DNA of 64,000 bases from Ohessyouella blattaphilus (GTDB taxonomy: Bacteria > Bacillota > Clostridia > Lachnospirales > Lachnospiraceae), in the NCBI RefSeq assembly GCF_024721265.1, contig NZ_JAMXOC010000015.1, forward strand, positions 1-64,000. The letters run 5' to 3'. The notes under the pieces were generated by a model that was not told the origin of the DNA, made no database searches, and was given only the letters and a program-made list of their open reading frames with translations. Shown in pieces: positions 1-64,000 of the stretch; positions within the stretch are counted from its first letter, which is position 1, and every line of letters starts with the position of its first letter. The position numbers and the translations under genes are program-made.

Positions 1-53
1 GGTACGTACGGTGCTGTGAGAGGACGGCGGTTAGTCACCGCCTCCTACTCGAT
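1..53 (+). mobile_element. 3' end of a group II intron (end of domain V plus domain VI), 5' part outside the window
   Basis: The first bases match the 3' strand of a bacterial group II intron domain V (GTACGTACGGT). A complete domain VI-like hairpin follows: GAG-AGGA at about 18-24 pairs with TCCT-A-CTC at 43-50, leaving A47 bulged as the branch point, and the inner GGCGGT/ACCGCC stem closes it. The intron would end at CTCGAT (position 53), placing the bulged A seven bases from the 3' end, as is usual. The reverse transcriptase ORF must lie upstream of the window. The insertion is about 20 bases before the next start codon, in its 5' untranslated region. Identification is by remembered consensus and fold. 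Confidence 0.8.
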
Positions 54-74
54 ATGTAGGAGAATATAAAGGAT

Positions 75-1553
75 ATGTTACGAAAGTGTACAAAAAAGGA
101 TGAAAAGGCAATACTTGAGTATCTACAGGAAGATTACTGTTACAATTTATTAATGATTGCCGATGTCGTGAATTACGGGTTTGACAGTCGCGCCCAGCGA
201 ATCTACTGCCACGAAGCAGAAGGAAAGATGGCCGCGGTTTATCTCTGTTTTTATAAGACTCTTCATATTTACTCTCAAGCCAATCACGTCAACCGAGAAG
301 ATGTGGTTTCTTTGGTTGAAGAGTATTCACCGGATTACATTGTTGGTAAGGAGGCGCTTGTAAACGAATTGAGGCGTGGGCTAGTCGGCTTTGAACATTA
401 CCAAGAGGAGATTTATCTGTTGCAAAACGATAAGCGCCTAAAAGAGGGCTGCGAGGGCGTGGAGATGGTTAATGAAAAGGTTCTCGGAGAGATTGCGGAG
501 TTTATGAAAGGGGTAGACAAGGAGAAGAAGTTCTATACTTCGAAAAGGGTTATGAAGGAGCGTTACGAGTACGGTTTTACGAAGCATTATGTGTTCCGCT
601 GTGATGGTCAAATCGTGGCTCACGGCAACGTAGCTGCTAGTACGGATAGAATTGTTTTAATTGATAATGTTGCCGCTAAAAGTGGCTTTCGGGACTTGGA
701 GTATGGGGAGAAGATTATCAGCTGTATGGCACGGGAAGCAATGGCGAAAGGTCAGGAAGTCTGCTGCTTTCTCGATCAGAAGGCGGATAAAAAGCGTTAT
801 CAGGAATTAGGCTTTCAGTACTACGGCACCTGGGACCGGTTGGTGGCGAGAAGGCGTCCGCAAGAACGGGCCACTTACATCTCAATTTACAACTGGCTTC
901 GGGAGGACATCGTTTCGGGCATTTACCAGACAGATAGCTTAATGCCGTCAGAGAACGTTTTGTCGGAAAAATACAATGTCAGCCGCAACACCCTTAGACA
1001 AGCCTTGACGCTGCTTAATACGGAAGGTTATATTAGAAAGCAACAGGGAAAAGGCTCTATTGTCACCTACAATGCGAAGAAAAAGACGCGGTTTTATAAC
1101 TACCTTAAGGACGATGCCTTAGAAGAGGTGGTCAAGGTGGAGTATGAACTGGGGGAAGACGTCAGTACTTGGTGTCCTAGGAAGAGCTATATTGGGGAAG
1201 TGGACGGCGAAATTCTTTGTAGCCGCATCAGCTATTACGGCAAAGAAGAGCTTCTAGGCATGAGTTTTCTGCAAATTCCCGTACAGATTCTCCGGATTTA
1301 CGGAGTGGACTTAGAATCCCCCCAGGAGATTCGCGACTTTATTTCTAAGGGAATATACTATTTAGGCGCCGGTGCGGAACTGGTAATCGAGCCTTTTGAA
1401 GCCAGTGAACAAATTAGCGAACGCTTTGGGGTTCAAGCAGGAACCTCCCTTCTTAATATAGATCAAAAACTTTATGATGGGTGTCATCGTCTGTTAGGAA
1501 TTATTAGATACTATTTTCGCGGGGGCAAGTACCGAATTCATTACGAAAGATAA
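75..1553 (+). CDS. GNAT acetyltransferase-like / GntR-UTRA fusion transcriptional regulator
   Basis: The 492-residue protein has three parts. Residues 1 to about 260 look like a GNAT-type acetyltransferase region (RIVLIDNVAAKSGFRDLEYG, then KKRYQELGFQYYGTW near the end). Residues about 265-335 are a GntR winged helix (LMPSENVLSEKYNVSRNTLR, then GYIRKQQGKGS). The remainder resembles a UTRA ligand-binding domain. It should bind DNA as a dimer and respond to a small molecule; the ligand is unknown. The start ATG follows TAGGAG at a long spacing, and an in-frame stop at 57 rules out a longer protein. metF begins 17 bases downstream, so the two are probably co-transcribed. The GNAT assignment is weaker than the GntR/UTRA one. 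Confidence 0.8.
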   Translation: MLRKCTKKDEKAILEYLQEDYCYNLLMIADVVNYGFDSRAQRIYCHEAEGKMAAVYLCFYKTLHIYSQANHVNREDVVSLVEEYSPDYIVGKEALVNELRRGLVGFEHYQEEIYLLQNDKRLKEGCEGVEMVNEKVLGEIAEFMKGVDKEKKFYTSKRVMKERYEYGFTKHYVFRCDGQIVAHGNVAASTDRIVLIDNVAAKSGFRDLEYGEKIISCMAREAMAKGQEVCCFLDQKADKKRYQELGFQYYGTWDRLVARRRPQERATYISIYNWLREDIVSGIYQTDSLMPSENVLSEKYNVSRNTLRQALTLLNTEGYIRKQQGKGSIVTYNAKKKTRFYNYLKDDALEEVVKVEYELGEDVSTWCPRKSYIGEVDGEILCSRISYYGKEELLGMSFLQIPVQILRIYGVDLESPQEIRDFISKGIYYLGAGAELVIEPFEASEQISERFGVQAGTSLLNIDQKLYDGCHRLLGIIRYYFRGGKYRIHYER

Positions 1554-1570
1554 CGAGGAGAGAAGTAAAG

Positions 1571-2431
1571 ATGCGAATAGATGAGCTTTTTAAAAAGAAA
1601 AAACCGGTAGTTTCCTTTGAAGTCTTCCCGCCGAAGAAGGCTGAAGGTATGAAAAAGATGGAGGAGACGCTAGACATCTTAAGTGAGCTTGGACCGGATT
1701 TTATCAGTGTGACCTTTGGGGCTGGTGGTAGCTCCAACAATAATCGGACGATTGAACTGGCAAAAATGATTAAGGAACGTTCAGGAGTGTCGCCGGTGGT
1801 TCACCTAACTAGCCTTCACTACGACCGAGAGGAAATCGATGAGTTTGCCGAAGTTCTTAAAGAGAATGGTCTTGAGAATGTGTTGGCACTTAGAGGGGAT
1901 CAAAACCCGAACGTTAGAACTAAGACGGACTTTAAATACGCTTCGGATTTGACGGCATATCTAAAAGAAAAGAATTACTTCTGCATTGGTGGCGGTTGTT
2001 ATCCAGAGGTTCATCCAGAGGCGCAAGGACCGGAAGAGGATTTACTTAACCTAAAGAAAAAGGTAGAATCAGGGTGTGACTTTCTCGTATCTCAGCTCTT
2101 TTTTGATAACGATAATTTCATGGCGTTTAAAGAACAGGTGCGCGCAGAGGGAATTACGACCCCGATTACCGCCGGGATTATGCCGGCTACCAATAAAGCG
2201 GGCGTAGAGCGGATGGTTTCTCTATGCGGCGCTCAGTTTCCTGAACGTTTTCAGCGGATTGTGAACAAATACGAGAATAATAAAGAGGGGCTATTTGAGG
2301 CCGGGATTTATTATGCGATTTCTCAGGTGATTGACTTAATTGCCAGAGATGTGGAGGGGATTCATATCTACACCTTAAACAATCCGGTGATTGCCAGAAA
2401 GATTACCGAGGGTATTAAGTATTTGATTTAA
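1571..2431 (+). CDS. metF: methylenetetrahydrofolate reductase
   Basis: The 286-residue protein is full length for MetF. It reduces 5,10-methylene-THF to 5-methyl-THF with an FAD cofactor in the cytoplasm. Family signatures are visible: SFEVFPPK at about residue 15, VTFGAGGSS at about 50, LALRGDQNP at about 112, and DFLVSQLFFDN followed by AGIMPATN. It is preceded by a GAGGAGAG ribosome binding site. It may feed methionine synthesis or a methyl branch of one-carbon metabolism; no other Wood-Ljungdahl gene is in the window. The upstream GNAT-GntR gene could be its regulator, which is inference from spacing only. Confidence 0.95.
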   Translation: MRIDELFKKKKPVVSFEVFPPKKAEGMKKMEETLDILSELGPDFISVTFGAGGSSNNNRTIELAKMIKERSGVSPVVHLTSLHYDREEIDEFAEVLKENGLENVLALRGDQNPNVRTKTDFKYASDLTAYLKEKNYFCIGGGCYPEVHPEAQGPEEDLLNLKKKVESGCDFLVSQLFFDNDNFMAFKEQVRAEGITTPITAGIMPATNKAGVERMVSLCGAQFPERFQRIVNKYENNKEGLFEAGIYYAISQVIDLIARDVEGIHIYTLNNPVIARKITEGIKYLI

Positions 2432-2459
2432 TTATTTCTAGTCTAAGGGAGAAAGATAG

Positions 2460-2828
2460 ATGGTATCTATGGAAGAGTTTCGGGAGTACTTAGATGAAGC
2501 CTGCGAGCAGATTCCGGAGGAATATTATGGGGAATTAAACGGCGGTGTGCTACTCCGAGAAGAGGTGAAAATCCATCCAAAGAGCAATGGTGACGAGCTT
2601 AAAATAATGGGCGAGTACGTATATTCCCGAACCATGGGGAGGCTTATTTATATTTATTACGGCTCGTTTATTGCGGTTTATGGAGAGGCTTCTAAGGAGT
2701 TGTTAAAAAGAGAAATAAAGCATACGCTAGAGCATGAATTAACCCATCACCTGGAGTCTTTGGCCGGAGAAAAGGACCTGGAAATCGCTGACGAAATCCA
2801 GATCCATAGATATTTGGAAAGAAAGTAG
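2460..2828 (+). CDS. small zincin-like metallopeptidase-family protein
   Basis: The 122-residue cytoplasmic protein has an HExxH zinc motif near its C-terminus (EHELTHHLESLAG, about residues 97-109), with acidic residues downstream that could complete a metal site. Size and motif position resemble the small metallopeptidase-family proteins of Firmicutes (PF06262-like). No signal peptide or membrane segment is seen. It lies 28 bases after metF with its own AAGGGA ribosome binding site, so it probably belongs to the same transcript. Its substrate is unknown. Confidence 0.7.
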   Translation: MVSMEEFREYLDEACEQIPEEYYGELNGGVLLREEVKIHPKSNGDELKIMGEYVYSRTMGRLIYIYYGSFIAVYGEASKELLKREIKHTLEHELTHHLESLAGEKDLEIADEIQIHRYLERK

Positions 2829-2831
2829 TCT

Positions 2832-3617
2832 CTAGTCTAAGTAGAGGGTTCTAAGAGCAGACTTTGTATGGGCGTCAAGCTTTAGCCGGCGTTCGAGATA
2901 ATTATCGATACTGCCTTCAAGGTCAAGCATCGTATGTAGAGCGGCGGCGAGATACTCTTCGTCAACACCCATAAAGACTCTCATCGCTTCGATAGTGTCG
3001 TCGCCAGCGTTCATATCCTGGGCACTTTTTATCATGTGTTCCACTTCTGGCTGTAAGAATTCGCTAGTGGCCAGATAGTCTTCCATAATATCGTCAAGGG
3101 AGACGCCTAAAGTATAGAGGAGGATGGCGGTACCGATGCCTACTCTATCTTTACCAGCACTACAGTGCCAGAGATAGGCGCCGTTACTAGGCTTGGCTAG
3201 TAGGTGCAAAAATTCGCTGTATTTTGTGGCAGAGTAGTCACTTGTAATAATTTCTTTATAAAGGTTAGTCATCGACTCGTGAGCATCCTGGGCGGCGCTC
3301 AGGAGTTTTTTGTCGCTTTCTTCATCGTGAGTGATGCCAAGGGTCTCGTCTTTGATGATTTCTAAAGGTGTCGCTCTCACTAAGTTAAGAGCCGGGTCGG
3401 GACGTTCCCTTCGTTCCTTTTCTGTGCGAAAATCGATAATGTCCCGGAGGTTATAATCACCAGTTAAGAGCTCTTTGTCATCGTGGCCAAGAAAGTAGAG
3501 CTGGCCGCTGCGATAGAGCTGCTTGTGGCGGATACGACCGCCATCCTGGGTGGTAATACCACCAAGGTCTCTGGTGTTGTACACTTTTTGTAAGGGAATA
3601 CGTTTACTGATGTTCAT
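2832..3617 (-). CDS. tyrosine-protein phosphatase (Y_phosphatase3 family)
   Basis: The 261-residue protein carries the P-loop HCSAGKDRVGIG (about residues 150-161), the HCxxGKDR signature of the MptpB/LipA-type protein tyrosine and phosphoinositide phosphatases. The N-terminal YNTRDLGG motif and RSGQL are also typical of the family. No signal peptide is seen, so it is probably cytoplasmic. It is convergent with the zincin-like gene (three bases apart) and divergent from the HAD gene. The ribosome binding site AAGAGG precedes the ATG. Confidence 0.9.
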   Translation of the reverse strand: MNISKRIPLQKVYNTRDLGGITTQDGGRIRHKQLYRSGQLYFLGHDDKELLTGDYNLRDIIDFRTEKERRERPDPALNLVRATPLEIIKDETLGITHDEESDKKLLSAAQDAHESMTNLYKEIITSDYSATKYSEFLHLLAKPSNGAYLWHCSAGKDRVGIGTAILLYTLGVSLDDIMEDYLATSEFLQPEVEHMIKSAQDMNAGDDTIEAMRVFMGVDEEYLAAALHTMLDLEGSIDNYLERRLKLDAHTKSALRTLYLD

Positions 3618-3637
3618 TTTTAAAAACCTCTTTCTTG

Positions 3638-3653
3638 TGATATACTGTGGTTA
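3638..3653 (+). promoter_or_regulatory. candidate extended -10 promoter giving a leaderless mRNA
   Basis: TGATATACT fits an extended -10 element (TGN followed by TATACT at 3641-3646). The next ATG (3653) begins seven bases after it, where transcription would be expected to start. No Shine-Dalgarno sequence precedes that ATG. No good -35 box is visible. Confidence 0.4.
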
Positions 3654-4324
3654 TGATAAAAGCAATAGTATTTGATATGGATGGACTTCTTTTTGATTCG
3701 GAACGAATCGTCAAGCGGTCTTGGGATATCGCCGGCGAAGAACTAAATATGGGTAATCTAGGTGAACATATTTATCAGACCATCGGTCTTAATGTAAATG
3801 GACGCCGAGCGTATTTTGCCAAGGCTCTAGGGGACGATTTTCCTTTTGATGACTTTGCTGATAAAACGCGGATTGCTTTTGGTGAAATTGCGAGCCGTGA
3901 AGGGGTTCCTCTAAAAGCAGGCGCCCTAGAGCTTCTACAGTACGGAAAGAATCACGGACTTAAAATGGCCGTGGCTTCCTCCTCGCGCCGAGCCTATGGT
4001 GAAAATCTGCTTAAAAGTGGCGGCATTAGCGACTTCTTTTCGGTGATGGTCTTTGGCGATATGGTGAAAAAAGCCAAGCCGGATCCAGAGATCTATCAGC
4101 GTGCCTGCGCGCTTCTAAAGGTAGAAGTACGCCAGGCCATCGCCCTAGAAGACTCGCCAAATGGGATTCTCTCCGCTTACCGAGCAGGACTTGCGCCCAT
4201 TATGGTGCCTGATTTAGTAGAACCAAGTGAGGAAATCCGCCGCCTTACAGAAGCGGTACTCCCCTCTCTAGGAGAAGTCAAAGCTTATTTAGCGGCTGAA
4301 GCGGCAAGAAGCACCACACGGTAG
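3653..4324 (+). CDS. HAD-family phosphatase (beta-phosphoglucomutase / phosphoglycolate phosphatase-like)
   Basis: The 223-residue protein has the HAD motifs in order: motif I FDMDGLLFDSE, motif II VASSS, motif III lysine in KKAKPDP and motif IV LEDSPNG. The helical cap between motifs I and II places it in subfamily I with beta-phosphoglucomutase-like enzymes. The exact phospho-substrate cannot be deduced. I chose the ATG at 3653 over the GTG at 3647 because MIKAIVFDMDG is the normal N-terminus. Its 3' end overlaps the convergent methyltransferase gene by 36 bases. Confidence 0.9.
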   Translation: MIKAIVFDMDGLLFDSERIVKRSWDIAGEELNMGNLGEHIYQTIGLNVNGRRAYFAKALGDDFPFDDFADKTRIAFGEIASREGVPLKAGALELLQYGKNHGLKMAVASSSRRAYGENLLKSGGISDFFSVMVFGDMVKKAKPDPEIYQRACALLKVEVRQAIALEDSPNGILSAYRAGLAPIMVPDLVEPSEEIRRLTEAVLPSLGEVKAYLAAEAARSTTR

Positions 4325-5146
4325 GACGAGACCGGTGTCCGTTACCGGTAAGCCGATTTCATCGGCGGTAATCTGACCACCAAAGTCTTTTAGTTCGGTC
4401 GCTAGCATATAGGTAAGAACTGCTGGGGCTAAGCCGGTAGTATAGGAGTTAATCAGAAAGAAAAGGGGCTCTTTACTGAGAATTTTCCGACAGGCTTTAA
4501 TTAGAGGGTGAATGGCATCTTCGATTTTCCAGATTTCCCCTTTGGGTCCGCGGCCGTAAGAAGGCGGGTCCATGATAATGGCGTCGTAGGTATTTCCCCG
4601 CCGCTGTTCTCTTTCAACAAACTTAAGACAGTCATCTACGAGCCACCGAATCGGTTTATCAATAAGACCGGATGAGGTGGCGTTTTCTTTGGCCCAAGCA
4701 ACCATTCCTTTAGAAGCGTCCACGTGGGTTACGCTAGCTCCGGCAGCGGCAGCGGCTAGAGTAGCGCCTCCGGTGTAGGCAAACAAGTTAAGGACCCTTA
4801 TGCTACGGCCGCTCTTACGGATTTTCTCCCCAAACCAGTCCCAGTTGGTGGCTTGTTCGGGAAAAATTCCGGTGTGCTTAAAGTTAAAGGGCTTAAGGTT
4901 GAAGGTCAGTTCGCCGTAGTGAATCTGCCACTGTTCTGGCAAATCGATGAATTCCCACTCGCCGCCCCCCTTCTTACTGCGGTGGTAGTGGGCATTTATC
5001 TGTCCCCAGCGGGGATCGGTTTTCGGGGTGTTCCAAATCACCTGAGGATCGGGACGAATGAGGCGATAATCTCCAAACCGCTCTAGTTTTTCTCCATCGC
5101 TGCAATCTAGTACTTCATAATCTTTCCATTGATCGGCTAACCACAT
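4289..5146 (-). CDS. class I SAM-dependent RNA methyltransferase (RlmI/RlmK-like)
   Basis: The 285-residue protein contains the SAM-binding loop LNLFAYTGGATLAAA, the acidic HVDASKGMVAWAKEN strand and the catalytic MDPPSYGRGPKGE motif of RlmI-type rRNA cytosine methyltransferases. The usual N-terminal PUA domain is absent; the N-terminal 110 residues are instead a short beta-rich region, as in some Firmicute homologues. The target nucleotide is not predictable. The ATG has AAAGCGAG upstream. The stop end overlaps the HAD gene. Confidence 0.85.
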   Translation of the reverse strand: MWLADQWKDYEVLDCSDGEKLERFGDYRLIRPDPQVIWNTPKTDPRWGQINAHYHRSKKGGGEWEFIDLPEQWQIHYGELTFNLKPFNFKHTGIFPEQATNWDWFGEKIRKSGRSIRVLNLFAYTGGATLAAAAAGASVTHVDASKGMVAWAKENATSSGLIDKPIRWLVDDCLKFVEREQRRGNTYDAIIMDPPSYGRGPKGEIWKIEDAIHPLIKACRKILSKEPLFFLINSYTTGLAPAVLTYMLATELKDFGGQITADEIGLPVTDTGLVLPCGASCRFSR

Positions 5147-5320
5147 AATTTACTCGCTTTCTATTATTCACTAATTGCTATTAATATACCATAATCAGCG
5201 GGTGGGGGAAAGGTATAGAAATTATCTATAAGTGATGGATTCTATAAAAACCGTCTATTTGCCCTACTGTAGTTATGGATTTATTATGTAAATAAGGGTA
5301 ACTATTAAGGAGGTTTTTTG

Positions 5321-5989
5321 ATGTTTATCGATTTACATATGCACGAGCGGACCTTTTCGCCAGATAGCCATTTGCGTTTGGCAGAAATCGTTCGTCTTAG
5401 TAAAGAAAAAGGCTTAGACGGAATCTGTATTACCGATCACGATAATATGGGGCTTAAAGAGTATGCCAAGGCCTATTCTCGGGAGCAGAACTTTCCCATA
5501 TTCGTCGGGATTGAGTATTATTCTCTGGAAGGGGATATTGTGGCCTTTGGGCTTGACCGGTATCCCAAGAAGCGGGTGAGCGCCCAGGGGTTTATCGACC
5601 TGGTGAAGGCCCAGGGCGGGATCTGCTTTGGGGCTCATCCTTTTCGCGATAACAATCGGGGGCTAGAAGAACACTTGCTGAGGGTAAATGGTCTTGACGG
5701 TATTGAAGTTCTCAATGGCAGTACGTCATATGAAGCGTGTAAAAAAGCCGAAGCCTATGCTAGGTATTTAAAGCTTACCCCAGTGGGCTCGAGTGATTGC
5801 CACACAACCGAAAAGGTGGGAGTCTTTGCCACGTATTTTCCTGAGCAGGTGAAAACGATGGCGGACTTTATCAGGGTCTTTAAAGAGGGGAATTTGCAAC
5901 CGGCCTATTACGACGGTGAGCGGTACGTAAAGGCGATAAATACTAATTTACCTTTCAAACAATCAGTGATAGAATATATCTATAATTAA
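5321..5989 (+). CDS. PHP-domain metal-dependent phosphoesterase
   Basis: The 222-residue protein shows PHP metal ligands: DLHMHE at the N-terminus, TDHDN at about residue 41, GAHPFRDNNRG in the middle and GSSDCH near the C-terminus. Such proteins hydrolyse phosphoesters using a metal centre; the substrate is unknown. The ATG at 5321 follows AAGGAGG at ideal spacing, better than the in-frame TTG three bases earlier. yedF begins 16 bases downstream, so it appears to be the first gene of the selenium island transcript. Confidence 0.88.
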   Translation: MFIDLHMHERTFSPDSHLRLAEIVRLSKEKGLDGICITDHDNMGLKEYAKAYSREQNFPIFVGIEYYSLEGDIVAFGLDRYPKKRVSAQGFIDLVKAQGGICFGAHPFRDNNRGLEEHLLRVNGLDGIEVLNGSTSYEACKKAEAYARYLKLTPVGSSDCHTTEKVGVFATYFPEQVKTMADFIRVFKEGNLQPAYYDGERYVKAINTNLPFKQSVIEYIYN

Positions 5990-6005
5990 ACTAGGAGGTA
6001 TAAGG

Positions 6006-6587
6006 ATGATTACGGTAGATGCCAGGGGATTTGCTTGTCCAGAGCCCGTTATTAGAACGAAGAAGGCGCTAGACGTGGCCGGTACAGACGAGGTAGTAGA
6101 GGTTCTCGTTGACAATGAGATTTCCTTAGCCAATGTTAGTAAATTTGGTAATGACGCTGGGGCTAAGGTGACCACGAAGAAAGTAGGTGACGGTCATTTT
6201 CGGGTGCTTTTAGAGTTAGGCGAAAGCAGAAGCTCACAAAAGGAGACCGATCAGAGGACCATAGCGGTGATCGACTCGGAGACGATGGGTGAAGGGAGCG
6301 AAGAGCTAGGAAAAGTCCTGATGAAAGGGTTCGTTTACGCCCTTAGCCAATTAGACGTGCTACCAGATAAAGTGCTTTTCTATAATGGCGGTGCTAAGCT
6401 TACGTGTACGGGTAGCGATTCTTTAGAAGATCTACAGTATATGGAAGGGGAGGGCGTAGAGATTATGACTTGCGGCACCTGCCTTGATTTTTTCAAGCTT
6501 AAAGAAGAGCTAAGTGTGGGCCAGGTTACCAATATGTATAGCATTGTGGAGGCGATGAATAGCGCTGACCATATTATGAAACCGTAA
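6006..6587 (+). CDS. yedF: sulfurtransferase-like selenium metabolism protein YedF
   Basis: The 193-residue protein has an N-terminal TusA-like domain (DARGFACPEPVIRTKKAL, with the CPxP cysteine) and a C-terminal DsrE-like region ending in the cysteine pair of MTCGTCLDFF. This architecture is the YedF family that co-occurs with selenium genes. It probably carries or relays a persulfide or perselenide in the cytoplasm. The role in selenium delivery is inferred from genome context. AGGAGGT precedes the start, and selD follows by 11 bases. Confidence 0.92.
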   Translation: MITVDARGFACPEPVIRTKKALDVAGTDEVVEVLVDNEISLANVSKFGNDAGAKVTTKKVGDGHFRVLLELGESRSSQKETDQRTIAVIDSETMGEGSEELGKVLMKGFVYALSQLDVLPDKVLFYNGGAKLTCTGSDSLEDLQYMEGEGVEIMTCGTCLDFFKLKEELSVGQVTNMYSIVEAMNSADHIMKP

Positions 6588-6598
6588 GGAGATAAATT

Positions 6599-7636
6599 GT
6601 GGAAAAGATTAGATTGACATCACTTAGTAAGACCGCTGGCTGAGCTGCCAAATTTGGTCCAGAGACCCTCGCTCAGGTGCTGAGCGAGTTACCGGGATTT
6701 ACCGATCCCAATTTAATCGTGGGCATTGAGACTTCAGACGATGCGGCGATTTATAAAATCAATGACGAAGTAGCGATGATTCAGACTTTGGATTTTTTCA
6801 CCCCGATTGTGGATGATCCTTATATGTTTGGTCAGATTGCCGCAGCCAATTCTTTAAGCGATGTCTGGGCAATGGGCGGCGACCCGAAGGTGGCCCTCAA
6901 TATTGTGGCTTTTCCGGCCTGTCTTGATGTGGCGATTTTAGGAGAAATCTTAAAAGGCGGGGCCGATAAGGTGAAAGAAGCGGGTGCTGTCTTAGTGGGC
7001 GGTCACACGATACAAGACGATGAGCCTAAGTACGGCTTAAGCGTGTCAGGATTCGTCCATCCAGATAAGATTTTTAAAAACTATGGCTGCCAGGCGGGGG
7101 ATGCTTTGATTCTCACGAAGCAAATCGGTAGTGGAATTATCAATACGGCTATTAAAGGCGAGATTGCTTCGGAGCAGGCGATAACAGAGGCTCAGGAGAC
7201 GATGGCAGCTCTGAATAAGAAGGCCAAAGAAGTGGCAGCAAAGTACCAGGTGTCGGCTTGCACGGATATCACCGGGTTTGGGCTCTTAGGCCACTGCGCG
7301 GAGATGGCGGGAGCCAGTAACGTAACGTTTTCCCTGACGGCTCAGGATATTCCTTTGATGGCAGAAGCTGCAAGTTATGCCAAAATGGGCTTTATCCCTG
7401 CCGGTGCCTATAAGAATCGTGAGTTTACCAGGAATCAAGTGGATGCGGGTGACTTACCGGAGTATTATTTGGATCTCTTTTACGATCCCCAGACTTCAGG
7501 AGGCTTGCTTTTAAGCGTTCCCGGGGCGCAAAAAGAAGCGCTGATGAGCGATTTGCTAGGGGCAGGCCTTTCCACGAAGGTGGCGGTGATTGGCGAGGTT
7601 CAGGATAAGCAGGAGAAGTTGATAAATTTGAGGTAA
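6599..7636 (+). CDS. selD: selenide, water dikinase SelD, selenocysteine-containing
   Basis: SelD makes selenophosphate from selenide and ATP for SelA. The frame begins at GTG 6599 (AAGGAG seven bases upstream) and reads [14 protein letters not shown], then TGA at 6641-6643, then [11 protein letters not shown]. This continues without interruption into the SelD body ([36 protein letters not shown]). TGA falls exactly at the catalytic Cys/Sec position (residue 15), so it encodes selenocysteine. Total length is 345 residues, normal for SelD. A conventional gene caller would start it falsely at 6677. Neighbours selA and selB support the reading. Confidence 0.95.
6641..6688 (+). promoter_or_regulatory. 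bacterial SECIS element of selD
   Basis: Directly after the TGA (6641-6643) there are two stackable hairpins. GGTC-CAGA-GACC spans 6656-6667, and CTCGCTCAG-GTG-CTGAGCGAG spans 6668-6688. Bacterial SECIS hairpins sit just downstream of UGA within the coding region and bind SelB. The exact SelB-contacting loop cannot be fixed by eye. Confidence 0.7.
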
Positions 7637-7645
7637 AAGGTTGGT

Positions 7646-9058
7646 ATGAGTATGGATAAGAATCAAATATTTCGTAAAATTCCTAAAGTAGACGTTCTTT
7701 TAGAGAAGGAAAAGATTGCCGAAATGGTAAACCATTACGGACGCAAGAACGTTATGGCAGGGATTACAGAAGAGTTGGGGCGGCTGCGAGAGGCACTGGG
7801 AAAGGTGCAGGACGAAGTGGCAGCAGGAAAGGCCTTAGCAGACTTAGAGGACAAAATAGCGAAAAATGTGGAGAAGCGGACGAAGCCGCGGATGGAACTG
7901 GTGATTAATGCCACCGGGACGGTGCTTCATACGAATCTTGGTCGGGCGCCCATCGCCTATAACCACGTAATGGAGCTGGTACAAAAAATTAGCGGTTATT
8001 CAAATCTAGAATACGATATCACGGCCGGAAAAAGAGGAGAGCGTTATGCTCACTTCGAGAAGCTTTTGTGTGAACTCACCGGGGCTGAGGCGGCGATGGC
8101 AGTAAATAATAACGCCTCTTCCGTGCTGTTGATTCTAAATAGTCTGGCGAAAGATAAGGAAGCGATCGTCTCTCGCGGAGAGTTGATTGAAATCGGCGGG
8201 AAGTTTCGCATTCCTGACGTGATGGAAGCCAGTGGGGCGACGATGGTGTCGGTGGGGACGACCAATAAGACTCACCTTGAGGACTACGAGGAGGCGATTA
8301 CCGAAGAGACGGCGGCTATTCTCAAGGTTCATACGAGCAATTACCGCATTGTTGGGTTTACGGAGAGTGTGACGATTGACGAATTGACACCGCTAGCAAA
8401 AGCCCATGACGTTCCGGTAGTGGAAGATTTGGGAAGTGGGGTGCTAATCGATTTAAGTAAGTACGGCTTAAGCTATGAGCCAACGGTACAGGATTCCATT
8501 CGCAGCGGTGCCGATGTGGTTTGCTTTAGCGGCGATAAACTCCTGGGTGGCCCCCAGGCCGGAATTATTGTAGGTAAGAAGAAGTATATTGATAGGATGA
8601 AGAAGAACCAGCTAACAAGAGCGCTACGAATTGATAAATTTACGGCAGCCGCGCTAGAGCTGACCTTGCTTGAGTACTTATCGGAGGAAAAGGCTATTCA
8701 GAATATCCCTACCCTTAGGATGATTACCAAGTCTGCCGAGGCGGTAAAAAAAGAAGCCCAGAAGCTTCTGGGAGTTCTTGAAAAATACGATTTTAATGCT
8801 GAAATAGAGCTAGTTTCTCTCGAATCGCAAATCGGTGGCGGGTCGCTTCCGTTAGAGCGTTTGCCGGGCTATGGTGTAGCGATTGTTCCAAAGGAGATTT
8901 CAGTGGCAACTTTTGAAGAGCGGTTGCGAAAGCTACCAGTGCCCATTATTGCCCGCGTGGCGGATAATAAGCTCCTTCTCGATGTACGGACGATTGAACC
9001 GAGTCAGTATAACATCATCGGTGATATGTTAGAGAGTATGGAGGCTTTTGGAAAATGA
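7646..9058 (+). CDS. selA: L-seryl-tRNA(Sec) selenium transferase
   Basis: The 470-residue PLP enzyme converts Ser-tRNA(Sec) to Sec-tRNA(Sec) with selenophosphate. Landmarks are the N-terminal RKIPKVDVLL segment, NATGTVLHTNLGRAP, AAMAVNNNASSVLL, VEDLGSGVLIDL and the PLP-lysine region CFSGDKLLGGPQAG. Length matches the decameric bacterial enzyme. It starts nine bases after selD, and its stop overlaps the selB start in an ATGA arrangement, indicating translational coupling. Confidence 0.97.
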   Translation: MSMDKNQIFRKIPKVDVLLEKEKIAEMVNHYGRKNVMAGITEELGRLREALGKVQDEVAAGKALADLEDKIAKNVEKRTKPRMELVINATGTVLHTNLGRAPIAYNHVMELVQKISGYSNLEYDITAGKRGERYAHFEKLLCELTGAEAAMAVNNNASSVLLILNSLAKDKEAIVSRGELIEIGGKFRIPDVMEASGATMVSVGTTNKTHLEDYEEAITEETAAILKVHTSNYRIVGFTESVTIDELTPLAKAHDVPVVEDLGSGVLIDLSKYGLSYEPTVQDSIRSGADVVCFSGDKLLGGPQAGIIVGKKKYIDRMKKNQLTRALRIDKFTAAALELTLLEYLSEEKAIQNIPTLRMITKSAEAVKKEAQKLLGVLEKYDFNAEIELVSLESQIGGGSLPLERLPGYGVAIVPKEISVATFEERLRKLPVPIIARVADNKLLLDVRTIEPSQYNIIGDMLESMEAFGK

Positions 9059-10971
9059 AGCATATAATTGTAGGAACGGCTGGCCATATCGATCACGGGA
9101 AGACTACCCTTATTCGTGCGTTAACGGGACGCAATACGGACCGCTTAGAAGAAGAGCAGCGCCGGGGAATCACCATCGATTTAGGGTTTACGTATTTTGA
9201 TTTAGCAAAGGATAAGCGAGTGGGTATCATTGATGTCCCCGGCCATGAAAAGTTTGTGGGCAACATGGTTGCCGGTGTGGTGGGGATGGACTTGGTTCTC
9301 CTAGTAATCGCTGCCGATGAAGGGATTATGCCTCAGACTAGGGAGCATATGGACATTCTCCATCTTCTTGGTATTGACAAATGCATTGTGGTGCTGAATA
9401 AGTGCGATCTGGTGGATGAGGAGTGGCTAGAGCTTGTGAGGGACGAAATAAAGGAAGAATTTACAGGTACTTTTCTTGAAAAAGCACCTGTTGTTTGTGT
9501 GTCTGCGGCGACAGGAGCGGGGATTCCCCAGCTGAGCGATGAAATCGACCAGATGACAACAGCAGTAGCCAGAGAAGCGACGGGTGCAGGAGTACCCCGC
9601 CTGCCGGTAGACCGAGTGTTTACCCTTTCTGGCTTTGGCACAGTAGTAACCGGTACCTTGATTGCCGGACACGTTAAAAAAGAAGATTTGATGATGGTCT
9701 ACCCTGGGGAACAGGAATGTCGTATCCGCAGTCTGCAAGTTCACGGGGAGAATGCAGAAGAAGTGGCGGCCGGACAGCGAGTGGCCGTTAATATTTCGAA
9801 CCTGAAGAAGAAAGAGATTAAAAGAGGTGCAGTTCTAGCGAAGCCTAACAGTATGAAGGCTACGGATTTATTAGATGTAAAGCTAGAGATGCTCCCTAGT
9901 TCCCTGCGGGTATTGACGACCAACATGCGCTTGCATTTTTTCACGGGTACCAGTGAGGTGTTAGCTAGAGCAGTGCTGCTTGAAGGGGAGGAAATTGGTC
10001 CTGGAGAGTCTGCTTACGTGACGCTACGCCTAGAAGAGAAAATCGCCGTTAGAAATGGCGACCGGTTTGTGGTTCGCTTCTATTCGCCTTTAGAGACCAT
10101 TGGCGGCGGGGTGATTCTAGAAGCGAATCCAGCAAGCAAGAAAAGGGATAAGGCTAAGGTGGCAGCTACCCTTAAGCAAAAAGAAGCAGGGGATCCCCGA
10201 GATGTTGTGCTTTTGCAGGTGGCAGAGCGGGGACATCGGCCGCTAGGGCTTCAGGAGCTGGCTAAAGCCTTAGGTAGTGCCCCTGATGAAGTGAAGCAAT
10301 ATGCGAAAGAATTAGAGGGCGAAGAGCGCTTAGTTATTTTAAGCTTAGCGAAAGAGGAGTACTATCTAGAAGCAGAACAATGCCGGGAGATGGAGCGAGA
10401 AGTAATCGCAAGCTTAACGGCCTACGAAGAGAAGTATCCTTATCGTTACGGACAGAAAAAGGCAGAGGTTCTTACCGCCCTTTTTAAAGGCATGAAACCA
10501 GGGGTTTTTGATGCTTTGATTGAGAGGATGGTAGCCGCAGGTGAGATTAAGCGCCAAGAGGAATATTTATCTACGATAGCCTTTGAAATAAAGGAAGACG
10601 AGACGTATACCACCGTTCGCCAGCGCTTGCTATCCGCTTTTGATGCGGCAAAGTATGATTTTATCCGCTACCGGGAGCTTGATTTTGGCAAAATCTCAGA
10701 AGGGGTGGTAGATGATATCCTGCAGGTGCTAGTTGTGGGCGGTGAAGTGGTGAAGATTAACGACGACTTCTTTACCTTAGCTAGCTTAATGGACGGGGCA
10801 AAGACCATCGTGGAACAGCAATTGGCGGCTGATGGAGTCATTACCATTGCTCAGGTCCGAGATCTGTTTCATACCAGTAGGAAAAGCGCCAAACCGATTC
10901 TTGAGTATATGGACGGAATTAAGGTGACGAAGAAGACCGGCGGTGAGAGTGAAAGGGTGGCATTTAAATGA
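9055..10971 (+). CDS. selB: selenocysteine-specific elongation factor SelB
   Basis: The 638-residue GTPase delivers Sec-tRNA(Sec) to the ribosome at UGA by binding the SECIS hairpin. The N-terminus has an EF-Tu-like G domain: GTAGHIDHGKTTL (G1), RRGITIDLGF (G2), DVPGHEKFVGNM (G3) and VLNKCDLV (G4). Beta-barrel domains and C-terminal winged helices follow (about residues 370-638), ending in FHTSRKSAKPILEYMD. It overlaps selA upstream and the LysR gene downstream by four bases each, so selA-selB-lysR are one translationally coupled set. Confidence 0.97.
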   Translation: MKHIIVGTAGHIDHGKTTLIRALTGRNTDRLEEEQRRGITIDLGFTYFDLAKDKRVGIIDVPGHEKFVGNMVAGVVGMDLVLLVIAADEGIMPQTREHMDILHLLGIDKCIVVLNKCDLVDEEWLELVRDEIKEEFTGTFLEKAPVVCVSAATGAGIPQLSDEIDQMTTAVAREATGAGVPRLPVDRVFTLSGFGTVVTGTLIAGHVKKEDLMMVYPGEQECRIRSLQVHGENAEEVAAGQRVAVNISNLKKKEIKRGAVLAKPNSMKATDLLDVKLEMLPSSLRVLTTNMRLHFFTGTSEVLARAVLLEGEEIGPGESAYVTLRLEEKIAVRNGDRFVVRFYSPLETIGGGVILEANPASKKRDKAKVAATLKQKEAGDPRDVVLLQVAERGHRPLGLQELAKALGSAPDEVKQYAKELEGEERLVILSLAKEEYYLEAEQCREMEREVIASLTAYEEKYPYRYGQKKAEVLTALFKGMKPGVFDALIERMVAAGEIKRQEEYLSTIAFEIKEDETYTTVRQRLLSAFDAAKYDFIRYRELDFGKISEGVVDDILQVLVVGGEVVKINDDFFTLASLMDGAKTIVEQQLAADGVITIAQVRDLFHTSRKSAKPILEYMDGIKVTKKTGGESERVAFK

Positions 10972-11873
10972 ATCTAAAACAACTAGAGGCGTTTGTGAAA
11001 GTGGCAGAGCTTAGGAACTATTCTAAGGCGGCAAAACAGATGTATCTTACTCAGCCCACCGTTAGCGCTCATATTTTTTCTTTGGAAAAGGAGCTGGAGA
11101 CCCGGCTTTTTATTAGAAGTACGAAAGAGGTGTACTTAACGGATGAAGGGAAGATGCTCTATAAGTATGCCAAGGAAATGGTGGATTTAGAAGCGAAGAT
11201 AAAAGAGAGCTTTTCTAGAAACGAGGAAGCTGGAAGTAGTGGCATCACCATCGCTGCCTCCACCATTCCCTCCCAGTATTTGCTCCCAGGGCTACTATCA
11301 GAGTTTAGTAAAAAGTATCCTGGCGAGCAGATTAAGATTATGGAGGCGGATTCTGGTGGGGTAGTGGAGAGTATTGTTGACCACCGGGTGGACGTCGGCT
11401 TTACCGGAACGGTACTAGAAAAGAAGCATTGTACGTATATTCCTTTTTATCAAGATGAGCTGGTGATTATTACTCCTAATACGGAAAAGTACCGGAAACG
11501 AAAGAATGCTTCCGATATTGCTTGGCTTAAGGAAGAGAATATTATCTTCCGCGAGGAGGGCTCAGGGACGCGAAAAGAGGCAGAAAAGCAACTGGTGGCA
11601 GCAGGGATTGCGCTAGAGGAATTAAAGGTGATTGCCAGTATGGAGAATCAAGAGACGATTAAAAATTCGGTAGCCCAGGGGATGGGGATATCGGTTCTGT
11701 CAAAGCTTGCGGCAACGGAAGAGGTAGAGGCAGGTAAACTGCTGGCGTTTACCATACCGGGAACGACAGGTGGCAGAAGTATTAACTTAGTGTATAACAA
11801 AAACTATCCACTAACCAAGACGGTTCAGCGGTTTATTAAGGTGGTTAAGGAAAGTGGAGAGTCATTTAGATAA
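10968..11873 (+). CDS. selenium metabolism-associated LysR-family regulator
   Basis: The 301-residue protein has the LysR N-terminal helix-turn-helix (MNLKQLEAFVKVAELRNYSK, then LTQPTVSAHI) and a periplasmic-binding-like effector domain. Its position inside the selenium operon, coupled to selB, matches the LysR subgroup repeatedly found with yedE and yedF. The effector is unknown. It probably regulates this operon or the adjacent csd-yedE-tusA genes; a pair of direct repeats lies at its 3' end. Confidence 0.88.
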   Translation: MNLKQLEAFVKVAELRNYSKAAKQMYLTQPTVSAHIFSLEKELETRLFIRSTKEVYLTDEGKMLYKYAKEMVDLEAKIKESFSRNEEAGSSGITIAASTIPSQYLLPGLLSEFSKKYPGEQIKIMEADSGGVVESIVDHRVDVGFTGTVLEKKHCTYIPFYQDELVIITPNTEKYRKRKNASDIAWLKEENIIFREEGSGTRKEAEKQLVAAGIALEELKVIASMENQETIKNSVAQGMGISVLSKLAATEEVEAGKLLAFTIPGTTGGRSINLVYNKNYPLTKTVQRFIKVVKESGESFR

Positions 11874-11936
11874 TCTATAAGTGGATTAATCTATTAAAGA
11901 AAACGATTAGCGTAAAGGATGGGAGCAAACTATAAT
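11871..11936 (+). promoter_or_regulatory. candidate operator repeats and promoter before the desulfurase gene
   Basis: Two copies of TAATCTAT start at 11871 and 11887, sixteen bases apart, on the same helix face within about half a turn. A TATAAT -10 box lies at 11931-11936, but the -35 region at about 11908 is poor, as expected for an activator-dependent promoter. The first repeat contains the lysR stop codon. Assignment to the LysR protein is inference. Confidence 0.4.
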
Positions 11937-11956
11937 ACTCTCATAAGGTGATTAGG

Positions 11957-13093
11957 ATGATTTATATGGATAACGCAGCCACTAGTATGAGAAAGCCAAA
12001 AGAGGTGACCTCGGCGGTTACAAGGGCGATGACGTCTATCGGTAACGCCGGGCGCGGGGTTAACGATGCTTCTTTAGAAGCAGCTCGGGAAATCTATGAA
12101 ACTCGTAGTTTACTAGCAAGGCTTTTCGGAGTCAAAGATCCCAAGCAAATTGCGTTTACTAGCAATTCGACCATGAGTCTTAATATGGCGATTAAAGGCT
12201 TGCTTGTTCCTGGTGATCATGTGATCACTACCATCCAGGAACATAATTCTGTCCTTAGGCCCTTATACGAATTAGAAGCATTAGGCGTTTCCCTTTCCAT
12301 TGTGGGTGCCGATGAAAAGGGGAAGACGACTGTTGACGATATAAAAAAAGCCATTCGGCATAACACCAAGTATATCATCACGACCCATGCTTCTAATTTA
12401 ACAGGAAATGCCCTCCCAGTGGCCGAAATTGGCGCTTTGGCGAGGGAGAATGGCCTTATTTATATTGTGGATGCCTCTCAGAGTGCAGGTGTCCTGCCCC
12501 TAGATGTGGAGGCGATGAAGATAGACGTGCTCTGCTTTACGGGACACAAAAGTCTCTATGGCCCCCAAGGGACTGGTGGGATATATGTAAGCGAACAACT
12601 TAAGATGCGTCCTTTGGTGGTGGGCGGGACCGGTGTTCAGACCTTTCGCCATGAGCAGCCCCCAGAGATGCCCACTCACCTTGAAGCAGGGACCCTTAAT
12701 GGACACGGTATTGCTGGACTGAAAGCGGGAGTGACCTTCGTCCTTGAAAGAGGGGTTGAGGCGATCAGAGAACGAGAGCTAGCACTAGCCCAGATGTTTA
12801 GAAAGGGAATAGCCGATCTTCCAGGGATACAACTATACGGAGATTTTGAAGAGGAGCTTCGCTGTCCGATTGTCAGCTTTAATGTAGGGGATTATGACTC
12901 CGGTGAAGTTGGCGATGAGCTTTTGCAAGAGTACGGTATTATCACCCGTACCGGCGGCCACTGTGCCCCTCTTTTACATAAGCATTTTGGGACGGAGTCG
13001 CGAGGGATGATTCGCTTTAGTTTTTCTCACTTTAACACCGATGAAGAGGTTGCAAAAGCAATAACGGCCATCAAGATAATCACAACAGAATAA
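11957..13093 (+). CDS. cysteine desulfurase-like class V aminotransferase
   Basis: The 378-residue PLP enzyme has the DNAATSMRKP N-terminus, a PLP lysine in TGHKSLYGPQGTGG and a candidate persulfide cysteine in TGGHCAPLLHKHFGT. These are hallmarks of the Csd/SufS-like desulfurase family found in selenium clusters. It may release selenium from selenocysteine or sulfur from cysteine. The ATG at 11957 is preceded by AAGG, and MIYMDNAAT is the natural N-terminus; a GTG nine bases earlier is less likely. It is followed by the YedE gene. Confidence 0.88.
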   Translation: MIYMDNAATSMRKPKEVTSAVTRAMTSIGNAGRGVNDASLEAAREIYETRSLLARLFGVKDPKQIAFTSNSTMSLNMAIKGLLVPGDHVITTIQEHNSVLRPLYELEALGVSLSIVGADEKGKTTVDDIKKAIRHNTKYIITTHASNLTGNALPVAEIGALARENGLIYIVDASQSAGVLPLDVEAMKIDVLCFTGHKSLYGPQGTGGIYVSEQLKMRPLVVGGTGVQTFRHEQPPEMPTHLEAGTLNGHGIAGLKAGVTFVLERGVEAIRERELALAQMFRKGIADLPGIQLYGDFEEELRCPIVSFNVGDYDSGEVGDELLQEYGIITRTGGHCAPLLHKHFGTESRGMIRFSFSHFNTDEEVAKAITAIKIITTE

Positions 13094-13115
13094 GTCGTTT
13101 TAGGAGGAGAAGAAA

Positions 13116-14222
13116 GTGAGTGTAGCAAATTCGAAATGGAAATTATTAGTCATAGGCGCTATTTGTGGCTTAATTGCAGTATGTCTGGCTATTTTTGGCA
13201 ACCCCGCCAATATGGCCTTTTGTATTGCCTGCTTTATCAGAGATACCGCTGGTGCCTTAGGGCTTCATCAGGCAGAGGTGGTGCAGTACGCTAGACCCGA
13301 AACCATCGGTTTAGTAATCGGGGCGTTTCTCATCTCTTTTGCCACAAAAGAGTATAAAAGTACCGGCGGCTCGTCGCCGATGATTCGCTTTATCTTAGGT
13401 TTTTGTATGATGGTAGGTGCGCTCATCTTTTTAGGCTGTCCTCTACGAATGATTTTGCGGATGTCGGCAGGTGATTTGACCGCCTGGATTGCTCTTATTG
13501 GTTTTATCCTGGGAATTGGCACGGGGGTTATCTTTCTAAAAGGCGGCTTTAGTCTCGGCCGCGCGTATGAAACCAGCAAGCTTAGCGGCATGGTTATTTC
13601 CCTACTTTCGCTAGCTATCCTACTCTTGGCGGTGGGGACTAACTTGTTAAAGCAAAGTACAGCAGGGCCAGGAAGCATGCACGCTCCTATTATCATGTCT
13701 CTTATTGGTGGGTTGCTTTTTGGCGCCTTGGCCCAAAAGGCACGAATCTGTTTTGCCGGAAGCATTCGTGACGTGATTTTGCTTCGCAATTTTGACCTTT
13801 TAAGCGCTGTTGTTGGGTTGTTTGTGGTGATGCTAATCTACAACCTCGCCTCGGGGAATTTTGCTTTAGGTATGAATACCCCAGGAATCATCGCTCACTC
13901 GGAGCACCTCTGGAATATCCTGGGCATGTATGTGGTCGGTTTGGCGGCGGTACTAGCTGGCGGCTGTCCCTTACGTCAACTGATTCTCGCAGGTCAAGGC
14001 TCGAATGACTCAGCAGTCACGGTTCTAGGAATGCTGATAGGCGCCGCAATCTGTCATAACTTCGGTTTGGCTAGTAGCGGGACTTCGGTCAATCCAGAGA
14101 CGAAAGAGCTAATCAAAGGAGCGGTTACTACGAATGGAAAAGTAGCCTGTATCATCTGTATCGTCGTGCTTTTGGTGATTGCTTTTGTAAGTAAACGGCA
14201 AACGAAAGCAGCTTCCAATTAG
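13116..14222 (+). CDS. yedE: selenium metabolism membrane protein, YedE/FdhT-type transporter
   Basis: The 368-residue protein is almost entirely hydrophobic, with roughly ten membrane segments. It carries the YeeE/YedE cysteine motifs LGCPLRMILR and GGCPLRQLIL plus QKARICFAGSIRD. YeeE homologues move thiosulfate, and the YedE subgroup is linked to selenium genes, so uptake of a reduced selenium species is the usual proposal, not proven. The GTG start follows AGGAGGAG. tusA follows directly, as is common for these transporters. Confidence 0.88.
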   Translation: MSVANSKWKLLVIGAICGLIAVCLAIFGNPANMAFCIACFIRDTAGALGLHQAEVVQYARPETIGLVIGAFLISFATKEYKSTGGSSPMIRFILGFCMMVGALIFLGCPLRMILRMSAGDLTAWIALIGFILGIGTGVIFLKGGFSLGRAYETSKLSGMVISLLSLAILLLAVGTNLLKQSTAGPGSMHAPIIMSLIGGLLFGALAQKARICFAGSIRDVILLRNFDLLSAVVGLFVVMLIYNLASGNFALGMNTPGIIAHSEHLWNILGMYVVGLAAVLAGGCPLRQLILAGQGSNDSAVTVLGMLIGAAICHNFGLASSGTSVNPETKELIKGAVTTNGKVACIICIVVLLVIAFVSKRQTKAASN

Positions 14223-14262
14223 GGGATAAATGGAGTATTATAGGAAGGTAGGTATAAATATC

Positions 14263-14463
14263 ATGAAAGTTGTAGATGCGAGAGGACTATCCTGTCCAGA
14301 GCCGATTATGCTGACGAATGAAGCGTTAAAAAGCGAAAGCGCGGTAACGGTATTAGTTGACGAGGCTCATCAAAAGACCAATGTGGAGAAATTTGCCAGT
14401 GAAAAAGGCAAGAAAACCTCGGTTACCGATAAGGACGGATACTTCGAAATCATCGTCGAGTAA
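14263..14463 (+). CDS. TusA-family sulfur/selenium carrier
   Basis: The 66-residue protein MKVVDARGLSCPEP is a stand-alone TusA fold with the CPxP cysteine that carries persulfide. I chose the ATG at 14263 (GGAAGGTAGG ten bases upstream) because it gives the family N-terminus; an in-frame ATG at 14230 would add eleven residues. It sits between the YedE gene and the DUF3343 gene and likely receives the chalcogen imported by YedE. Confidence 0.88.
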   Translation: MKVVDARGLSCPEPIMLTNEALKSESAVTVLVDEAHQKTNVEKFASEKGKKTSVTDKDGYFEIIVE

Positions 14464-14469
14464 AGAAGA

Positions 14470-14706
14470 ATGCGAAAAAAAGAATTAAAACTGGTGGTAA
14501 CCTTTCATACAACGGCAGAAGCAATGGCTTTAGAGAAAGCGGCCAAGGAAAGAAGCCTTTTGGGACGGATGATACCGGTTCCCAGAGAATTGTCTTCAGG
14601 TTGTGGCATCTCCTGGACATCTCCTTTAGAGCTTAGAGAAGAGCTGTTATCCTTAATGGAAGAGTTACAGATAGAAAAAGATGAGATTCATGAAATTATG
14701 GTATAA
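14470..14706 (+). CDS. DUF3343 putative Se/S carrier-like protein
   Basis: The 78-residue protein matches the DUF3343 family: an N-terminal LVVTFHTTAEAMALEKAA strand-helix and the conserved SSGCGISW cysteine region. The family is associated with selenium and sulfur trafficking, with no defined reaction. It starts seven bases after tusA with a weak ribosome binding site, suggesting coupling, and is the last gene of the island before a strong terminator. Confidence 0.85.
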   Translation: MRKKELKLVVTFHTTAEAMALEKAAKERSLLGRMIPVPRELSSGCGISWTSPLELREELLSLMEELQIEKDEIHEIMV

Positions 14707-14736
14707 AAAAAGAGCGACGCGAGTCGCTCTTTTTTT
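14705..14736. terminator. bidirectional rho-independent terminator
   Basis: AGAGCGAC-GCGA-GTCGCTCT is a perfect eight-base-pair stem with an A run before it and seven or more Ts after it. It ends the selenium island on the plus strand and the TetR gene on the minus strand. Confidence 0.92.
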
Positions 14737-14748
14737 CATTCTATTCGT

Positions 14749-15336
14749 TTAAAAACCTTCAACAAATTTATCCAATAAGCTAGGCAGTAAGCGATCACTG
14801 TACTCGGTAAGGGAGAACTTGCCCTTATAGAGAGCGTAATCGTACAACAAAGCACGCTCAAACATGGCGTAGTAGTGTAAAAGCAAGTCGGCGGAAGATG
14901 TCTTTTTAAATTCACCATTTGCCATACCTTCTTCGATAATCTCGAGAATCCATTTGAAATAAAATCTCTTTTTATCGGATAACGAACGCTTATCCTTAGT
15001 CACAAGCTGTGAGGAATAGAGATAAGCTAAAATCTCAGTATCGATTTTGTGTTCAATCATGTCAAAGAGCGCATGATTCAAATACCGTAGCTTCTCGTAA
15101 GCCGAGAGGCTATGATCGATGGTTTCATACAGTTCCTTATACATGTCGTCAAAAAGGTAGGAAAGAGAATTTAGAAGGCTCTCCTTGCCTTTGAAATAGT
15201 GGTAAAAGGTCCCTTTTGAGGTTTTTGAGGAGACGATAATTTCTTCAACAGTGGTCTTATCGTAGCCGTTCTTATGAAAAAGGTTCCACGCTGCCTTTAC
15301 AATTCTGCTTTTAGTTGATTGCCTCTTTTTTGGCAT
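14749..15336 (-). CDS. TetR-family regulator downstream of proline racemase
   Basis: The 195-residue protein has the TetR helix-turn-helix (NGYDKTTVEEIIVSSKTSKGTFYHYFKGKESLL, residues about 19-51). Its ribosome binding site TAGGAG overlaps the stop codon of the upstream proline racemase gene, so the pair is translationally coupled. It is clearly paralogous across its length to the TetR protein at 60628-61209, which follows proC in the same way. It probably senses proline or a related metabolite; that is inference. Confidence 0.92.
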   Translation of the reverse strand: MPKKRQSTKSRIVKAAWNLFHKNGYDKTTVEEIIVSSKTSKGTFYHYFKGKESLLNSLSYLFDDMYKELYETIDHSLSAYEKLRYLNHALFDMIEHKIDTEILAYLYSSQLVTKDKRSLSDKKRFYFKWILEIIEEGMANGEFKKTSSADLLLHYYAMFERALLYDYALYKGKFSLTEYSDRLLPSLLDKFVEGF

Positions 15337-15344
15337 GTTTGCTC

Positions 15345-16373
15345 CTATCCAACAACGAAGCCGTACTTAAGTGGGTCGTCTCCGTCGATTACGTATGTTG
15401 CTTCACCGGTTACATATGCACTACCAGTAATCTGCGGGACTACAGCCTTGAAATCGCCGATGTTGGTCTCTTCTAAGATCACACCCTTAAACTGTGAGCC
15501 GATAAAACTTTCATATACGAATGGCTCGCCGATGCCGATTTCGTCTCTAGCGTAAAGAGTTGCTAGCTTAGCGCTAGTTCCCGTACCGCAAGGTGAACGG
15601 TCAGCCATCCGATCCCCAAAGATAACCACGTTGCGCTTATCAGCACCAGGAGTATCTGTATCTGAGTAAATTTCGCATAAATCAACAGTTGTAATATCAA
15701 GAGTAGGATGCTTCATCTCTACTTCTTTATTAACTGCTTCAATCATCTTCATGCCGAAATCGGTTAGAGCAGGGATGTTCTTTGGTTCAATGGCCATGCC
15801 CAGTTGATCCGCTTTTACCAGGGCGAAAAAGCTTCCGCCAAAGGAAATGTCATAAGTAATCTCTTTCCCGTCGATGGTGGTCTTTAAGTTTTCTTTGTAC
15901 AGAAAAGCAGGAACATTAGTTAAAGTTACATTAAGAACTTTCCCGTCCTTAACTTCGGCTTTTGTCTTAATGATGCCGGCAGGAGCTTCTAAAGTAACCT
16001 CAGTAAAAGGCTCTTTTGCTTCCACAAGACCGCTCTCGATTAAAGCGGTAACTGTACCGATAGTACCGTGGCCACACATATTAAGATATTCTCCAGTATC
16101 CATAAAGAAAACTGCAAAATCAGCTTCTTTACTAATTGGCTCGGTTACGTAAGCGCCGAACATATCGTGATGTCCCCTTGGCTCAAACATCAGTGCTTGA
16201 CGATACTTGTCATAATTCTTGTGAAGATAGTTCTTGCGTTCAATAGGTGTATCTCCCTTTAGCTCTGGAAAGCCAGAGAAAAGAATTCGCGTGAATTCAC
16301 CTACTGTGTGGGTGTCGATAGCCTTAAAAGATGCTTCGTACGCATCAAGGTTCAACTTGGGTTTCAGTTCCAT
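15345..16373 (-). CDS. prdF: proline racemase
   Basis: The 342-residue protein has both catalytic cysteines of proline racemase, in MCGHGTIGT (about residue 97) and SPCGTGTSA (about residue 262). This separates it from 3-hydroxyproline dehydratases, which replace one of them. It interconverts L- and D-proline without a cofactor and so provides the D-proline used by PrdA/PrdB, whose genes lie divergently beyond tRNA-Sec. Its ribosome binding site is AAAGGAGG. It is followed by the coupled TetR gene. Confidence 0.95.
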   Translation of the reverse strand: MELKPKLNLDAYEASFKAIDTHTVGEFTRILFSGFPELKGDTPIERKNYLHKNYDKYRQALMFEPRGHHDMFGAYVTEPISKEADFAVFFMDTGEYLNMCGHGTIGTVTALIESGLVEAKEPFTEVTLEAPAGIIKTKAEVKDGKVLNVTLTNVPAFLYKENLKTTIDGKEITYDISFGGSFFALVKADQLGMAIEPKNIPALTDFGMKMIEAVNKEVEMKHPTLDITTVDLCEIYSDTDTPGADKRNVVIFGDRMADRSPCGTGTSAKLATLYARDEIGIGEPFVYESFIGSQFKGVILEETNIGDFKAVVPQITGSAYVTGEATYVIDGDDPLKYGFVVG

Positions 16374-16619
16374 TTTGAATACCTCCTTTGAAGTTAAATG
16401 ATTTGATTCCTATAGAAAAAATCTATAGGTTGCTTTATCTAAACATCTCAGATTTCCCCTTCTTCGATGTTTTAGCCATACCAATTTTTTTCTAGAATGG
16501 TTAGTTTTTTAACGATTAGACCGTATTCTAGACCCTTGTTCAGTTTTGTAATCACATTATCGCCGAAAATCCCCTAAAAGTCAATGTTTTTTAAGAATTT
16601 TAAAAATAACTTTTAGGTG
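16374..16619. other. gene-free control region upstream of proline racemase with three inverted repeats
   Basis: No gene is seen. Three inverted repeats stand out. CCTATAGA/TCTATAGG spans 16409-16429 with a 5-base gap, 36 bases before the racemase start. TCTAGAAT/ATTCTAGA spans 16491-16532 with a 26-base gap. CCTAAAAGT/ACTTTTAGG spans 16573-16617, just before the tRNA-Sec promoter. They are candidate operators or mRNA hairpins; I found no convincing -35/-10 pair for the racemase. Confidence 0.45.
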
Positions 16620-16648
16620 TTGAAATACTGAAAAAAGTATGTTACATT
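16620..16648 (+). promoter_or_regulatory. promoter of tRNA-Sec
   Basis: TTGAAA at 16620-16625 and TACATT at 16643-16648 are separated by 17 bases, giving a start near 16655, about 18 bases before the mature tRNA. Confidence 0.6.
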
Positions 16649-16672
16649 AAATAAACAAAATGTCTATTTTTT

Positions 16673-16770
16673 GGGGGTAGATGGGTGTCTGGTGTGCCTC
16701 CTAGTCTTCAAAACTAGTGTAGGGCGTTAAGAGCGTCCTGGGTGGGTTCGATTCCCACATGCCTCCGCCA
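16673..16770 (+). tRNA. selC: tRNA-Sec (anticodon TCA)
   Basis: The 98-base gene has the anticodon stem CTAGT/ACTAG at 16701-16717 around loop CTTCAAA, anticodon TCA at 16708-16710. The T stem is GTGGG/CCCAC around TTCGATT, there is a long variable arm, and an encoded CCA lies at 16768-16770. Eight nucleotides between the T stem and the discriminator give the long acceptor typical of tRNA-Sec. The acceptor is GGGGGTAG against ATGCCTCC, with two G-U pairs and an unpaired innermost position. It inserts selenocysteine at the UGA codons of selD and prdB here. Confidence 0.95.
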
Positions 16771-16847
16771 AAAAAAGATTTTTAACTTTAGAGTGTAGTT
16801 AATTAAACGACAAAGTTTTTATAGAATATTTATATAAGTATTACAAT

Positions 16848-16875
16848 TTGGGTAATGTTTTTGAGGTATTATAAT
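16848..16875 (+). promoter_or_regulatory. candidate promoter of prdC
   Basis: TATAAT at 16870-16875 with TTGGGT at 16848-16853 (16-base spacer) lies just before prdC. The -35 is imperfect. Confidence 0.45.
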
Positions 16876-16902
16876 TACATAAAGAAAAGGAGAATGCGTG
16901 TC

Positions 16903-18228
16903 ATGGGAAATGTGCAACTGTTGTTAAGGCAACATGTAGGAGCGCCTTGTGCAGCCATTGTGAAAGTAGGCGACAAGGTGGAAAAGGGGACTCTGATTGC
17001 TACACCGACCGGGCTGGGGGCTAATATCCATTCTAGTGTCTACGGCGAAGTGGTCGAGGTTTTGGAGGACCGGATCATTATTAAACCGGACGAAGAACAA
17101 CCGGATGCTTTTGTGAAAATCAAAGAGGGAACACCTCTAGAGATGATCAAAGAAGCAGGACTTGTAGGTATGGGCGGTGCTGGATTCCCAACAGGAGTAA
17201 AGCTTGATACCAAGATTCCAGGAGGAGCGTTCCTAGTAAACGCGGCAGAGTGTGAGACGGGTCTTGTGCATAATGTGCGCCAGATTGAAGAAGACTTTGC
17301 GAGAACCCTTCGCGGCCTGAAGTATGCTATGGAAATTACCGAAGCGGCGAAAGGTATTTTTGCCATTAAGGCGAAGAACGAAAAGGCAGTGGCAGTTATT
17401 CGCGAAGCCATTAAAGACGAGCCGAATATTTTCATTCACCTGTTAGCGGATATTTACCCATCAGGAGAAGAGCGGGCGGTCATTAGAGAATGTCTTGGAG
17501 TTACCCTAGGCGTGGATAAGTTGCCTTCGGCAGCCAATGCTGCTGTCGCTAACGTAGAGACGCTTTTGCGTATTACTGAGGCGATTGAAGACAGAAAGCC
17601 TTGTTTTAGTAAGAATTTGACGGTTATCGGCCATTTAAACGATGGCAACAAACCACACGTATATTTCGATGTTCCGGTAGGTACATCTGTTGGCGAATTG
17701 ATTGAGAAGTCAAGCGGTATCGAAGAGCCTTACGGCGAGATTATCCTAGGTGGACCTTTTACTGGTAAACCAACGACGGTTGATACTCCGATTACTAAGA
17801 CCACAGGCGGTATTGTGGTAACCATGGAGTTTATGGATTTACATCAGGCGCCAACGGGAATCTTAATCTGTGCTTGTAGTGGCAATGAGGAGCGGATGCG
17901 CGATGTTGTTAGTAAGTATAATGGTAAAGTGTGCTCCGTTACTATGTGTAAGCAAGCGGTAGAGATGAAGAGCGGTGCTCTTAAATGTGAAGACCCAGGG
18001 AATTGCCCAGGGCAAGCGGAAAAGGTTCTGAAGATGAAGAAAGACGGTGCCGAATACATTGTGATTGGTAACTGTTCTGACTGTTCTAATACGGTTATGG
18101 GCTCAGCACCTAAAATGGGACTGAAAGTCATTCATCAAACAGACCACGTTATGCGGACGATTGGTCACGCGATTTACCGGAAATTACGTATTTCCAAACA
18201 GGTACCACAACTGCCAAACGGCAAATAA
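16903..18228 (+). CDS. prdC: proline reductase-associated electron transfer protein PrdC (RnfC-like)
   Basis: The 441-residue protein resembles RnfC/NuoF-type proteins: GMGGAGFPTGVKL at about residue 85, VNAAECETGLVHN, YPSGEERAVI and ILGGPFTGKPT. A C-terminal cysteine-rich part follows (LICACSGNEERM, CEDPGNCPGQ, IGNCSDCSNT). PrdC passes electrons from NADH or a ferredoxin-linked pool to D-proline reductase at the membrane or in the cytoplasm. The ATG at 16903 has AAAAGGAG ten bases upstream, better than the ATG at 16894. No in-frame TGA is present, so this copy uses cysteine only. Confidence 0.92.
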   Translation: MGNVQLLLRQHVGAPCAAIVKVGDKVEKGTLIATPTGLGANIHSSVYGEVVEVLEDRIIIKPDEEQPDAFVKIKEGTPLEMIKEAGLVGMGGAGFPTGVKLDTKIPGGAFLVNAAECETGLVHNVRQIEEDFARTLRGLKYAMEITEAAKGIFAIKAKNEKAVAVIREAIKDEPNIFIHLLADIYPSGEERAVIRECLGVTLGVDKLPSAANAAVANVETLLRITEAIEDRKPCFSKNLTVIGHLNDGNKPHVYFDVPVGTSVGELIEKSSGIEEPYGEIILGGPFTGKPTTVDTPITKTTGGIVVTMEFMDLHQAPTGILICACSGNEERMRDVVSKYNGKVCSVTMCKQAVEMKSGALKCEDPGNCPGQAEKVLKMKKDGAEYIVIGNCSDCSNTVMGSAPKMGLKVIHQTDHVMRTIGHAIYRKLRISKQVPQLPNGK

Positions 18229-18389
18229 TATTTGGTATTACTGTTTTAAGCGATAATAGAAAGTGATTGTCCCCGAAACTTTCACTTCCTGCGCAGGAGC
18301 TAACAAAGAGAGGTCTGCATCTTCGCTTAGAACTGTATATATACTAGCTATGAAGTATAGTAGTGACAAAGTACAAGGAGGGAAACAAT
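18229..18389 (+). promoter_or_regulatory. prdC-prdA intergenic region with a perfect 12-base palindrome
   Basis: The 161-base gap holds TCCTGCGCAGGA (18287-18298, perfectly self-complementary) and the nearby inverted repeat GAAAGT/ACTTTC (18259-18283). A TATACT -10-like box lies at 18340-18345 without a good -35. AAGGAGG precedes prdA. These are plausible binding sites for a proline-responsive regulator; no sigma-54 promoter was found. Confidence 0.4.
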
Positions 18390-20246
18390 ATGTCAATCAC
18401 AGCTGAAACAGCAAAAGCTCACGCAAATGATCCAGCGGTACTTTGCTGTAGAAGAGAAGCGGGAACGGTTATCTCAGTGTCTGATCTTGAAGATCCGGCG
18501 ATCTTTGATGATCTAGTGGATTCTGGACTTTTGAATCTGGATGGCGCACTTACTATTGAACAAGTAGTTGGCGCGACACTTAAAGAGACAAGAGATTCAC
18601 TCCAACCGTTGACAGCAGATGTTCTTGATGGAGTAAAAGCAAGCTCAGCTCCAGCAGCACCTGCAGAAGAAGCACCAGAAGAAGAGGTGGCAGCACCGGT
18701 ATTACCAGCAGGCGCGCCAGTTGCAGCAGCAGGTGGCGTACTGAAAATTCACATTGGTGAAGGTAAGGATATCGATCTTGAGATTCCAGTGGGAGCAATA
18801 GGTGCAGCTGGCGCAGTAGCACCAGGAGTAGCTGGGGCAGTGGCACCGGTAGCGGCAGCAGCTGAAGCTGCAGTAGCAGGTGAAGAAGTGGTAGTTAGAA
18901 CCTTAACTAGAAAACACTTTAACATCACCGAAGTTAAGAGAGGACCAGAGACGAAGATCGAAGGAACAACTCTTTACATTCGCGAAGGTATTGAGAAAGA
19001 AGCTGTTGATAGCCAAAACTTGGTTGTTGACTTGAAAGTGGATATTATTACTCCAGATAAGTATCATACCTATTCAGAAACGGTAATGGACGTACAACCA
19101 ATCGCTACCAAAGAAGGCGATTCAGAGGTTGGTAGCGGCGTGACTCGCGTGCTTGACGGCGTTATTATGATGGTAACAGGTACCGATGCTAATGGTGTTC
19201 AAATTGGTGAATTCGGTTCTTCAGAAGGATACTTAGACGAGAATATCATGTGGGGACGTCCAGGTTGTCCAGAGAAGGGTGAAATCTTTATTAAAACCCA
19301 AGTGACGATTAAAGAAGGCACGAACATGGAGAGACCAGGACCTTTAGCAGCTCATGCAGCAACGGACCACATTACGCAGGAAATCCGTGAAGTGATGAAG
19401 AAGTTAGACGAGTCTCTCGTGGTAGATAGCGAAGAGTTTAAGCAAGTTAGAAGACCGGGCATGAAGAAAGTGGTTATCGTTAAGGAAATCATGGGCCAAG
19501 GTGCTATGCATGATAACTTACTTCTACCAGTTGAGCCAGTAGGTATCTTAGGTGGAAAGCCAAACGTTGACTTAGGAAACGTACCGGTATGTGTATCTCC
19601 GCTTGAGTTATTAGATGGTTGTGTTCATGCACTTACCTGTATTGGACCAGCATCTAAAGAGATGTCTAGACACTACTGGAGAGAGCCATTAGTATTAGAA
19701 GCTCTTCACGATCCAGAAGTGGATTTGGCTGGTGTTATCTTAGTTGGTAGCCCACAAATTAACTCCGAAAAATTCTACGTTTCTAAACGTGTTGGTATGA
19801 CTGTTGAGATGTTAGGAGCTGATGGTGCCTTCGTAACTACTGAAGGATTTGGTAACAACCACATCGACTTCGCAGCTCACCATGAAGAAATCGGTAAACG
19901 CGGTATTCCAGTTGTTGGTTTATCTTTCTGTGCAGTTCAAGGTGCTCTTGTTGTAGGTAACGAGTACATGACAGCTATGGTAGATAACAATAAATCAGAA
20001 GCTGGTATCGAGAATGAAGTTCTTGGCTGTAACACCCTTTGCCACGAAGATGGTATTCGGGCGTTAGCGATGCTTAAGGATGCAATGCTTGGGGAAGATA
20101 TCAAGAAAGCTGAAAAAGCATGGAATCCAAACGTTAAATCAACCAACCTTGAGTTGATCTCTAATGTAACTGGAAAGCCAATCGAATTAGTAGAAAATGA
20201 GCAATCATTACCGATGAGCCAAAAACGTAAAGAAAAATATAGCTAG
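18390..20246 (+). CDS. prdA: D-proline reductase proprotein PrdA
   Basis: The 618-residue proprotein is processed in known homologues at an internal cysteine, which becomes the N-terminal pyruvoyl group of the smaller subunit. Here the matching site is ALT-CIGPASKE, with Cys417 encoded at 19638-19640. PrdA with PrdB reductively cleaves D-proline to 5-aminovalerate in the cytoplasm. An Ala/Pro/Glu-rich linker (about residues 83-113) separates a small N-terminal domain from the conserved core. The ATG at 18390 follows AAGGAGG; an in-frame GTG at 18363 lacks one. Confidence 0.96.
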   Translation: MSITAETAKAHANDPAVLCCRREAGTVISVSDLEDPAIFDDLVDSGLLNLDGALTIEQVVGATLKETRDSLQPLTADVLDGVKASSAPAAPAEEAPEEEVAAPVLPAGAPVAAAGGVLKIHIGEGKDIDLEIPVGAIGAAGAVAPGVAGAVAPVAAAAEAAVAGEEVVVRTLTRKHFNITEVKRGPETKIEGTTLYIREGIEKEAVDSQNLVVDLKVDIITPDKYHTYSETVMDVQPIATKEGDSEVGSGVTRVLDGVIMMVTGTDANGVQIGEFGSSEGYLDENIMWGRPGCPEKGEIFIKTQVTIKEGTNMERPGPLAAHAATDHITQEIREVMKKLDESLVVDSEEFKQVRRPGMKKVVIVKEIMGQGAMHDNLLLPVEPVGILGGKPNVDLGNVPVCVSPLELLDGCVHALTCIGPASKEMSRHYWREPLVLEALHDPEVDLAGVILVGSPQINSEKFYVSKRVGMTVEMLGADGAFVTTEGFGNNHIDFAAHHEEIGKRGIPVVGLSFCAVQGALVVGNEYMTAMVDNNKSEAGIENEVLGCNTLCHEDGIRALAMLKDAMLGEDIKKAEKAWNPNVKSTNLELISNVTGKPIELVENEQSLPMSQKRKEKYS

Positions 20247-20254
20247 GAGACATT

Positions 20255-20518
20255 ATGAATTACGGTGACAAAATCATTAAGATGGAAGGCGTGATCGTCG
20301 AAGTGCAAGACGGGGCTGTAGCCGTTGACCTTAAAGGAAGACTGGGATATTTGAAGGTGCCGATGCGGATGATGATTACGGATTATCCCCTTAAGGTAGG
20401 GCAAGAAGTGGAATGGAATATGAGTTTCATCGAACAGAAGGGCCCGGAAGTCAACGAGAAATATGTCAGCAACCTAGACATACAAAAGAAACGTATGGAT
20501 AAGAACAAGGAGGTATAA
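20255..20518 (+). CDS. small CBO2463/CBO2479-type protein of the proline reductase operon
   Basis: The 87-residue protein has a compact beta-rich N-terminal region (MEGVIVEVQDGAVAVDLKG) reminiscent of a small OB- or SH3-like barrel and a lysine-rich tail. It lies between prdA and prdB with gaps of 8 and 2 bases, in the place where Clostridia carry the CBO2463/CBO2479 family. Its function is unknown; a role in assembly or maturation of the reductase is only inference. Confidence 0.75.
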   Translation: MNYGDKIIKMEGVIVEVQDGAVAVDLKGRLGYLKVPMRMMITDYPLKVGQEVEWNMSFIEQKGPEVNEKYVSNLDIQKKRMDKNKEV

Positions 20519-20520
20519 AA

Positions 20521-21246
20521 ATGAGTTTAACAGTAGTTAAAGGAATGCAATCTGAAATATTCGTTCCTATTACTCCACCGATGGTGTGGACTCCTGTTAC
20601 AAAAGCGCTTAAAGATATGTCGATTGCTCTAGCAACGGCAGCAGGCGTTCATAAAAAAGAGCAGGAAAGATTTAATCTTGCTGGGGACTTTACCTGGAGA
20701 AAAATTGAAAACACCACACCTTCAAGCGATTTGATGGTATCTCATGGTGGTTACGATAATGCGGATGTTAATAAGGACATCAACTGTATGTTCCCGATTG
20801 ACAGAATCCACGAATTAGCAGCAAGTGGTTTTATCAGAGCTTGTGCGCCTGTACACGCAGGTTTCATGGGTGGTGGTGGAAACCAAGAGAAGTTCAAGCA
20901 TGAAACAGGACCGGCTATTGCGGAAATGTTTAAAGAAGAAGATGTTGATGCTGTTCTTCTTACAGCTGGCTGAGGCACCTGCCACCGCTCTGCAGTATTG
21001 GTGCAGAGAGCGATTGAAGAAGCTGGAATTCCAACTATTATTATTGCAGCTCTTCCGCCGGTTGTACGGCAAACAGGTACTCCAAGAGCTTCTGCTCCCC
21101 TCGTTCCGATGGGTGCAAACGCTGGAGAACCAAACAACCCAGAACAACAAACTGAAATTGTAAAAGCAACATTAGAATTACTCGAGACGATTGATCAACC
21201 GGGTAAAATTGTGCCATTGCCTTTCGAATATCACGCAAAGGTTTAG
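20521..21246 (+). CDS. prdB: D-proline reductase selenoprotein PrdB (Sec at in-frame TGA)
   Basis: The frame runs MSLTVVKGMQSEIFVPITPP to DAVLLTAG, then TGA at 20971-20973, then GTCHRSAVLVQRAIEEAG to the stop at 21244-21246, giving 241 residues with Sec151. The Sec-Gly-Thr-Cys motif is the catalytic centre of PrdB, which attacks the alpha C-N bond of pyruvoyl-bound D-proline. A strong hairpin follows the TGA. Reading TGA as stop would lose the catalytic and C-terminal third. The start is two bases after the preceding gene, with AAGGAGG. Confidence 0.97.
20971..21012 (+). promoter_or_regulatory. bacterial SECIS element of prdB
   Basis: After the TGA (20971-20973), CTCTGCA (20988-20994) pairs perfectly with TGCAGAG (21002-21008) around loop GTATTGG; CG/CG pairs extend it across a small bulge. 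The loop begins 21 bases after the TGA, in the usual range for a SelB-binding hairpin. Confidence 0.75.
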
Positions 21247-21264
21247 TATTTACACTTTCGTATA

Positions 21265-21291
21265 AGAGGCAGATGAATTCCATCTGCCTCT
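21265..21291 (+). terminator. hairpin after prdB, possible attenuating terminator
   Basis: AGAGGCAGATG-AATTC-CATCTGCCTCT is a perfect 11-base-pair stem followed by TTCTTGTG, a weak T tract. It may reduce read-through from prdB into prdD so that the catalytic genes are made in excess. Confidence 0.6.
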
Positions 21292-21422
21292 TTCTTGTGT
21301 AATAGGAGAGTTCTTCGAACTATCCTATTACACAAGAAAAACATATGGATGCGCACTTCGGCGCAATGAATCCTGTGCGAATGCACCCGCCGAAGGCGCA
21401 AGAATTTGCCAAGGCAAATTCT
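21291..21422. repeat. three successive palindromes between prdB and prdD
   Basis: The first palindrome pairs 21291-21307 perfectly with 21323-21339 (TTTCTTGTG.../...CACAAGAAA), with an inner AGTTC/GAACT stem. In the second, CTTCGGCG near 21356 pairs with CGCCGAAG at 21388-21395. The third is AGAATTTGCC-AA-GGCAAATTCT at 21401-21422. All lie upstream of the prdD ribosome binding site. They could be mRNA stability hairpins or a small palindromic mobile element. Confidence 0.65.
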
Positions 21423-21452
21423 ATTTTAATTAGGTATAAGGAGGCGAGAATT

Positions 21453-22220
21453 TTGGACGGTAAGGAGACAATCCTGAGACGTTTGGTCATTAAAGCGTTT
21501 CATATTGATGAGGTAAGCGTTGGTGAAGAAAACAGTGCAGGTACGACGGGAGTGATGACCGTTAATAAGGATGTTTTAGCATCTTTATCTAAGGATTACC
21601 CAGAGATAGAAAGCATTGATTTACAGGTGATTGCCCCTGGTGATCACGACCGCTACACGAATACGATTATGGATATTATCCCGATTTCCACGAAAGTGTT
21701 GGGAAATATTGGTGAGGGGATTACTCATACATTAACAGGTGTTTACGTAATGCTGACGGGTGTGGACACGGTCGGTAAGCAGACCCACGAGTTTGGCTCT
21801 TCGGAAGGAAATCTAAAAGAGCAGTTGTATCTCAACCGGGCAGGAACGCCGGGCGATGATGATTATATAATCTCTTTTGACGTAACTTTGAAAGCAGGGA
21901 TGGGACAGGAACGCCATGGCGTTGATGCGGCCCATAACGCTTGCGATCGTTTTGTACAAATCTTTCGCAATCAGCTGAAAAAGTTTAAAGGAGATTTGGC
22001 GACGGAACGTCACGAATTTTACGATAAGATTAAGCACGGAAAGAAGCGGGTGGCGATAATTAAGCAGGTAGCTGGCCAAGGCGCTATGTACGATATGCAG
22101 CTTTTTGCCAAAGAACCTTCTGGTATGGAAGGTGGGCGCTCGATTATCGACTTAGGAAACATGCCAGTTATAGTAACTCCGAATGAATACCGAGACGGTA
22201 TTATTCGTTCGAAGCAATAG
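21453..22220 (+). CDS. prdD: proline reductase-associated protein PrdD (PrdA alpha-part paralogue)
   Basis: The 255-residue protein is paralogous to the region of PrdA that precedes its processing site: IDLQVIAPGDHDRYTNTIMDI, GEGITHTLTGVYVMLTGVD, EFGSSEGNLKEQL and IDLGNMPVIVTP all have PrdA counterparts. It stops exactly where PrdA is cleaved. I chose TTG at 21453 because AAGGAGG lies eight bases upstream; the longer in-frame ATG at 21345 would run through hairpins. It is conserved in prd operons but not essential to the purified enzyme's known composition, so its role is unclear. Confidence 0.88.
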   Translation: MDGKETILRRLVIKAFHIDEVSVGEENSAGTTGVMTVNKDVLASLSKDYPEIESIDLQVIAPGDHDRYTNTIMDIIPISTKVLGNIGEGITHTLTGVYVMLTGVDTVGKQTHEFGSSEGNLKEQLYLNRAGTPGDDDYIISFDVTLKAGMGQERHGVDAAHNACDRFVQIFRNQLKKFKGDLATERHEFYDKIKHGKKRVAIIKQVAGQGAMYDMQLFAKEPSGMEGGRSIIDLGNMPVIVTPNEYRDGIIRSKQ

Positions 22221-22233
22221 GAGGTAAAAAGAG

Positions 22234-22701
22234 ATGGGAATAGGTCCTTCGACTAAAGAAACATCGCTTCACCACTTCCGGGACCCTTTGCTTGATGTGG
22301 TGGCAAATGATGACGATTTGGATTTAATGGGAATTATTATTGTGGGAACTCCTGACGGCAATGAAGAGAAAATGCTGGTGGGAACACGCACGGCGATTTG
22401 GTGTGAGTGCATGCGGACGGACGGCGTGATTATTTCTTCGGATGGTTGGGGAAACTCCGACGTGGACTTTACCAATACGGTAGAGCAACTCGGCATTCGC
22501 GGCATTCCGGTGACGGGGCTTAATTTTAGCGGTACCGTCGGCCAGTTCGTAGTAACGAATAAATACTTGGATGCGATTGTGGACATTAATAAAAGCGCGG
22601 AAGGCGTAGAAACCAACGTTGTTGGCGAAAATAACGTGGTGGAGTTGGATTGCCGCAAAGCGATGGCGATGCTTAAGCTTAAGATGCGGGAACAAAAGTA
22701 G
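22234..22701 (+). CDS. prdE: proline reductase-associated protein PrdE (PrdA beta-part paralogue)
   Basis: The 155-residue protein aligns with the C-terminal, pyruvoyl-bearing fragment of PrdA. It opens [18 protein letters not shown] where PrdA has CIGPASKEMSRHYWREP, so the pyruvoyl-forming cysteine is replaced by the start region and no such cofactor can form. Later [20 protein letters not shown] matches LSFCAVQGALVVGNEYMTAM. It begins 13 bases after prdD with AGGAGG and is followed by a terminator. Confidence 0.88.
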
Positions 22702-22727
22702 CGCAGACAAGTATCGCTTGTTTTTAG

Positions 22728-22766
22728 AAAAGAAAAAGCACGACCGCAGTCGTGCTCTTTCTTTTT
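22728..22766 (+). terminator. terminator of the prd operon
   Basis: AAAGCACGAC-CGCA-GTCGTGCTCTTT, with flanking A and T runs extending to 22766, forms a strong stem-loop 26 bases after the prdE stop. Confidence 0.92.
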
Positions 22767-23193
22767 GGTATGTCATTGAGAGGTTTTCTGTTGCATTGCA
22801 GTTTTGTACATATACAAAGCTGGGGAATGCTCCTACAAAGAGGATGTATATATTAATTGGAGTCAACTGATGCAAGACGCTCTTGGGGGAAGCTGTCGGC
22901 AACAGTATCACTGCAATAACAACCGTTAGGTTAAAGTGCTTAAAAAAGTAATGTTTTAAGCGCCTTAAATATACCATTTATGTGCAATACTGTCAATTGA
23001 TAATTTATAATCAGGATAAAAAAGAGAATATATAGTACAAAAAATGACATTTATAATAAAAATAAGTGTAAAAAACTGTAATACAACAAAACTTTAACGT
23101 GGTAACGTAAGAAAACAGCTAGAATAACACACTTTCCTTACCGAAATTTTTACGGTGAGGCGTAAATTTGATAAAATGTTTTTTGAAGCACAG
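22767..23193. other. gene-free region downstream of prdE
   Basis: No credible gene is seen in about 430 bases. The first half is structured: CAGTTTTGTA-CATA-TACAAAGCTG near 22798-22821 is a ten-pair hairpin (one G-T pair), TTGCAT upstream can pair with ATGCAA near 22870, and GCTTAAAA/TTTTAAGC brackets about 22937-22960. The second half is very AT-rich. I recognise no known riboswitch or RNA family. Confidence 0.4.
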
Positions 23194-23223
23194 AAAAGGG
23201 AGCCCAAGCAGGCTCCCTTTTTT
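23194..23223. terminator. bidirectional terminator downstream of the TSUP gene
   Basis: AAAAGGGAGCC-CAAGCA-GGCTCCCTTTTTT is a perfect seven-pair GC-rich stem with A and T runs on its two sides, 15 bases beyond the stop of the minus-strand TSUP gene. Confidence 0.9.
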
Positions 23224-23237
23224 ATGTGATTTTAAGG

Positions 23238-24122
23238 TTATGAAGTCACGGTTTTTCTTGAATCGTTGATCATCATGAAACCTACGAGGAACATTACACA
23301 TACCAAAATCCAGAACAATACGTTGAGTGGAAGGTTGGTAATAATTGTATAGGCAAGGAATACGCCGACACAACCAGCAGTAGCGTTCATTAATGCAGCA
23401 AAGCGGTCGTATTTACCGGCTTTGATAAATGCAAAACTTCCAGCGATCATTAGATAAGCACAAGAGCCCATCATAACTGGGAAAGCTGCGGTGATGTTCA
23501 TGCCCATGATTGAACAAAGAGCGATACAAGGTGTGTAAAGACCAACACCGATCATCATAAGTGCACCAAGTACAAACTGAACAACACAAGCGATAACAAG
23601 TTTTACACCACTTAGACCAAGAGCAGTACCAGCTACACCGAAAGGTCCAACGCCTAATTGTCTCATAACCATGAGTACACCGAGAATAATAAGACAAACA
23701 CCCATTCCTAAGCGAATCTTCTTAACATCCCAACCAACTAGGATACGTACACCGATAACAGCGCCAAGCATAGCGGCGATAATCATTGATGCAAGTGTAA
23801 GACCGTCCATGTCTACTGAACCAATGAAAAGCCAAGCTTCAAAACAAACAGGAAATGCATCGCCGACATTGAGAACACCTGGGATATATTCATCCTCACA
23901 GGTTTTTGTAAGTTTCATAGCGGCGGTGGTTGGTCCAAAAGAACCAATACCAAGTGTGTCTAACAGGTTCGCGACTAAGCCGATTATGCCTAAGATAATT
24001 CCCCTCTTTACGCTCAATCCCTTGAAATCTTCTTTGTGCTTGAAGCAGTCAACGATAAAGTAGAGTCCCATAGCAATGATGCCGACTAACATAATAAGAC
24101 GTAAAATTAAAGCTACATTCAT
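23238..24122 (-). CDS. TSUP-family (TauE/SafE) membrane transporter
   Basis: The 294-residue protein is hydrophobic, with eight or more membrane segments and the repeated glycine-rich pattern of TauE/SafE proteins (GLVANLLDTLGIGSFGPTTA near the N-terminus, GALMMIGVGLYTPC in the second half). The family exports or imports sulfite, sulfoacetate and other small anions. The substrate here is unknown; its place after the proline reductase operon is not informative. It has its own upstream region with a palindromic element. Confidence 0.88.
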   Translation of the reverse strand: MNVALILRLIMLVGIIAMGLYFIVDCFKHKEDFKGLSVKRGIILGIIGLVANLLDTLGIGSFGPTTAAMKLTKTCEDEYIPGVLNVGDAFPVCFEAWLFIGSVDMDGLTLASMIIAAMLGAVIGVRILVGWDVKKIRLGMGVCLIILGVLMVMRQLGVGPFGVAGTALGLSGVKLVIACVVQFVLGALMMIGVGLYTPCIALCSIMGMNITAAFPVMMGSCAYLMIAGSFAFIKAGKYDRFAALMNATAGCVGVFLAYTIITNLPLNVLFWILVCVMFLVGFMMINDSRKTVTS

Positions 24123-24240
24123 TCTTCATCCCTCCAGATTAATTAGTTTCTTGAAACTTTAAGATGCGGTAACGAACTGCAGAGTCTTTATTATACCCCG
24201 AATATAATAAGTTTTTTATAAATAGAGTTCGATACTAAAA

Positions 24241-24351
24241 TATGCATCTTGAAAATTCGTTAATTACCATCATTATATTGCTCGTGGCAGAAATGAAATA
24301 GTGCCTCCCGACAATGGTCTTACTGAATTTTCAAGATGCACATTTTTTTTT
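24241..24351 (+). ncRNA. candidate hairpin RNA ending in a T tract
   Basis: GCATCTTGAAAATTC (24244-24258) pairs perfectly with GAATTTTCAAGATGC (24325-24339), then T9 follows at 24343-24351. Inside are nested helices: ACCA/TGGT, TTG/CAA, TCG/CGA and GGCA/TGCC around the loop GAAATGAAATAG. This has the form of a terminated small RNA of about 110 nt on the plus strand, antisense to the space between two minus-strand genes. A GATACT box lies at 24231 without a -35. It might instead be a small inverted-repeat element. The rest of 24123-24451 shows only AT-rich DNA and a probable TATAAT (minus strand, about 24195) for the TSUP gene. Confidence 0.45.
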
Positions 24352-24451
24352 AGAGAGCATCCTAAATTCTTTGTATTTATCATACTAAAAATAATGTTAA
24401 AAGTCAATCAATACGTGCGAAATGCTTAAATTAATCTTAAGAATATAGCCT

Positions 24452-25060
24452 TTACTTCTTTTTCTTTTTGCGACTAGCTACTTTTGCGTCGTGATCAAGT
24501 TCTGCTTTTTTCATATCTTGACGAAGGTTAAAGATCCTCTGTTTTATGGATGGGTTTACAGGTTTAAATTCTTTTCCGGTTGATAGCTGCATGAATGGGT
24601 AGAAATCATCTGCAGTGCCGGTGGTAAAAGAAGTTTTTTCAAAAACAAAAATATCACCATTGCCGACATAGAGATAGAAAAGGTCGTTATCGGCATAGAG
24701 TTCTTCGATGGAAAAATACTTGTAAGTGTCCGTATTACCGTCGTCGACAACAAATTGCGAGTGGCCGAAGGTGATGGTAATAGGGGTGTTGTTTCTATAA
24801 TAAGTGTCTCTCGCTAAAAGGTTCCAGTACGTCAAATATGGTCTTCCTAGTGCGATTAAGATAACGAAGATGCCAAACGCCCAGCAGATAGCATAACCAT
24901 AGGTGGGAGCGTTTAAAGCCCGTGGTAAGGTAAATAAGATAAGTGCCAAAATCGAAAAACGAAACATTAAGCGCCGTCCGGTGTTCTTGGCAAGCAGCTT
25001 CGCAAACCCTTTGAGTACATTTTTGGTATGCCCAGTATGCACCTCGTATAATACAGTCAT
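24452..25060 (-). CDS. YcxB-like membrane protein
   Basis: The 202-residue protein has a short N-terminal beta part, two adjacent membrane segments (about residues 32-75), a soluble domain with ITFGHSQFVVDDGNTDTYKYFSIEELY, and a basic C-terminal tail (RKKKKK). This fits the YcxB family, whose function is not known. The ATG at 25060 has GAGGGGG at good spacing; a TTG start 15 bases earlier overlaps that site and is unlikely. Confidence 0.65.
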   Translation of the reverse strand: MTVLYEVHTGHTKNVLKGFAKLLAKNTGRRLMFRFSILALILFTLPRALNAPTYGYAICWAFGIFVILIALGRPYLTYWNLLARDTYYRNNTPITITFGHSQFVVDDGNTDTYKYFSIEELYADNDLFYLYVGNGDIFVFEKTSFTTGTADDFYPFMQLSTGKEFKPVNPSIKQRIFNLRQDMKKAELDHDAKVASRKKKKK

Positions 25061-25199
25061 AATTTTCCCCCTCAATAGCTCGTTCTCATGAATTCATACT
25101 GCTCATAATATTATAAGTTATCTTAAGGGGGTATACAAGCACTCTTTTTGAGCCTGCATGAGGAGCCGAAAAGCGACTTTAAAAAAATGAAAAAAGTGC

Positions 25200-25228
25200 T
25201 TGCAATCACTGTTTCAGTACGATATAAT
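25200..25228 (+). promoter_or_regulatory. promoter of the S10 ribosomal operon
   Basis: TTGCAA at 25200-25205 and TATAAT at 25223-25228 are 17 bases apart, a near-consensus sigma-A promoter. Transcription would begin near 25235, giving a 225-base leader before rpsJ. An inverted repeat CAAGCACT (25136) / AGTGCTTG (25195) touches the -35 box. Confidence 0.85.
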
Positions 25229-25234
25229 AACAAG

Positions 25235-25459
25235 GCTGTGACATGATAGCGTTGAAGCGTGAGGTTGCTACTTATAATAGTAGGTGTTCCGTGGAGCGAA
25301 TGTCAAGTTAGGAAACTGACGACAAGTCACTGTACAAATCAAATGTCCACCGAAGTAGTGGAAACAACGTGTTTGTTACTCACGACACACACGGGAGAGT
25401 GTACAGTCACCGCTTGTCGTACTGATTTTAAAAAGTACGAAAAGGAGGCGACTTTTTTT
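25235..25459 (+). promoter_or_regulatory. structured leader of rpsJ, possible ribosomal-protein autoregulatory RNA
   Basis: No gene is seen. A long-range helix pairs GACAAG (25321-25326) and ACTGTACA (25329-25336) with TGTACAGT (25400-25407) and CTTGTC (25413-25418). Inside it are TCCAC-CGAAGTA-GTGGA (25346-25362) and a GTGT.../...ACAC arm. CTACT/AGTAG forms a small hairpin near 25268-25284. In other bacteria the S10 leader is bound by L4 for feedback control; a similar role is inferred. Confidence 0.6.
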
Positions 25460-25777
25460 ATGGCAAATCAAGTAATGAGAATCACATTGAAGGCGTACGA
25501 TCATCAATTGGTGGATGCGTCCGCAAAGAAGATCATCGAGACTGTAAAGAAGAATGGTGCGAAAGTGAGTGGTCCTGTGCCACTACCTACTAAAAAAGAA
25601 GTAGTTACTATTCTAAGAGCGGTACATAAGTACAAAGACTCTAGAGAGCAGTTCGAGCAAAGAACTCATAAGAGATTGATCGATATTCAGACACCAACAC
25701 AAAAAACGGTTGATTCATTGTCTAGATTAGACATTCCCGCTGGTGTTCACATCGACATCAAAATGAAAAATAAGTAA
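25460..25777 (+). CDS. rpsJ: 30S ribosomal protein S10
   Basis: The 105-residue protein ([25 protein letters not shown] by motif, with [17 protein letters not shown] and [11 protein letters not shown]) is full-length S10, a 30S head protein and NusE antitermination factor. The ATG at 25460 follows AAAGGAGG; longer in-frame starts would run into the leader. It opens the ribosomal superoperon. Confidence 0.97.
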
Positions 25778-25784
25778 ACCTAGA

Positions 25785-25863
25785 GTACTTAACGAATGTG
25801 TAACATGAGTTTAGTACGAAGGTTGTTCGAAGGAACTTAGCGAGGTGTTATCGAGCTTAGTGA
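25785..25863 (+). repeat. two copies of a covarying imperfect palindrome between rpsJ and rplC
   Basis: Copy 1 spans 25785-25817 (arms GTACTTAACGAATG and CATGAGTTTAGTAC). Copy 2 spans about 25833-25862 (arms AACTTAGCGAG and CGAGCTTAGT). As RNA both fold with a single U-U mismatch and a tandem G-A/A-G mismatch at identical places. The remaining gap to the rplC ribosome binding site continues with a 22-base tract shared with the rpmJ-rpsM gap. Confidence 0.7.
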
Positions 25864-25937
25864 ATCGAACTTCCTTATCAACTAATGTAGGATGAACGCC
25901 TCGTGCGTTCCGCTGTATATTACAGGAGGTAGTAATA

Positions 25938-26612
25938 ATGAAGAAAGCAATCTTAGCTACAAAAGTCGGAATGACTCAGATTTTTAGCGAAGATGGATCC
26001 ATCACTCCAGTAACCGTACTTCAGGCTGGTCCATGTGTGGTAACACAGATTAAGACGGAAGAAAACGATGGTTACAGTGCAGTTCAAGTTGGATTCGTAG
26101 ATAAGAAAGACAAGTCAGTTAACAAAGACAAAAGCGGTAGTAAAGAAATCGTTCACCGTCACGGAGCTACAAAAGCAGAACAAGGACACTTCAAGAAAGC
26201 TGGCGTAAGCAGCAAGAGATTTGTTAAAGAGTTCAAACTTGAAGGTGAATTTGAATTAGCGCAGGAAATCAAAGCAGATATTTTCGAAGCGGGCGACAAG
26301 ATCGATGCGACGGCGATTTCTAAAGGTAAAGGTTTCCAAGGTGCGATTAAAAGACATAATCAACACAGAGGACCTATGACACATGGTTCTAAGTTCCACC
26401 GTCACGCTGGATCTAATGGTTCTGCATCTGACCCATCTAAAGTATTTAAAGGTAAGAAGATGCCAGGACACATGGGAAGTAAGAGAATTACCATCCAAAA
26501 CTTAGAAGTTGTTCGCGTTGATGCGGAAAATAACTTACTTTTGGTTAAGGGTTCTGTACCAGGACCGAAGAAGTCTCTTGTAACTATTAAAGAAGCGGTT
26601 AAAGGGAACTAG
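25938..26612 (+). CDS. rplC: 50S ribosomal protein L3
   Basis: The 224-residue L3 has [16 protein letters not shown] at the start, [13 protein letters not shown] in the central loop and [17 protein letters not shown]. It is an early assembly protein near the peptidyl transferase centre. Length is within the usual range. AGGAGGT precedes the ATG. Confidence 0.97.
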
Positions 26613-26641
26613 ATACCATAATAGGAAGGAGGACGTATCAG

Positions 26642-27262
26642 ATGGCTAAAGTATCTGTTTACAATATCGAAGGAAAAGAAGTCGGATCTATGGACTTAAA
26701 CGATGCCATTTTCGGTGTTGAAGTTAATGAACACTTAGTACACATGGCAGTTGTTAACCAACTTGCAAATAATCGTCAAGGAACTCAGAAAGCGAAAACT
26801 CGCGCTGAAGTTCGTGGCGGTGGTAGAAAACCATGGAGACAAAAAGGAACGGGTCATGCAAGACAAGGTTCTACAAGATCTCCTCAATGGACAGGTGGTG
26901 GTGTAGTATTCGCCCCGACTCCAAGAGATTATTCATTTAAGATGAATAAGAAAGAGAAGAGAGCAGCTCTTAAGTCTGCACTTAGCTCAGTAGTAGCTGA
27001 TAACAAGTTCATCGTTATCGATGAAATGAACTTCGGCGAAGCAAAGACCAAAGAATTCAAAAAGATTTTGGATAACTTAGAAGTAAACAAAGCACTTGTT
27101 GTGTTAGAAGACGGAAATGTAAACGCTGAATTATCTGCTAGAAACTTAAGCAAGGTTAAGACGGCTAAGACGAATACAATCAATGTATACGACGTAATGA
27201 AGTACAACACCGTTATCGCGACAAAGGCTGCTGTTGCAAATATTGAGGAGGTGTACGCATAA
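26642..27262 (+). CDS. rplD: 50S ribosomal protein L4
   Basis: The 206-residue L4 shows the tunnel-loop motif [21 protein letters not shown] by position 58-80 and the C-terminal [18 protein letters not shown]. In other bacteria L4 also represses its own operon through the S10 leader. Its stop overlaps the rplW start by one base. Confidence 0.97.
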
Positions 27263-27567
27263 TGGCTAATTTAAAATATTATGATGTAATCCTTGAACCA
27301 ATCGTAACTGAGAAGAGCATGGAGCTGATGGGCGAAAAGAAATACACATTTATCGTTCATACAGAATCAACAAAATCTCAGATTAAAGAAGCAGTTGAAA
27401 AAATGTTCCCAGGAACAAAGGTAAAGAATGTTAACACTATGAACCAAAACGGTAAGAAGAAAAGAGTTCGTGGTAAGATGGCATACGGAACCACTCCTAA
27501 GACGAAAAAAGCGATTGTTCAGCTAACAGCTGAAAGCAAAGAAATCGAGATTTTCCAGGGGTTATAA
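27262..27567 (+). CDS. rplW: 50S ribosomal protein L23
   Basis: The 101-residue L23 ([14 protein letters not shown], then [18 protein letters not shown]) sits at the exit of the peptide tunnel and docks trigger factor and SRP. Its ATG overlaps the rplD stop, and GAGGAGG lies just upstream. Confidence 0.97.
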
Positions 27568-27631
27568 ACTGTAAAATATTCGGTGCAATTCCGTGATAAA
27601 AATAATTAGTAGATTCGAAAGGAGATTCACA

Positions 27632-28474
27632 ATGGGAATCAAAACATATCGCCCATATACGCCTTCTAGAAGACAAATGACCGGATCTGATTTTGCCGAA
27701 GTGACAAAGTCAACTCCAGAGAAGTCTTTACTTGCTCCTAAGAAAAGAAAGGCTGGACGTAACAATCAAGGTAAAATTACCGTTAGACACCGCGGCGGCG
27801 GCGCTAAGAAACAATACAGAATCATCGACTTCAAGAGAAGAAAAGATGGTATTCAAGCAAAAGTAGTTGGGATTGAATATGATCCAAACAGAACAGCTAA
27901 CATCGCACTTATCTGCTACGCAGACGGCGAGAAAGCTTACATCTTAGCTCCAGAAGGACTTAAGGTTGGCAGCAAGCTGATGAATGGACCAGAAGCGGAA
28001 ATCCGTGTTGGAAACTGTTTGCCACTAGCAGACATTCCGGTTGGTACTCAAATTCACAACATCGAAATGTACCCAGGTAAGGGTGGACAGCTTGTACGCT
28101 CTGCTGGTAACTCAGCACAGCTAATGGCGAAAGAAGGAAAGTATGCAACCCTTCGTCTTCCTTCAGGGGAAATGAGAATGGTACCGATCATCTGTAGAGC
28201 AACTATCGGTGAAGTTGGTAATGGCGATCACAGCCTTATTAACATCGGTAAAGCAGGACGTAAACGTCACATGGGATTCAGACCTACCGTTCGTGGTTCT
28301 GTAATGAACCCGAATGACCATCCACACGGTGGTGGTGAAGGTAAGACTGGTATCGGCCGTCCAGGTCCGAGTACTCCTTGGGGTAAACCAGCACTTGGTT
28401 TGAAGACGAGAAAGAAAAACAAAGCTTCTAACAAGATGATTGTCAGAAGAAGAGACGGTAAAAGCGTTAAATAA
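27632..28474 (+). CDS. rplB: 50S ribosomal protein L2
   Basis: The 280-residue L2 carries the conserved [16 protein letters not shown] and [19 protein letters not shown] segments, including the histidine important for peptidyl transfer. The ATG at 27632 has GAAAGGAG upstream and gives the standard [15 protein letters not shown]-terminus. The earlier in-frame start at 27593 is not supported. Confidence 0.97.
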
Positions 28475-28498
28475 TAAGTTTTCAAGGAGGAAAAACCT

Positions 28499-28780
28499 AT
28501 GTCACGTTCAGTGAAAAAAGGACCATTTGCAGACACAAGTTTGCTAAAGAAAATTGATGCTATGAACGAAGCCGGCGAAAAAAATGTTGTAAAAACATGG
28601 TCTCGTCGTTCGACAATTTTCCCGACGATGGTTGGACATACAATTGCCGTACATGACGGCAGAAAACACGTGCCTGTATACGTAACCGAAGATATGGTTG
28701 GTCATAAGCTGGGAGAGTTCGTTGCTACCAGAACTTACAGAGGACACGGAAAAGACGATAAAAAATCTAAGTTGAAATAA
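28499..28780 (+). CDS. rpsS: 30S ribosomal protein S19
   Basis: The 93-residue S19 ([34 protein letters not shown]) binds the 30S head near the A-site finger. AAGGAGG precedes the ATG. Gene order rplB-rpsS-rplV is canonical. Confidence 0.97.
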
Positions 28781-28806
28781 ACATTTGTTGAAAGGAGGGT
28801 TCATCC

Positions 28807-29193
28807 ATGGCAAAAGGACATAGATCCCAAATCAAAAGAGAAAGAAATGCGAATAAAGATACCAGACCTTCTGCGAAATTATCTTATGCCAGGGTTTCCG
28901 TACAAAAAGCGTGTTTCGTACTGGATGCCATTAGAGGCAAGGATGTGACAAGCGCTCTTGGGCTACTTACATATAACCCGCGTTACGCTTCAAGCTTAAT
29001 TAAAAAACTGTTAGAGTCAGCAATCGCAAATGCTGAAAATAACAACGGAATGAATAGAGAGAACCTTTACATTGCAGCATGTTATGCAGATAAAGGACCT
29101 ACAATGAAGCGAATCAGACCTAGAGCACAAGGTAGAGCTTACAGAATCGAAAAGAGAATGAGCCACATTACCTTGGTATTGGACGAAAGATAA
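28807..29193 (+). CDS. rplV: 50S ribosomal protein L22
   Basis: The 128-residue L22 has an N-terminal extension rich in lysine and arginine, then the core ([20 protein letters not shown]) and the tunnel hairpin [17 protein letters not shown]. Its loop lines the exit tunnel. AAAGGAGG precedes the ATG. Confidence 0.97.
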
Positions 29194-29204
29194 GGAGGAA
29201 GATC

Positions 29205-29861
29205 ATGGGACAAAAAGTTAATCCTCATGGGTTAAGAGTCGGAATTATTAACGACTGGGATTCTAAGTGGTATGCAGAAAAAGATTTTGCTGATAACTTA
29301 GTTGAAGACCATGCTATTAGAAAATATCTGAAGAAAAGATTATTCAGCGCTGGCATCTCTAAGATGGAAATCGAAAGAGCGTCTGACCGCGTGAAAATCA
29401 CGATCTATACTGCTAAACCAGGTGTTGTTATCGGTAAAGGTGGTGCTGAGATCGAAAAAGTTAAAAAAGAATTAGCACAGTTCACAGATAAGAAGTTAGT
29501 TGTGGACATTAAAGAAGTAAAGAGACCGGACAAAGATGCTCAACTTGTTGCTGAGAATATCGCAGCACAGCTTGAAAACCGTATCTCGTTCCGTCGTGCA
29601 ATGAAATCTAGCATGGCAAGAACCATGAAAGCAGGCGCTTACGGAGTTAAGACTTGTGTATCAGGACGTCTTGGCGGTGCTGATATGGCGCGTACAGAGT
29701 TCTATAGCGAGGGTAATATTCCTCTACAGACACTGCGTGCAGACATTGATTATGGATTCGCAGAAGCTGATACTACCTTCGGTAAGGTCGGTGTAAAAGT
29801 ATGGATTTATAAAGGTGAAATTCTTCCGGAAAAAGCGAACAAGGAAGGGAGCGATAAATAA
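29205..29861 (+). CDS. rpsC: 30S ribosomal protein S3
   Basis: The 218-residue S3 has the KH domain motif [17 protein letters not shown] and the C-terminal [18 protein letters not shown] and [12 protein letters not shown]. It lies at the mRNA entry site. Its stop overlaps the rplP start by one base. Confidence 0.97.
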
Positions 29862-30298
29862 TGTTAATGCCTAAAAGAGTTAAAAGACGTAAACAATTCC
29901 GTGGCTCCATGAAAGGTAAAGCGACTCGCGGAAATACAATTACTTACGGAGAATATGGTATTGTAGCTGCAGAGCCTTGTTGGATTCGTTCCAACCAAAT
30001 CGAAGCAGCTCGTATCGCAATGACCCGTTACATCAAGCGTGGTGGTCAAGTTTGGATTAAGATTTTCCCAGACAAACCGGTAACGAAAAAACCTGCTGAA
30101 GTTCGTATGGGTAAAGGTAAAGGTTCCCTTGAATTTTGGGTAGCAGTAGTTAAGCCAGGCCGTGTAATGTTTGAAATTGCAGGTGTACCCGAAGAAGTGG
30201 CAAGAGAAGCACTTCGTCTTGCCGTTCACAAGTTACCTTGTAAGTGTAAGATCGTTTCTCGTGCAGATTTAGAAGGCGGTGATAACAGTGAAAATTAA
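29861..30298 (+). CDS. rplP: 50S ribosomal protein L16
   Basis: The 145-residue L16 ([22 protein letters not shown] by motif; [24 protein letters not shown]) contacts the A-site tRNA region. Two ATGs six bases apart are possible starts; the first overlaps the rpsC stop. Confidence 0.97.
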
Positions 30299-30497
30299 TA
30301 CATTTGTTGAAGGTTTAAAAGCAAAAACAGCCGCAGAGCTGAATGAAGAATTAGTAGCTGCAAAGAAAGAGCTTTTCAATTTAAGATTCCAAAACGCAAC
30401 GAATCAGTTAGATAACACTAGTAGAATTAAGGAAGTAAGAAAGAACATTGCCAGAATTCAAACTGTTATTACTGAGAAGTCAAAAGTTGCTGAATAA
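30288..30497 (+). CDS. rpmC: 50S ribosomal protein L29
   Basis: The 69-residue L29 has the signature [20 protein letters not shown] chose GTG at 30288 because AGAAGGCGG lies upstream at normal spacing and gives [13 protein letters not shown] at 30279 lies inside that site. It overlaps the end of rplP. Confidence 0.95.
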
Positions 30498-30517
30498 TAG
30501 GGAAGGAGCAAAAAACT

Positions 30518-30772
30518 GTGGACAGAAACTTAAGAAAAACCCGAGTTGGGAAAGTTGTTAGTAATAAAATGGATAAAACCATAACAGTTGCTGTTGTAGA
30601 TCACGTTAAGCATCCTCTTTATAAGAAAATCATCAAGAAAACTTATAAATTGAAAGCTCACGATGAAAATAACGATTGCAACATTGGCGATAAAGTTAAA
30701 GTAATGGAAACAAGACCTCTTTCAAAAGATAAGAGATGGAGACTTGTAGAAGTTATGGAAAAAGCAAAATAG
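30518..30772 (+). CDS. rpsQ: 30S ribosomal protein S17
   Basis: The 84-residue S17 OB-fold protein ([38 protein letters not shown] by motif) binds 16S rRNA early in assembly. The start is GTG, preceded by GAAGGAG. Confidence 0.97.
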
Positions 30773-30791
30773 TATAAGGAGGGAAACCTGC

Positions 30792-31160
30792 ATGATACAA
30801 CAAGAAAGCAGACTTAGAGTGGCAGACAACACCGGCGCTAAAGAACTACTTTGTATCCGTGTTCTCGGTGGATCAACCAGAAGATATGCCACAATTGGTG
30901 ATGTTATCGTTGCAACTGTTAAAGATGCAACACCAGGCGGCGTTGTTAAAAAAGGTGATGTAGTAAAAGCCGTTGTTGTACGTACAAAATATAGTACTCG
31001 TCGTAAGGACGGATCATATATTAGTTTTGATGAAAATGCTGCTGTAATTTTAAAAGACGATATGACTCCGAGAGGAACCCGTATCTTCGGACCTGTAGCC
31101 AGAGAGCTCCGCGACAAAAGTTTCATGAGAATCGTGTCCTTAGCTCCGGAAGTACTTTAA
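30792..31160 (+). CDS. rplN: 50S ribosomal protein L14
   Basis: The 122-residue L14 ([27 protein letters not shown] by motif, ending [11 protein letters not shown]) is full length. It forms an inter-subunit bridge. AAGGAGG precedes the ATG. Confidence 0.97.
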
Positions 31161-31175
31161 GGGAGGTAGCAAGAG

Positions 31176-31487
31176 ATGGCATTACACAAAATCAAAAAAG
31201 GCGATATGGTTAAAATTATCGCTGGTAAAGATAAAGATAAAGAAGGTAAGGTTATCGCCGTTAACACGAAGGACAAGAAAGTAGTTGTCGAAGGCGTTAA
31301 CATGGTTACGAAACACTCTAAACCGAGTGCTCAGAACCAAGCAGGCGGTATCATCAATAAAGAAGCACCAATCGATTCTTCAAACGTTATGTACTTACAT
31401 AAAGGTAAGCCAACGAGAATTGGCGTGAAGATGGATGGTGACAAAAAAGTTCGTTTCGCTAAGGCAACTGGCGATATCATCGACTAA
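31176..31487 (+). CDS. rplX: 50S ribosomal protein L24
   Basis: The 103-residue L24 carries the KOW motif KGDMVKIIAGKDKDKEGKV and GGIINKEAPIDSSNVMYL. It is an assembly initiator for the 50S subunit. AGGGAGG precedes the ATG. Confidence 0.97.
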   Translation: MALHKIKKGDMVKIIAGKDKDKEGKVIAVNTKDKKVVVEGVNMVTKHSKPSAQNQAGGIINKEAPIDSSNVMYLHKGKPTRIGVKMDGDKKVRFAKATGDIID

Positions 31488-31510
31488 TTTGAAGAAAGGA
31501 GATATAGGCT

Positions 31511-32050
31511 TTGAGTAGATTAAAAGAAGAATACCAAAACACCATTGCTGATGCGATGATGAAAAAGTTTGGTTACAAGAATAAAATGGAAATCCCTAAG
31601 CTCGACAAGATTGTCGTAAATATGGGTGTTGGCGAAGCTAAAGATAATGTTAAAGTTCTTGAAACAGCTGTCGCTGATATGGAAAAAATTACCGGCCAAA
31701 AAGCTGTAATCTGTAAAGCAAAGAGATCCGTAGCTAACTTCAAATTAAGAGAAGGTATGCCTATCGGATGTAAAGTTACTTTAAGAGGAGAAAGAATGTA
31801 TGAGTTCTTAGACAGACTTGTAAATCTTGCCCTTCCTCGTGTACGTGACTTTAGAGGTATCAACCCGAACGCTTTCGACGGACGTGGAAACTACTCTTTA
31901 GGTGTTAAAGAGCAACTTATTTTCCCGGAAATCGAATACGATAAAGTAGATAAAGTTCGCGGAATGGATATCATTTTCGTAACAACTGCTAAAACAGACG
32001 AAGAGGCACGTGAATTGTTGACTCAGTTTAACATGCCGTTCACTAAATAA
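31511..32050 (+). CDS. rplE: 50S ribosomal protein L5
   Basis: The 179-residue L5 ([36 protein letters not shown]) binds 5S rRNA and contacts the P-site tRNA. The start is TTG, with GAAAGGAG upstream. Confidence 0.96.
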
Positions 32051-32061
32051 GGAGGTAAATA

Positions 32062-32247
32062 ATGGCTAAAACAGCAATGAAATTAAAACAACAACGTAAG
32101 CAAAAGTTCTCAACCAGAGAATACAATCGTTGTCGCATCTGTGGTCGTCCACATGCATATTTAAGAAAATATGGAATCTGCCGTATTTGCTTCCGCGAAT
32201 TGGCATACAAAGGACAAATACCGGGCGTTAGAAAAGCCAGCTGGTAA
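32062..32247 (+). CDS. rpsN: 30S ribosomal protein S14, type Z
   Basis: The 61-residue S14 is the short zinc-binding form, with [20 protein letters not shown] supplying two CxxC pairs. This form is typical of Firmicutes. AAGGAGG precedes the ATG. Confidence 0.97.
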
Positions 32248-32268
32248 GATAGGAAGGAGGACATTCAC

Positions 32269-32670
32269 ATGGGTATGAGCGATCCAATTGCAGATATGCT
32301 TACAAGAATTCGTAATGCAAATACTGCTAAACACGATACAGTAGAGATTCCTGCATCTAAGATGAAAGTCGCAATCGCTGACATTTTAGCAAATGAAGGC
32401 TACATCACAAAGTACGAAGTTAAAGAAGATGGCAACTTTAAGAAGATTGTCGTAACTTTAAAGTACGGTGCAGATAAAAATGAAAAAGTAATTACAGGTT
32501 TGAAGAGAATTTCCAAACCAGGACTTCGTGTATATGCGAACAGTACTGAACTTCCTAGAGTATTAGGTGGTCTTGGTACCGCGATTATTTCTACAAATCA
32601 AGGTGTTATCACCGATAAAGAGGCGAGAAATAAAGGCGTAGGCGGAGAGGTTCTTTGCTTTATATGGTAA
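32269..32670 (+). CDS. rpsH: 30S ribosomal protein S8
   Basis: The 133-residue S8 ([42 protein letters not shown] by motif) is full length. S8 represses the spc operon in E. coli. The following gap of 94 bases holds a perfect palindrome CAGGGATATCCCTG near 32725-32738, before the rplF site AAGGAGG. Confidence 0.97.
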
Positions 32671-32764
32671 TTTCCCTGCGGAAAATTATCATAAGGAAAC
32701 ACCATGCAACTGAAAACAGGGATATCCCTGAAAATTTAAGTTAATTTAAGGAGGAACGGTAGTT

Positions 32765-33307
32765 ATGTCACGTATAGGTAGACTGCCAATCCCAATTCCT
32801 GCAGGCGTAACTGTAGATATTGGGTCAAATAATAAAGTGACCGTTAAAGGTCCTAAGGGAGAGCTTGCAAAAGAACTTCCAACAGAGATGGAAATTAAAA
32901 TGGAGGGCGCAGAAGTCCTCGTTACTAGACCAAACGACTTGAAGAAGATGAAGTCTCTTCACGGTTTGACTAGAACTTTAATCAATAACATGGTTGTTGG
33001 TGTAACTGACGGCTATGAAAAAGTATTAGAAGTAAACGGTGTTGGTTACCGTGCAGCTAAGCAGGGCAACAAATTGACACTGAGCCTTGGATACTCTCAT
33101 CCAGTAGAGATGGAAGATCCTGAAGGTGTAGAAACTGTCCTTGAAGGACAAAACAAGATTACTGTAAAAGGTATCGACAAAGAAAAAGTTGGCCAATACG
33201 CAGCTGAGATCAGAGATAAGAGAAGACCGGAACCATACAAAGGTAAAGGTATTAAGTATGCTGATGAAGTTATTAGACGTAAAGTTGGTAAGACTGGTAA
33301 GAAATAA
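32765..33307 (+). CDS. rplF: 50S ribosomal protein L6
   Basis: The 180-residue L6 ([35 protein letters not shown]) is full length and lies near the sarcin-ricin loop. AAGGAGG lies upstream of the ATG. Confidence 0.97.
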
Positions 33308-33324
33308 GAAAGGAGAGTGTGACA

Positions 33325-33693
33325 ATGGTTAATAAAAAGAATAGATCAAAAGTACGTGTTGGAAAACATAAGAAAATCCGTAACCGTTTCAGTGGTACTC
33401 CTGAGTGCCCAAGATTAGCTGTATTCAGAAGCAATAGCCACATGTATGCGCAAATCATCGACGATACGGTTGGTAACACTTTAGTATCTGCATCCACTCT
33501 TCAAAAAGATGTGAACGCAAATCTGGATAAGACCAACGACGTTAAAGCAGCCGCTGCCTTAGGGGAAGCGATTGCAAAGAAAGCAGCAGATAAAGGGATT
33601 AAGGATGTAGTCTTTGATCGTGGCGGCTTTATATATCAAGGAAAGATTCAAGCATTAGCTGACGCAGCCAGAGAAGCTGGGCTTAATTTCTAG
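33325..33693 (+). CDS. rplR: 50S ribosomal protein L18
   Basis: The 122-residue L18 (RVRKHKKIR-like basic N-terminus, then [18 protein letters not shown] and [20 protein letters not shown]) binds 5S rRNA. ATG 33325 has AAAGGAG about ten bases upstream; a GTG six bases earlier is less likely. Confidence 0.96.
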
Positions 33694-33706
33694 AAGGAGG
33701 ACGATT

Positions 33707-34216
33707 GTGAAACAAGAACGTATTGATGCTAGCCAAATGGAGTTAGCAGAAAAAGTGGTATCAATTAAACGTGTTACCAAAGTTGTTAAAGGTGGTCGTA
33801 ACTTCAGATTTACAGCTCTCGTGGTTGTAGGTGATGGAAATGGCCATGTAGGCGCTGGTCTTGGAAAGGCTACGGAAATTCCGGAAGCTATCCGTAAAGG
33901 AAAAGAAGATGCAGCTAAAAACATGATCACGATAACCTTAGATGACAATGGTAGTATTACCCATGATTTTATCGGTAAATTCGGTGGAGCTTCTGTATTG
34001 CTTAAAAAGGCTCCAGACGGTACTGGTGTTATCGCTGGTGGACCGGCTCGTGCAGTTATTGAGATGGCTGGTATTAAAAACATCCGTACAAAGTCTCTAG
34101 GCTCAAACAACAAACAAAATGTTGTACTTGCAACGATTGAAGGATTGAAGCAAGTAAAGGCCCCGGAAGAAGTTGCAAAACTTCGCGGTAAATCTGTTGA
34201 AGAGATCTTAGGATAG
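33707..34216 (+). CDS. rpsE: 30S ribosomal protein S5
   Basis: The 169-residue S5 ([33 protein letters not shown] by motif) has the double-stranded RNA-binding N-terminal domain and the C-terminal fold. It is involved in decoding accuracy. GTG start with GAAGGAGG upstream. Confidence 0.96.
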
Positions 34217-34229
34217 GGAGGCAGATAAA

Positions 34230-34415
34230 ATGGCAGACAAAAATTTAAAAATTACACTTGTTAAATCGACAATCGGTGCGATTCCAAAGCACAAGTTGAC
34301 TGTCGAAGCGATGGGACTTAAGAAGTTAAACAAGACTGTAGAACTTCCTGATAACGCCGCTACAAGAGGCATGGTTAAACAAGTGCAACATTTAGTGAAA
34401 GTAGAAGAAGCTTAA
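34230..34415 (+). CDS. rpmD: 50S ribosomal protein L30
   Basis: The 61-residue L30 (LKITLVKSTIGAIPKHKLTVEAMGLKKLN by motif) is the short bacterial form. GGGAGG precedes the ATG. Order rpsE-rpmD-rplO is canonical. Confidence 0.96.
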   Translation: MADKNLKITLVKSTIGAIPKHKLTVEAMGLKKLNKTVELPDNAATRGMVKQVQHLVKVEEA

Positions 34416-34439
34416 TATTAGATAGAAGGAGGTGTCACG

Positions 34440-34883
34440 ATGGACTTATCAAGTTTAAGACCAGCAGATGGTGCTAAGCAAAGCAACAACTTCAGAAAAG
34501 GCCGTGGACATGCGTCTGGCAATGGAAAAACTGCTGGTAGAGGACACAAAGGCCAAAAGGCCCGTTCAGGTGGCGGAACCAGACCGGGATTTGAAGGCGG
34601 TCAAATGCCTTTATACAGAAGAATACCAAAGAGAGGTTTTACTTGTAGAAACTCTAAAGAAATCATTGGTATTAACTTAAGCGCCTTAGAAGTTTTCGAT
34701 AATGATGCAGTAGTATCTGTGGATACATTAATCGAAGCCGGAATCGTAAAGAATCCGAAAGATGGTGTAAAAATTCTTGGAAACGGTGAGCTTACGAAGA
34801 AATTAACGGTTCAAGTTAATGCATTCAGTGCGAAAGCAGCAGAAAAAATCGAAGCCCTTGGCGGAAAAGCAGAGGTGATCTAA
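34440..34883 (+). CDS. rplO: 50S ribosomal protein L15
   Basis: The 147-residue L15 has the glycine/arginine-rich N-terminus ([22 protein letters not shown]) and the folded C-terminus. GAAGGAGG lies upstream. The stop codon overlaps the secY start by one base, so synthesis is coupled to the translocase. Confidence 0.97.
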
Positions 34884-36199
34884 TGTTAGATACATTCCGA
34901 AAAGCATTTACAATCAAAGACATACGTAAAAAGATTTTTTATACATTTTTGATGTTAATTGTAATAAGGATTGGCTCTGAATTACCTACACCTGGTGTAA
35001 ACCGGGAATTTATTAAGAACTTTTTTGCAACCGCAACCGGTGACTCATTTAACTTCTTTAATGCGTTCACCGGTGGTTCCTTTGAACAAATGGCGGTATT
35101 TGCTTTAAGTATTACTCCATACATTACTTCTTCCATCATTATGCAGCTCTTAACAATTGCGATTCCTAAATTAGAGGAAATGCAAAAAGACGGCGAAGAT
35201 GGTAGAAAGAAAATTCAAAAGATGACTCGCTATTTAACAGCAATTTTAGCTTTAGTGGAATCTTCAGCTATGGCAATCGGGTTTGGCCGTCAAGGACTCT
35301 TGGTGGACTACAACTTCGTAAATGCCGCAATTGTTGTTTTGACTTTAACAGCCGGTTCTACCTTCCTGATGTGGGTAGGTGAGAGAATTACGGAAAAGGG
35401 CGTAGGAAATGGTATTTCCATCGTCTTGATGATCAACATTCTTTCACGTATTCCTAACGACATGGTTAAGTTGTTTGAACAGTTTGTTAAGGGAAAGAGT
35501 ATTGCTAAAGGTGGCCTAGCGGCTCTAATCATTATTGCAATAATCGTGGCCTTAGTTCTTTTTGTGGTCCTATTGCAAGGTGGTGAGCGCAAGATTGCCG
35601 TGCAGTATTCTCAGAAAGTAGTAGGTAGAAAGACCTACGGTGGACAATCTTCAAGCATTCCGATGAAGGTTAATACCGCTGGTGTGGTACCGATTATTTT
35701 CGCATCATCGCTGATGCAGTTCCCGATTATCATCGCTTCTTTCCTTGGAAAAGGTGAGGGTAAAGGAATTGGTAGCGAGATCTTAAAAGGCCTTAATCAA
35801 GGAAATTGGCTTGTTCCAGAGACGCTTAAGTACTCTTGGGGATTGTTAGTATATATCGCTTTGACAATTTTATTCGCATATTTCTACACTTCGATTACCT
35901 TTAATCCGTTAGAGATTGCTAATAACATGAAGAAAAGCGGTGGCTTTATCCCGGGTATTCGTCCAGGAAAGCCGACGGTAGATTATCTATCACACATCTT
36001 GCACTACATGGTATTTATCGGTGCTTGTGGTTTGGTAATTATCCAGGTGGTCCCAATTTTCTTTAACGGTGTGTTCGGTGCTAGCGTATCTTTTGCCGGT
36101 ACTTCGCTCATCATTATCGTCAGCGTTATCTTAGAGACGATTAAGCAGATTGAAGCCCAGATGCTTGTGCGAAACTATAAAGGTTTTTTGAATAACTAG
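34883..36199 (+). CDS. secY: protein translocase subunit SecY
   Basis: The 438-residue membrane protein has ten predicted helices and the SecY motifs IRIGSELPTPGVN, FALSITPYITSSIIMQLL (plug and helix 2) and EKGVGNGISIVLMINI. It forms the Sec channel with SecE and SecG. It starts inside the rplO stop codon. Confidence 0.97.
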   Translation: MLDTFRKAFTIKDIRKKIFYTFLMLIVIRIGSELPTPGVNREFIKNFFATATGDSFNFFNAFTGGSFEQMAVFALSITPYITSSIIMQLLTIAIPKLEEMQKDGEDGRKKIQKMTRYLTAILALVESSAMAIGFGRQGLLVDYNFVNAAIVVLTLTAGSTFLMWVGERITEKGVGNGISIVLMINILSRIPNDMVKLFEQFVKGKSIAKGGLAALIIIAIIVALVLFVVLLQGGERKIAVQYSQKVVGRKTYGGQSSSIPMKVNTAGVVPIIFASSLMQFPIIIASFLGKGEGKGIGSEILKGLNQGNWLVPETLKYSWGLLVYIALTILFAYFYTSITFNPLEIANNMKKSGGFIPGIRPGKPTVDYLSHILHYMVFIGACGLVIIQVVPIFFNGVFGASVSFAGTSLIIIVSVILETIKQIEAQMLVRNYKGFLNN

Positions 36200-36201
36200 G
36201 A

Positions 36202-36237
36202 ATTTTGACTCGCAGTGTTTTTGCTGCGGGTTAAAAT
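36202..36237 (+). other. secY-adk intergenic hairpin
   Basis: ATTTTGACTCGCAG pairs with CTGCGGGTTAAAAT (14 pairs including two G-T) around a T-rich loop. No T tract follows, so it is more likely an mRNA processing or translational hairpin than a terminator. Confidence 0.55.
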
Positions 36238-36255
36238 GCTATAAGGAGAAATCAG

Positions 36256-36900
36256 ATGAGAATAATTATGTTGGGTGCTCCTGGTGCCGGAAAAGGTACC
36301 CAGGCGAAAAAGATTGCGGAAAAGTATCATATTCCTCATATCTCAACAGGAGATATTTTTAGAGCAAACATTAAAGAGGGTACAGAGCTAGGAGCAAAGG
36401 CTAAGACCTTTATGGATCAGGGGCTTCTTGTTCCTGATGAATTAGTAGTTGAACTTGTTGTGGATAGACTGCGCCAGGATGACGCGAAGGAAGGTTACGT
36501 TCTTGATGGCTTCCCACGGACGATTCCTCAAGCAGAAGCATTAACCGCGGCTTTAAATGCCATCGGTGAAAAGATTGATTATGCTATTGATGTGGACGTG
36601 CCTGATGAGAATATCGTACGCCGTATGGGTGGCAGAAGAGCTTGTGTTGGCTGTGGTGCTACGTACCATCTAGAGTACAATCCGCCGAAGGTGGAAGGCA
36701 TCTGCGACACCTGCGGAAAAGAGTTAATCTTACGGGATGATGATAAGCCAGAGACAGTAGCCAGGCGTTTGAGCGTTTATCATGAGCAAACACAACCACT
36801 AATTGAATATTATACGAAGGCGGGAGTTCTTAAAACCGTTGACGGAACTATTGACATCGACGATGTATTTGCAAACATCATCAGTATTTTAGGAGCATAG
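36256..36900 (+). CDS. adk: adenylate kinase, zinc type
   Basis: The 214-residue kinase converts ATP and AMP to two ADP. Visible motifs are the P-loop [26 protein letters not shown] and the LID zinc site [10 protein letters not shown]...CDTCG with four cysteines, as in Gram-positive enzymes. The secY-adk-map-infA order is standard. AAGGAG precedes the ATG. Confidence 0.97.
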
Positions 36901-36901
36901 A

Positions 36902-37669
36902 ATGGCGGTTACGATAAAGTCGCCTCGCGAGATAGAGCTTATGCGCGAGGCGGGAATTATACTTGAAAAAGTGCATAATGAGCTAGCAAAGGCGTTAAAG
37001 CCAGGGATGAGTACTCTCGATATTGATAAGCTAGGCGAAGAACTAATCAGAAGCTATGGCTGTATCCCGTCATTTTTAGACTATAACGGTTATCCGGCCT
37101 CTATCTGCGTTTCTGTAAACGAAGAAGTGGTTCATGGGATTCCCAGTGCGGATAGAATTATCCAAGACGGCGATATCGTTAGTCTGGATGCCGGGGTTAT
37201 TCATCATGGCTATCACTCTGACGCTGCTAGAACTCACGGAGTAGGTGAAATTTCAGCGGCAGATCGCCAACTGATAGAAGTGACTCGTCAATCTTTCTTT
37301 GAAGGCATCAAGTATGCGAAAGAAGGCAATCATCTTTTTGATATCAGCAAGGCGATCGGCAATTATGCGGAGAGTTTTGGCTACGGCGTGGTAAAAGATC
37401 TTGTCGGTCACGGAATTGGGACGAAGTTACATGAGTCACCAGAGATTCCTAACTACGAAGTTCCACGACGAGGACTCGCTTTAAAGGCGGGGATGACCCT
37501 AGCGATTGAACCGATGATTAACGCCGGTACTTGGGAAGTGGAGTGGCTTGACGATGACTGGACGGTTATCTCAAGAGATTCTTCCAAATCGGCCCATTAT
37601 GAAAATACAGTATTAATCACCAAAGGTGAACCAGAATTACTGACATGTACAAATACGAAGGAGAAATAA
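36902..37669 (+). CDS. map: methionine aminopeptidase, type I
   Basis: The 255-residue metalloprotease removes N-terminal methionine. Metal ligands are visible in [48 protein letters not shown] and the final [16 protein letters not shown]. It begins two bases after the adk stop and ends two bases before infA. Confidence 0.97.
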
Positions 37670-37670
37670 G

Positions 37671-37889
37671 ATGTCTAAAGACGATGTAATTGAAATTGAA
37701 GGAATAGTAGTAGAAAAATTACCGAACGCCATGTTCCAGGTAGAACTGGAGAATGGACATCAAGTGCTTGCTCATATCAGTGGCAAGCTACGTATGAATT
37801 TTATTAAGATTTTACCAGGAGATAAAGTTACCTTAGAACTCTCTCCATACGATCTCTCAAAAGGCAGAATTATTTGGCGAGATAAATAG
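37671..37889 (+). CDS. infA: translation initiation factor IF-1
   Basis: The 72-residue OB-fold protein ([24 protein letters not shown] by motif, then [22 protein letters not shown]) is full-length IF-1. It starts right after map with AAGGAG inside the map end. Confidence 0.97.
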
Positions 37890-37899
37890 AGAAAAAGGA

Positions 37900-37928
37900 T
37901 TGACTTCCATAGCCGTTTGCCTTATAAT
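37900..37928 (+). promoter_or_regulatory. internal promoter before rpmJ
   Basis: TTGACT at 37900-37905 and TATAAT at 37923-37928 are 17 bases apart, the best-matching promoter in the ribosomal region. It would give rpmJ, rpsM, rpsK, rpsD, rpoA and rplQ their own transcript with a leader of about 85 bases. Confidence 0.85.
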
Positions 37929-38018
37929 AGATAAGCGTGTTTCTGTCTAATTATAGGTGTGTAATGACGGAAAAGCGTGAGAAATAAAGGCATTGCAATG
38001 GATGAAAGGAGGATCACC

Positions 38019-38132
38019 ATGAAGGTTAGATCATCAGTAAAACCAATTTGCGAAAAATGCAAAGTTATCAGAAGAAAAGGTAGCGTTCGCATTATTTGTG
38101 AAAATCCAAAGCATAAGCAAAGACAGGGTTAG
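38019..38132 (+). CDS. rpmJ: 50S ribosomal protein L36
   Basis: This 37-residue gene reads [18 protein letters not shown] then [14 protein letters not shown]. It has the C-x2-C-x12-C-x4-H zinc ligands of the zinc form. AAAGGAGG lies upstream of ATG 38019. It is too short for most length cut-offs. Confidence 0.97.
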
Positions 38133-38549
38133 AGCACTTAATGAGAACAAGCGCTAGGCGCGCAGTTCGAATTTAGTGAATCGAACTTCCTTATAAGAGG
38201 AACTTTGCAATATGCAACCAATTTAGGCGGCTGATATGACTGTGAAGGATGAGGCACCAGCTTTATAATGAAACACCGTGTTCACTAAACTCGAGAGAAC
38301 CTCGTTAAGTGACCAGGTGTGTTTTCACACTAAGCTCGGGTAAAACCTCGCTAAGTGTTCACAGCATATTTAATATACAAGGACACTGGAGCATTAGATG
38401 GCCTCGTATATTGCTTACAATACCGACCGGTCATTAACTGCTAAGCAGTGGTCGGAAAGGGCATGAATACCGACATGCCTGGGTAGGGAAAAATACTTAC
38501 CCCAATTTGAGACAATATCAATTAGAACAAAGAAAGTGGAGGAAATCAC
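38133..38549 (+). other. 417-base structured gap between rpmJ and rpsM
   Basis: No gene is seen. Beyond the repeats, successive helices occur: AATATAC (38372-38378) with GTATATT (38406-38412), CCGACC (38423-38428) with GGTCGG (38450-38455) enclosing ACTGC-TAA-GCAGT, GGCATG (38460-38465) with CATGCC (38474-38479), and GGGTA (38481-38485) with TACCC (38498-38502). The density of perfect local stems suggests a folded leader for rpsM or an unrecognised RNA. The rpsM site is GTGGAGG. Confidence 0.55.
38136..38350. repeat. three more copies of the covarying palindrome, two of them inverted
   Basis: Copy 3 (38136-38180, plus orientation) has arms CACTTAATGAGAAC and GTTCGAATTTAGTG. Copies at about 38279-38307 and 38322-38350 are in the opposite orientation and read CACTTAACGAGG and CACTTAGCGAGG on the minus strand. 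All share the same mismatch pattern as the two copies after rpsJ. The tract after copy 3 repeats, for 22 bases, the tract after copy 2. Confidence 0.7.
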
Positions 38550-38918
38550 ATGGCTCGTATAGCAGGTGTCGACTTACCAAGAGACAAACGTGTAGAAATC
38601 GGACTTACATACATCTACGGAATTGGTAGAGCAAGTGCAACTCGTATTCTACAAGAAGCAGGAGTAGATCCAGACATTCGTTGTCGCGATCTTACAACTG
38701 ACGATGAAAAGAAAATTAGTAAAGTAATTGACGAAACGCAACAGGTTGAAGGTGATTTACGTCGTGAAATCGCTCTTAACATCAAGCGTCTTCAAGAAAT
38801 TGGATGTTACAGAGGTATCCGTCACAGAAGAGGTCTTCCAGTTCGTGGTCAAAAGACTAAGACAAATGCAAGAACTCGTAAAGGACCGAAGAGAACAGTA
38901 GCCAATAAGAAAAAGTAG
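38550..38918 (+). CDS. rpsM: 30S ribosomal protein S13
   Basis: The 122-residue S13 ([26 protein letters not shown] by motif, C-terminal [20 protein letters not shown]) is full length and contacts the P-site tRNA. GGAGG precedes the ATG. A left-half copy of the ribosomal-gene repeat follows its stop codon at about 38918-38933. Confidence 0.97.
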
Positions 38919-38995
38919 AGCACTTAGCGAACGCAAGCGAACTACATTATTAGAAATCGAAACATAGAGAAGAAAATAGAAAGTAGGTTAGTTTA

Positions 38996-39394
38996 ATGGC
39001 AGCAAAAAAAGTTACGAAAAAAGTGACAAAAAAACGTGTCAAGAAAAACGTTGAACGCGGACAGGCTCATATCCAATCATCTTTTAACAACACTATCGTT
39101 ACGTTAACAGATGCGCAAGGAAATGCTCTTTCATGGGCAAGTGCCGGTGGTCTGGGATTTAGAGGTTCAAAGAAATCTACTCCTTATGCAGCTCAGATGG
39201 CAGCTGAAACAGCAGCTAAAGCAGCATTAGTACATGGTTTGAAATCAGTAGACGTTATGGTTAAGGGACCAGGTTCAGGGAGAGAAGCAGCGATTCGTGC
39301 GCTTTCAGCAAACGGCATCGATGTAACAAGCATCAAGGACGTTACACCTGTACCACACAATGGTTGTCGCCCACCGAAACGTCGTAGAGTCTAA
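38996..39394 (+). CDS. rpsK: 30S ribosomal protein S11
   Basis: The 132-residue S11 has a lysine-rich N-terminus followed by the core [20 protein letters not shown] and the conserved ending [16 protein letters not shown]. It is part of the platform near the E site. Confidence 0.97.
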
Positions 39395-39455
39395 TTTCAT
39401 TATTAGGAAATTAATACGACTTCAATCTGATTTTAAAATATAGGAGGAAAACTTA

Positions 39456-40049
39456 ATGGCAGTGAACAGAGTTCCGGTTCTTAAAAGATGTAGATCCTTA
39501 GGTATGGATCCAATCTACTTAGGAATTGATAAAAAATCTAACAGACAGTTAAAAAGAGCTAATAGAAAAATGAGCGAATACGGTCTTCAACTTCGCGAAA
39601 AGCAAAAAGCTAAATTTATCTATGGCGTTTTAGAAAAACCATTCAGAAACTACTACAAAAAAGCTAAGCGTATGAATGGTATGACAGGTGAGAACTTAAT
39701 GCAACTTCTCGAAACCCGTCTTGATAACGTAATTTTCCGTATGGGTCTTGCTCGTACTCGTCGTGAAGCTAGACAGATCGTCGATCACAAGCACGTAACG
39801 ATTAACGGTAAAGTTACGAACATCCCTTCTTACCTAGTAAGTGTTGGTGATGTAATCGAAATCAACGAAAAACACAAAGGATCGCCAAGATATGCGGCAA
39901 TCACTGAAGTGACAGGTGGACGTCTTGTACCTGAGTGGTTAGACGTAGACCAAGAAGGTTTAAAAGGAACGATTAAAGAATTTCCAGCTAGAGATGCAAT
40001 CGATGTGCCTGTAGATGAGATGTTAATCGTCGAGTTATACTCTAAATAA
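39456..40049 (+). CDS. rpsD: 30S ribosomal protein S4, zinc-free form
   Basis: The 197-residue S4 starts MAVNRVPVLKRCRSLGMD. It lacks the four-cysteine zinc knuckle, having one cysteine there, so it is the zinc-independent form. The S4 RNA-binding domain is LETRLDNVIFRMGLARTRREARQ by motif. It is a primary 16S binder and often an autoregulator. AGGAGG lies upstream. Confidence 0.96.
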   Translation: MAVNRVPVLKRCRSLGMDPIYLGIDKKSNRQLKRANRKMSEYGLQLREKQKAKFIYGVLEKPFRNYYKKAKRMNGMTGENLMQLLETRLDNVIFRMGLARTRREARQIVDHKHVTINGKVTNIPSYLVSVGDVIEINEKHKGSPRYAAITEVTGGRLVPEWLDVDQEGLKGTIKEFPARDAIDVPVDEMLIVELYSK

Positions 40050-40076
40050 TCCGAAACCCCACAGGAGGTGGCTTTA

Positions 40077-41039
40077 GTGTTTGATTTTAATAAACCAAAT
40101 ATAGAAATTGCAGAAATTTCTGAAGACAAAAAATATGGAAGATTTGTTGTTGAGCCTCTTGAGAGAGGTTACGGAACAACACTGGGAAATTCTCTTCGTA
40201 GAATTATGCTATCATCCTTGCCAGGTTCGGCAATCAGTCAGGTTAAAATCGATGGCGTTTTACACGAATTCAGTTCGATTCCAGGCGTTAAGGAAGATGT
40301 TACGGAAATCGTAATGAACTTAAAGTCTTTAGCAATTAAGAACACATCTGAGTCAGATGAGCCTAAGATTGCTTACATCGAATATGAGGGTGAAGGTGTG
40401 GTTACGGGCGCTGATATCCAGGTGGATTCAGACATCGAGATTATGAATCCCGAGACCGTAATTGCTACGTTAAGTGGCGGTGCCGACACAAAGCTTTACA
40501 TGGAATTGACCATCACAGGTGGTAGAGGATATGTGAGTGCCGACAAGAACAAAAACGATGAACTACCGATCGCGGTGATCCCAATTGATTCTATTTACAC
40601 ACCGGTAGAACGTGTGAATTTAGCAGTTGAGAACACTCGTGTTGGTCAGATTACTGACTTTGATAAACTTACTCTAGATGTATACACCAACGGTACTTTA
40701 GAAGCAGACGAAGCGGTTAGCTTAGCTGCAAAAGTATTAAGTGAACATCTACGTCTCTTTGTTGATCTTTCGGAAGTGGCTCAGTCTGCGGAAGTAATGA
40801 TTGAAAAAGAAGATGATGAGAAAGAAAAAGTACTGGAAATGAGCATTGATGAGCTTGAATTATCCGTACGTTCTTACAACTGCTTAAAGAGAGCAGGCAT
40901 CAATACTGTAGAAGAGTTAACCAACAGAACTTCTGAAGATATGATGAAAGTAAGAAACTTAGGACGTAAGTCCCTAGAAGAAGTGTTAGCAAAGCTCGAC
41001 GAACTTGGATTAAGCCTTAACAAGGACGGCGACGCGTAA
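40077..41039 (+). CDS. rpoA: DNA-directed RNA polymerase subunit alpha
   Basis: The 320-residue alpha subunit has the dimerisation domain ([23 protein letters not shown] by motif) and the C-terminal domain ([37 protein letters not shown]) joined by an acidic linker. GTG at 40077 has AGGAGG eight bases upstream; a start nine bases earlier lies within that site. Confidence 0.97.
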
Positions 41040-41056
41040 ATAAAATGAGCCTCCAG

Positions 41057-41125
41057 TAAGCCCGAAGATGCATGGAGACGCACCTTTTCATGGTAAGCCC
41101 GAAGAGCGCAGAAAGGGTGTTTAAG
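41057..41125 (+). repeat. short direct repeat between rpoA and rplQ
   Basis: GTAAGCCCGAAGA occurs near 41057 and again near 41093. The second copy lies in the loop of a hairpin CACCTTTTC/GAAAGGGTG. The tract is otherwise non-coding and precedes the rplQ start. Confidence 0.5.
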
Positions 41126-41139
41126 AAAGGATAAGAATA

Positions 41140-41676
41140 ATGGCAAAATACAGAAAACTTGGCAGAACTTCTAGCCAAAGAAAAGCTTTATTAAGAAATC
41201 AAGTAACCGCTTTATTAAATCATGGTAAGATTAAGACTACTGACGCCAAAGCAAAAGAGATTAGAAAAACAGCTGAAAAGTTGATTGCTATGGCAGTTAA
41301 GGAAAAAGATAACTATGAAGAAGCTACTATCAAAGTGAAAGTAGCAAGAAAAGATAAAGACGGAAAACGCGTAAAAGAAGTTGTAGATGGCAAGAAAGTA
41401 ACCGTTTATGACGAAGTTGAAAAGACCATTAAGAAAGACAAGCCAAGCAGATTGCATGCTCGTCGTCAAATGCTTAAGGTTCTTTACCCAGTAAAAGATG
41501 TGCCAACAGCTCAAGCTGGACGCAAGAAAAATACAAAAGAAATAGATTTAGTAGCAAAGCTTTTTGATGAGGTTGCTCCTAAATACGAAAACAGAAATGG
41601 CGGTTACACCAGAATCGTTAAGATTGGTCAACGTAAAGGTGATGCAGCTATGGAAGTACTAATTGAACTAGTATAA
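41140..41676 (+). CDS. rplQ: 50S ribosomal protein L17 with a long internal insertion
   Basis: The 178-residue protein has the normal L17 N-terminus (YRKLGRTSSQRKALLRNQVTALL) and C-terminus (LVAKLFDEVAPKYENRNGGYTRI). About 60 extra residues sit between them, roughly positions 55-110, rich in Lys, Asp and Val (VARKDKDGKRVKEVVDGKK). Ordinary L17 has about 115-130 residues. The insertion is in frame and uninterrupted, so this is a lineage variant, not a frameshift. It closes the ribosomal operon. Confidence 0.95.
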   Translation: MAKYRKLGRTSSQRKALLRNQVTALLNHGKIKTTDAKAKEIRKTAEKLIAMAVKEKDNYEEATIKVKVARKDKDGKRVKEVVDGKKVTVYDEVEKTIKKDKPSRLHARRQMLKVLYPVKDVPTAQAGRKKNTKEIDLVAKLFDEVAPKYENRNGGYTRIVKIGQRKGDAAMEVLIELV

Positions 41677-41687
41677 TTAATTGGTTG

Positions 41688-41745
41688 GGGAGGTCGTTTT
41701 TTTAGAAAAACGACCTCCTCAATTGAAAAAAGTGTGTCCCCAGTG
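41688..41745 (+). repeat. hairpin block left of the VOC-DUF1015 gene pair
   Basis: GGAGGTCGTTTTT pairs with AAAAACGACCTCC around TTAG, followed by AAAAAAGTGTGTCCCC (41730-41741 and on). The same two elements occur in reverse order and orientation at 43461-43511. Neither hairpin is followed by a T tract. Confidence 0.6.
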
Positions 41746-41781
41746 GGCATATTTTTTTTACAATCTTAGGAGATGGTGTTT

Positions 41782-42162
41782 ATGAAACTAAGTAAAATTC
41801 ATCATCTGGCGATTATTGTCTCTGATTATGAGAAGTCGAAGGACTTTTACGTAAACAAGCTAGGCTTAGAGATTATTAGGGAGAACTACCGCCAGGAGCG
41901 CGGAGACTATAAACTTGATTTACAGTTAGACGGTTGTGAGCTGGAAATCTTTTCGGGAAAGGGGAATCCGAAGCGACCAAGCTATCCAGAAGCCTATGGG
42001 CTAAGGCATCTAGCGTTTGCTGTAACCAATATTGAAGGGGTAATTACAGAATTAAAGGCAATGGGAATTGAGACAGAAGATGTGCGCACGGATGAAATCA
42101 CAGGCAAGAAGATGACCTTTTTCTTTGACCCTGATGGTTTGCCCTTAGAACTGCACGAATAG
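41782..42162 (+). CDS. VOC-family (glyoxalase/bleomycin resistance) protein, YaeR-like
   Basis: The 126-residue protein has paired beta-alpha-beta modules of the VOC fold: IHHLAIIVSDYEKSKDFYVNKLG, LRHLAFAVTNIEGVITEL and FFFDPDGLPLELHE. Metal ligands His near the N-terminus and Glu near the C-terminus are present. The close family (YaeR, SMU.1112c) has no firm substrate. ATG 41782 has AGGAGA at proper spacing; the ATG at 41773 overlaps it. Confidence 0.85.
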   Translation: MKLSKIHHLAIIVSDYEKSKDFYVNKLGLEIIRENYRQERGDYKLDLQLDGCELEIFSGKGNPKRPSYPEAYGLRHLAFAVTNIEGVITELKAMGIETEDVRTDEITGKKMTFFFDPDGLPLELHE

Positions 42163-42182
42163 CAAAGAGGAGGAATGAAGAG

Positions 42183-43427
42183 ATGGCAGAAATTAGACCT
42201 TTTAAGGCAATACGTCCCCAGGTAGAACATGTAGCAGAAATGGCGGCCTTGCCCTACGACGTATATACCCGTCAGGAGGCGAAGAAAGCGGTGGCTGGAA
42301 GGCCTCTATCCTTTCTCAATATCGATCGCCCAGAGACCGCTTTTTCGGCGGATGCGGATATGTACGCACCGGAAGTATATGAGTCAGGTGCCGATTATTT
42401 AAAGAAGCTACAAAAAGAAGGTTATTATCAGAGTGAAGAATCACCAGCTTATTATTTGTACGAACTAACGATGAAAGGGCGAAGCCAGACGGGGCTTGTG
42501 GCCTGTTCAGCGATCAGTGATTACGAAAACGATATTATTAAAAAGCACGAAAATACTCTAAAAGCCAAAGAAGAAGATCGCATTCGTCATATTACTGCTT
42601 TAGGCGCTCAGACTGGTCCGATTTTCTTAGCTTATAAGGGTGTAGAGGCGATGAAAGGACTACAAGAAGAGATTAAGCAAACGCAGACACCTCTTTATGA
42701 ATTTAGCGATGCTGATGAGGTTAGACAGCGCATATGGCTCATAGACGAACCAGAGACGGTTGCCAAGATAACCTCAATCTTTGAGGAAATTCCGGCCACG
42801 TATATTGCTGATGGACATCACCGAGCAGCTAGTGCCGTTGCTGTTGGTAAGAAGCTTAGAGAAGAGAATCCGGAGCATACAGGAAAAGAAGAATACAATT
42901 ATTTCTTAAGCGTATTATTCGCTGCCGATGAACTGGAAATCATGGATTATAACCGGGTGATTAAGCGAAGTGTCGGTCTTACCGAAGACGAAACAATGGC
43001 AAAACTATTAGAGAAGTTTACCCTCCTTAAAAGTGCCAGCGCACCTTTAAAGCCAGAGAAGAAAGGCCAAGTGGCGCTCTTTATTGGTGAGGAGTGGTAT
43101 TTGTTAGAAGAAAAGAGCGACTATGTGCTATCAGGTCCGGTAGATGGTATGGATGTATCTTATCTACAGCGGGAAGTACTCGGCCCCATCTTTGGGATTG
43201 AAGATCCAAAAACTGATAAAAACATCAGCTTTGTCGGCGGTATCAAAGGCCTTAAGGAATTAGAAAAGCAAGTTAAAGAAGGGGCACTCTGTGCTTTTGG
43301 CATGTATCCTACTTCGATGACGGAGCTCCTAGCAGTGGCAGATGGCGGACTATTAATGCCGCCAAAGTCAACCTGGTTTGAACCGAAGCTTCTAAGTGGA
43401 ATCTTCATCCACTCACTAACAGACTAA
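42183..43427 (+). CDS. DUF1015-family protein
   Basis: The 414-residue protein matches DUF1015: AEIRPFKAIRP at the N-terminus, LPYDVYTRQEA, SFLNIDRPE, the central YIADGHHRAASA motif with His residues, and FGMYPTSMTELLAVADGGLLMPPKSTWFEPKL at the end by motif. DUF1015 genes often sit near serine and one-carbon genes, and DGHHR suggests a catalytic or nucleotide-binding role. Function is unknown. AGAGGAGG lies upstream. Confidence 0.9.
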   Translation: MAEIRPFKAIRPQVEHVAEMAALPYDVYTRQEAKKAVAGRPLSFLNIDRPETAFSADADMYAPEVYESGADYLKKLQKEGYYQSEESPAYYLYELTMKGRSQTGLVACSAISDYENDIIKKHENTLKAKEEDRIRHITALGAQTGPIFLAYKGVEAMKGLQEEIKQTQTPLYEFSDADEVRQRIWLIDEPETVAKITSIFEEIPATYIADGHHRAASAVAVGKKLREENPEHTGKEEYNYFLSVLFAADELEIMDYNRVIKRSVGLTEDETMAKLLEKFTLLKSASAPLKPEKKGQVALFIGEEWYLLEEKSDYVLSGPVDGMDVSYLQREVLGPIFGIEDPKTDKNISFVGGIKGLKELEKQVKEGALCAFGMYPTSMTELLAVADGGLLMPPKSTWFEPKLLSGIFIHSLTD

Positions 43428-43429
43428 AT

Positions 43430-43474
43430 GAGAAAAAAGTGTGCCACCTTTCATAGGGGACACACTTTTTTCTC
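43430..43474. terminator. terminator after the DUF1015 gene
   Basis: GAGAAAAAAGTGTG pairs with CACACTTTTTTCTC (14 pairs) around an imperfect GC part. The T6 on the right serves the plus strand, and the symmetric A6 could serve enolase on the minus strand. Confidence 0.75.
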
Positions 43475-43511
43475 GTTTGGGAGGTCGTTTTCTTGCGAAA
43501 AACGACCTCCC
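43461..43511 (-). repeat. hairpin block right of the VOC-DUF1015 gene pair
   Basis: GGGGACACACTTTTTT is the exact reverse complement of the 16-base element near 41730. GGGAGGTCGTTTT/AAAACGACCTCCC (43479-43511) repeats the hairpin at 41688. Together the two blocks frame the gene pair as long inverted flanks. Confidence 0.6.
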
Positions 43512-43518
43512 CATCAGA

Positions 43519-44802
<1,284 letters not shown>

Positions 44803-44884
44803 TTATATAAAGATTTTGATTTTGATTCTCAATTAGTTCCTTGCTTATATCATAGACCGTTTCCTTTAGTTTTACAAGTTAAAA

Positions 44885-44932
44885 AAGTCTAAAAATAATA
44901 GAGACTATCTTAAGTTCATAAATAGTCTCTAT
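44885..44932 (-). terminator. terminator of the cell wall hydrolase gene
   Basis: On the minus strand ATAGAGACTAT pairs with ATAGTCTCTAT (11 pairs), followed by TATTTTTAGAC and a further T6 run. It lies 26 bases past the stop. Confidence 0.75.
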
Positions 44933-44958
44933 CGCTTTTGATTTTACAGTATTTACTT

Positions 44959-45897
44959 TTAGTAAAAAATATTTCCGCCAATATTGATGCCCACAGCACC
45001 GGAACCGACACAGTTGAAGCTATAACAATTGATAACCGCCGAGTGGCGTATACCAGCGGCTAGGTCATTAGCTGCTTGCAGACAGACGCCAGCAGGGCCT
45101 TTTTCCAAAATACGATTTAAGGCACCGTTCCAAGTGGGGCTAAATTGACCGCTTTGGAAGATTACCTCGGTAATGGAATTGGCATAACTTGGATGGGCTA
45201 CCCGGTTCATAACTACAGTACCAACAGCGAGATTGCCATCGTAGTTTTGACCAGATTCAGCTTCTAAAAGTGCAGCAAAGAGAATTAACTCATCCCCAGG
45301 TACTTGGACAGGATCACTGGCCTTTTTAGCTTCGCCGATAACCCCTTGGAGTTCGGTGCTAGCACTTTCTAACTGGCTCTCTAAATCCGCAATTTGTGTC
45401 GTTAAATCAGCTTGTGCCTGAGTGAGGTGTTCCTGCTTCACATCGACCTCTTGCTGACGAGTTTCGACTAGTTCCCGGGCGTTCTTACAGTTATCGAGAA
45501 TTTCCTTATCATAGGTGGTAACCGAATTGACGTACTCAGCATTAGCTAAAAAGTGAGAAATGCTTTGGGAATTCATTAAAAGTTCAAAGTAACCAAAATC
45601 ACCGGTTTCGTAAACGATTTTAGCGCGAGCTTCCATCGCTTGTAGCTGCTGTTCCTCGTAAAGCTTCGCTGAAGCCAGATTAATCTGGGCTTGCTCAGTT
45701 TCTGCTTTTAAGCCTTCTAGCTCAGTCGTGATTTCTTGGAGCTGATTTTTCAGGGTTTCTAAATCCGTAGAAAGACTCTGAATGCTCGAGGTGGTTTCAC
45801 CGCTAGGAGCGGCAGTAACAGAGATACTTCCGAGGGCTAACGCAAGACCTAAAATTAGGGCTGTTAGTGGAAGTGCGAAACGTTTTTTGATAATCAT
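44959..45897 (-). CDS. secreted cell wall hydrolase: coiled coil plus SleB/Hydrolase_2 domain
   Basis: The 312-residue protein has a signal peptide (KKRFALPLTALILGLALALG, cleavage near VTAA-PSG). A long coiled-coil region follows (about residues 35-190, similar to PcsB/FtsX-partner coiled coils), then a C-terminal SleB-type hydrolase domain (LFAALLEAESGQNYDGNLAVGTVVMNRV, GQFSPTWNG). The coiled coil resembles autoinhibitory, FtsEX-activated modules, suggesting regulated peptidoglycan cleavage. No spore genes are nearby. Confidence 0.88.
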   Translation of the reverse strand: MIIKKRFALPLTALILGLALALGSISVTAAPSGETTSSIQSLSTDLETLKNQLQEITTELEGLKAETEQAQINLASAKLYEEQQLQAMEARAKIVYETGDFGYFELLMNSQSISHFLANAEYVNSVTTYDKEILDNCKNARELVETRQQEVDVKQEHLTQAQADLTTQIADLESQLESASTELQGVIGEAKKASDPVQVPGDELILFAALLEAESGQNYDGNLAVGTVVMNRVAHPSYANSITEVIFQSGQFSPTWNGALNRILEKGPAGVCLQAANDLAAGIRHSAVINCYSFNCVGSGAVGINIGGNIFY

Positions 45898-45919
45898 ACA
45901 GTTTTCCTTTCCTGTAGAT

Positions 45920-46072
45920 GGTTATCACCTAACCATGTAGCTCGATTTCGCTACTCAGGTAGCGAAACCGAGCTGCACGGGCTTCGCCCTATAAAGCGAT
46001 GTATAATTTGTCTTTAGTGAGCAAGCTCCCAAAGGCAAATTATACATCGCTTTACATGGCTAGGTGGCAACC
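45920..46072. repeat. cloverleaf-like palindromic element
   Basis: Terminal inverted repeats of 21 bases (45920-45940 and 46052-46072, three mismatches, core CACCTA/TAGGTG) enclose three hairpins. The first is GCTCGATTTCGCTAC with its partner up to 45973. The second is GGGC-TTC-GCCC at 45979-45989. The third is a perfect 18-pair arm (45993-46010 with 46036-46053). It lies between divergent genes and contains no ORF. It resembles a non-autonomous palindromic element or a large structured RNA. No target duplication is evident. Confidence 0.7.
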
Positions 46073-46100
46073 AAAAAATGCTTTTGAATTATACTACAAA

Positions 46101-46129
46101 TTGCAAACAAAAGCAAGATTTGGTACAAT
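46101..46129 (+). promoter_or_regulatory. promoter of the 46160-48335 gene group
   Basis: TTGCAA at 46101-46106 and TACAAT at 46124-46129, 17-base spacer, 31 bases before the ATG. Confidence 0.75.
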
Positions 46130-46159
46130 GGATAAGGTTGTTAGAGAAAGGAAGAAAAG

Positions 46160-46684
46160 ATGACGAAATATAATGGGATATATCCAGTTGTCCGTAAGGA
46201 AAATAGCTTTTCTGCCAAAGAATATCCAGTGGTAAAATTTCTCCCCGGTCTAGATGTCTTGTTTGTTAGAGAACAGGGCGGCGTGTACGAGTATTTACGG
46301 GATAAGGATTTGCCAAGTGATGCAGATGGGCTTTTAATGTACCAAGCTTCTCTACAGAATTTGAGTGAAATTATCGATTATTCGATTGTCCACACCCCCT
46401 ATGGTGGGTTTGCCATTTTTAGCGATGATGAGTTTGAAGCAAGTGCTCTTTTATTTAAACAGATTTGGACGATGTGCGCGGAAAAATTAGCCGATGACCT
46501 CTTGGTGTTAGTGCCGGCTAATAATACGGTGTTATTTATTCCGAAAAATGGGCAAGGGCTTTTGCAAGATATGTTAGATCACGGGAAGAGCGTGTATGAT
46601 TTGAGTGCCCAGAAGATTAGCTTGCAACTATACGTGTTTAGCCGAGAAAAAGAGGTGCTAGAGTCCTATGAAGAAGAATATTAA
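46160..46684 (+). CDS. uncharacterised soluble protein, weakly DUF1444-like
   Basis: The 174-residue protein has no signal peptide or membrane segment. Its second half (LADDLLVLVPANNTVLFIPKNGQ, then SAQKISLQLYVFSREKEVLE) is reminiscent of the end of DUF1444/YtpQ proteins, but I cannot confirm the family. GAAAGGAAG precedes the ATG. Its 3' end overlaps the HAD gene by 17 bases, so they are translationally linked. Confidence 0.6.
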   Translation: MTKYNGIYPVVRKENSFSAKEYPVVKFLPGLDVLFVREQGGVYEYLRDKDLPSDADGLLMYQASLQNLSEIIDYSIVHTPYGGFAIFSDDEFEASALLFKQIWTMCAEKLADDLLVLVPANNTVLFIPKNGQGLLQDMLDHGKSVYDLSAQKISLQLYVFSREKEVLESYEEEY

Positions 46685-47504
46685 GCTGGTCGCCTTTGAT
46701 CTAGACGGCACGCTTTTAACAGATGATAAGCAGATTACCGAGGCAACTTGGGAAGCCCTTAAGGAGCTGGCTAAAAGAGAGGTTCTTTTGGTACCTTGTA
46801 CGGGACGGCCTTTGAGTGGCATTCCTGAGGAGCTGGTTCAGTTTCCAGGGGTTCGATACTTGATTTCCGCCAATGGTGCTCGGGTAGTAGATGTAAAGGA
46901 GAAGAAAGTTCTCCGGGAAGAGTTAATACCTGTACCGTTAGCTGAGCGGGTGCTAAAGATTTTTTATAAGTATGATTGCCTTAGAGAACTCTACTATGAC
47001 GGCGAAGGCGTAGTGGGGCAAGCCGGGTATGACCGAGTGGCCCAGTACCATCGCTCGCCAGCAGTGGTTCAGTATTTTCTCGGTTCCCGTCAACCCGTTC
47101 CGGATTTGTGGGATAAATTCTACCAGGAAAACCGACCGGTGGATAAGGTCCAAGGGGTCTTTAGAGAAATAAGTGAAAAAGCGCGGGCATATGAAGAACT
47201 AGCCCAGATACCGGAGATAGCCATTACTACCTCCCTAGTCAATAACTTGGAAATTAATCTTAAGGACGTGACAAAGGGTAGTGTCTTGTGCGAGTTTGCC
47301 GAAGGACTAGGCATTGCTAGAGACGAGATTATGGCCTTTGGAGACGGCGATAACGATTTGGAAATGATTGCCATGGTAGGCACAGGCGTCGCTATGGAAA
47401 ACGGAATTCCTGAGCTCCGAGAGAAAGCCGATTATGTGACAGTGACGAACAATGAGGACGGCGTAGCCAAGGTGCTAGTTCAGCAGCTTTTAATGGAGGG
47501 GTAG
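46668..47504 (+). CDS. Cof-type HAD-IIB family phosphatase
   Basis: The 278-residue protein has VAFDLDGTLLTDDK (motif I), PCTGRPLSG (motif II), KGSVLCEFAEGLG and GDGDNDLEMIAMVG (motif IV), with the C2B cap typical of Cof-like sugar phosphatases. Substrate unknown. It overlaps the preceding gene and is followed three bases later by uppP. Confidence 0.93.
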   Translation: MKKNIKLVAFDLDGTLLTDDKQITEATWEALKELAKREVLLVPCTGRPLSGIPEELVQFPGVRYLISANGARVVDVKEKKVLREELIPVPLAERVLKIFYKYDCLRELYYDGEGVVGQAGYDRVAQYHRSPAVVQYFLGSRQPVPDLWDKFYQENRPVDKVQGVFREISEKARAYEELAQIPEIAITTSLVNNLEINLKDVTKGSVLCEFAEGLGIARDEIMAFGDGDNDLEMIAMVGTGVAMENGIPELREKADYVTVTNNEDGVAKVLVQQLLMEG

Positions 47505-47507
47505 AAG

Positions 47508-48335
47508 ATGTTAGATGTGATAAAAGTAATAATACTAGGAATAGTAGAAGGAATAACGGAGTGGCTACCGGTAAGTAGTACAGGGCACTTAATTCTCGTC
47601 GGCGATCTATTACAGCCGAATCTTTCAGATGCCTTTATGGAGATGTTTAACGTGGTGGTTCAGCTAGGGGCGATTATGGCCGTGGTGGTGCTTTATTTCC
47701 ACAAGCTTAATCCTTTTTCGCCTAAGAAGAGTCAGCGGGAAAAGATGATGACTTGGCAGATTTGGATTAAGGTAGTAATCGCTTGTTTACCGGCAGCCGT
47801 AATCGGTATTCTCTTTGATGATTTTATCGACCGGGTGTTTTTCAAAAAGGGCGTTGTGGCCTTGATGCTGATTATCTATGGTATCCTTTTTATCCTGGTG
47901 GAGATTCGCAACCAGGGACATAAGCCGGTTGCAACAAATATCTCCCAGCTTACGCCAAAAATGCTCCTGATTATTGGGGTGTTCCAGATGCTGGCGATGA
48001 TACCAGGGACTTCCCGTTCTGGTGCGACCATTGTGGGAGCCTTGATGATCGGCGTATCCCGGGCCGCGGCGGCTGAGTTTACCTTCTTTTTGGCGATACC
48101 TGTTATGTTTGGCGCCAGTCTTTTAAAGCTAGTTAAGTACGGTTTTCACTTTACGGCCGGCGAGTTTGGTTTGTTAATTCTGGGCATGGTGGTGGCTTTT
48201 GCCGTTTCAATTTTTGCCATCAAGTTCCTGATGAAATATATAAAGACCCACGATTTTAAAGTATTTGGTTATTACCGAATCATCTTGGGCGTGATAATTT
48301 TACTATCTATGTTGGCCTCTGTTATTGTAGGCTAA
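47508..48335 (+). CDS. uppP: undecaprenyl-diphosphatase
   Basis: The 275-residue membrane protein recycles undecaprenyl pyrophosphate for peptidoglycan synthesis. Family motifs: GIVEGITEWLPVSSTGHLILV and PGTSRSGATIVGALM, with about seven to eight membrane helices. Also known as bacA. Confidence 0.97.
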   Translation: MLDVIKVIILGIVEGITEWLPVSSTGHLILVGDLLQPNLSDAFMEMFNVVVQLGAIMAVVVLYFHKLNPFSPKKSQREKMMTWQIWIKVVIACLPAAVIGILFDDFIDRVFFKKGVVALMLIIYGILFILVEIRNQGHKPVATNISQLTPKMLLIIGVFQMLAMIPGTSRSGATIVGALMIGVSRAAAAEFTFFLAIPVMFGASLLKLVKYGFHFTAGEFGLLILGMVVAFAVSIFAIKFLMKYIKTHDFKVFGYYRIILGVIILLSMLASVIVG

Positions 48336-48355
48336 AAGGAAAAGGAGAGAAGAAA

Positions 48356-49087
48356 ATGAAAAAAGTAGTGTATGTATTATTGGTTGTGATGATGACGATG
48401 TCGCTTGCCGCTTGCGGAAAGAAAGAGAGTAAAGAGCTAGTAATGGCCACAAATGCGGAGTTCCCACCGTATGAGTACTATGATGGTGACGAGATTGTGG
48501 GCATCGATGTGGAGATTGCCGGAGCGATTGCTAAAGAATTAGGCTTAGAGCTTAAGGTTGAGGATATGGCTTTTGATTCGATTAACGTAGCTGTTGATAG
48601 CGGAAAAGCTGACATTGGGGCAGCGGGCATGACAGTAACGGAAAAGCGCTTAAAGAATGTAGACTTTAGTGATTCATATGCCACCGCCACTCAAGTGATC
48701 ATCGTTCAAGAGGGTAGCGATATCAAAGGCGTTGATGATCTGGTTGGGAAGTCTGTAGGCGTTCAGTTAGGTACCACAGGGGATATCTTAGCAGCGGATA
48801 TTGAAGACGTGACGATGGAACGCTTTAATAAAGGTACAGAAGCGGTTATGGCATTAGCTCAAGGAAAAATCGATTGCGTGATTATCGATAACCAGCCGGC
48901 GAAAGTATTCGTGGAAAAGAATGAAGGCTTAGTTATCTTAGACGAGAAATTTGCTGATGAAGAGTATGCAATTTCCATCAAAAAAGGTAACACGGAGTTA
49001 CTAGATAAAGTAAACAAAGCGCTTAAGACGTTAAAGGAATCTGGGGAACTAGATAAGATTATCGCCAAATACATCAGTGCTGAGTAG
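48356..49087 (+). CDS. amino-acid ABC transporter substrate-binding lipoprotein
   Basis: The 243-residue protein has a lipoprotein signal (MKKVVYVLLVVMMTMSLAACGKK, lipid cysteine at residue 20) and a SBP_bac_3 domain (NAEFPPYEYYDGDEIVGIDVEIA, AAGMTVTEKRLKNVDFSDSY). It captures a polar or basic amino acid; the exact ligand is unclear. It is the first gene of a three-gene importer. Confidence 0.93.
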   Translation: MKKVVYVLLVVMMTMSLAACGKKESKELVMATNAEFPPYEYYDGDEIVGIDVEIAGAIAKELGLELKVEDMAFDSINVAVDSGKADIGAAGMTVTEKRLKNVDFSDSYATATQVIIVQEGSDIKGVDDLVGKSVGVQLGTTGDILAADIEDVTMERFNKGTEAVMALAQGKIDCVIIDNQPAKVFVEKNEGLVILDEKFADEEYAISIKKGNTELLDKVNKALKTLKESGELDKIIAKYISAE

Positions 49088-49101
49088 GAAGAGACGAAAC
49101 T

Positions 49102-49782
49102 ATGGGAGAACGATTATATGACGCCTTGATTGACGGTGGTGGTTATAAATACATTATATCGGGTCTAGGCAATACTCTATTTATCACCTTCTTTGCGGTA
49201 CTAATCGGTATTTTGATCGGCTTTATCGTAGCGATGGTTCGTGCCACTTACGACCGTACTGGGAAAGGTTTTTTACCGGATTTAATCTGTCGTATCTACT
49301 TAACAGTGGTACGGGGAACCCCAGTGGTTCTCCAATTGATGATTATTTTTTACGTGGTTTTTGCCAGTGTTAACATCCCGAAGGTCTTAGCAGCGATTAT
49401 TGCCTTTGGGTTAAACTCAGGAGCGTATGTGGCGGAGATTTTCCGCTCGGGAATTATGGCTGTTGACGCGGGTCAGTTTGAAGCTGGTAGAAGTCTCGGC
49501 TTTACCTATTCCCAGACGATGCGCTTGATTATTATGCCTCAGGCTTTTAAAAATGTTTTACCGGCTCTATGTAATGAATTTATCGTCCTCTTAAAAGAGA
49601 CTTCTGTGGCTGGCTACATCGCCCTTCAGGATCTAACGCGAGGGGCGGACATTATCCGGAGCCAGACGTATGACGCCTTTCCGCCGCTGATTATCGCTGC
49701 GGCAATTTACCTGGTGATGGTGGTTATTTTCACCAAGCTTGTAAGTATTCTGGAAAGGAGGTTGCGCAGCAATGAACGATAA
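49102..49782 (+). CDS. amino-acid ABC transporter permease (HisM/GlnP type)
   Basis: The 226-residue protein has about five membrane helices and the EAA loop [30 protein letters not shown] by motif, plus [13 protein letters not shown]. It forms a homodimeric pore with the following ATPase, overlapping that gene by 11 bases. Confidence 0.94.
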
Positions 49783-50512
49783 GTTACCCCTTATAGAAGT
49801 GGTGGATCTGCATAAGGTTTACGGCGAACTGCACGCTCTTAACGGTATCTCGGAGAAAATCTATCCCGGGGAAGTGGTGGTGGTGATTGGCCCATCAGGT
49901 TCAGGAAAGTCGACCTTTTTGCGCTCCCTTAACCTTTTAGAGGTTCCCGATAAAGGCCAGGTCTTATTTGAAGGTGTGGATATCACCGATAAAAAGGTGA
50001 ATATCGATGCTCACCGCCAAAGAATGGGGATGGTGTTCCAGCATTTCAACCTCTTTCCCCATAAGACAATTTTAGAAAATATTACGTTAGGACCGATTAA
50101 GTTAAAAGGTCTCAGTAAAGAAGAGGCAGAAAAACAAGGTCTGGATCTTCTTAGGAGAGTTGGTTTAGAGGATAAAGCGACTACGTATCCAGCCAAGCTA
50201 TCGGGCGGTCAGAAACAGCGAATCGCTATTGTGCGAGCGCTAGCGATGGAACCGGACGTTATGCTTTTTGATGAACCCACTTCGGCCCTTGATCCCGAGA
50301 TGGTAGGCGAAGTGTTAGAGCTAATGAAAGAGCTAGCCAGAGAAGGCATGACGATGGCGGTGGTAACCCACGAAATCGGTTTTGCCAAAGAGGTGGCTAC
50401 TCGAGTTATCTTTATGGATGAAGGCCAGATCAAAGAACAGGGAGAACCGGAAGGCTTCTTCGGATCCCCGAAGGAACCTCGCTTGCAGGATTTCCTTTCG
50501 AAAGTATTATAG
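49772..50512 (+). CDS. amino-acid ABC transporter ATP-binding protein (GlnQ type)
   Basis: The 246-residue ATPase shows Walker [11 protein letters not shown]-loop [12 protein letters not shown], signature LSGGQKQR, Walker [15 protein letters not shown] and the H-loop VVTHE. It energises the upstream permease. The SfsA-MutY gene starts eight bases after it. Confidence 0.96.
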
Positions 50513-50519
50513 GTGAGTT

Positions 50520-52241
50520 ATGAAGTATCAAGAAACGGTGCCAGGCGTCTTTAAAGAACGCCCCAACCGCTTTATCGCTAAAGTGGAAATTGAGGGGCGA
50601 GAAGAGACGGTTCACGTGAAGAACACAGGGCGCTGCAAAGAGCTATTAGTGCCCGGAGCCAAGGTGATTTTGGATATTCCGGAAAATAAAAACCGCAAAA
50701 CAAAGTGGGATTTAATCGCTGTCTATAAAGGGCAGCGATTAATTAATATGGATGCAAATGCGCCAAATATGGTTGTGAAGGAGTGGCTCGTGGCAGGTGG
50801 ACTGGGAAAAGAGCTAAATCGGATTCACCCAGAGTATACCTACGGCAAATCCCGGTTTGATTTTTACGCTGAGGGTGCCAATGAGAAAATACTAATCGAA
50901 GTAAAAGGCGTTACCTTAGAAGAGGATAATAGAACCCTCTTTCCCGATGCACCGTCTGAACGGGCCGTTAAGCATGTCCGGGAACTTATAGAGGCCCATA
51001 AAGCTGGGTACGAAACGTATATTATCTTTGTGATTCAGATGGAGGGAGTGCGCTATTTTACGCCTAATAAAAAGATGCACCCAGAGTTTGCGAAGGCCCT
51101 TGTAGAAGCGGTAGCCGCAGGAGTTAATATCCGCGCCTACGACTGCCAAGTGACAGCAGATACGCTAGCCATTAATCAGGAGGTGCCTGTGCGCCTGGAA
51201 GCTCCTAAGCTTTACGAAATCGGGAAACCGGTAGTGACTTGGTACCGAGAAAATTCCCGGGATCTACCTTGGCGAAGAACCAAGGAGCCTTATCGTATCT
51301 GGCTTTCGGAGATTATGCTGCAGCAGACGCGAGTGGAGGCTGTGAAAGAGTATTACCGTCGCTTTCTCGCGGCATTGCCTCATATTCACGACTTAGCCCA
51401 GGCGACAGATGAGGAGTTACTTAAGCTATGGGAAGGCTTAGGGTATTATAACCGTGCCCGTAATTTAAGAAAAGCGGCTCAGGTGATTGATAGCCAGTAT
51501 GAAGGCCAGTTTCCGGCTGATTATGACCAGATTAGAGAACTACCAGGGATTGGCAGTTATACGGCAGGAGCCATTAGTGCCATTGCCTTTGATAAGGCCT
51601 ATCCGGCCGTAGACGGCAATGTATTACGGGTGGTAGCAAGACTGATCTGCTTAGAAGGGGATATCAAGAAGGCAAGTACGAAGACTTATGTGGAAAGGCT
51701 GTTAAAGCCTGTTATTCCCGAGGAGGCAGCCAGCGACTTTAATCAAGGATTAATTGAATTAGGGGCGACTATCTGTGGCCCGAATAAGGAACCTCAGTGT
51801 CAAATTTGCCCTCTTGCTACTTACTGTGAGGCCTATCAAACAGGGGCGGTAGCTGTCTATCCGAAGGTGGGGAAAAAGAAAGAGCGTCGGCTGGAAAAAA
51901 GGACGGTATTTCTCATTCGCGATAGTGAACGGGTCGCCATTACGAAGCGGGAAGAGAAAGGCTTACTAGCGGGGATGTATGAGTTCCCCAGTGTGGACGG
52001 AAAACTGACGCGGAAAGATGTGCTTCACTACCTGGAAGGGCAAGGACTAGAAGTGCTAAAGATCAAGAAGTTACCAGAGGCGAAGCATATCTTTAGCCAC
52101 GTAGAGTGGGAAATGACGGGATATGAAGTGAAGGTAGCGCCAGTGAGTAGGAAGAATGACTATCTGTTTTTGACGAAGAAAGAAATTCAGGATAATTACC
52201 CTCTTCCTAGCGCGTTTGCTTTTTATAGGGATAAAATATAA
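50520..52241 (+). CDS. SfsA nuclease-like / MutY adenine DNA glycosylase fusion
   Basis: Residues 1 to about 225 are SfsA-like (RFIAKVEIEGREETVHVKNTGRCKELL, FDFYAEG, IEVKGVTLEEDNRTLFPDAPSERAVKHV by motifs). Residues about 230-573 are a complete MutY: LPWRRTKEPYRIWLSEIMLQQTRVE, helix-hairpin-helix LPGIGSYTAGAI, catalytic Asp in AVDGNVLRV, four iron-sulfur cysteines (CGPNKEPQCQICPLATYC) and a NUDIX-like C-terminal domain. MutY removes adenine opposite 8-oxoguanine. The reading frame is continuous, so the fusion is real in this sequence. Both domains keep their key residues. Confidence 0.93.
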   Translation: MKYQETVPGVFKERPNRFIAKVEIEGREETVHVKNTGRCKELLVPGAKVILDIPENKNRKTKWDLIAVYKGQRLINMDANAPNMVVKEWLVAGGLGKELNRIHPEYTYGKSRFDFYAEGANEKILIEVKGVTLEEDNRTLFPDAPSERAVKHVRELIEAHKAGYETYIIFVIQMEGVRYFTPNKKMHPEFAKALVEAVAAGVNIRAYDCQVTADTLAINQEVPVRLEAPKLYEIGKPVVTWYRENSRDLPWRRTKEPYRIWLSEIMLQQTRVEAVKEYYRRFLAALPHIHDLAQATDEELLKLWEGLGYYNRARNLRKAAQVIDSQYEGQFPADYDQIRELPGIGSYTAGAISAIAFDKAYPAVDGNVLRVVARLICLEGDIKKASTKTYVERLLKPVIPEEAASDFNQGLIELGATICGPNKEPQCQICPLATYCEAYQTGAVAVYPKVGKKKERRLEKRTVFLIRDSERVAITKREEKGLLAGMYEFPSVDGKLTRKDVLHYLEGQGLEVLKIKKLPEAKHIFSHVEWEMTGYEVKVAPVSRKNDYLFLTKKEIQDNYPLPSAFAFYRDKI

Positions 52242-52274
52242 GGGAGATAGGCAAGTGCCTCTCTCCCGTTTTTT
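52242..52274 (+). terminator. terminator of the sfsA-mutY gene
   Basis: GGGAGA-T-AGGCA-AG-TGCCT-C-TCTCCC followed by GTTTTTT forms a strong stem with one mismatch, adjacent to the stop codon. Confidence 0.9.
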
Positions 52275-52279
52275 GCTTA

Positions 52280-52711
52280 TTATATATTCTCTGGATCCAA
52301 ACGCATATTCTTATATTCAGCTACGGAGCGGTCCGCTGTTTGAATGTGATGTAAGAACCAATCTACAACTTTTTCCTGTACTTTATTGACAAATTCTTCA
52401 GAAGGCGTGTCCTCTTCTTTTAGCCATTCTTGCAGCTCGGCGATGGTCTTTTTGAATTCGGCGTGTTGCTTTAAGTGACCATCGAGACCGGGATATTCAA
52501 TTTCCCATTGTAAAACTTCTTCCGCGTCGAAATGGTAGTTTACATAATCAGATAAGAAATCTAACGTACTGATTGCTGTAAGCTGGCCTTCGCCGGTCTT
52601 ATCCGAATCGAGAACCTCTTGAAACTTGTGAATGCGACCGATTAATTCCTTATGCTGCTCGTCGATCATTTCATTTCCAGTTAATAAATCATCAGTAAAT
52701 TCTACATACAT
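52280..52711 (-). CDS. bacteriohemerythrin
   Basis: The 143-residue protein has the di-iron ligands of hemerythrin: NEMIDEQHKELI, YVNYHFDAEEVLQ, HLKQHAEFKKTI and WFLHHIQTADR. It binds oxygen reversibly and in anaerobes may protect or sense oxygen. I chose ATG 52711 because AGGAGG lies eight bases upstream; the in-frame ATG at 52747 has no such site. Confidence 0.93.
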   Translation of the reverse strand: MYVEFTDDLLTGNEMIDEQHKELIGRIHKFQEVLDSDKTGEGQLTAISTLDFLSDYVNYHFDAEEVLQWEIEYPGLDGHLKQHAEFKKTIAELQEWLKEEDTPSEEFVNKVQEKVVDWFLHHIQTADRSVAEYKNMRLDPENI

Positions 52712-52755
52712 AGCTTCTACCTCCTCATGGTGTGTAAAATAAGACATTAGTTACC

Positions 52756-53433
52756 TTATGTAATAATCGGTCGCTTCTGAGTTGCCGCGTGACGTCGATC
52801 TTGAGAGGCGTAGATGACCTGATAAAGAATCCCAATCAAGACAAAGGCGGCGACCACATCAGTAACCGAGTGTTGCTTTAAGAACATGGTCGATAGTACG
52901 ATTAATCCGGCGATTATATAGCAACTGAAGCGCCATACAGGGTGTTTTTTAAGGGACTTACTCCTTTTAGCGGCAATCGCAATGGCTACCGAATTAAAGA
53001 CGTGAATACTAGGTAGCACGTTCGTCGGCGTATCACTGGCATACAGGGCTTTCACCATATCAACAAAGATATTGTCCCTGGCGAAAGTCGTTGGTCGCAG
53101 CTCAAGTCCGTTAGGATAGAACGTTGAAATAATGAGGAAAATCGTCATTCCTAGGGCTAAGAATAAGAATAAGTCGTAGAACTCTTTCTTATTCGTAAAA
53201 AAGAAATAAAGCACCATAACCGCCATGAAGATAAACCAAAGTAGATACGGAACGATAAAATACTCGATAAAGGGGATATAATCGTCTAGAGGCGAGTGAA
53301 TGAGGTAATGCTTCATACTTCCCTCACGTCGCTCAAGGTACGTAAACCAAGGCATATAAATAAAAAAGTATAAAAATACCCAGGCGTGTTTATATTTTTG
53401 AAAAAGTGCTACTAATCTACTCTTAAGTTGCAT
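52756..53433 (-). CDS. PAP2-family membrane phosphatase
   Basis: The 225-residue membrane protein has about six helices and the PAP2 motifs LPSIHVFNSVAIA and the catalytic histidine in KQHSVTDVVAAF. It may dephosphorylate phosphatidate or act as an inositol-phosphotransferase-like enzyme. It ends a minus-strand group with GDPD and lipid kinase genes but has its own promoter. Confidence 0.88.
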   Translation of the reverse strand: MQLKSRLVALFQKYKHAWVFLYFFIYMPWFTYLERREGSMKHYLIHSPLDDYIPFIEYFIVPYLLWFIFMAVMVLYFFFTNKKEFYDLFLFLALGMTIFLIISTFYPNGLELRPTTFARDNIFVDMVKALYASDTPTNVLPSIHVFNSVAIAIAAKRSKSLKKHPVWRFSCYIIAGLIVLSTMFLKQHSVTDVVAAFVLIGILYQVIYASQDRRHAATQKRPIIT

Positions 53434-53482
53434 AAAAAGCCTTCTCTCTGCATGAAACTGACGTTTTCTGCGCTATCTTGAG

Positions 53483-53511
53483 ATTATAACATGAAAAATA
53501 TTCATCAACAA
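53483..53511 (-). promoter_or_regulatory. promoter of the PAP2 gene
   Basis: On the minus strand TTGTTG (53511-53506) and an extended -10 TGTTATAAT (TATAAT at 53488-53483) are separated by 17 bases. Confidence 0.7.
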
Positions 53512-53531
53512 TAGACTTCATTACTTCTTCA

Positions 53532-54359
53532 TCACTTCTTCATAATTATCTCAGGATCCTCAAAGATGACCATTTCAAAGTTGGTGCATCCCTTCTTGTA
53601 ACTGGTCTTGTCACGAAGGGTCCAAACGGCGTAAGGCACATGGAAGAGCCGGTGCAAGATAAAGGTGGTAAAGCGCTTCGTATAGCGCAGGTTATAGGAA
53701 ATAAAGTCCGGTCTTGCCACCACGTTCGTAAGGAGCCTAGTTAGCGCGAATTTATAGCTTTCGTGAAGAATTACCTTAGATGCACTCATTTTGGTAGAGA
53801 GCTGGCCTCTTAAAATCTGGGGCGCGTTCTTTTTAAACCAACGGAGTACTAGCGGGTTAAAGCTTTGGATTAAATAATCACCAGTGTAATTTTTGAGTAT
53901 TTCATAAGTGGCCGCACACAAGCGGATATCTAGATCGCCCGCCTTTAGCTCCACTAATAGCGGAACCTGACCATCGACTAGGGCTAAGACATCGGCAAAT
54001 AACGGGATTTGCTCGTTCGTTCCTAGGAGGCGCAAGTCTTGTATCTGGGCATACGTTAGGGATTCAGGGGCCTTATCTACGCCGCAGACCCGTTCTAGAC
54101 TATCATCGTGAAAAACAATCAGTTGTTGATCACAGGTTAGGTGTAAATCCAGTTCGATACCATAGCCTTCCGTAATGGCCGCCGTGAAGGCCGGAAGGGA
54201 GTTTTCGGGAATACCTTGGTGGATATTGTGGTAACCTCGGTGGGCAAACCCCACTCCTTTATACTTATTCATTTGCTTCCTTTTAGAAAGACGGGGCCAA
54301 AGGAGAAAGAGATAGAGACCGAGAAAGAGACCGATTAAAAGCAACATAAGTACCGTCAT
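53532..54359 (-). CDS. membrane-anchored glycerophosphodiester phosphodiesterase
   Basis: The 275-residue protein has an N-terminal membrane helix (residues 2-22) and a GDPD barrel with FAHRGYHNIHQGIPENSLPAF, EGYGIELDLHLTCDQQLIVFHDD and LLVELKAG by motif. It hydrolyses glycerophosphodiesters from lipid turnover. It starts three bases after the lipid kinase gene. Confidence 0.93.
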   Translation of the reverse strand: MTVLMLLLIGLFLGLYLFLLWPRLSKRKQMNKYKGVGFAHRGYHNIHQGIPENSLPAFTAAITEGYGIELDLHLTCDQQLIVFHDDSLERVCGVDKAPESLTYAQIQDLRLLGTNEQIPLFADVLALVDGQVPLLVELKAGDLDIRLCAATYEILKNYTGDYLIQSFNPLVLRWFKKNAPQILRGQLSTKMSASKVILHESYKFALTRLLTNVVARPDFISYNLRYTKRFTTFILHRLFHVPYAVWTLRDKTSYKKGCTNFEMVIFEDPEIIMKK

Positions 54360-54362
54360 CCT

Positions 54363-55283
54363 TTACTTGTTTTGGGCAACTTTTAGCTTTTTAGGCTCTA
54401 AGGTTGCGAATAATTCTCGCTGCAGAAAGATGGGTTCCCCGTCGGTGTGGACAGGCAGGGGGCAGTCGCTGACAATCTCCACGGTCTTTCCTTTTAGAAG
54501 GTAAATTCCTTTGGCAAAGGTGTGATATCCTTTAAAGGCTAAAGGCAGCAGTGTTAGAAACCGTAGCTTGGAAATATTAGCGGCGATGATAACGTCTAGT
54601 TCCCCGTCGGTAGAATCGGCTTTGGGACAGAATTTAAAGCCGCCACCCTCGTAGGGGTGATTCATCACTGTGGCAAATAGCACATTCTCATAACGATGTC
54701 GGATGCCGTCTACAGTGATGGTCATCGTCGTGGGCCTGGACTTGATGATTTGGGAAAAAGCAACACCAGTGTACGCTAGCTTCCCTAGCCCTAACTTATT
54801 AAAAAACTTCTTAAGCCTAGAGACTACGACCTCGTGACAAACCGCCGCGTCAAAGCCAATCCCTGCACTAACGGCGAAGCGTCTTTTTTTATTTTCTTTA
54901 TAGGTGATATAGCCCACATCCATAAAAGCGTAACTAGGCGTATCTAAAATATAGCCGAGGGCTTCTAGTGGCTCCTTTGGTAAGTGAAAGCCTCTGGCGA
55001 AATCGTTGCTTGAGCCGATGGGAATATAGCCTAAGCAGACCTTGTCTAAGTCATAGATGCCATTAATGACTTCGTTAATAGTACCGTCGCCGCCAAGGAC
55101 CACCAGTTGGTGAATGCCATCGGTCTCGGTGATTTTCCTAGCTATTTTCGTTGCGTGCTTTTGGTATTTGGTCTCATAGGCTTGGTAATCCACTTCCCGC
55201 CGGATAAGCTCCTTCTCAATTAAGTTCCAGGTGGATTTGCCAAGGCCAGAGCGGGCGTTGGGATTAACTATAAAATGATACAT
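54363..55283 (-). CDS. diacylglycerol kinase-family lipid kinase (DgkB/YegS-like)
   Basis: The 306-residue enzyme shows NPNARSG at the N-terminus, GGDGTINEVINGI, PIGSSNDFARGF and HTDGEP, the hallmarks of DAGK catalytic-domain proteins. It likely phosphorylates diacylglycerol at the membrane face. It follows the TetR gene by 11 bases. Confidence 0.94.
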   Translation of the reverse strand: MYHFIVNPNARSGLGKSTWNLIEKELIRREVDYQAYETKYQKHATKIARKITETDGIHQLVVLGGDGTINEVINGIYDLDKVCLGYIPIGSSNDFARGFHLPKEPLEALGYILDTPSYAFMDVGYITYKENKKRRFAVSAGIGFDAAVCHEVVVSRLKKFFNKLGLGKLAYTGVAFSQIIKSRPTTMTITVDGIRHRYENVLFATVMNHPYEGGGFKFCPKADSTDGELDVIIAANISKLRFLTLLPLAFKGYHTFAKGIYLLKGKTVEIVSDCPLPVHTDGEPIFLQRELFATLEPKKLKVAQNK

Positions 55284-55294
55284 AATTCGTCTCC

Positions 55295-55879
55295 TTAAAA
55301 TAGGCCGTCTAAGTAGGTCGCTAAAGAACGTTCCATATTACTAGCAAAAGGTGCTTGGCCCTTCTTTAAACACCACTCAAAGACATTGCCGATAACGAGC
55401 ATTCGGATATCGGTGGTGATTTGCTCTAATTCATATGGTAAGGCAATAACTCCTGCATCTAAGCATTTTTGCAAGTAGTTTTCCACCGTCACAATTGGGT
55501 AGGGACGTTTGGTCCGAATACTAGGGTTTAACGATTGATTCTTCGGCGTATAGTAGTTGGCCATAAATTCAACCCCTAGGGTTTCGCAGTAGTGAGCATA
55601 GTTTAGATAGACGGAGATAATATTTTTCTTGATAACTTGAATATTGTCAGTTTTAGCAAAATTCGTATGAAATGCCTCTGGTTGCTCCTCAATGTAGTAA
55701 GAGAGTAAGTCGTCCTTTGTCTTAAAGTGATGATAGAAACTTCCGTTAGAAACTCCCGCCTCTTGACAGATGTTTTTTAGAGATAGCTTTTCGTAACCGT
55801 CGCGTTCTAAAATAGTCTTGGCAGCAGCGAAAATTTTCGCTTTTGTCTCCTTAGATTTTTGTTGTTGTTTACTTAGCAT
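55295..55879 (-). CDS. TetR-family regulator of the lipid-enzyme group
   Basis: The 194-residue protein has the TetR helix-turn-helix (DGYEKLSLKNICQEAGVSNGSFYHHFKTKDDLL, residues 28-60 approximately). It is the first gene of the minus-strand group with the lipid kinase and GDPD. A palindrome over its own -10 suggests autorepression. It is unlike the two proline-linked TetR proteins. Confidence 0.92.
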   Translation of the reverse strand: MLSKQQQKSKETKAKIFAAAKTILERDGYEKLSLKNICQEAGVSNGSFYHHFKTKDDLLSYYIEEQPEAFHTNFAKTDNIQVIKKNIISVYLNYAHYCETLGVEFMANYYTPKNQSLNPSIRTKRPYPIVTVENYLQKCLDAGVIALPYELEQITTDIRMLVIGNVFEWCLKKGQAPFASNMERSLATYLDGLF

Positions 55880-55913
55880 AAGCGGGGATTCTCCTACGTT
55901 TTATCGTGCTTTT

Positions 55914-55926
55914 AGTATAGCATACT
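55914..55926. promoter_or_regulatory. candidate TetR operator over the divergent promoters
   Basis: AGTATAGCATACT is a perfect AGTAT/ATACT inverted repeat with three central bases. On the minus strand it contains a TATACT -10 box for the TetR gene; on the plus strand it lies just before the tex -35. Confidence 0.55.
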
Positions 55927-55930
55927 TTCA

Positions 55931-55959
55931 TTGCTTATTGCATTAGAATCCGTTATAAT
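55931..55959 (+). promoter_or_regulatory. promoter of tex
   Basis: TTGCTT at 55931-55936 and TATAAT at 55954-55959 with a 17-base spacer. Confidence 0.75.
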
Positions 55960-55996
55960 TGTAAGGTATGTTAAGTGTAGAAAGGATTTCGAAAAG

Positions 55997-58153
55997 ATGG
56001 ACATTAATAAGAAAATCACGGAAGAACTAGGGGTCAAAGAATGGCAGGTTGATGCTGCCGTCGCTCTGATTGACGAAGGTAACACGATCCCTTTTATCGC
56101 CCGCTATAGAAAAGAAAAGACGGGAGAGCTAGACGATGAGCAGCTCCGTAAGTTACATGAGCGTCTCTTATATTTACGCAACTTAGATGAGAGACGGGAA
56201 ACCGTTCTTTCGGCGATTGAAGAACAGCAGAAGTTGACACCCGAGTTAAAGGTTCAGATTTTGGCCGCCACCACCTTAGTGGAGCTAGAGGATTTGTATC
56301 GCCCGTATAAGCAGAAGAAGCGGACTCGGGCTACCATCGCGAAAGAAAAGGGCCTAGAACCTTTAGCAAATATTATCCTATTGCAACAGACCACAAAAAG
56401 CATCGACGAGGAGGCGCTAGCTTATCTCGATGAAGAAAAAGAAGTAAAGACTGTCGAAGAGGCGATTAGCGGTGCCTTAGATATTATCGCCGAAGGGATT
56501 TCCGATGTAGCCGATTACCGGAGCTATATTAGAAAACGGGCCTTCGATGCCGGTAAGCTTGTAAGTCAGGCCAAGGACGAAAAAGCAGAATCGGTGTATG
56601 AGATGTATTACGATTTTGAAGAGCCGCTTAAGAAGCTAGCCGGTCACCGAATCCTCGCCCTTAATCGCGGGGAAAAAGAAAAGTTCTTAAGTGTAAAAAT
56701 AGAAGAACCAAAAGAAGAAATTATCCGCTTTTTAGAGAAGCAGACGATTACGAAAGACAATCCGAACACCAACGAATTACTAAGAGCGGCGGTCCAGGAT
56801 AGCTATAAGCGCTTAATTGCCCCGGCCATCGAACGGGAAATCCGTAGTGACTTAACAGAGAAGGCCGAAGATGGCGCAATTGCTGTCTTTGGAAAGAACT
56901 TAGAACAGCTTTTAATGCAGCCTCCGATTGCCGGACAGACGGTTCTTGGCTGGGACCCAGCTTTTCGTACGGGCTGTAAATTAGCGGTGGTCGATCCCAC
57001 GGGAAAAGTGATCGGTACGACGGTTATCTATCCGACGGAACCAACTACGCCGGCGAAGATTGCTGCGTCAAAGAAGGTATTAAAGCAGATTATCAGCAAG
57101 TACCACGTAAGTCTCATTTCTCTAGGAAACGGGACCGCTTCCCGGGAGTCAGAGCAATTTATCGTAGAACTCTTAAAGGAGATTCCCGAGTCAGTTCAGT
57201 ACGTAATTGTTAATGAAGCGGGAGCATCGGTATACTCGGCGAGTAAGCTGGCAGCAGAAGAATTTCCTAAGTTTGACGTCGGTCAAAGAAGCGCAACCTC
57301 GATTGCCCGGAGAATTCAAGATCCGCTTGCAGAGCTAGTAAAGATCGATCCAAAATCCATCGGTGTAGGTCAGTATCAGCATGATATGAATCAAAAGAAG
57401 CTAACAGAAGCCCTTTCTGGAGTGGTGGAAGGTAGTGTAAATAAAGTCGGGGTGGATTTAAATACGGCTTCAGCCCCTCTGCTTTCCTATATTTCCGGAA
57501 TATCCGGAGCGATTGCTAAGAATATTGTCATCTACCGGGAAGAAAACGGTCGCTTCAAAAGCCGTCGGGAGTTATTAAAAGTAGCGAAGCTAGGACCAAA
57601 AGCCTATGAGCAATGCGCAGGCTTTATGAGAATTGCTGATGGCAAGAACCCTCTGGATGCTACTAGCGTCCATCCGGAATCCTATGAAGCCGCCAAGCAG
57701 CTCTTAGAAAAGCAAGGCTTTAAAGCAGAAGATATTACTGGGGGGAAACTTGTAGGTTTATCCTTAACCATTAAAGATTACAAGCACTTAGCGGAGGAGT
57801 TGGGAATTGGGGAAATTACCCTTCGGGATATCGTGAAAGAGCTAGAAAAGCCGGGACGAGATCCTCGGGACGAGATGCCAAGACCGATTCTTAGAACCGA
57901 TGTTTTGGATATGAAAGATCTAAAAGATGGCATGATATTAAAAGGCACGGTACGTAATGTCATCGACTTTGGGGTGTTTGTTGATATTGGAGTACATCAA
58001 GACGGCCTTGTGCATATTTCGGAAATTACCGATAAGAAATTTATCAAACATCCACTAGAAGCGGTTAGCGTAGGGGATATCGCCACAGTGAGAGTTTTGG
58101 GTGTGGATTTGAAGAAAAAACGTATTTCTCTTTCGATGAAAGGAATTAATTAA
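55997..58153 (+). CDS. tex: Tex-family RNA-binding transcription accessory protein
   Basis: The 718-residue protein has the Tex N-terminal helices (VDAAVALIDEGNTIPFIARYRKE), a YqgF-like domain (LGWDPAFRTGCKLAVVD), helix-hairpin-helix motifs (VGVDLNTASAPLLSYISGI) and a C-terminal S1 domain (LKDGMILKGTVRNVIDFGVFVDIG). ATG 55997 with AAAGGA upstream is preferred; an earlier in-frame start at 55931 lies in the promoter. The YitT gene follows by three bases. Confidence 0.95.
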   Translation: MDINKKITEELGVKEWQVDAAVALIDEGNTIPFIARYRKEKTGELDDEQLRKLHERLLYLRNLDERRETVLSAIEEQQKLTPELKVQILAATTLVELEDLYRPYKQKKRTRATIAKEKGLEPLANIILLQQTTKSIDEEALAYLDEEKEVKTVEEAISGALDIIAEGISDVADYRSYIRKRAFDAGKLVSQAKDEKAESVYEMYYDFEEPLKKLAGHRILALNRGEKEKFLSVKIEEPKEEIIRFLEKQTITKDNPNTNELLRAAVQDSYKRLIAPAIEREIRSDLTEKAEDGAIAVFGKNLEQLLMQPPIAGQTVLGWDPAFRTGCKLAVVDPTGKVIGTTVIYPTEPTTPAKIAASKKVLKQIISKYHVSLISLGNGTASRESEQFIVELLKEIPESVQYVIVNEAGASVYSASKLAAEEFPKFDVGQRSATSIARRIQDPLAELVKIDPKSIGVGQYQHDMNQKKLTEALSGVVEGSVNKVGVDLNTASAPLLSYISGISGAIAKNIVIYREENGRFKSRRELLKVAKLGPKAYEQCAGFMRIADGKNPLDATSVHPESYEAAKQLLEKQGFKAEDITGGKLVGLSLTIKDYKHLAEELGIGEITLRDIVKELEKPGRDPRDEMPRPILRTDVLDMKDLKDGMILKGTVRNVIDFGVFVDIGVHQDGLVHISEITDKKFIKHPLEAVSVGDIATVRVLGVDLKKKRISLSMKGIN

Positions 58154-58156
58154 AAA

Positions 58157-59032
58157 ATGAAAAAACATTGGGGAAAAACCCTAGAAGCGCCGCTCTGCGT
58201 GCTTTTAGGGAATCTTATTTTAGCCTTTACGGTGGTGGCCTTCGTGTCTCCTAAAGGTATTATTATGGGCGGAGCCACGGGAATCGGCTTAACTATTTCC
58301 CACTATCTGCCGATAAATCTATCGATGGTTATTTTTATCATCAACGGTATTTTCTTTATTTTTGGTGCTGTTATATTGGGAAAAAAATTCGCCTTGATGA
58401 CAATCGTCAGTTCCATTACGTACCCTATTTTCTTGGCCCTGATTCAAAGGATTCCTAGGATTGACGAGTTAACAGATAGCTATTTTCTCGCCACTATTTA
58501 CGGTGGGGTCCTTCTAGGAGTAGGGATTGGTCTCATTGTCCGCGTCGGTTCTTCTACGGGAGGAACGGATGGACTGGCCTTGATATTTAATAAATTTACT
58601 CATGTGTCAGTAGCCATGCTTCTGTATGTCATTGATTTTTCCGTGTTGCTACTGCAAGTGATATTTTCGGATACGGAGCAGATTCTCTATGGTATCTTGA
58701 CGTTAGTACTTTGCACCCTAGTACTTAACCGGGTAACCCTTCTCGGTAAGAGTCAGATTCAGCTTTTCGTTATTTCGCCGAAATACGAAGAGATTAGAAA
58801 GAGCTTGCTTAAGAAAATCGATGTAGGTGTCACCATGGTGGCGATTGAATCGGGCTTTGATAAGAACGAAATGAAGGGCGTGCTTTGCGTTATTAATAAT
58901 CGTAAGTTATACGCTATCAACGAACTAATTAGAGAAATTGATCCACAAGCGTTTGTTACTATCAGCCGAATTAATGAAGTGCGGGGGCGCGGATTTAGTT
59001 TGGAACGAGTAAAGAGTGAGAATAGAGAGTAA
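58157..59032 (+). CDS. YitT-family membrane protein (DUF161/DUF2179)
   Basis: The 291-residue protein has about five membrane helices with the glycine motif GGVLLGVGIGLIVRVGSSTGGTDGLA by position 112-140, followed by a soluble DUF2179 domain (GVLCVINNRKLYAINELIREIDPQAFVTI). Function is unknown; other families members are common in Firmicutes. It directly follows tex. Confidence 0.92.
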   Translation: MKKHWGKTLEAPLCVLLGNLILAFTVVAFVSPKGIIMGGATGIGLTISHYLPINLSMVIFIINGIFFIFGAVILGKKFALMTIVSSITYPIFLALIQRIPRIDELTDSYFLATIYGGVLLGVGIGLIVRVGSSTGGTDGLALIFNKFTHVSVAMLLYVIDFSVLLLQVIFSDTEQILYGILTLVLCTLVLNRVTLLGKSQIQLFVISPKYEEIRKSLLKKIDVGVTMVAIESGFDKNEMKGVLCVINNRKLYAINELIREIDPQAFVTISRINEVRGRGFSLERVKSENRE

Positions 59033-59061
59033 AGCTTTATTGAGAGAGGGGCAGTTTTAAA

Positions 59062-60576
59062 ATGACAAATATGGCGGTGGCGATTGTTTACGTTGCAATT
59101 TTAATTGTAATAATAGTGTTTTTTATGGTTACTTATACGGGAGGGAATAGAAAACGGCCAGTAGCGAAAGCTTTTTTATTTATGGCTGTGATGTCAGTAT
59201 GCTGGGTGGCGTGTGAGATCTTATACCATTTAACACAAAATGCGACAGTTGCACGATTACTATACGATTATAAAATACCTTTTGTAACCTTGGCGGCAAC
59301 CTCGACGGTTCCTTTTGTATTTTACTTTTACGGTCTGAATCGGCGGTTGAATAGAATGACCTACGTTTTACTATATCTTATTCCGGCAGTTACGACTTTA
59401 TTTGCACTGACAAGTCCTTTACACACCTTGTTACGTCAAAAATTAGTGGTTAATATTAGCCCAGTTCTTCATACGGACTACAATGTGCGTGGAATATGGT
59501 TTTGGGTGCATACGTTGCAGGTGTACTTAACGCTATTATGTGTAGTGTTTTTTGTGATTCGTCAGCATTACAAAACACCGCGAAGCAAACGGGCGGCTTC
59601 GAACTTTCTGCTATTTGGAATAACATCAACAATGGCTCTTAGTATTGTATCTGTTTCTAATATTATTAAAACACCATTTGATATTACTCTAATTGGTATA
59701 TGCGTTGCCCTTGTTTTCTTTTACATCGGAACGGCCATTAGTGAAAAAGCGGGTTTCTTATCCTTGGCCCGAGATGAGGTGTTTAATAACATGCATGAGA
59801 TGGTATTCGTCTTACATGCTGATGATACGATTGCGGAGATGAACAAATCAGCCAAGCATTGGATGGAAAAAATGAGAATCATTACCCAAGGTGGGTTTGA
59901 CGAAATCCTTGAAAGCTTAAAGGGGGCTGGGGCCGAGATTTATCCAGCGCCGGAAGAAGGAACGGGTATGGATATTCATTTTTCGACACCTCAAGGGGAC
60001 AATGTAATTATCAACTATAAAGAAAACGTTATCACAGATGATGATGGCGTGAAAGGAAAGTTTTATCTTTGTAGTGACGTGACCAAGAGTCGAGCGATTT
60101 TTCATCAACTGGCTGAACATGCCGAGCTGGATCCGCTAACGGGTTTGCAAAATCGACGAGGGTTTGAAATGGCTACTCATGCTTTGGATACGCCGTCTAA
60201 TCTACCTTTAACCGTTATTTTCGGTGATTTGAACGGATTAAAAGCAACGAATGATACCTATGGACACAAGCAAGGAGATCAACTGATCATTACGGCAGCG
60301 GCGCTGTTAAGAAATGCCTGTCCGCCAAGCGGTAGACTGTTTCGGATTGGCGGAGATGAATTTGTGATGCTGATTCCAAATTTCACCGAAGAATTAGCAG
60401 AGCAACGTCTCTGCGAAATAAATAATTTATTTGCTACCACTCGGAATCTACCTATACAGCCATCAATTGCTTTGGGGTATGCAGCAAAAAATCATCCTGA
60501 AGAATCCTTGCTAGCCGTTATCGAGGAAGCTGATGGACGTATGTATAAGAATAAGCAGGAAGCGAAGGGCGCCTAA
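59062..60576 (+). CDS. diguanylate cyclase with N-terminal 7TM sensor
   Basis: The 504-residue protein has seven hydrophobic helices in residues 1-225 (histidine-kinase-type 7TM region), a short PAS-like segment (about 240-335) and a C-terminal GGDEF domain (DPLTGLQNRRGFE, FGDLNGLKATND, RIGGDEFVML). The intact GGDEF motif indicates c-di-GMP synthesis; no RxxD inhibitory site is obvious. It is the only cyclic-di-GMP gene in the window. Confidence 0.92.
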   Translation: MTNMAVAIVYVAILIVIIVFFMVTYTGGNRKRPVAKAFLFMAVMSVCWVACEILYHLTQNATVARLLYDYKIPFVTLAATSTVPFVFYFYGLNRRLNRMTYVLLYLIPAVTTLFALTSPLHTLLRQKLVVNISPVLHTDYNVRGIWFWVHTLQVYLTLLCVVFFVIRQHYKTPRSKRAASNFLLFGITSTMALSIVSVSNIIKTPFDITLIGICVALVFFYIGTAISEKAGFLSLARDEVFNNMHEMVFVLHADDTIAEMNKSAKHWMEKMRIITQGGFDEILESLKGAGAEIYPAPEEGTGMDIHFSTPQGDNVIINYKENVITDDDGVKGKFYLCSDVTKSRAIFHQLAEHAELDPLTGLQNRRGFEMATHALDTPSNLPLTVIFGDLNGLKATNDTYGHKQGDQLIITAAALLRNACPPSGRLFRIGGDEFVMLIPNFTEELAEQRLCEINNLFATTRNLPIQPSIALGYAAKNHPEESLLAVIEEADGRMYKNKQEAKGA

Positions 60577-60587
60577 GTCCTTAAAAT

Positions 60588-60621
60588 GAGCAGGGTGTGA
60601 CAAATCAGTCACACCCTGCTC
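60588..60621. terminator. hairpin terminator between convergent genes
   Basis: GAGCAGGGTGTGAC-AAATCA-GTCACACCCTGCTC is a perfect 14-pair stem between the convergent cyclase and TetR genes. T tracts are weak on both sides. Confidence 0.75.
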
Positions 60622-60627
60622 TTAGGA

Positions 60628-61209
60628 TTACGTGCGAAAATGCCAAAGCATTAGCGGGAGCGTATCTTTACTGTAAGTAGTAAGAGAATAGCTGGCCCGG
60701 TTTAAGCACCAGTCGGTAACCAGGGCTCGTTCGCACATCGTATAGTATTTTAGCAATTCACTAATCGTACGATCTTTGCGAATCTCACCTCTGGTTTGCC
60801 CTTCCTCAATAATACTGCGCACAAGGCGGTAGTATTTGCGGTTCTGGTCAAGTAGCGTCCGGTCGCCTTTGGAGGTAAGCTGGGTTGAGTAGAGAGAGGC
60901 GATCAGATCGAGGGGCAAATGATCCTCCATAAAGCGATGAACCTCATAGTCGATTAGTAGGAGCTTGTCGATGCTACCAAGCTGTGGGTCCATTTCCTTT
61001 TCTAGGCGACGATACTGGTCGTCTAGAACATCGGATAAGGTATGTAATAGGGCGTCCTTTCCTTCAAAATAGTAGTAGAACGAACCCTTTGAAGTACCAG
61101 CAAGAGTGATGATATCATCCACCGTGGTATTGTCATAGCCGTTGCGAAAGAAAAGTTCCCACGTCGCCTTTATGATTTTTTCTTTGATACTTTCTTCTTC
61201 CTGGGTCAT
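60628..61209 (-). CDS. TetR-family regulator downstream of proC
   Basis: The 193-residue protein has the TetR helix-turn-helix (NGYDNTTVDDIITLAGTSKGSFYYYFEGKDALL). Its whole length parallels the TetR protein at 14749-15336, for example LIASLYSTQLTSKGDRTL against ILAYLYSSQLVTKDKRSL. It follows proC by 14 bases on the same strand. It is the best candidate to bind the palindrome at 62126-62147 in the divergent promoter region. Confidence 0.92.
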   Translation of the reverse strand: MTQEEESIKEKIIKATWELFFRNGYDNTTVDDIITLAGTSKGSFYYYFEGKDALLHTLSDVLDDQYRRLEKEMDPQLGSIDKLLLIDYEVHRFMEDHLPLDLIASLYSTQLTSKGDRTLLDQNRKYYRLVRSIIEEGQTRGEIRKDRTISELLKYYTMCERALVTDWCLNRASYSLTTYSKDTLPLMLWHFRT

Positions 61210-61223
61210 AGCTTCTTCCTTCC

Positions 61224-62018
61224 TTATAGTGAACGAGATTTATCAGCGGAGGCAAGCACCGCCTCCATAACGGCTGAACGAAAGCCCATATTTTCTAAGG
61301 TGCGCACGCCTTCGATGGTAGCACCGCCAGGAGAGCATACCATATCCTTTAACTCACCTGGGTGTTTTCCTGATTCTAAGAAGAGCTTGGCACTGCCAAG
61401 AAGGGTCTGAGCGGCTAGTTCGTAAGCTTGCGACCTTGAGAGACCGCCAACTACGCCAGCATCAGCCAGGGCTTCGATAAATAGGAAGCAATATGCCGGT
61501 CCACAGCCGCTGACACCTGTTAAAATATCTAATAGATCTTCTTTGATGGCCACGGTACGTCCAAAAGCATTGAGGACTTCCAGGCCTTTCTTTAAGTCTT
61601 CTTCTGTCACTTTATCGCCAGCACAGACACCAGTCATGCCTTCTTTTACCAGGGCTGGGGTATTCGGCATCGTCCGGATAATTTTCATCTCTTTACCAAA
61701 GGTTTCATTTAACCAAGCCAATGTTTTTCCAGGAATAATGGTGATAAAGAGCTGGTCCTCCCGGACGTGGTCGCGAATATCTTTAATCACCTCTTCCACA
61801 AACTGGGGCTTAACCGAAAGCACCACGATATCTGCCAGACTCACCACCTCTAGATTCTGATCGGTTACTTTAATGCCGAAGTTCTTTGCGGTCTTCTCTC
61901 TACTAGGAGCGTAGACATCAGCTCCGATAATATCTTCTTTGTGATAAGCACCACTGTCTAATAAACCACCAATAATTGCTCCAGCCATGTTGCCACAACC
62001 AATAAATCCGATTTTCAT
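61224..62018 (-). CDS. proC: pyrroline-5-carboxylate reductase
   Basis: The 264-residue enzyme reduces pyrroline-5-carboxylate to L-proline with NAD(P)H. Motifs: IGFIGCGNMAGAIIGGLL (Rossmann), IIRTMPNTPALV, SGCGPAYCFLFIEAL and the proC signature ending in CSPGGATIEGVRTLE. Beside the hydroxyproline dehydratase genes it most likely handles the product of HypD. AGGAGGT lies upstream. Confidence 0.97.
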   Translation of the reverse strand: MKIGFIGCGNMAGAIIGGLLDSGAYHKEDIIGADVYAPSREKTAKNFGIKVTDQNLEVVSLADIVVLSVKPQFVEEVIKDIRDHVREDQLFITIIPGKTLAWLNETFGKEMKIIRTMPNTPALVKEGMTGVCAGDKVTEEDLKKGLEVLNAFGRTVAIKEDLLDILTGVSGCGPAYCFLFIEALADAGVVGGLSRSQAYELAAQTLLGSAKLFLESGKHPGELKDMVCSPGGATIEGVRTLENMGFRSAVMEAVLASADKSRSL

Positions 62019-62051
62019 AAAATACCTCCTGTGCGTGTGTGTTCAGTATCC

Positions 62052-62080
62052 AATATAGCACCCGGGATTACATACGTCAA
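62052..62080 (-). promoter_or_regulatory. promoter of proC
   Basis: On the minus strand TTGACG (62080-62075) and TATATT (62057-62052) are 17 bases apart. Confidence 0.75.
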
Positions 62081-62095
62081 AAAATTGATAATTAA

Positions 62096-62147
62096 TTGAC
62101 AAGAACGGGGAAAAATGCTATCTTTGACTTAAGTTTAAACTATAGTC
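62096..62147 (+). promoter_or_regulatory. promoter and operator palindrome of the hypD activase gene
   Basis: TTGACA at 62096-62101 and TATCTT at 62119-62124 are 17 bases apart. Immediately downstream, 62126-62147 is a 22-base near-perfect palindrome with core AGTTTAAACT and outer GACT/AGTC. It covers the expected start of transcription near 62131. Such placement fits repression, probably by the TetR protein encoded after proC. Confidence 0.75.
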
Positions 62148-62161
62148 TAAAAGGAGTCAAT

Positions 62162-63070
62162 ATGCCAATTATTACAGGGATTCAGAAGTATTCTATCCAT
62201 GATGGCCAGGGGATTCGCAGTACTGTGTTTTTTAAAGGATGTCCTCTTTCCTGTAGCTGGTGTCACAATCCGGAAACCCAGAATTATCAGCGGCAGCTCT
62301 CAGTGGATGAAGAGCGCTGTAGCGGCTGCGGAAAGTGTCTAAAAGGCTGTGAGACAGAGTGCATTCAGTTAGAAGCTACACGCACCCAGACGGATTTTGA
62401 CAAGTGTACTGCTTGCGGTGATTGTGCAGATTACTGTTATCAGAACCTGCGAACGGTAATCGGAGAAGAATACGAAGTCGAAAAGTTAGTGGATTTGCTA
62501 AAGCGTGACGAGATGTTTTACGAAGAGTCTGGCGGCGGCGTAACGCTTTCGGGCGGTGAAGTAATGACCCAGGATATGGATTATTTAGAAACGCTTCTAA
62601 AAAAGTTAACTCTTCTGGGTATTAGCGTCAATATCGATACGTGCGGATATGCCCCTTATGTAAACTTTGAGCGGATACTGCCTTATGTGGACACCTTTCT
62701 GTACGACGTGAAGGTGATTGATGACCAGAAGCACCGTCATCACATGGGGGTATCGAACACTCTGATTCTGGAAAATCTGGAAAGACTCGCCTTAGCAGGG
62801 GCCAGCCTTAATATTCGGATACCGGTAGTCGGTAGCGTAAACGCAAACTCTCAAGATATAAAGGCGATTGTCGATTATCTTGGGGAGCGAAAGATCCAGC
62901 CAGTCCAGATTAATTTACTACCCTATCACAATACTGGCTCAGGAAAGTATGGGCGTATCGGTAAGGAGTATCAAGGAGAAACTTATGCGACACCCGCGGC
63001 AGCAGAGATGGATGACTTTGCCAAGCTATTTACGGGTGCCGGTTTTACAAATGTCAAAATAGGAGGATAG
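62162..63070 (+). CDS. glycyl-radical activating enzyme for HypD
   Basis: The 302-residue radical-SAM protein has the CxxxCxxC cluster in FFKGCPLSCSWCHNPE, then two ferredoxin-type clusters (CSGCGKCLKGCETEC and CTACGDCADYC) inserted as in PFL-activase relatives, and VTLSGGEVMTQ. It generates the glycyl radical on HypD, whose gene starts six bases later. AAAGGAG precedes ATG 62162. Confidence 0.95.
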   Translation: MPIITGIQKYSIHDGQGIRSTVFFKGCPLSCSWCHNPETQNYQRQLSVDEERCSGCGKCLKGCETECIQLEATRTQTDFDKCTACGDCADYCYQNLRTVIGEEYEVEKLVDLLKRDEMFYEESGGGVTLSGGEVMTQDMDYLETLLKKLTLLGISVNIDTCGYAPYVNFERILPYVDTFLYDVKVIDDQKHRHHMGVSNTLILENLERLALAGASLNIRIPVVGSVNANSQDIKAIVDYLGERKIQPVQINLLPYHNTGSGKYGRIGKEYQGETYATPAAAEMDDFAKLFTGAGFTNVKIGG

Positions 63071-63076
63071 GAAAGG

Positions 63077-64000
63077 ATGAACGAACGAGTTAAGAGGTTA
63101 AGACAAGAAAGCTTAGACACTCAGGCCCACATTGATATGGCACGGGCTAAAAGCATGACGGCGACGTATGAAAAGTACGAAGGAAGCGTCTCGATTCCTG
63201 AGTTGCGAGCGCTAGTATTAAAAGAGTATTTTAGCACCAAGGAACTTTACCTAGGGGAAGGTGAATTAATCGTTGGGGAAAAGGGGGATGGACCTCAGGC
63301 AGCACCGACGTTTCCTGAGCTTTGCTGCCACACTAGCGAAGATATGCACGTGATGAACGACCGGGAACTGATTAATTTTAAGGTTAAGAACGCGGATTAC
63401 GCTTATCAGGAACAGGAGATTATCCCTTTCTGGGAAAAGCGTTCCATTCGCAAGAAAATTCTAAGCAATATGACGCCTGCTTGGAAGGACTGCTATGAAG
63501 CCGGCTTATTTACGGAGTTTATGGAGCAAAGAGGCCCAGGTCACACCGTGGGCTCAGCGAAGATATATGAAAAAGGTTTTCTCGATTATCAGGCTGATAT
63601 TGACGCAGCGATTGCCAATCTCGATTATCTAAATGATAAAGAAGCCTTAGACAAAAAATCAGAACTGCTAGGCATGCGCATTGCCTGTGAGGCGGTGATG
63701 ATTCTTGGAGAGCGTTACCGGGAGCTGGCGCTTACGATGGCCGCTAAGGAAACCGATGAAAAGCGGAAAGAGGAGCTTTTACAAATCGCGAAAAACTGTG
63801 AAGTAGTGCCGGCTCATAAGCCTCAAACGTATTGGCAAGCAATTCAGATGTACTGGTTTGTGCATCTCGGCGTTACTACCGAACTAAACCCCTGGGACGC
63901 TTATAGTCCGGGGCGTTTGGATCAGCACCTGATTCCCTTTTACAAGGAAGATGCAAAAGCCGGTCGCTTAGACGATGAGCAGGCCTTAGAGCTCTTAGAA
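63077..64000 (+). CDS. hypD: trans-4-hydroxy-L-proline dehydratase HypD (5' part, cut by window end)
   Basis: An open frame runs from ATG 63077 to the window end (308 codons, no stop). It matches HypD-type glycyl-radical dehydratases: ELIVGEKGD, CCHTSEDMHVMNDRELINF, FTEFMEQRGPGHTV, VVPAHKPQTYWQAIQMYWF by motif and VTTELNPWDAYSPGRLDQHL. HypD dehydrates hydroxyproline to pyrroline-5-carboxylate. The catalytic cysteine and C-terminal glycine loop lie beyond the window. AGGAGG lies ten bases upstream. Substrate assignment rests on likeness to remembered HypD sequence and on the proC neighbour. Confidence 0.93.
   Translation, partial: MNERVKRLRQESLDTQAHIDMARAKSMTATYEKYEGSVSIPELRALVLKEYFSTKELYLGEGELIVGEKGDGPQAAPTFPELCCHTSEDMHVMNDRELINFKVKNADYAYQEQEIIPFWEKRSIRKKILSNMTPAWKDCYEAGLFTEFMEQRGPGHTVGSAKIYEKGFLDYQADIDAAIANLDYLNDKEALDKKSELLGMRIACEAVMILGERYRELALTMAAKETDEKRKEELLQIAKNCEVVPAHKPQTYWQAIQMYWFVHLGVTTELNPWDAYSPGRLDQHLIPFYKEDAKAGRLDDEQALELLE

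Follow-up and report, generated by a model that had tools for sequence, protein, structure and literature searches.

The arrangement of genes and conserved sites in the 64,000 nucleotides of Ohessyouella blattaphilus DNA analysed here (the window) points, with good confidence, to TetR1 as a local repressor of hypA-hypD that would act through a palindrome at 62124-62149 and be released by a ligand, its sister TetR2 being predicted to serve the prd half of the same pathway. The route from hydroxyproline to 5-aminovalerate is itself already known. As an earlier note on this DNA had claimed, HypD, its activase, ProC, the racemase and PrdA/PrdB are all found, split over two loci; the TetR2 paralogue and the separate operator at prd had been missed. 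The first locus holds the following features.

60628..61209, minus strand: TetR1, predicted repressor of hypA-hypD, 193 aa (PF00440, 2.4e-16; PF08359)
61224..62018, minus strand: proC, pyrroline-5-carboxylate reductase (TIGR00112, 287.8 bits, cut-off 196.75)
62052..62080, minus strand: proC-tetR1 promoter-like site TTGACG-17-TATATT (sequence)
62096..62124, plus strand: hypA-hypD promoter-like site TTGACA-17-TATCTT, -10 box abutting the operator (sequence)
62124..62149, no strand: candidate TetR1 operator TTGACTTAAGTTTAAACTATAGTCTA, 28 bp with flanks 62123-62150 (conservation, pattern search)
62162..63070, plus strand: HypD glycyl-radical activase, radical SAM (NF043069, 442.1 bits, cut-off 425)
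63077..64000, onward to contig position 65437, plus strand: hypD, trans-4-hydroxy-L-proline dehydratase (NF043068, 1513 bits, cut-off 1100)

The activase and HypD each passed a curated equivalog model (NF043069 and NF043068). HypD is complete at 786 aa, its end at contig position 65437 lying outside the window, and its best solved relative, 6vxc, presumably the C. difficile HypD enzyme, aligns over query residues 3-785. The earlier note would have withdrawn its reading had the part of hypD beyond 64000 lacked the catalytic cysteine, glutamate or glycine loop. All three motifs are there: GTSGCVETG from residue 426 supplies Cys430 and Glu432, and the C-terminal glycyl-radical loop RVAGYSDHF from 758 supplies Gly761 (PF01228, 124.5 bits). 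We take these residues to be the catalytic Cys and Glu and the glycyl-radical Gly. Model and motifs identify the protein as a hydroxyproline dehydratase, with catalysis predicted.

The palindrome GACTTAAGTTTAAACTATAGTC at 62126-62147, which has 9 of 11 symmetric pairs, is on its own barely above chance: the window contains 19 equally symmetric 22-mers where ten shuffled windows have 5-14 each, and such a 22-mer arises in 24 of 1000 shuffled copies of the 143-bp intergenic region. Given this weak single-sequence significance, symmetry alone was left out of the evidence, and the palindrome counts as real because it is conserved upstream of the activase in relatives. The earlier note had placed it at the activase start site and given its length as 22 bases; the operator extends to 26-28 bp (62124-62149). 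A pattern search of the own genome found no further copy at up to three mismatches. The two promoter-like sites described as facing each other, TTGACA-17-TATCTT on the plus strand and TTGACG-17-TATATT on the minus strand, are both present in an intergenic stretch with four promoter-like sites against 1.4 expected. Control of the proC-tetR side by the operator, which the earlier note had implied, is not supported, the operator lying about 43 nt upstream of the proC -35 box. Another palindrome, TTGTATACAA, stands upstream of proC in nine of ten relatives, the tenth having almost no upstream sequence.

Across relatives the operator has the 26-bp consensus TAGACTAWAGT-N4-ACTWTAGTCTA. At no more than 5 mismatches in 22, it was found upstream of the activase in 24 of 28 TetR1 rows, none of 200 shuffles being equally good for any of the 24; since G305 and N_CAMNRH are one sequence, this amounts to 23 of 27 distinct hypD loci. 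In 20 of the 26 rows that have an operator, it is met by the end of a -35/-10 pair with a score of 9 or more out of 12, compared with 11% at random positions. In a genome of the same genus a 4-mismatch site precedes the activase, hypD, tetR1 and proC, which lie close together on one strand. Of the hypD loci with TetR1, G316 lacks a site upstream and G169 has a weak one only (7 mismatches; 8 of 200 shuffles equally good). The TetR of G201, an exception among hypD loci, falls in the symporter clade by tree, and for G123 just 72 nt upstream were readable.

Seven regions upstream of the activase, several of them from genomes of the discovery draw, served to write the search pattern, so the distribution in that draw, 10 of 10 genomes with TetR1 (at least 50% identity) against 0 of 139 without it, is not independent. 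Of the genomes outside the motif definition, 9 of the 18 that encode TetR1 contain the site, as do 3 of the 229 that lack this TetR (p 1.2e-9); when no more than two mismatches are allowed, the counts become 7 of 18 and 0 of 229 (p 3.1e-9). These p-values overstate independence because the genomes are related. G305 was taken out for both comparisons, its contig being identical to that of a named locus that had gone into the pattern; with it included, the counts are 10 of 19 and 3 of 229. A reversed-pattern control showed no association with TetR1 (4/19 vs 29/229, p 0.23). Each of the three sites present where TetR1 is lacking (G156, G329 and G251) has 3 mismatches. Nine of the 29 TetR1-positive genomes counted have no site anywhere at up to three mismatches; three of these nine have a 4-mismatch site at hypA, and one a 5-mismatch site. 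For the 20 operator genomes among the TetR1-positives, the site is at hypA in 17. The operator lies at an M24 peptidase gene in G123, at a PutP-like symporter gene in G120 and, probably by chance, at genes without evident link in G132. In the tree, G120 and G201 group with the symporter-linked rows and G132 falls outside the TetR1 clade, though all three were counted TetR1-positive.

TetR1 combines an N-terminal helix-turn-helix domain (PF00440) with a TetR fold, which place it in the TetR family. Its AlphaFold2 model (pLDDT 81.5) has FadR (Z 17.1), RolR and QacR (Z 15.7) as top fold matches. None of its 17 NCBIfam matches reached its own cut-off, the Bacillus-type FadR model NF053878 scoring 58.5 bits against 200. 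A search of the own genome with TetR1 returned, besides TetR1 itself, TetR2 as the best match (E 2e-47) and a next one at E 5e-7. TetR2 is encoded in the second locus.

14749..15336, minus strand: TetR2, paralogue of TetR1, predicted repressor of prdF-tetR2 (43% identity over 188 aa, E 4e-56)
15345..16373, minus strand: prdF, proline racemase (NF010576, best match, 468 bits, under the cut-off of 556)
16409..16429, no strand: second conserved 21-bp palindrome, in the prdF leader (conservation in relatives)
16517..16542, no strand: candidate TetR2 operator TGAACAAGGGTCTAGAATACGGTCTA, written for the minus strand (de novo motif, pattern search)
16556..16584, minus strand: prdF promoter-like site TTGACT-17-GATAAT (kept in relatives)
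16673..16770, plus strand: tRNA-Sec gene between prdF and prdC (ARAGORN)
16903..18228, plus strand: prdC, start chosen, listed ORF from 16855 (TIGR04481, 632 bits, cut-off 490)
18390..20246, plus strand: prdA, D-proline reductase proprotein, start chosen, listed ORF from 18363 (TIGR04480, 973 bits, cut-off 700)
20521..21246, plus strand: prdB, selenoprotein, in-frame TGA at 20971-20973 read as Sec (TIGR04483, frame, relatives)
21453..22220, plus strand: prdD, start chosen, listed ORF from 21345 (TIGR04482, 377 bits, cut-off 320)
22234..22701, plus strand: prdE-like ORF, homologue of the PrdA C-terminal part (TIGR04480 partial match, 171 bits)

The PrdA model match, the Sec-type PrdB and the tRNA-Sec gene within the cluster identify a D-proline reductase. 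PrdB scored 246.8 bits against TIGR04483, under the cut-off of 300, because the query ended at the TGA and only the part before it was scored; the frame is open through this one in-frame TGA, and the matches in relatives are 241 residues long. The prd-linked TetR2 motif, found de novo, reached an LLR of 392 against 37-46 in three shuffles. The shuffles behind the conservation of the prdF promoter and operator tested the pattern on its own source sequences. In the own genome, TetR2-type sites at up to three mismatches occur at 7 places against 19 for the reversed control, which puts those other than 16517-16542 at chance level; one of two such sites on contig C56 adjoins a transporter gene.

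The TetR1 and TetR2 proteins form separate clades with support of 96/99 and 99/98, in a tree whose bootstrap had not settled and in which four long-branched rows of the TetR1 clade are of unsure place. With these four excluded, all 31 TetR1 rows have Tyr at residue 46 in the recognition helix, whereas His occupies this position in 31/31 TetR2, 12/12 symporter-linked and 5/5 basal rows. A TetR2-type site was found at the hypD promoter in all five genomes with a basal His46 TetR (0 of 500 shuffles equally good in each) and at none of eight hypD promoters with neither TetR1 nor the basal TetR (Fisher p 8e-4), a comparison made post hoc, after the tree was seen, and including one genome (G204) whose activase fell under the search cut-off. 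The basal TetR adjoins hypD in four of the five and lies about 12 kb off in one. The predicted operator type at hypD promoters tracks the clade of the TetR and not the gene, and goes with residue 46.

We propose that TetR1, as a dimer or pair of dimers, would bind the 26-28-bp palindrome that adjoins the downstream end of the hypA-hypD -10 box (62124-62149), and so block RNA polymerase. A small molecule of the pathway, be it hydroxyproline, pyrroline-5-carboxylate or proline, would release it. HypD and its activase would then yield pyrroline-5-carboxylate, which ProC would convert to L-proline; PrdF would racemise L-proline, and PrdA/PrdB would reduce D-proline to 5-aminovalerate. TetR2 may repress the prd half by binding its own related palindrome (16517-16542), which lies close behind the prdF promoter. 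The binding and repression, as well as the ligand and any control of prdC or prdA, are what we infer here. The earlier observation is confirmed, and its interpretation as a repressor-type operator is supported by co-occurrence with the TetR1 clade in the test genomes, by a near-fixed spacing from the -10 box and by a predicted site type that changes with the TetR.

Another factor might bind the palindrome, with TetR1 nearby through a conserved neighbourhood only. Such a factor would suit the several genomes in which TetR1 lies away from hypD, among them G032, G057, G231, G328 and G366, where it adjoins proC, as well as the separate TTGTATACAA palindrome at proC of relatives and the GntR-family gene that adjoins proC in L056. 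In the five genomes just named, however, the operator is still at hypD, which counts against mere neighbourhood; the eight genomes that have neither TetR1 nor a basal TetR lack the TetR1 operator at hypD; and the type of site switches with the TetR clade, related sites standing also at TetR-linked prdF and PutP-like symporter genes. We regard another factor as improbable. A palindrome arisen by chance in an AT-rich promoter, before an ordinary hypD cluster without specific control, would fit how common such symmetric 22-mers are, but its conservation, its occurrence in genomes outside motif building and its promoter spacing leave this reading with hardly any likelihood.

TetR1 might also bind the site as an activator, or sense a ligand from outside the pathway, for example acyl-CoA. 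TetR proteins can be activators, and acyl-CoA-binding FadR proteins are among the nearest solved relatives of TetR1, FadR being also its best NCBIfam match, though far under the cut-off. On the other side, the operator begins at the end of the -10 box, where a bound protein is expected to block initiation, and several targets in the various genomes are linked to proline (hypD, prdF, the PutP-like symporter and the prolidase-like M24 peptidase). We give these variants little credence next to ligand-released repression by TetR1.

The C. difficile hypD-proC-prd system has the same enzymes and the same chemistry, from hydroxyproline through pyrroline-5-carboxylate and proline to 5-aminovalerate (PMC9044972), whereas in the DNA studied here they are divided between two loci of the window, both accompanied by a TetR. 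The C. difficile prd genes are activated by the sigma-54-dependent PrdR (PMC6615313). In the own genome (88 contigs), the only near-full-domain sigma-54 activator reaches 161 bits with the PrdR model, whose cut-off is 795; it was the one of five activator-domain hits scored against that model, the other four being partial (31-37 bits). QacR of Staphylococcus aureus, among the best sequence and fold matches of TetR1, likewise joins a TetR-family fold to a large inverted repeat (IR1) over the regulated promoter (PMC3022030), but it controls a multidrug pump, responds to other ligands and binds as a pair of dimers. An operator of 26-28 bp is compatible with two dimers of the QacR type, and no more than that. 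Bacillus FadR/YsiA, TetR-family regulators of fatty-acid genes, are among the top fold matches (Z 17.1) and give the best NCBIfam match (NF053878), but the neighbours and targets of TetR1 are proline genes. HypR in Streptomyces coelicolor serves an oxidative pathway. It too is a dedicated regulator of hydroxyproline utilisation, but is GntR-like and not a TetR (PMC6608401).

On the wider distribution we lean, less firmly, towards a dedicated and undescribed family of paralogous TetR repressors through which Lachnospiraceae would control Stickland fermentation of proline and of collagen-derived substrates, with hypD, D-proline reductase and proline-type symporter branches, related 26-bp operators and a Tyr/His exchange that goes with a switch in the operator core; it would replace PrdR for prd and apparently includes C. 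scindens. The genome of C. scindens ATCC 35704 appears to contain a perfect TetR1-type site, with no mismatch. In this species hydroxyproline raises prd expression, and hypD shows no significant qRT-PCR change with hydroxyproline in a rich medium said to hold hydroxyproline already (PMC9044972); as a test of the proposed repression these data are mixed. The same study found species-specific transcriptional responses to hydroxyproline, and the string TetR is absent from its main text. Hydroxyproline and proline are used by C. difficile as well as by commensal Clostridia, and competition for nutrients has been proposed to affect colonisation resistance (PMC9044972). Among the titles listed from open-licence PubMed Central papers, none concerns a TetR regulator of hypD or prd. 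The conserved likely sites of the sister TetRs suggest how gut-type commensals switch the pathway on. With a candidate repressor and a defined DNA site, apparently also present in C. scindens ATCC 35704, control of the trait becomes directly testable, and the TetR-operator pairs of the set form a natural series in which one residue is a candidate determinant of specificity.

A reading of the genes after TetR1 in relatives as an ABC transporter was dropped, L057 showing an anaerobic ribonucleotide reductase and activase. The 21-bp palindrome at 16409-16429 was likewise set aside as TetR2 operator because the de novo TetR2 site shares the build of the TetR1 site. Genome-wide, the 21-bp motif occurs at 21 places against 16 in the control, and one exact copy, in L227, lies near capsule-type genes.

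As far as can be told from sequence, the whole route from hydroxyproline to 5-aminovalerate proposed in the earlier note, split over two loci, is encoded: genes for HypD, its activase, ProC, PrdF and PrdA/PrdB are all present. To judge from the closest named relatives of TetR1, the genome (3.25 Mb) belongs to the family Lachnospiraceae. The window covers the first 64 kb of a contig of 79,770 bases, and hypD crosses the window end. Its remainder, on which that proposal had been made to depend, lies on the contig and gives a complete protein of 786 aa that scores 1513 bits (curated cut-off 1100), has both the GTSGCVETG and the RVAGYSDHF motif in place and finds its best structure match in solved HypD (6vxc). 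HypD being complete with its motifs and the prd locus being present, the full route therefore appears to be encoded. A selenium gene block (SelD, SelA, SelB and a selenium-associated LysR regulator) precedes the left-hand locus.

Features of the two loci, in gene order, with candidate operators
14749-15336, minus strand: tetR2, paralogue of tetR1
minus strand: prdF
16517-16542: prdF site, TGAACAAGGGTCTAGAATACGGTCTA, one mismatch to the prdF upstream motif
16673-16770: tRNA-Sec gene, between prdF and prdC
then prdC, prdA, a small ORF, selenoprotein gene prdB, prdD and a prdE-like ORF
60628-61209, minus strand: tetR1
minus strand: proC
62124-62149: candidate TetR1 operator
62162-63070, plus strand: hypA, the HypD activase gene, divergent from proC
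from 63077, plus strand: hypD

The place of the tRNA-Sec gene seems conserved, because its anticodon-arm sequence is found again upstream of prdC in four relatives (loci L045, L068, L069 and L070). SelD (6599-7636) itself appears to be a selenoprotein. Its listed ORF starts at 6677 and misses positions 1-31 of the SelD model; a frame beginning with GTG at 6599 has one TGA (6641-6643), ahead of that start, as its sole interruption. Near the prd cluster, a permease-like gene (23238-24122) matches TauE at 30.4, just under the cut-off of 32.6.

The earlier note had also read a 22-base palindrome at the activase promoter as a repressor operator. Considered alone, this palindrome (GACTTAAGTTTAAACTATAGTC, 62126-62147) is weak: 9 of its 11 pairs are symmetric, equally symmetric 22-mers number 19 in the window versus 5-14 in ten shuffled windows, such a palindrome arises in 24 of 1000 shuffled copies of the intergenic region, and a whole-genome pattern search found no other copy within three mismatches. 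Comparison across relatives argues that it is real. TetR1 relatives were fetched from genomes of the family, and the regions upstream of their activase genes carry the same kind of 26-bp palindrome, with consensus TAGACTAWAGT-N4-ACTWTAGTCTA. It is found with at most 5 mismatches over 22 positions in 24 of 28 such regions, each time with 0/200 shuffles as good; two of the 28 are one sequence, which leaves 23 of 27 distinct regions. The four lacking it come from G169 (7 mismatches), G316 (no site), G201, whose TetR groups elsewhere in the tree, and G123, with only 72 nt readable.

The position of the operator is also kept. Twenty of 26 operator rows have a promoter pair scoring at least 9/12 whose -10 box ends at the operator or one base inside it, all of the form TTGACA or TTGACG, 17 nt, TAnnnT; the same test is passed by 11% of random positions. 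Operators lie anywhere from 38 to 204 nt ahead of the start codon, and therefore the kept spacing is the one to the promoter. In a same-genus genome a promoter of this kind and an operator with 4 mismatches stand ahead of the activase, hypD, tetR1 and proC genes, which are closely spaced on a single strand. From the observed genes, sites, conservation, promoter spacing and clade association we infer binding, repression and a ligand. A protein occupying the transcript's first bases would stand in the way of RNA polymerase; QacR acts as a repressor from a large inverted repeat that overlaps its promoter (PMC3022030, in excerpt). The predicted structure of TetR1, which has a pLDDT of 81.5 and is modelled poorly over residues 110-121, is similar to FadR (Z 17.1) and to QacR (Z 15.7). 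Control of proC by the 62124-62149 site found no evidence in this window.

TetR2, whose gene directly follows prdF, shares 43% identity with TetR1 (E 4e-56); in this genome TetR1 has no better match than TetR2 other than itself (E 2e-47; next 5e-7). No NCBIfam match of either protein reaches its cut-off. In a 92-row tree, TetR1 falls in a clade of 35 rows (18 near hyp genes, 12 near proC, 5 other; support 96/99) and TetR2 in one of 32 (31 at prd, 1 other; support 99/98); another 12 rows form a group beside PutP-like symporters (the one scored reached 508.6 bits against a PutP cut-off of 515.5). A de novo search for palindromic motifs in the prdF upstream regions returned TRRAC-N3-RTWCTAGWAY-N3-GTYYA (LLR 392 versus 37-46 for three shuffles); for those of the symporters it gave a related motif (LLR 117 versus 35-41). 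Of 27 regions upstream of prdF, 21 carry the prdF-type site with at most one mismatch and the remaining six with 2 to 5; in most of them the site starts 12-14 nt beyond a promoter of the form TTGACT-17-CATAAT or TTGACT-17-GATAAT. We found no evidence for TetR2 control of prdC or prdA, both transcribed the opposite way beyond the tRNA-Sec gene. At L199 (genome G245), whose TetR2 branches most basally in the tree, prdF is preceded by a TetR1-like site, CGTAGTACAGTTTAGACTATAGTCTA, and no good TetR2-type site. In G038 two prd clusters lie next to each other, together with two TetRs (L065:5872-19001); one of the clusters is divergent (40-56% identical to the window's) and opens with a TetR1-like site of 3 mismatches.

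We regard a switch of site type as the strongest argument that this TetR family reads these sites: the same gene bears one site or the other according to its TetR. Five hypD genomes have a basal TetR, a more distant family member, adjoining the activase in G309, G323, G168 and G204 and about 12 kb off in G221. All five hypD promoters carry a TetR2-type site (1 to 3 mismatches, 0/500 shuffles as good), whereas eight with neither TetR1 nor basal TetR (G112, G352, G122, G149, G072, G243, G259 and G201; G122, G149 and G201 have other family members elsewhere) gave at best 6 to 8 mismatches, the level of shuffles (Fisher p 8e-4, for a comparison chosen after the tree was seen). Residue 46 of the recognition helix is Tyr in 31/31 TetR1 rows and His in 31/31 TetR2, 12/12 symporter-linked and 5/5 basal rows. 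Site type at hypD thus appears to go with the accompanying TetR, not with the gene.

Operator and TetR1 (at least 50% identity) also co-occur across genomes. The draw in which the pattern was written, and which is not independent, had the operator in 10/10 TetR1 genomes and 0/139 others. Among 248 further genomes it was found in 10/19 with TetR1 versus 3/229 without, or 9/18 versus 3/229 (p 1.2e-9) after leaving out G305, which proved a locus already used for the pattern; at two mismatches or fewer, again minus G305, the counts were 7/18 versus 0/229 (p 3.1e-9). These p-values are rough because the genomes are related. A reversed-pattern control showed no association (4/19 versus 29/229, p 0.23). 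Four TetR1 genomes scored as misses (G261, G351, G379 and G349) do carry a site ahead of hypA, with 4 or 5 mismatches.

Several of the sites found elsewhere than at hypD accompany genes linked to proline (those for a PutP-like symporter and an M24 prolidase-like peptidase, and a second prd cluster), which makes a metabolite of the pathway the probable TetR1 ligand. A further operator-like site (3 mismatches) lies upstream of a TauE-type permease gene in G147 (L108:1580-2455, TauE 42.8 bits), which, like the permease-like gene near the prd cluster, possibly encodes a transporter for a pathway compound. The site in G132 has neighbours without evident link to proline.

The pathway was already known from C. 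difficile (PMC9044972, in excerpt); TetR1 and TetR2 are predicted to be new TetR repressors, with an operator code that is well supported. Published expression is mixed with respect to this model. As excerpted, PMC9044972 reports that hydroxyproline raised a number of prd genes in C. scindens (RNA-seq) and hypD in C. hylemonae, which fit, but that C. scindens hypD was not significantly changed by qRT-PCR, which does not; its authors note that the medium already contained hydroxyproline. Both site types occur without mismatch in G322, apparently C. scindens ATCC 35704, giving these regulators a clear experimental handle in an organism that seems to be a named commensal. PMC6615313 (in excerpt), whose main text does not contain the string Lachnospir, assigns prd to sigma-54 and PrdR for C. 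difficile and eight further species. In the present genome the sole near-complete one of five sigma-54 activator-domain hits scores 161 bits against a PrdR cut-off of 795. Among the titles of open-licence papers listed, none describes TetR control of hypD or prd.

Other palindromes accompany these genes. One or two TTGTATACAA palindromes stand ahead of proC in relatives (L054, L056-L060, L074, L075 and L078) but not in this window; they would represent control separate from the TetR1 operator. In L056 a GntR/FCD regulator gene (8205-8840) adjoins proC. The prdF leader has a second conserved palindrome, YYATAGA-N5-TCTATRR (16409-16429; motif score at least 10 in 25/28 rows), with one-mismatch copies upstream of prdC (16819-16837) and in the selenium block (5213-5231 and 5967-5985), and genome-wide counts barely above control (21 versus 16). 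It could be read by the selenium-metabolism LysR regulator (10968-11873, NF040786), which has homologues in 24 other fetched loci. Beyond the window, 1.4 kb past hypD, lies an IscB RNA-guided nuclease gene (contig 66819-68315, L007:6819-8315 of the onward contig; NF040563, 368 bits), with a HEARO RNA (RF02033, 116.6 bits) 46 nt ahead of it, and an FMN riboswitch (L007:13862-13981) stands ahead of a membrane protein gene (L007:14045-14746).
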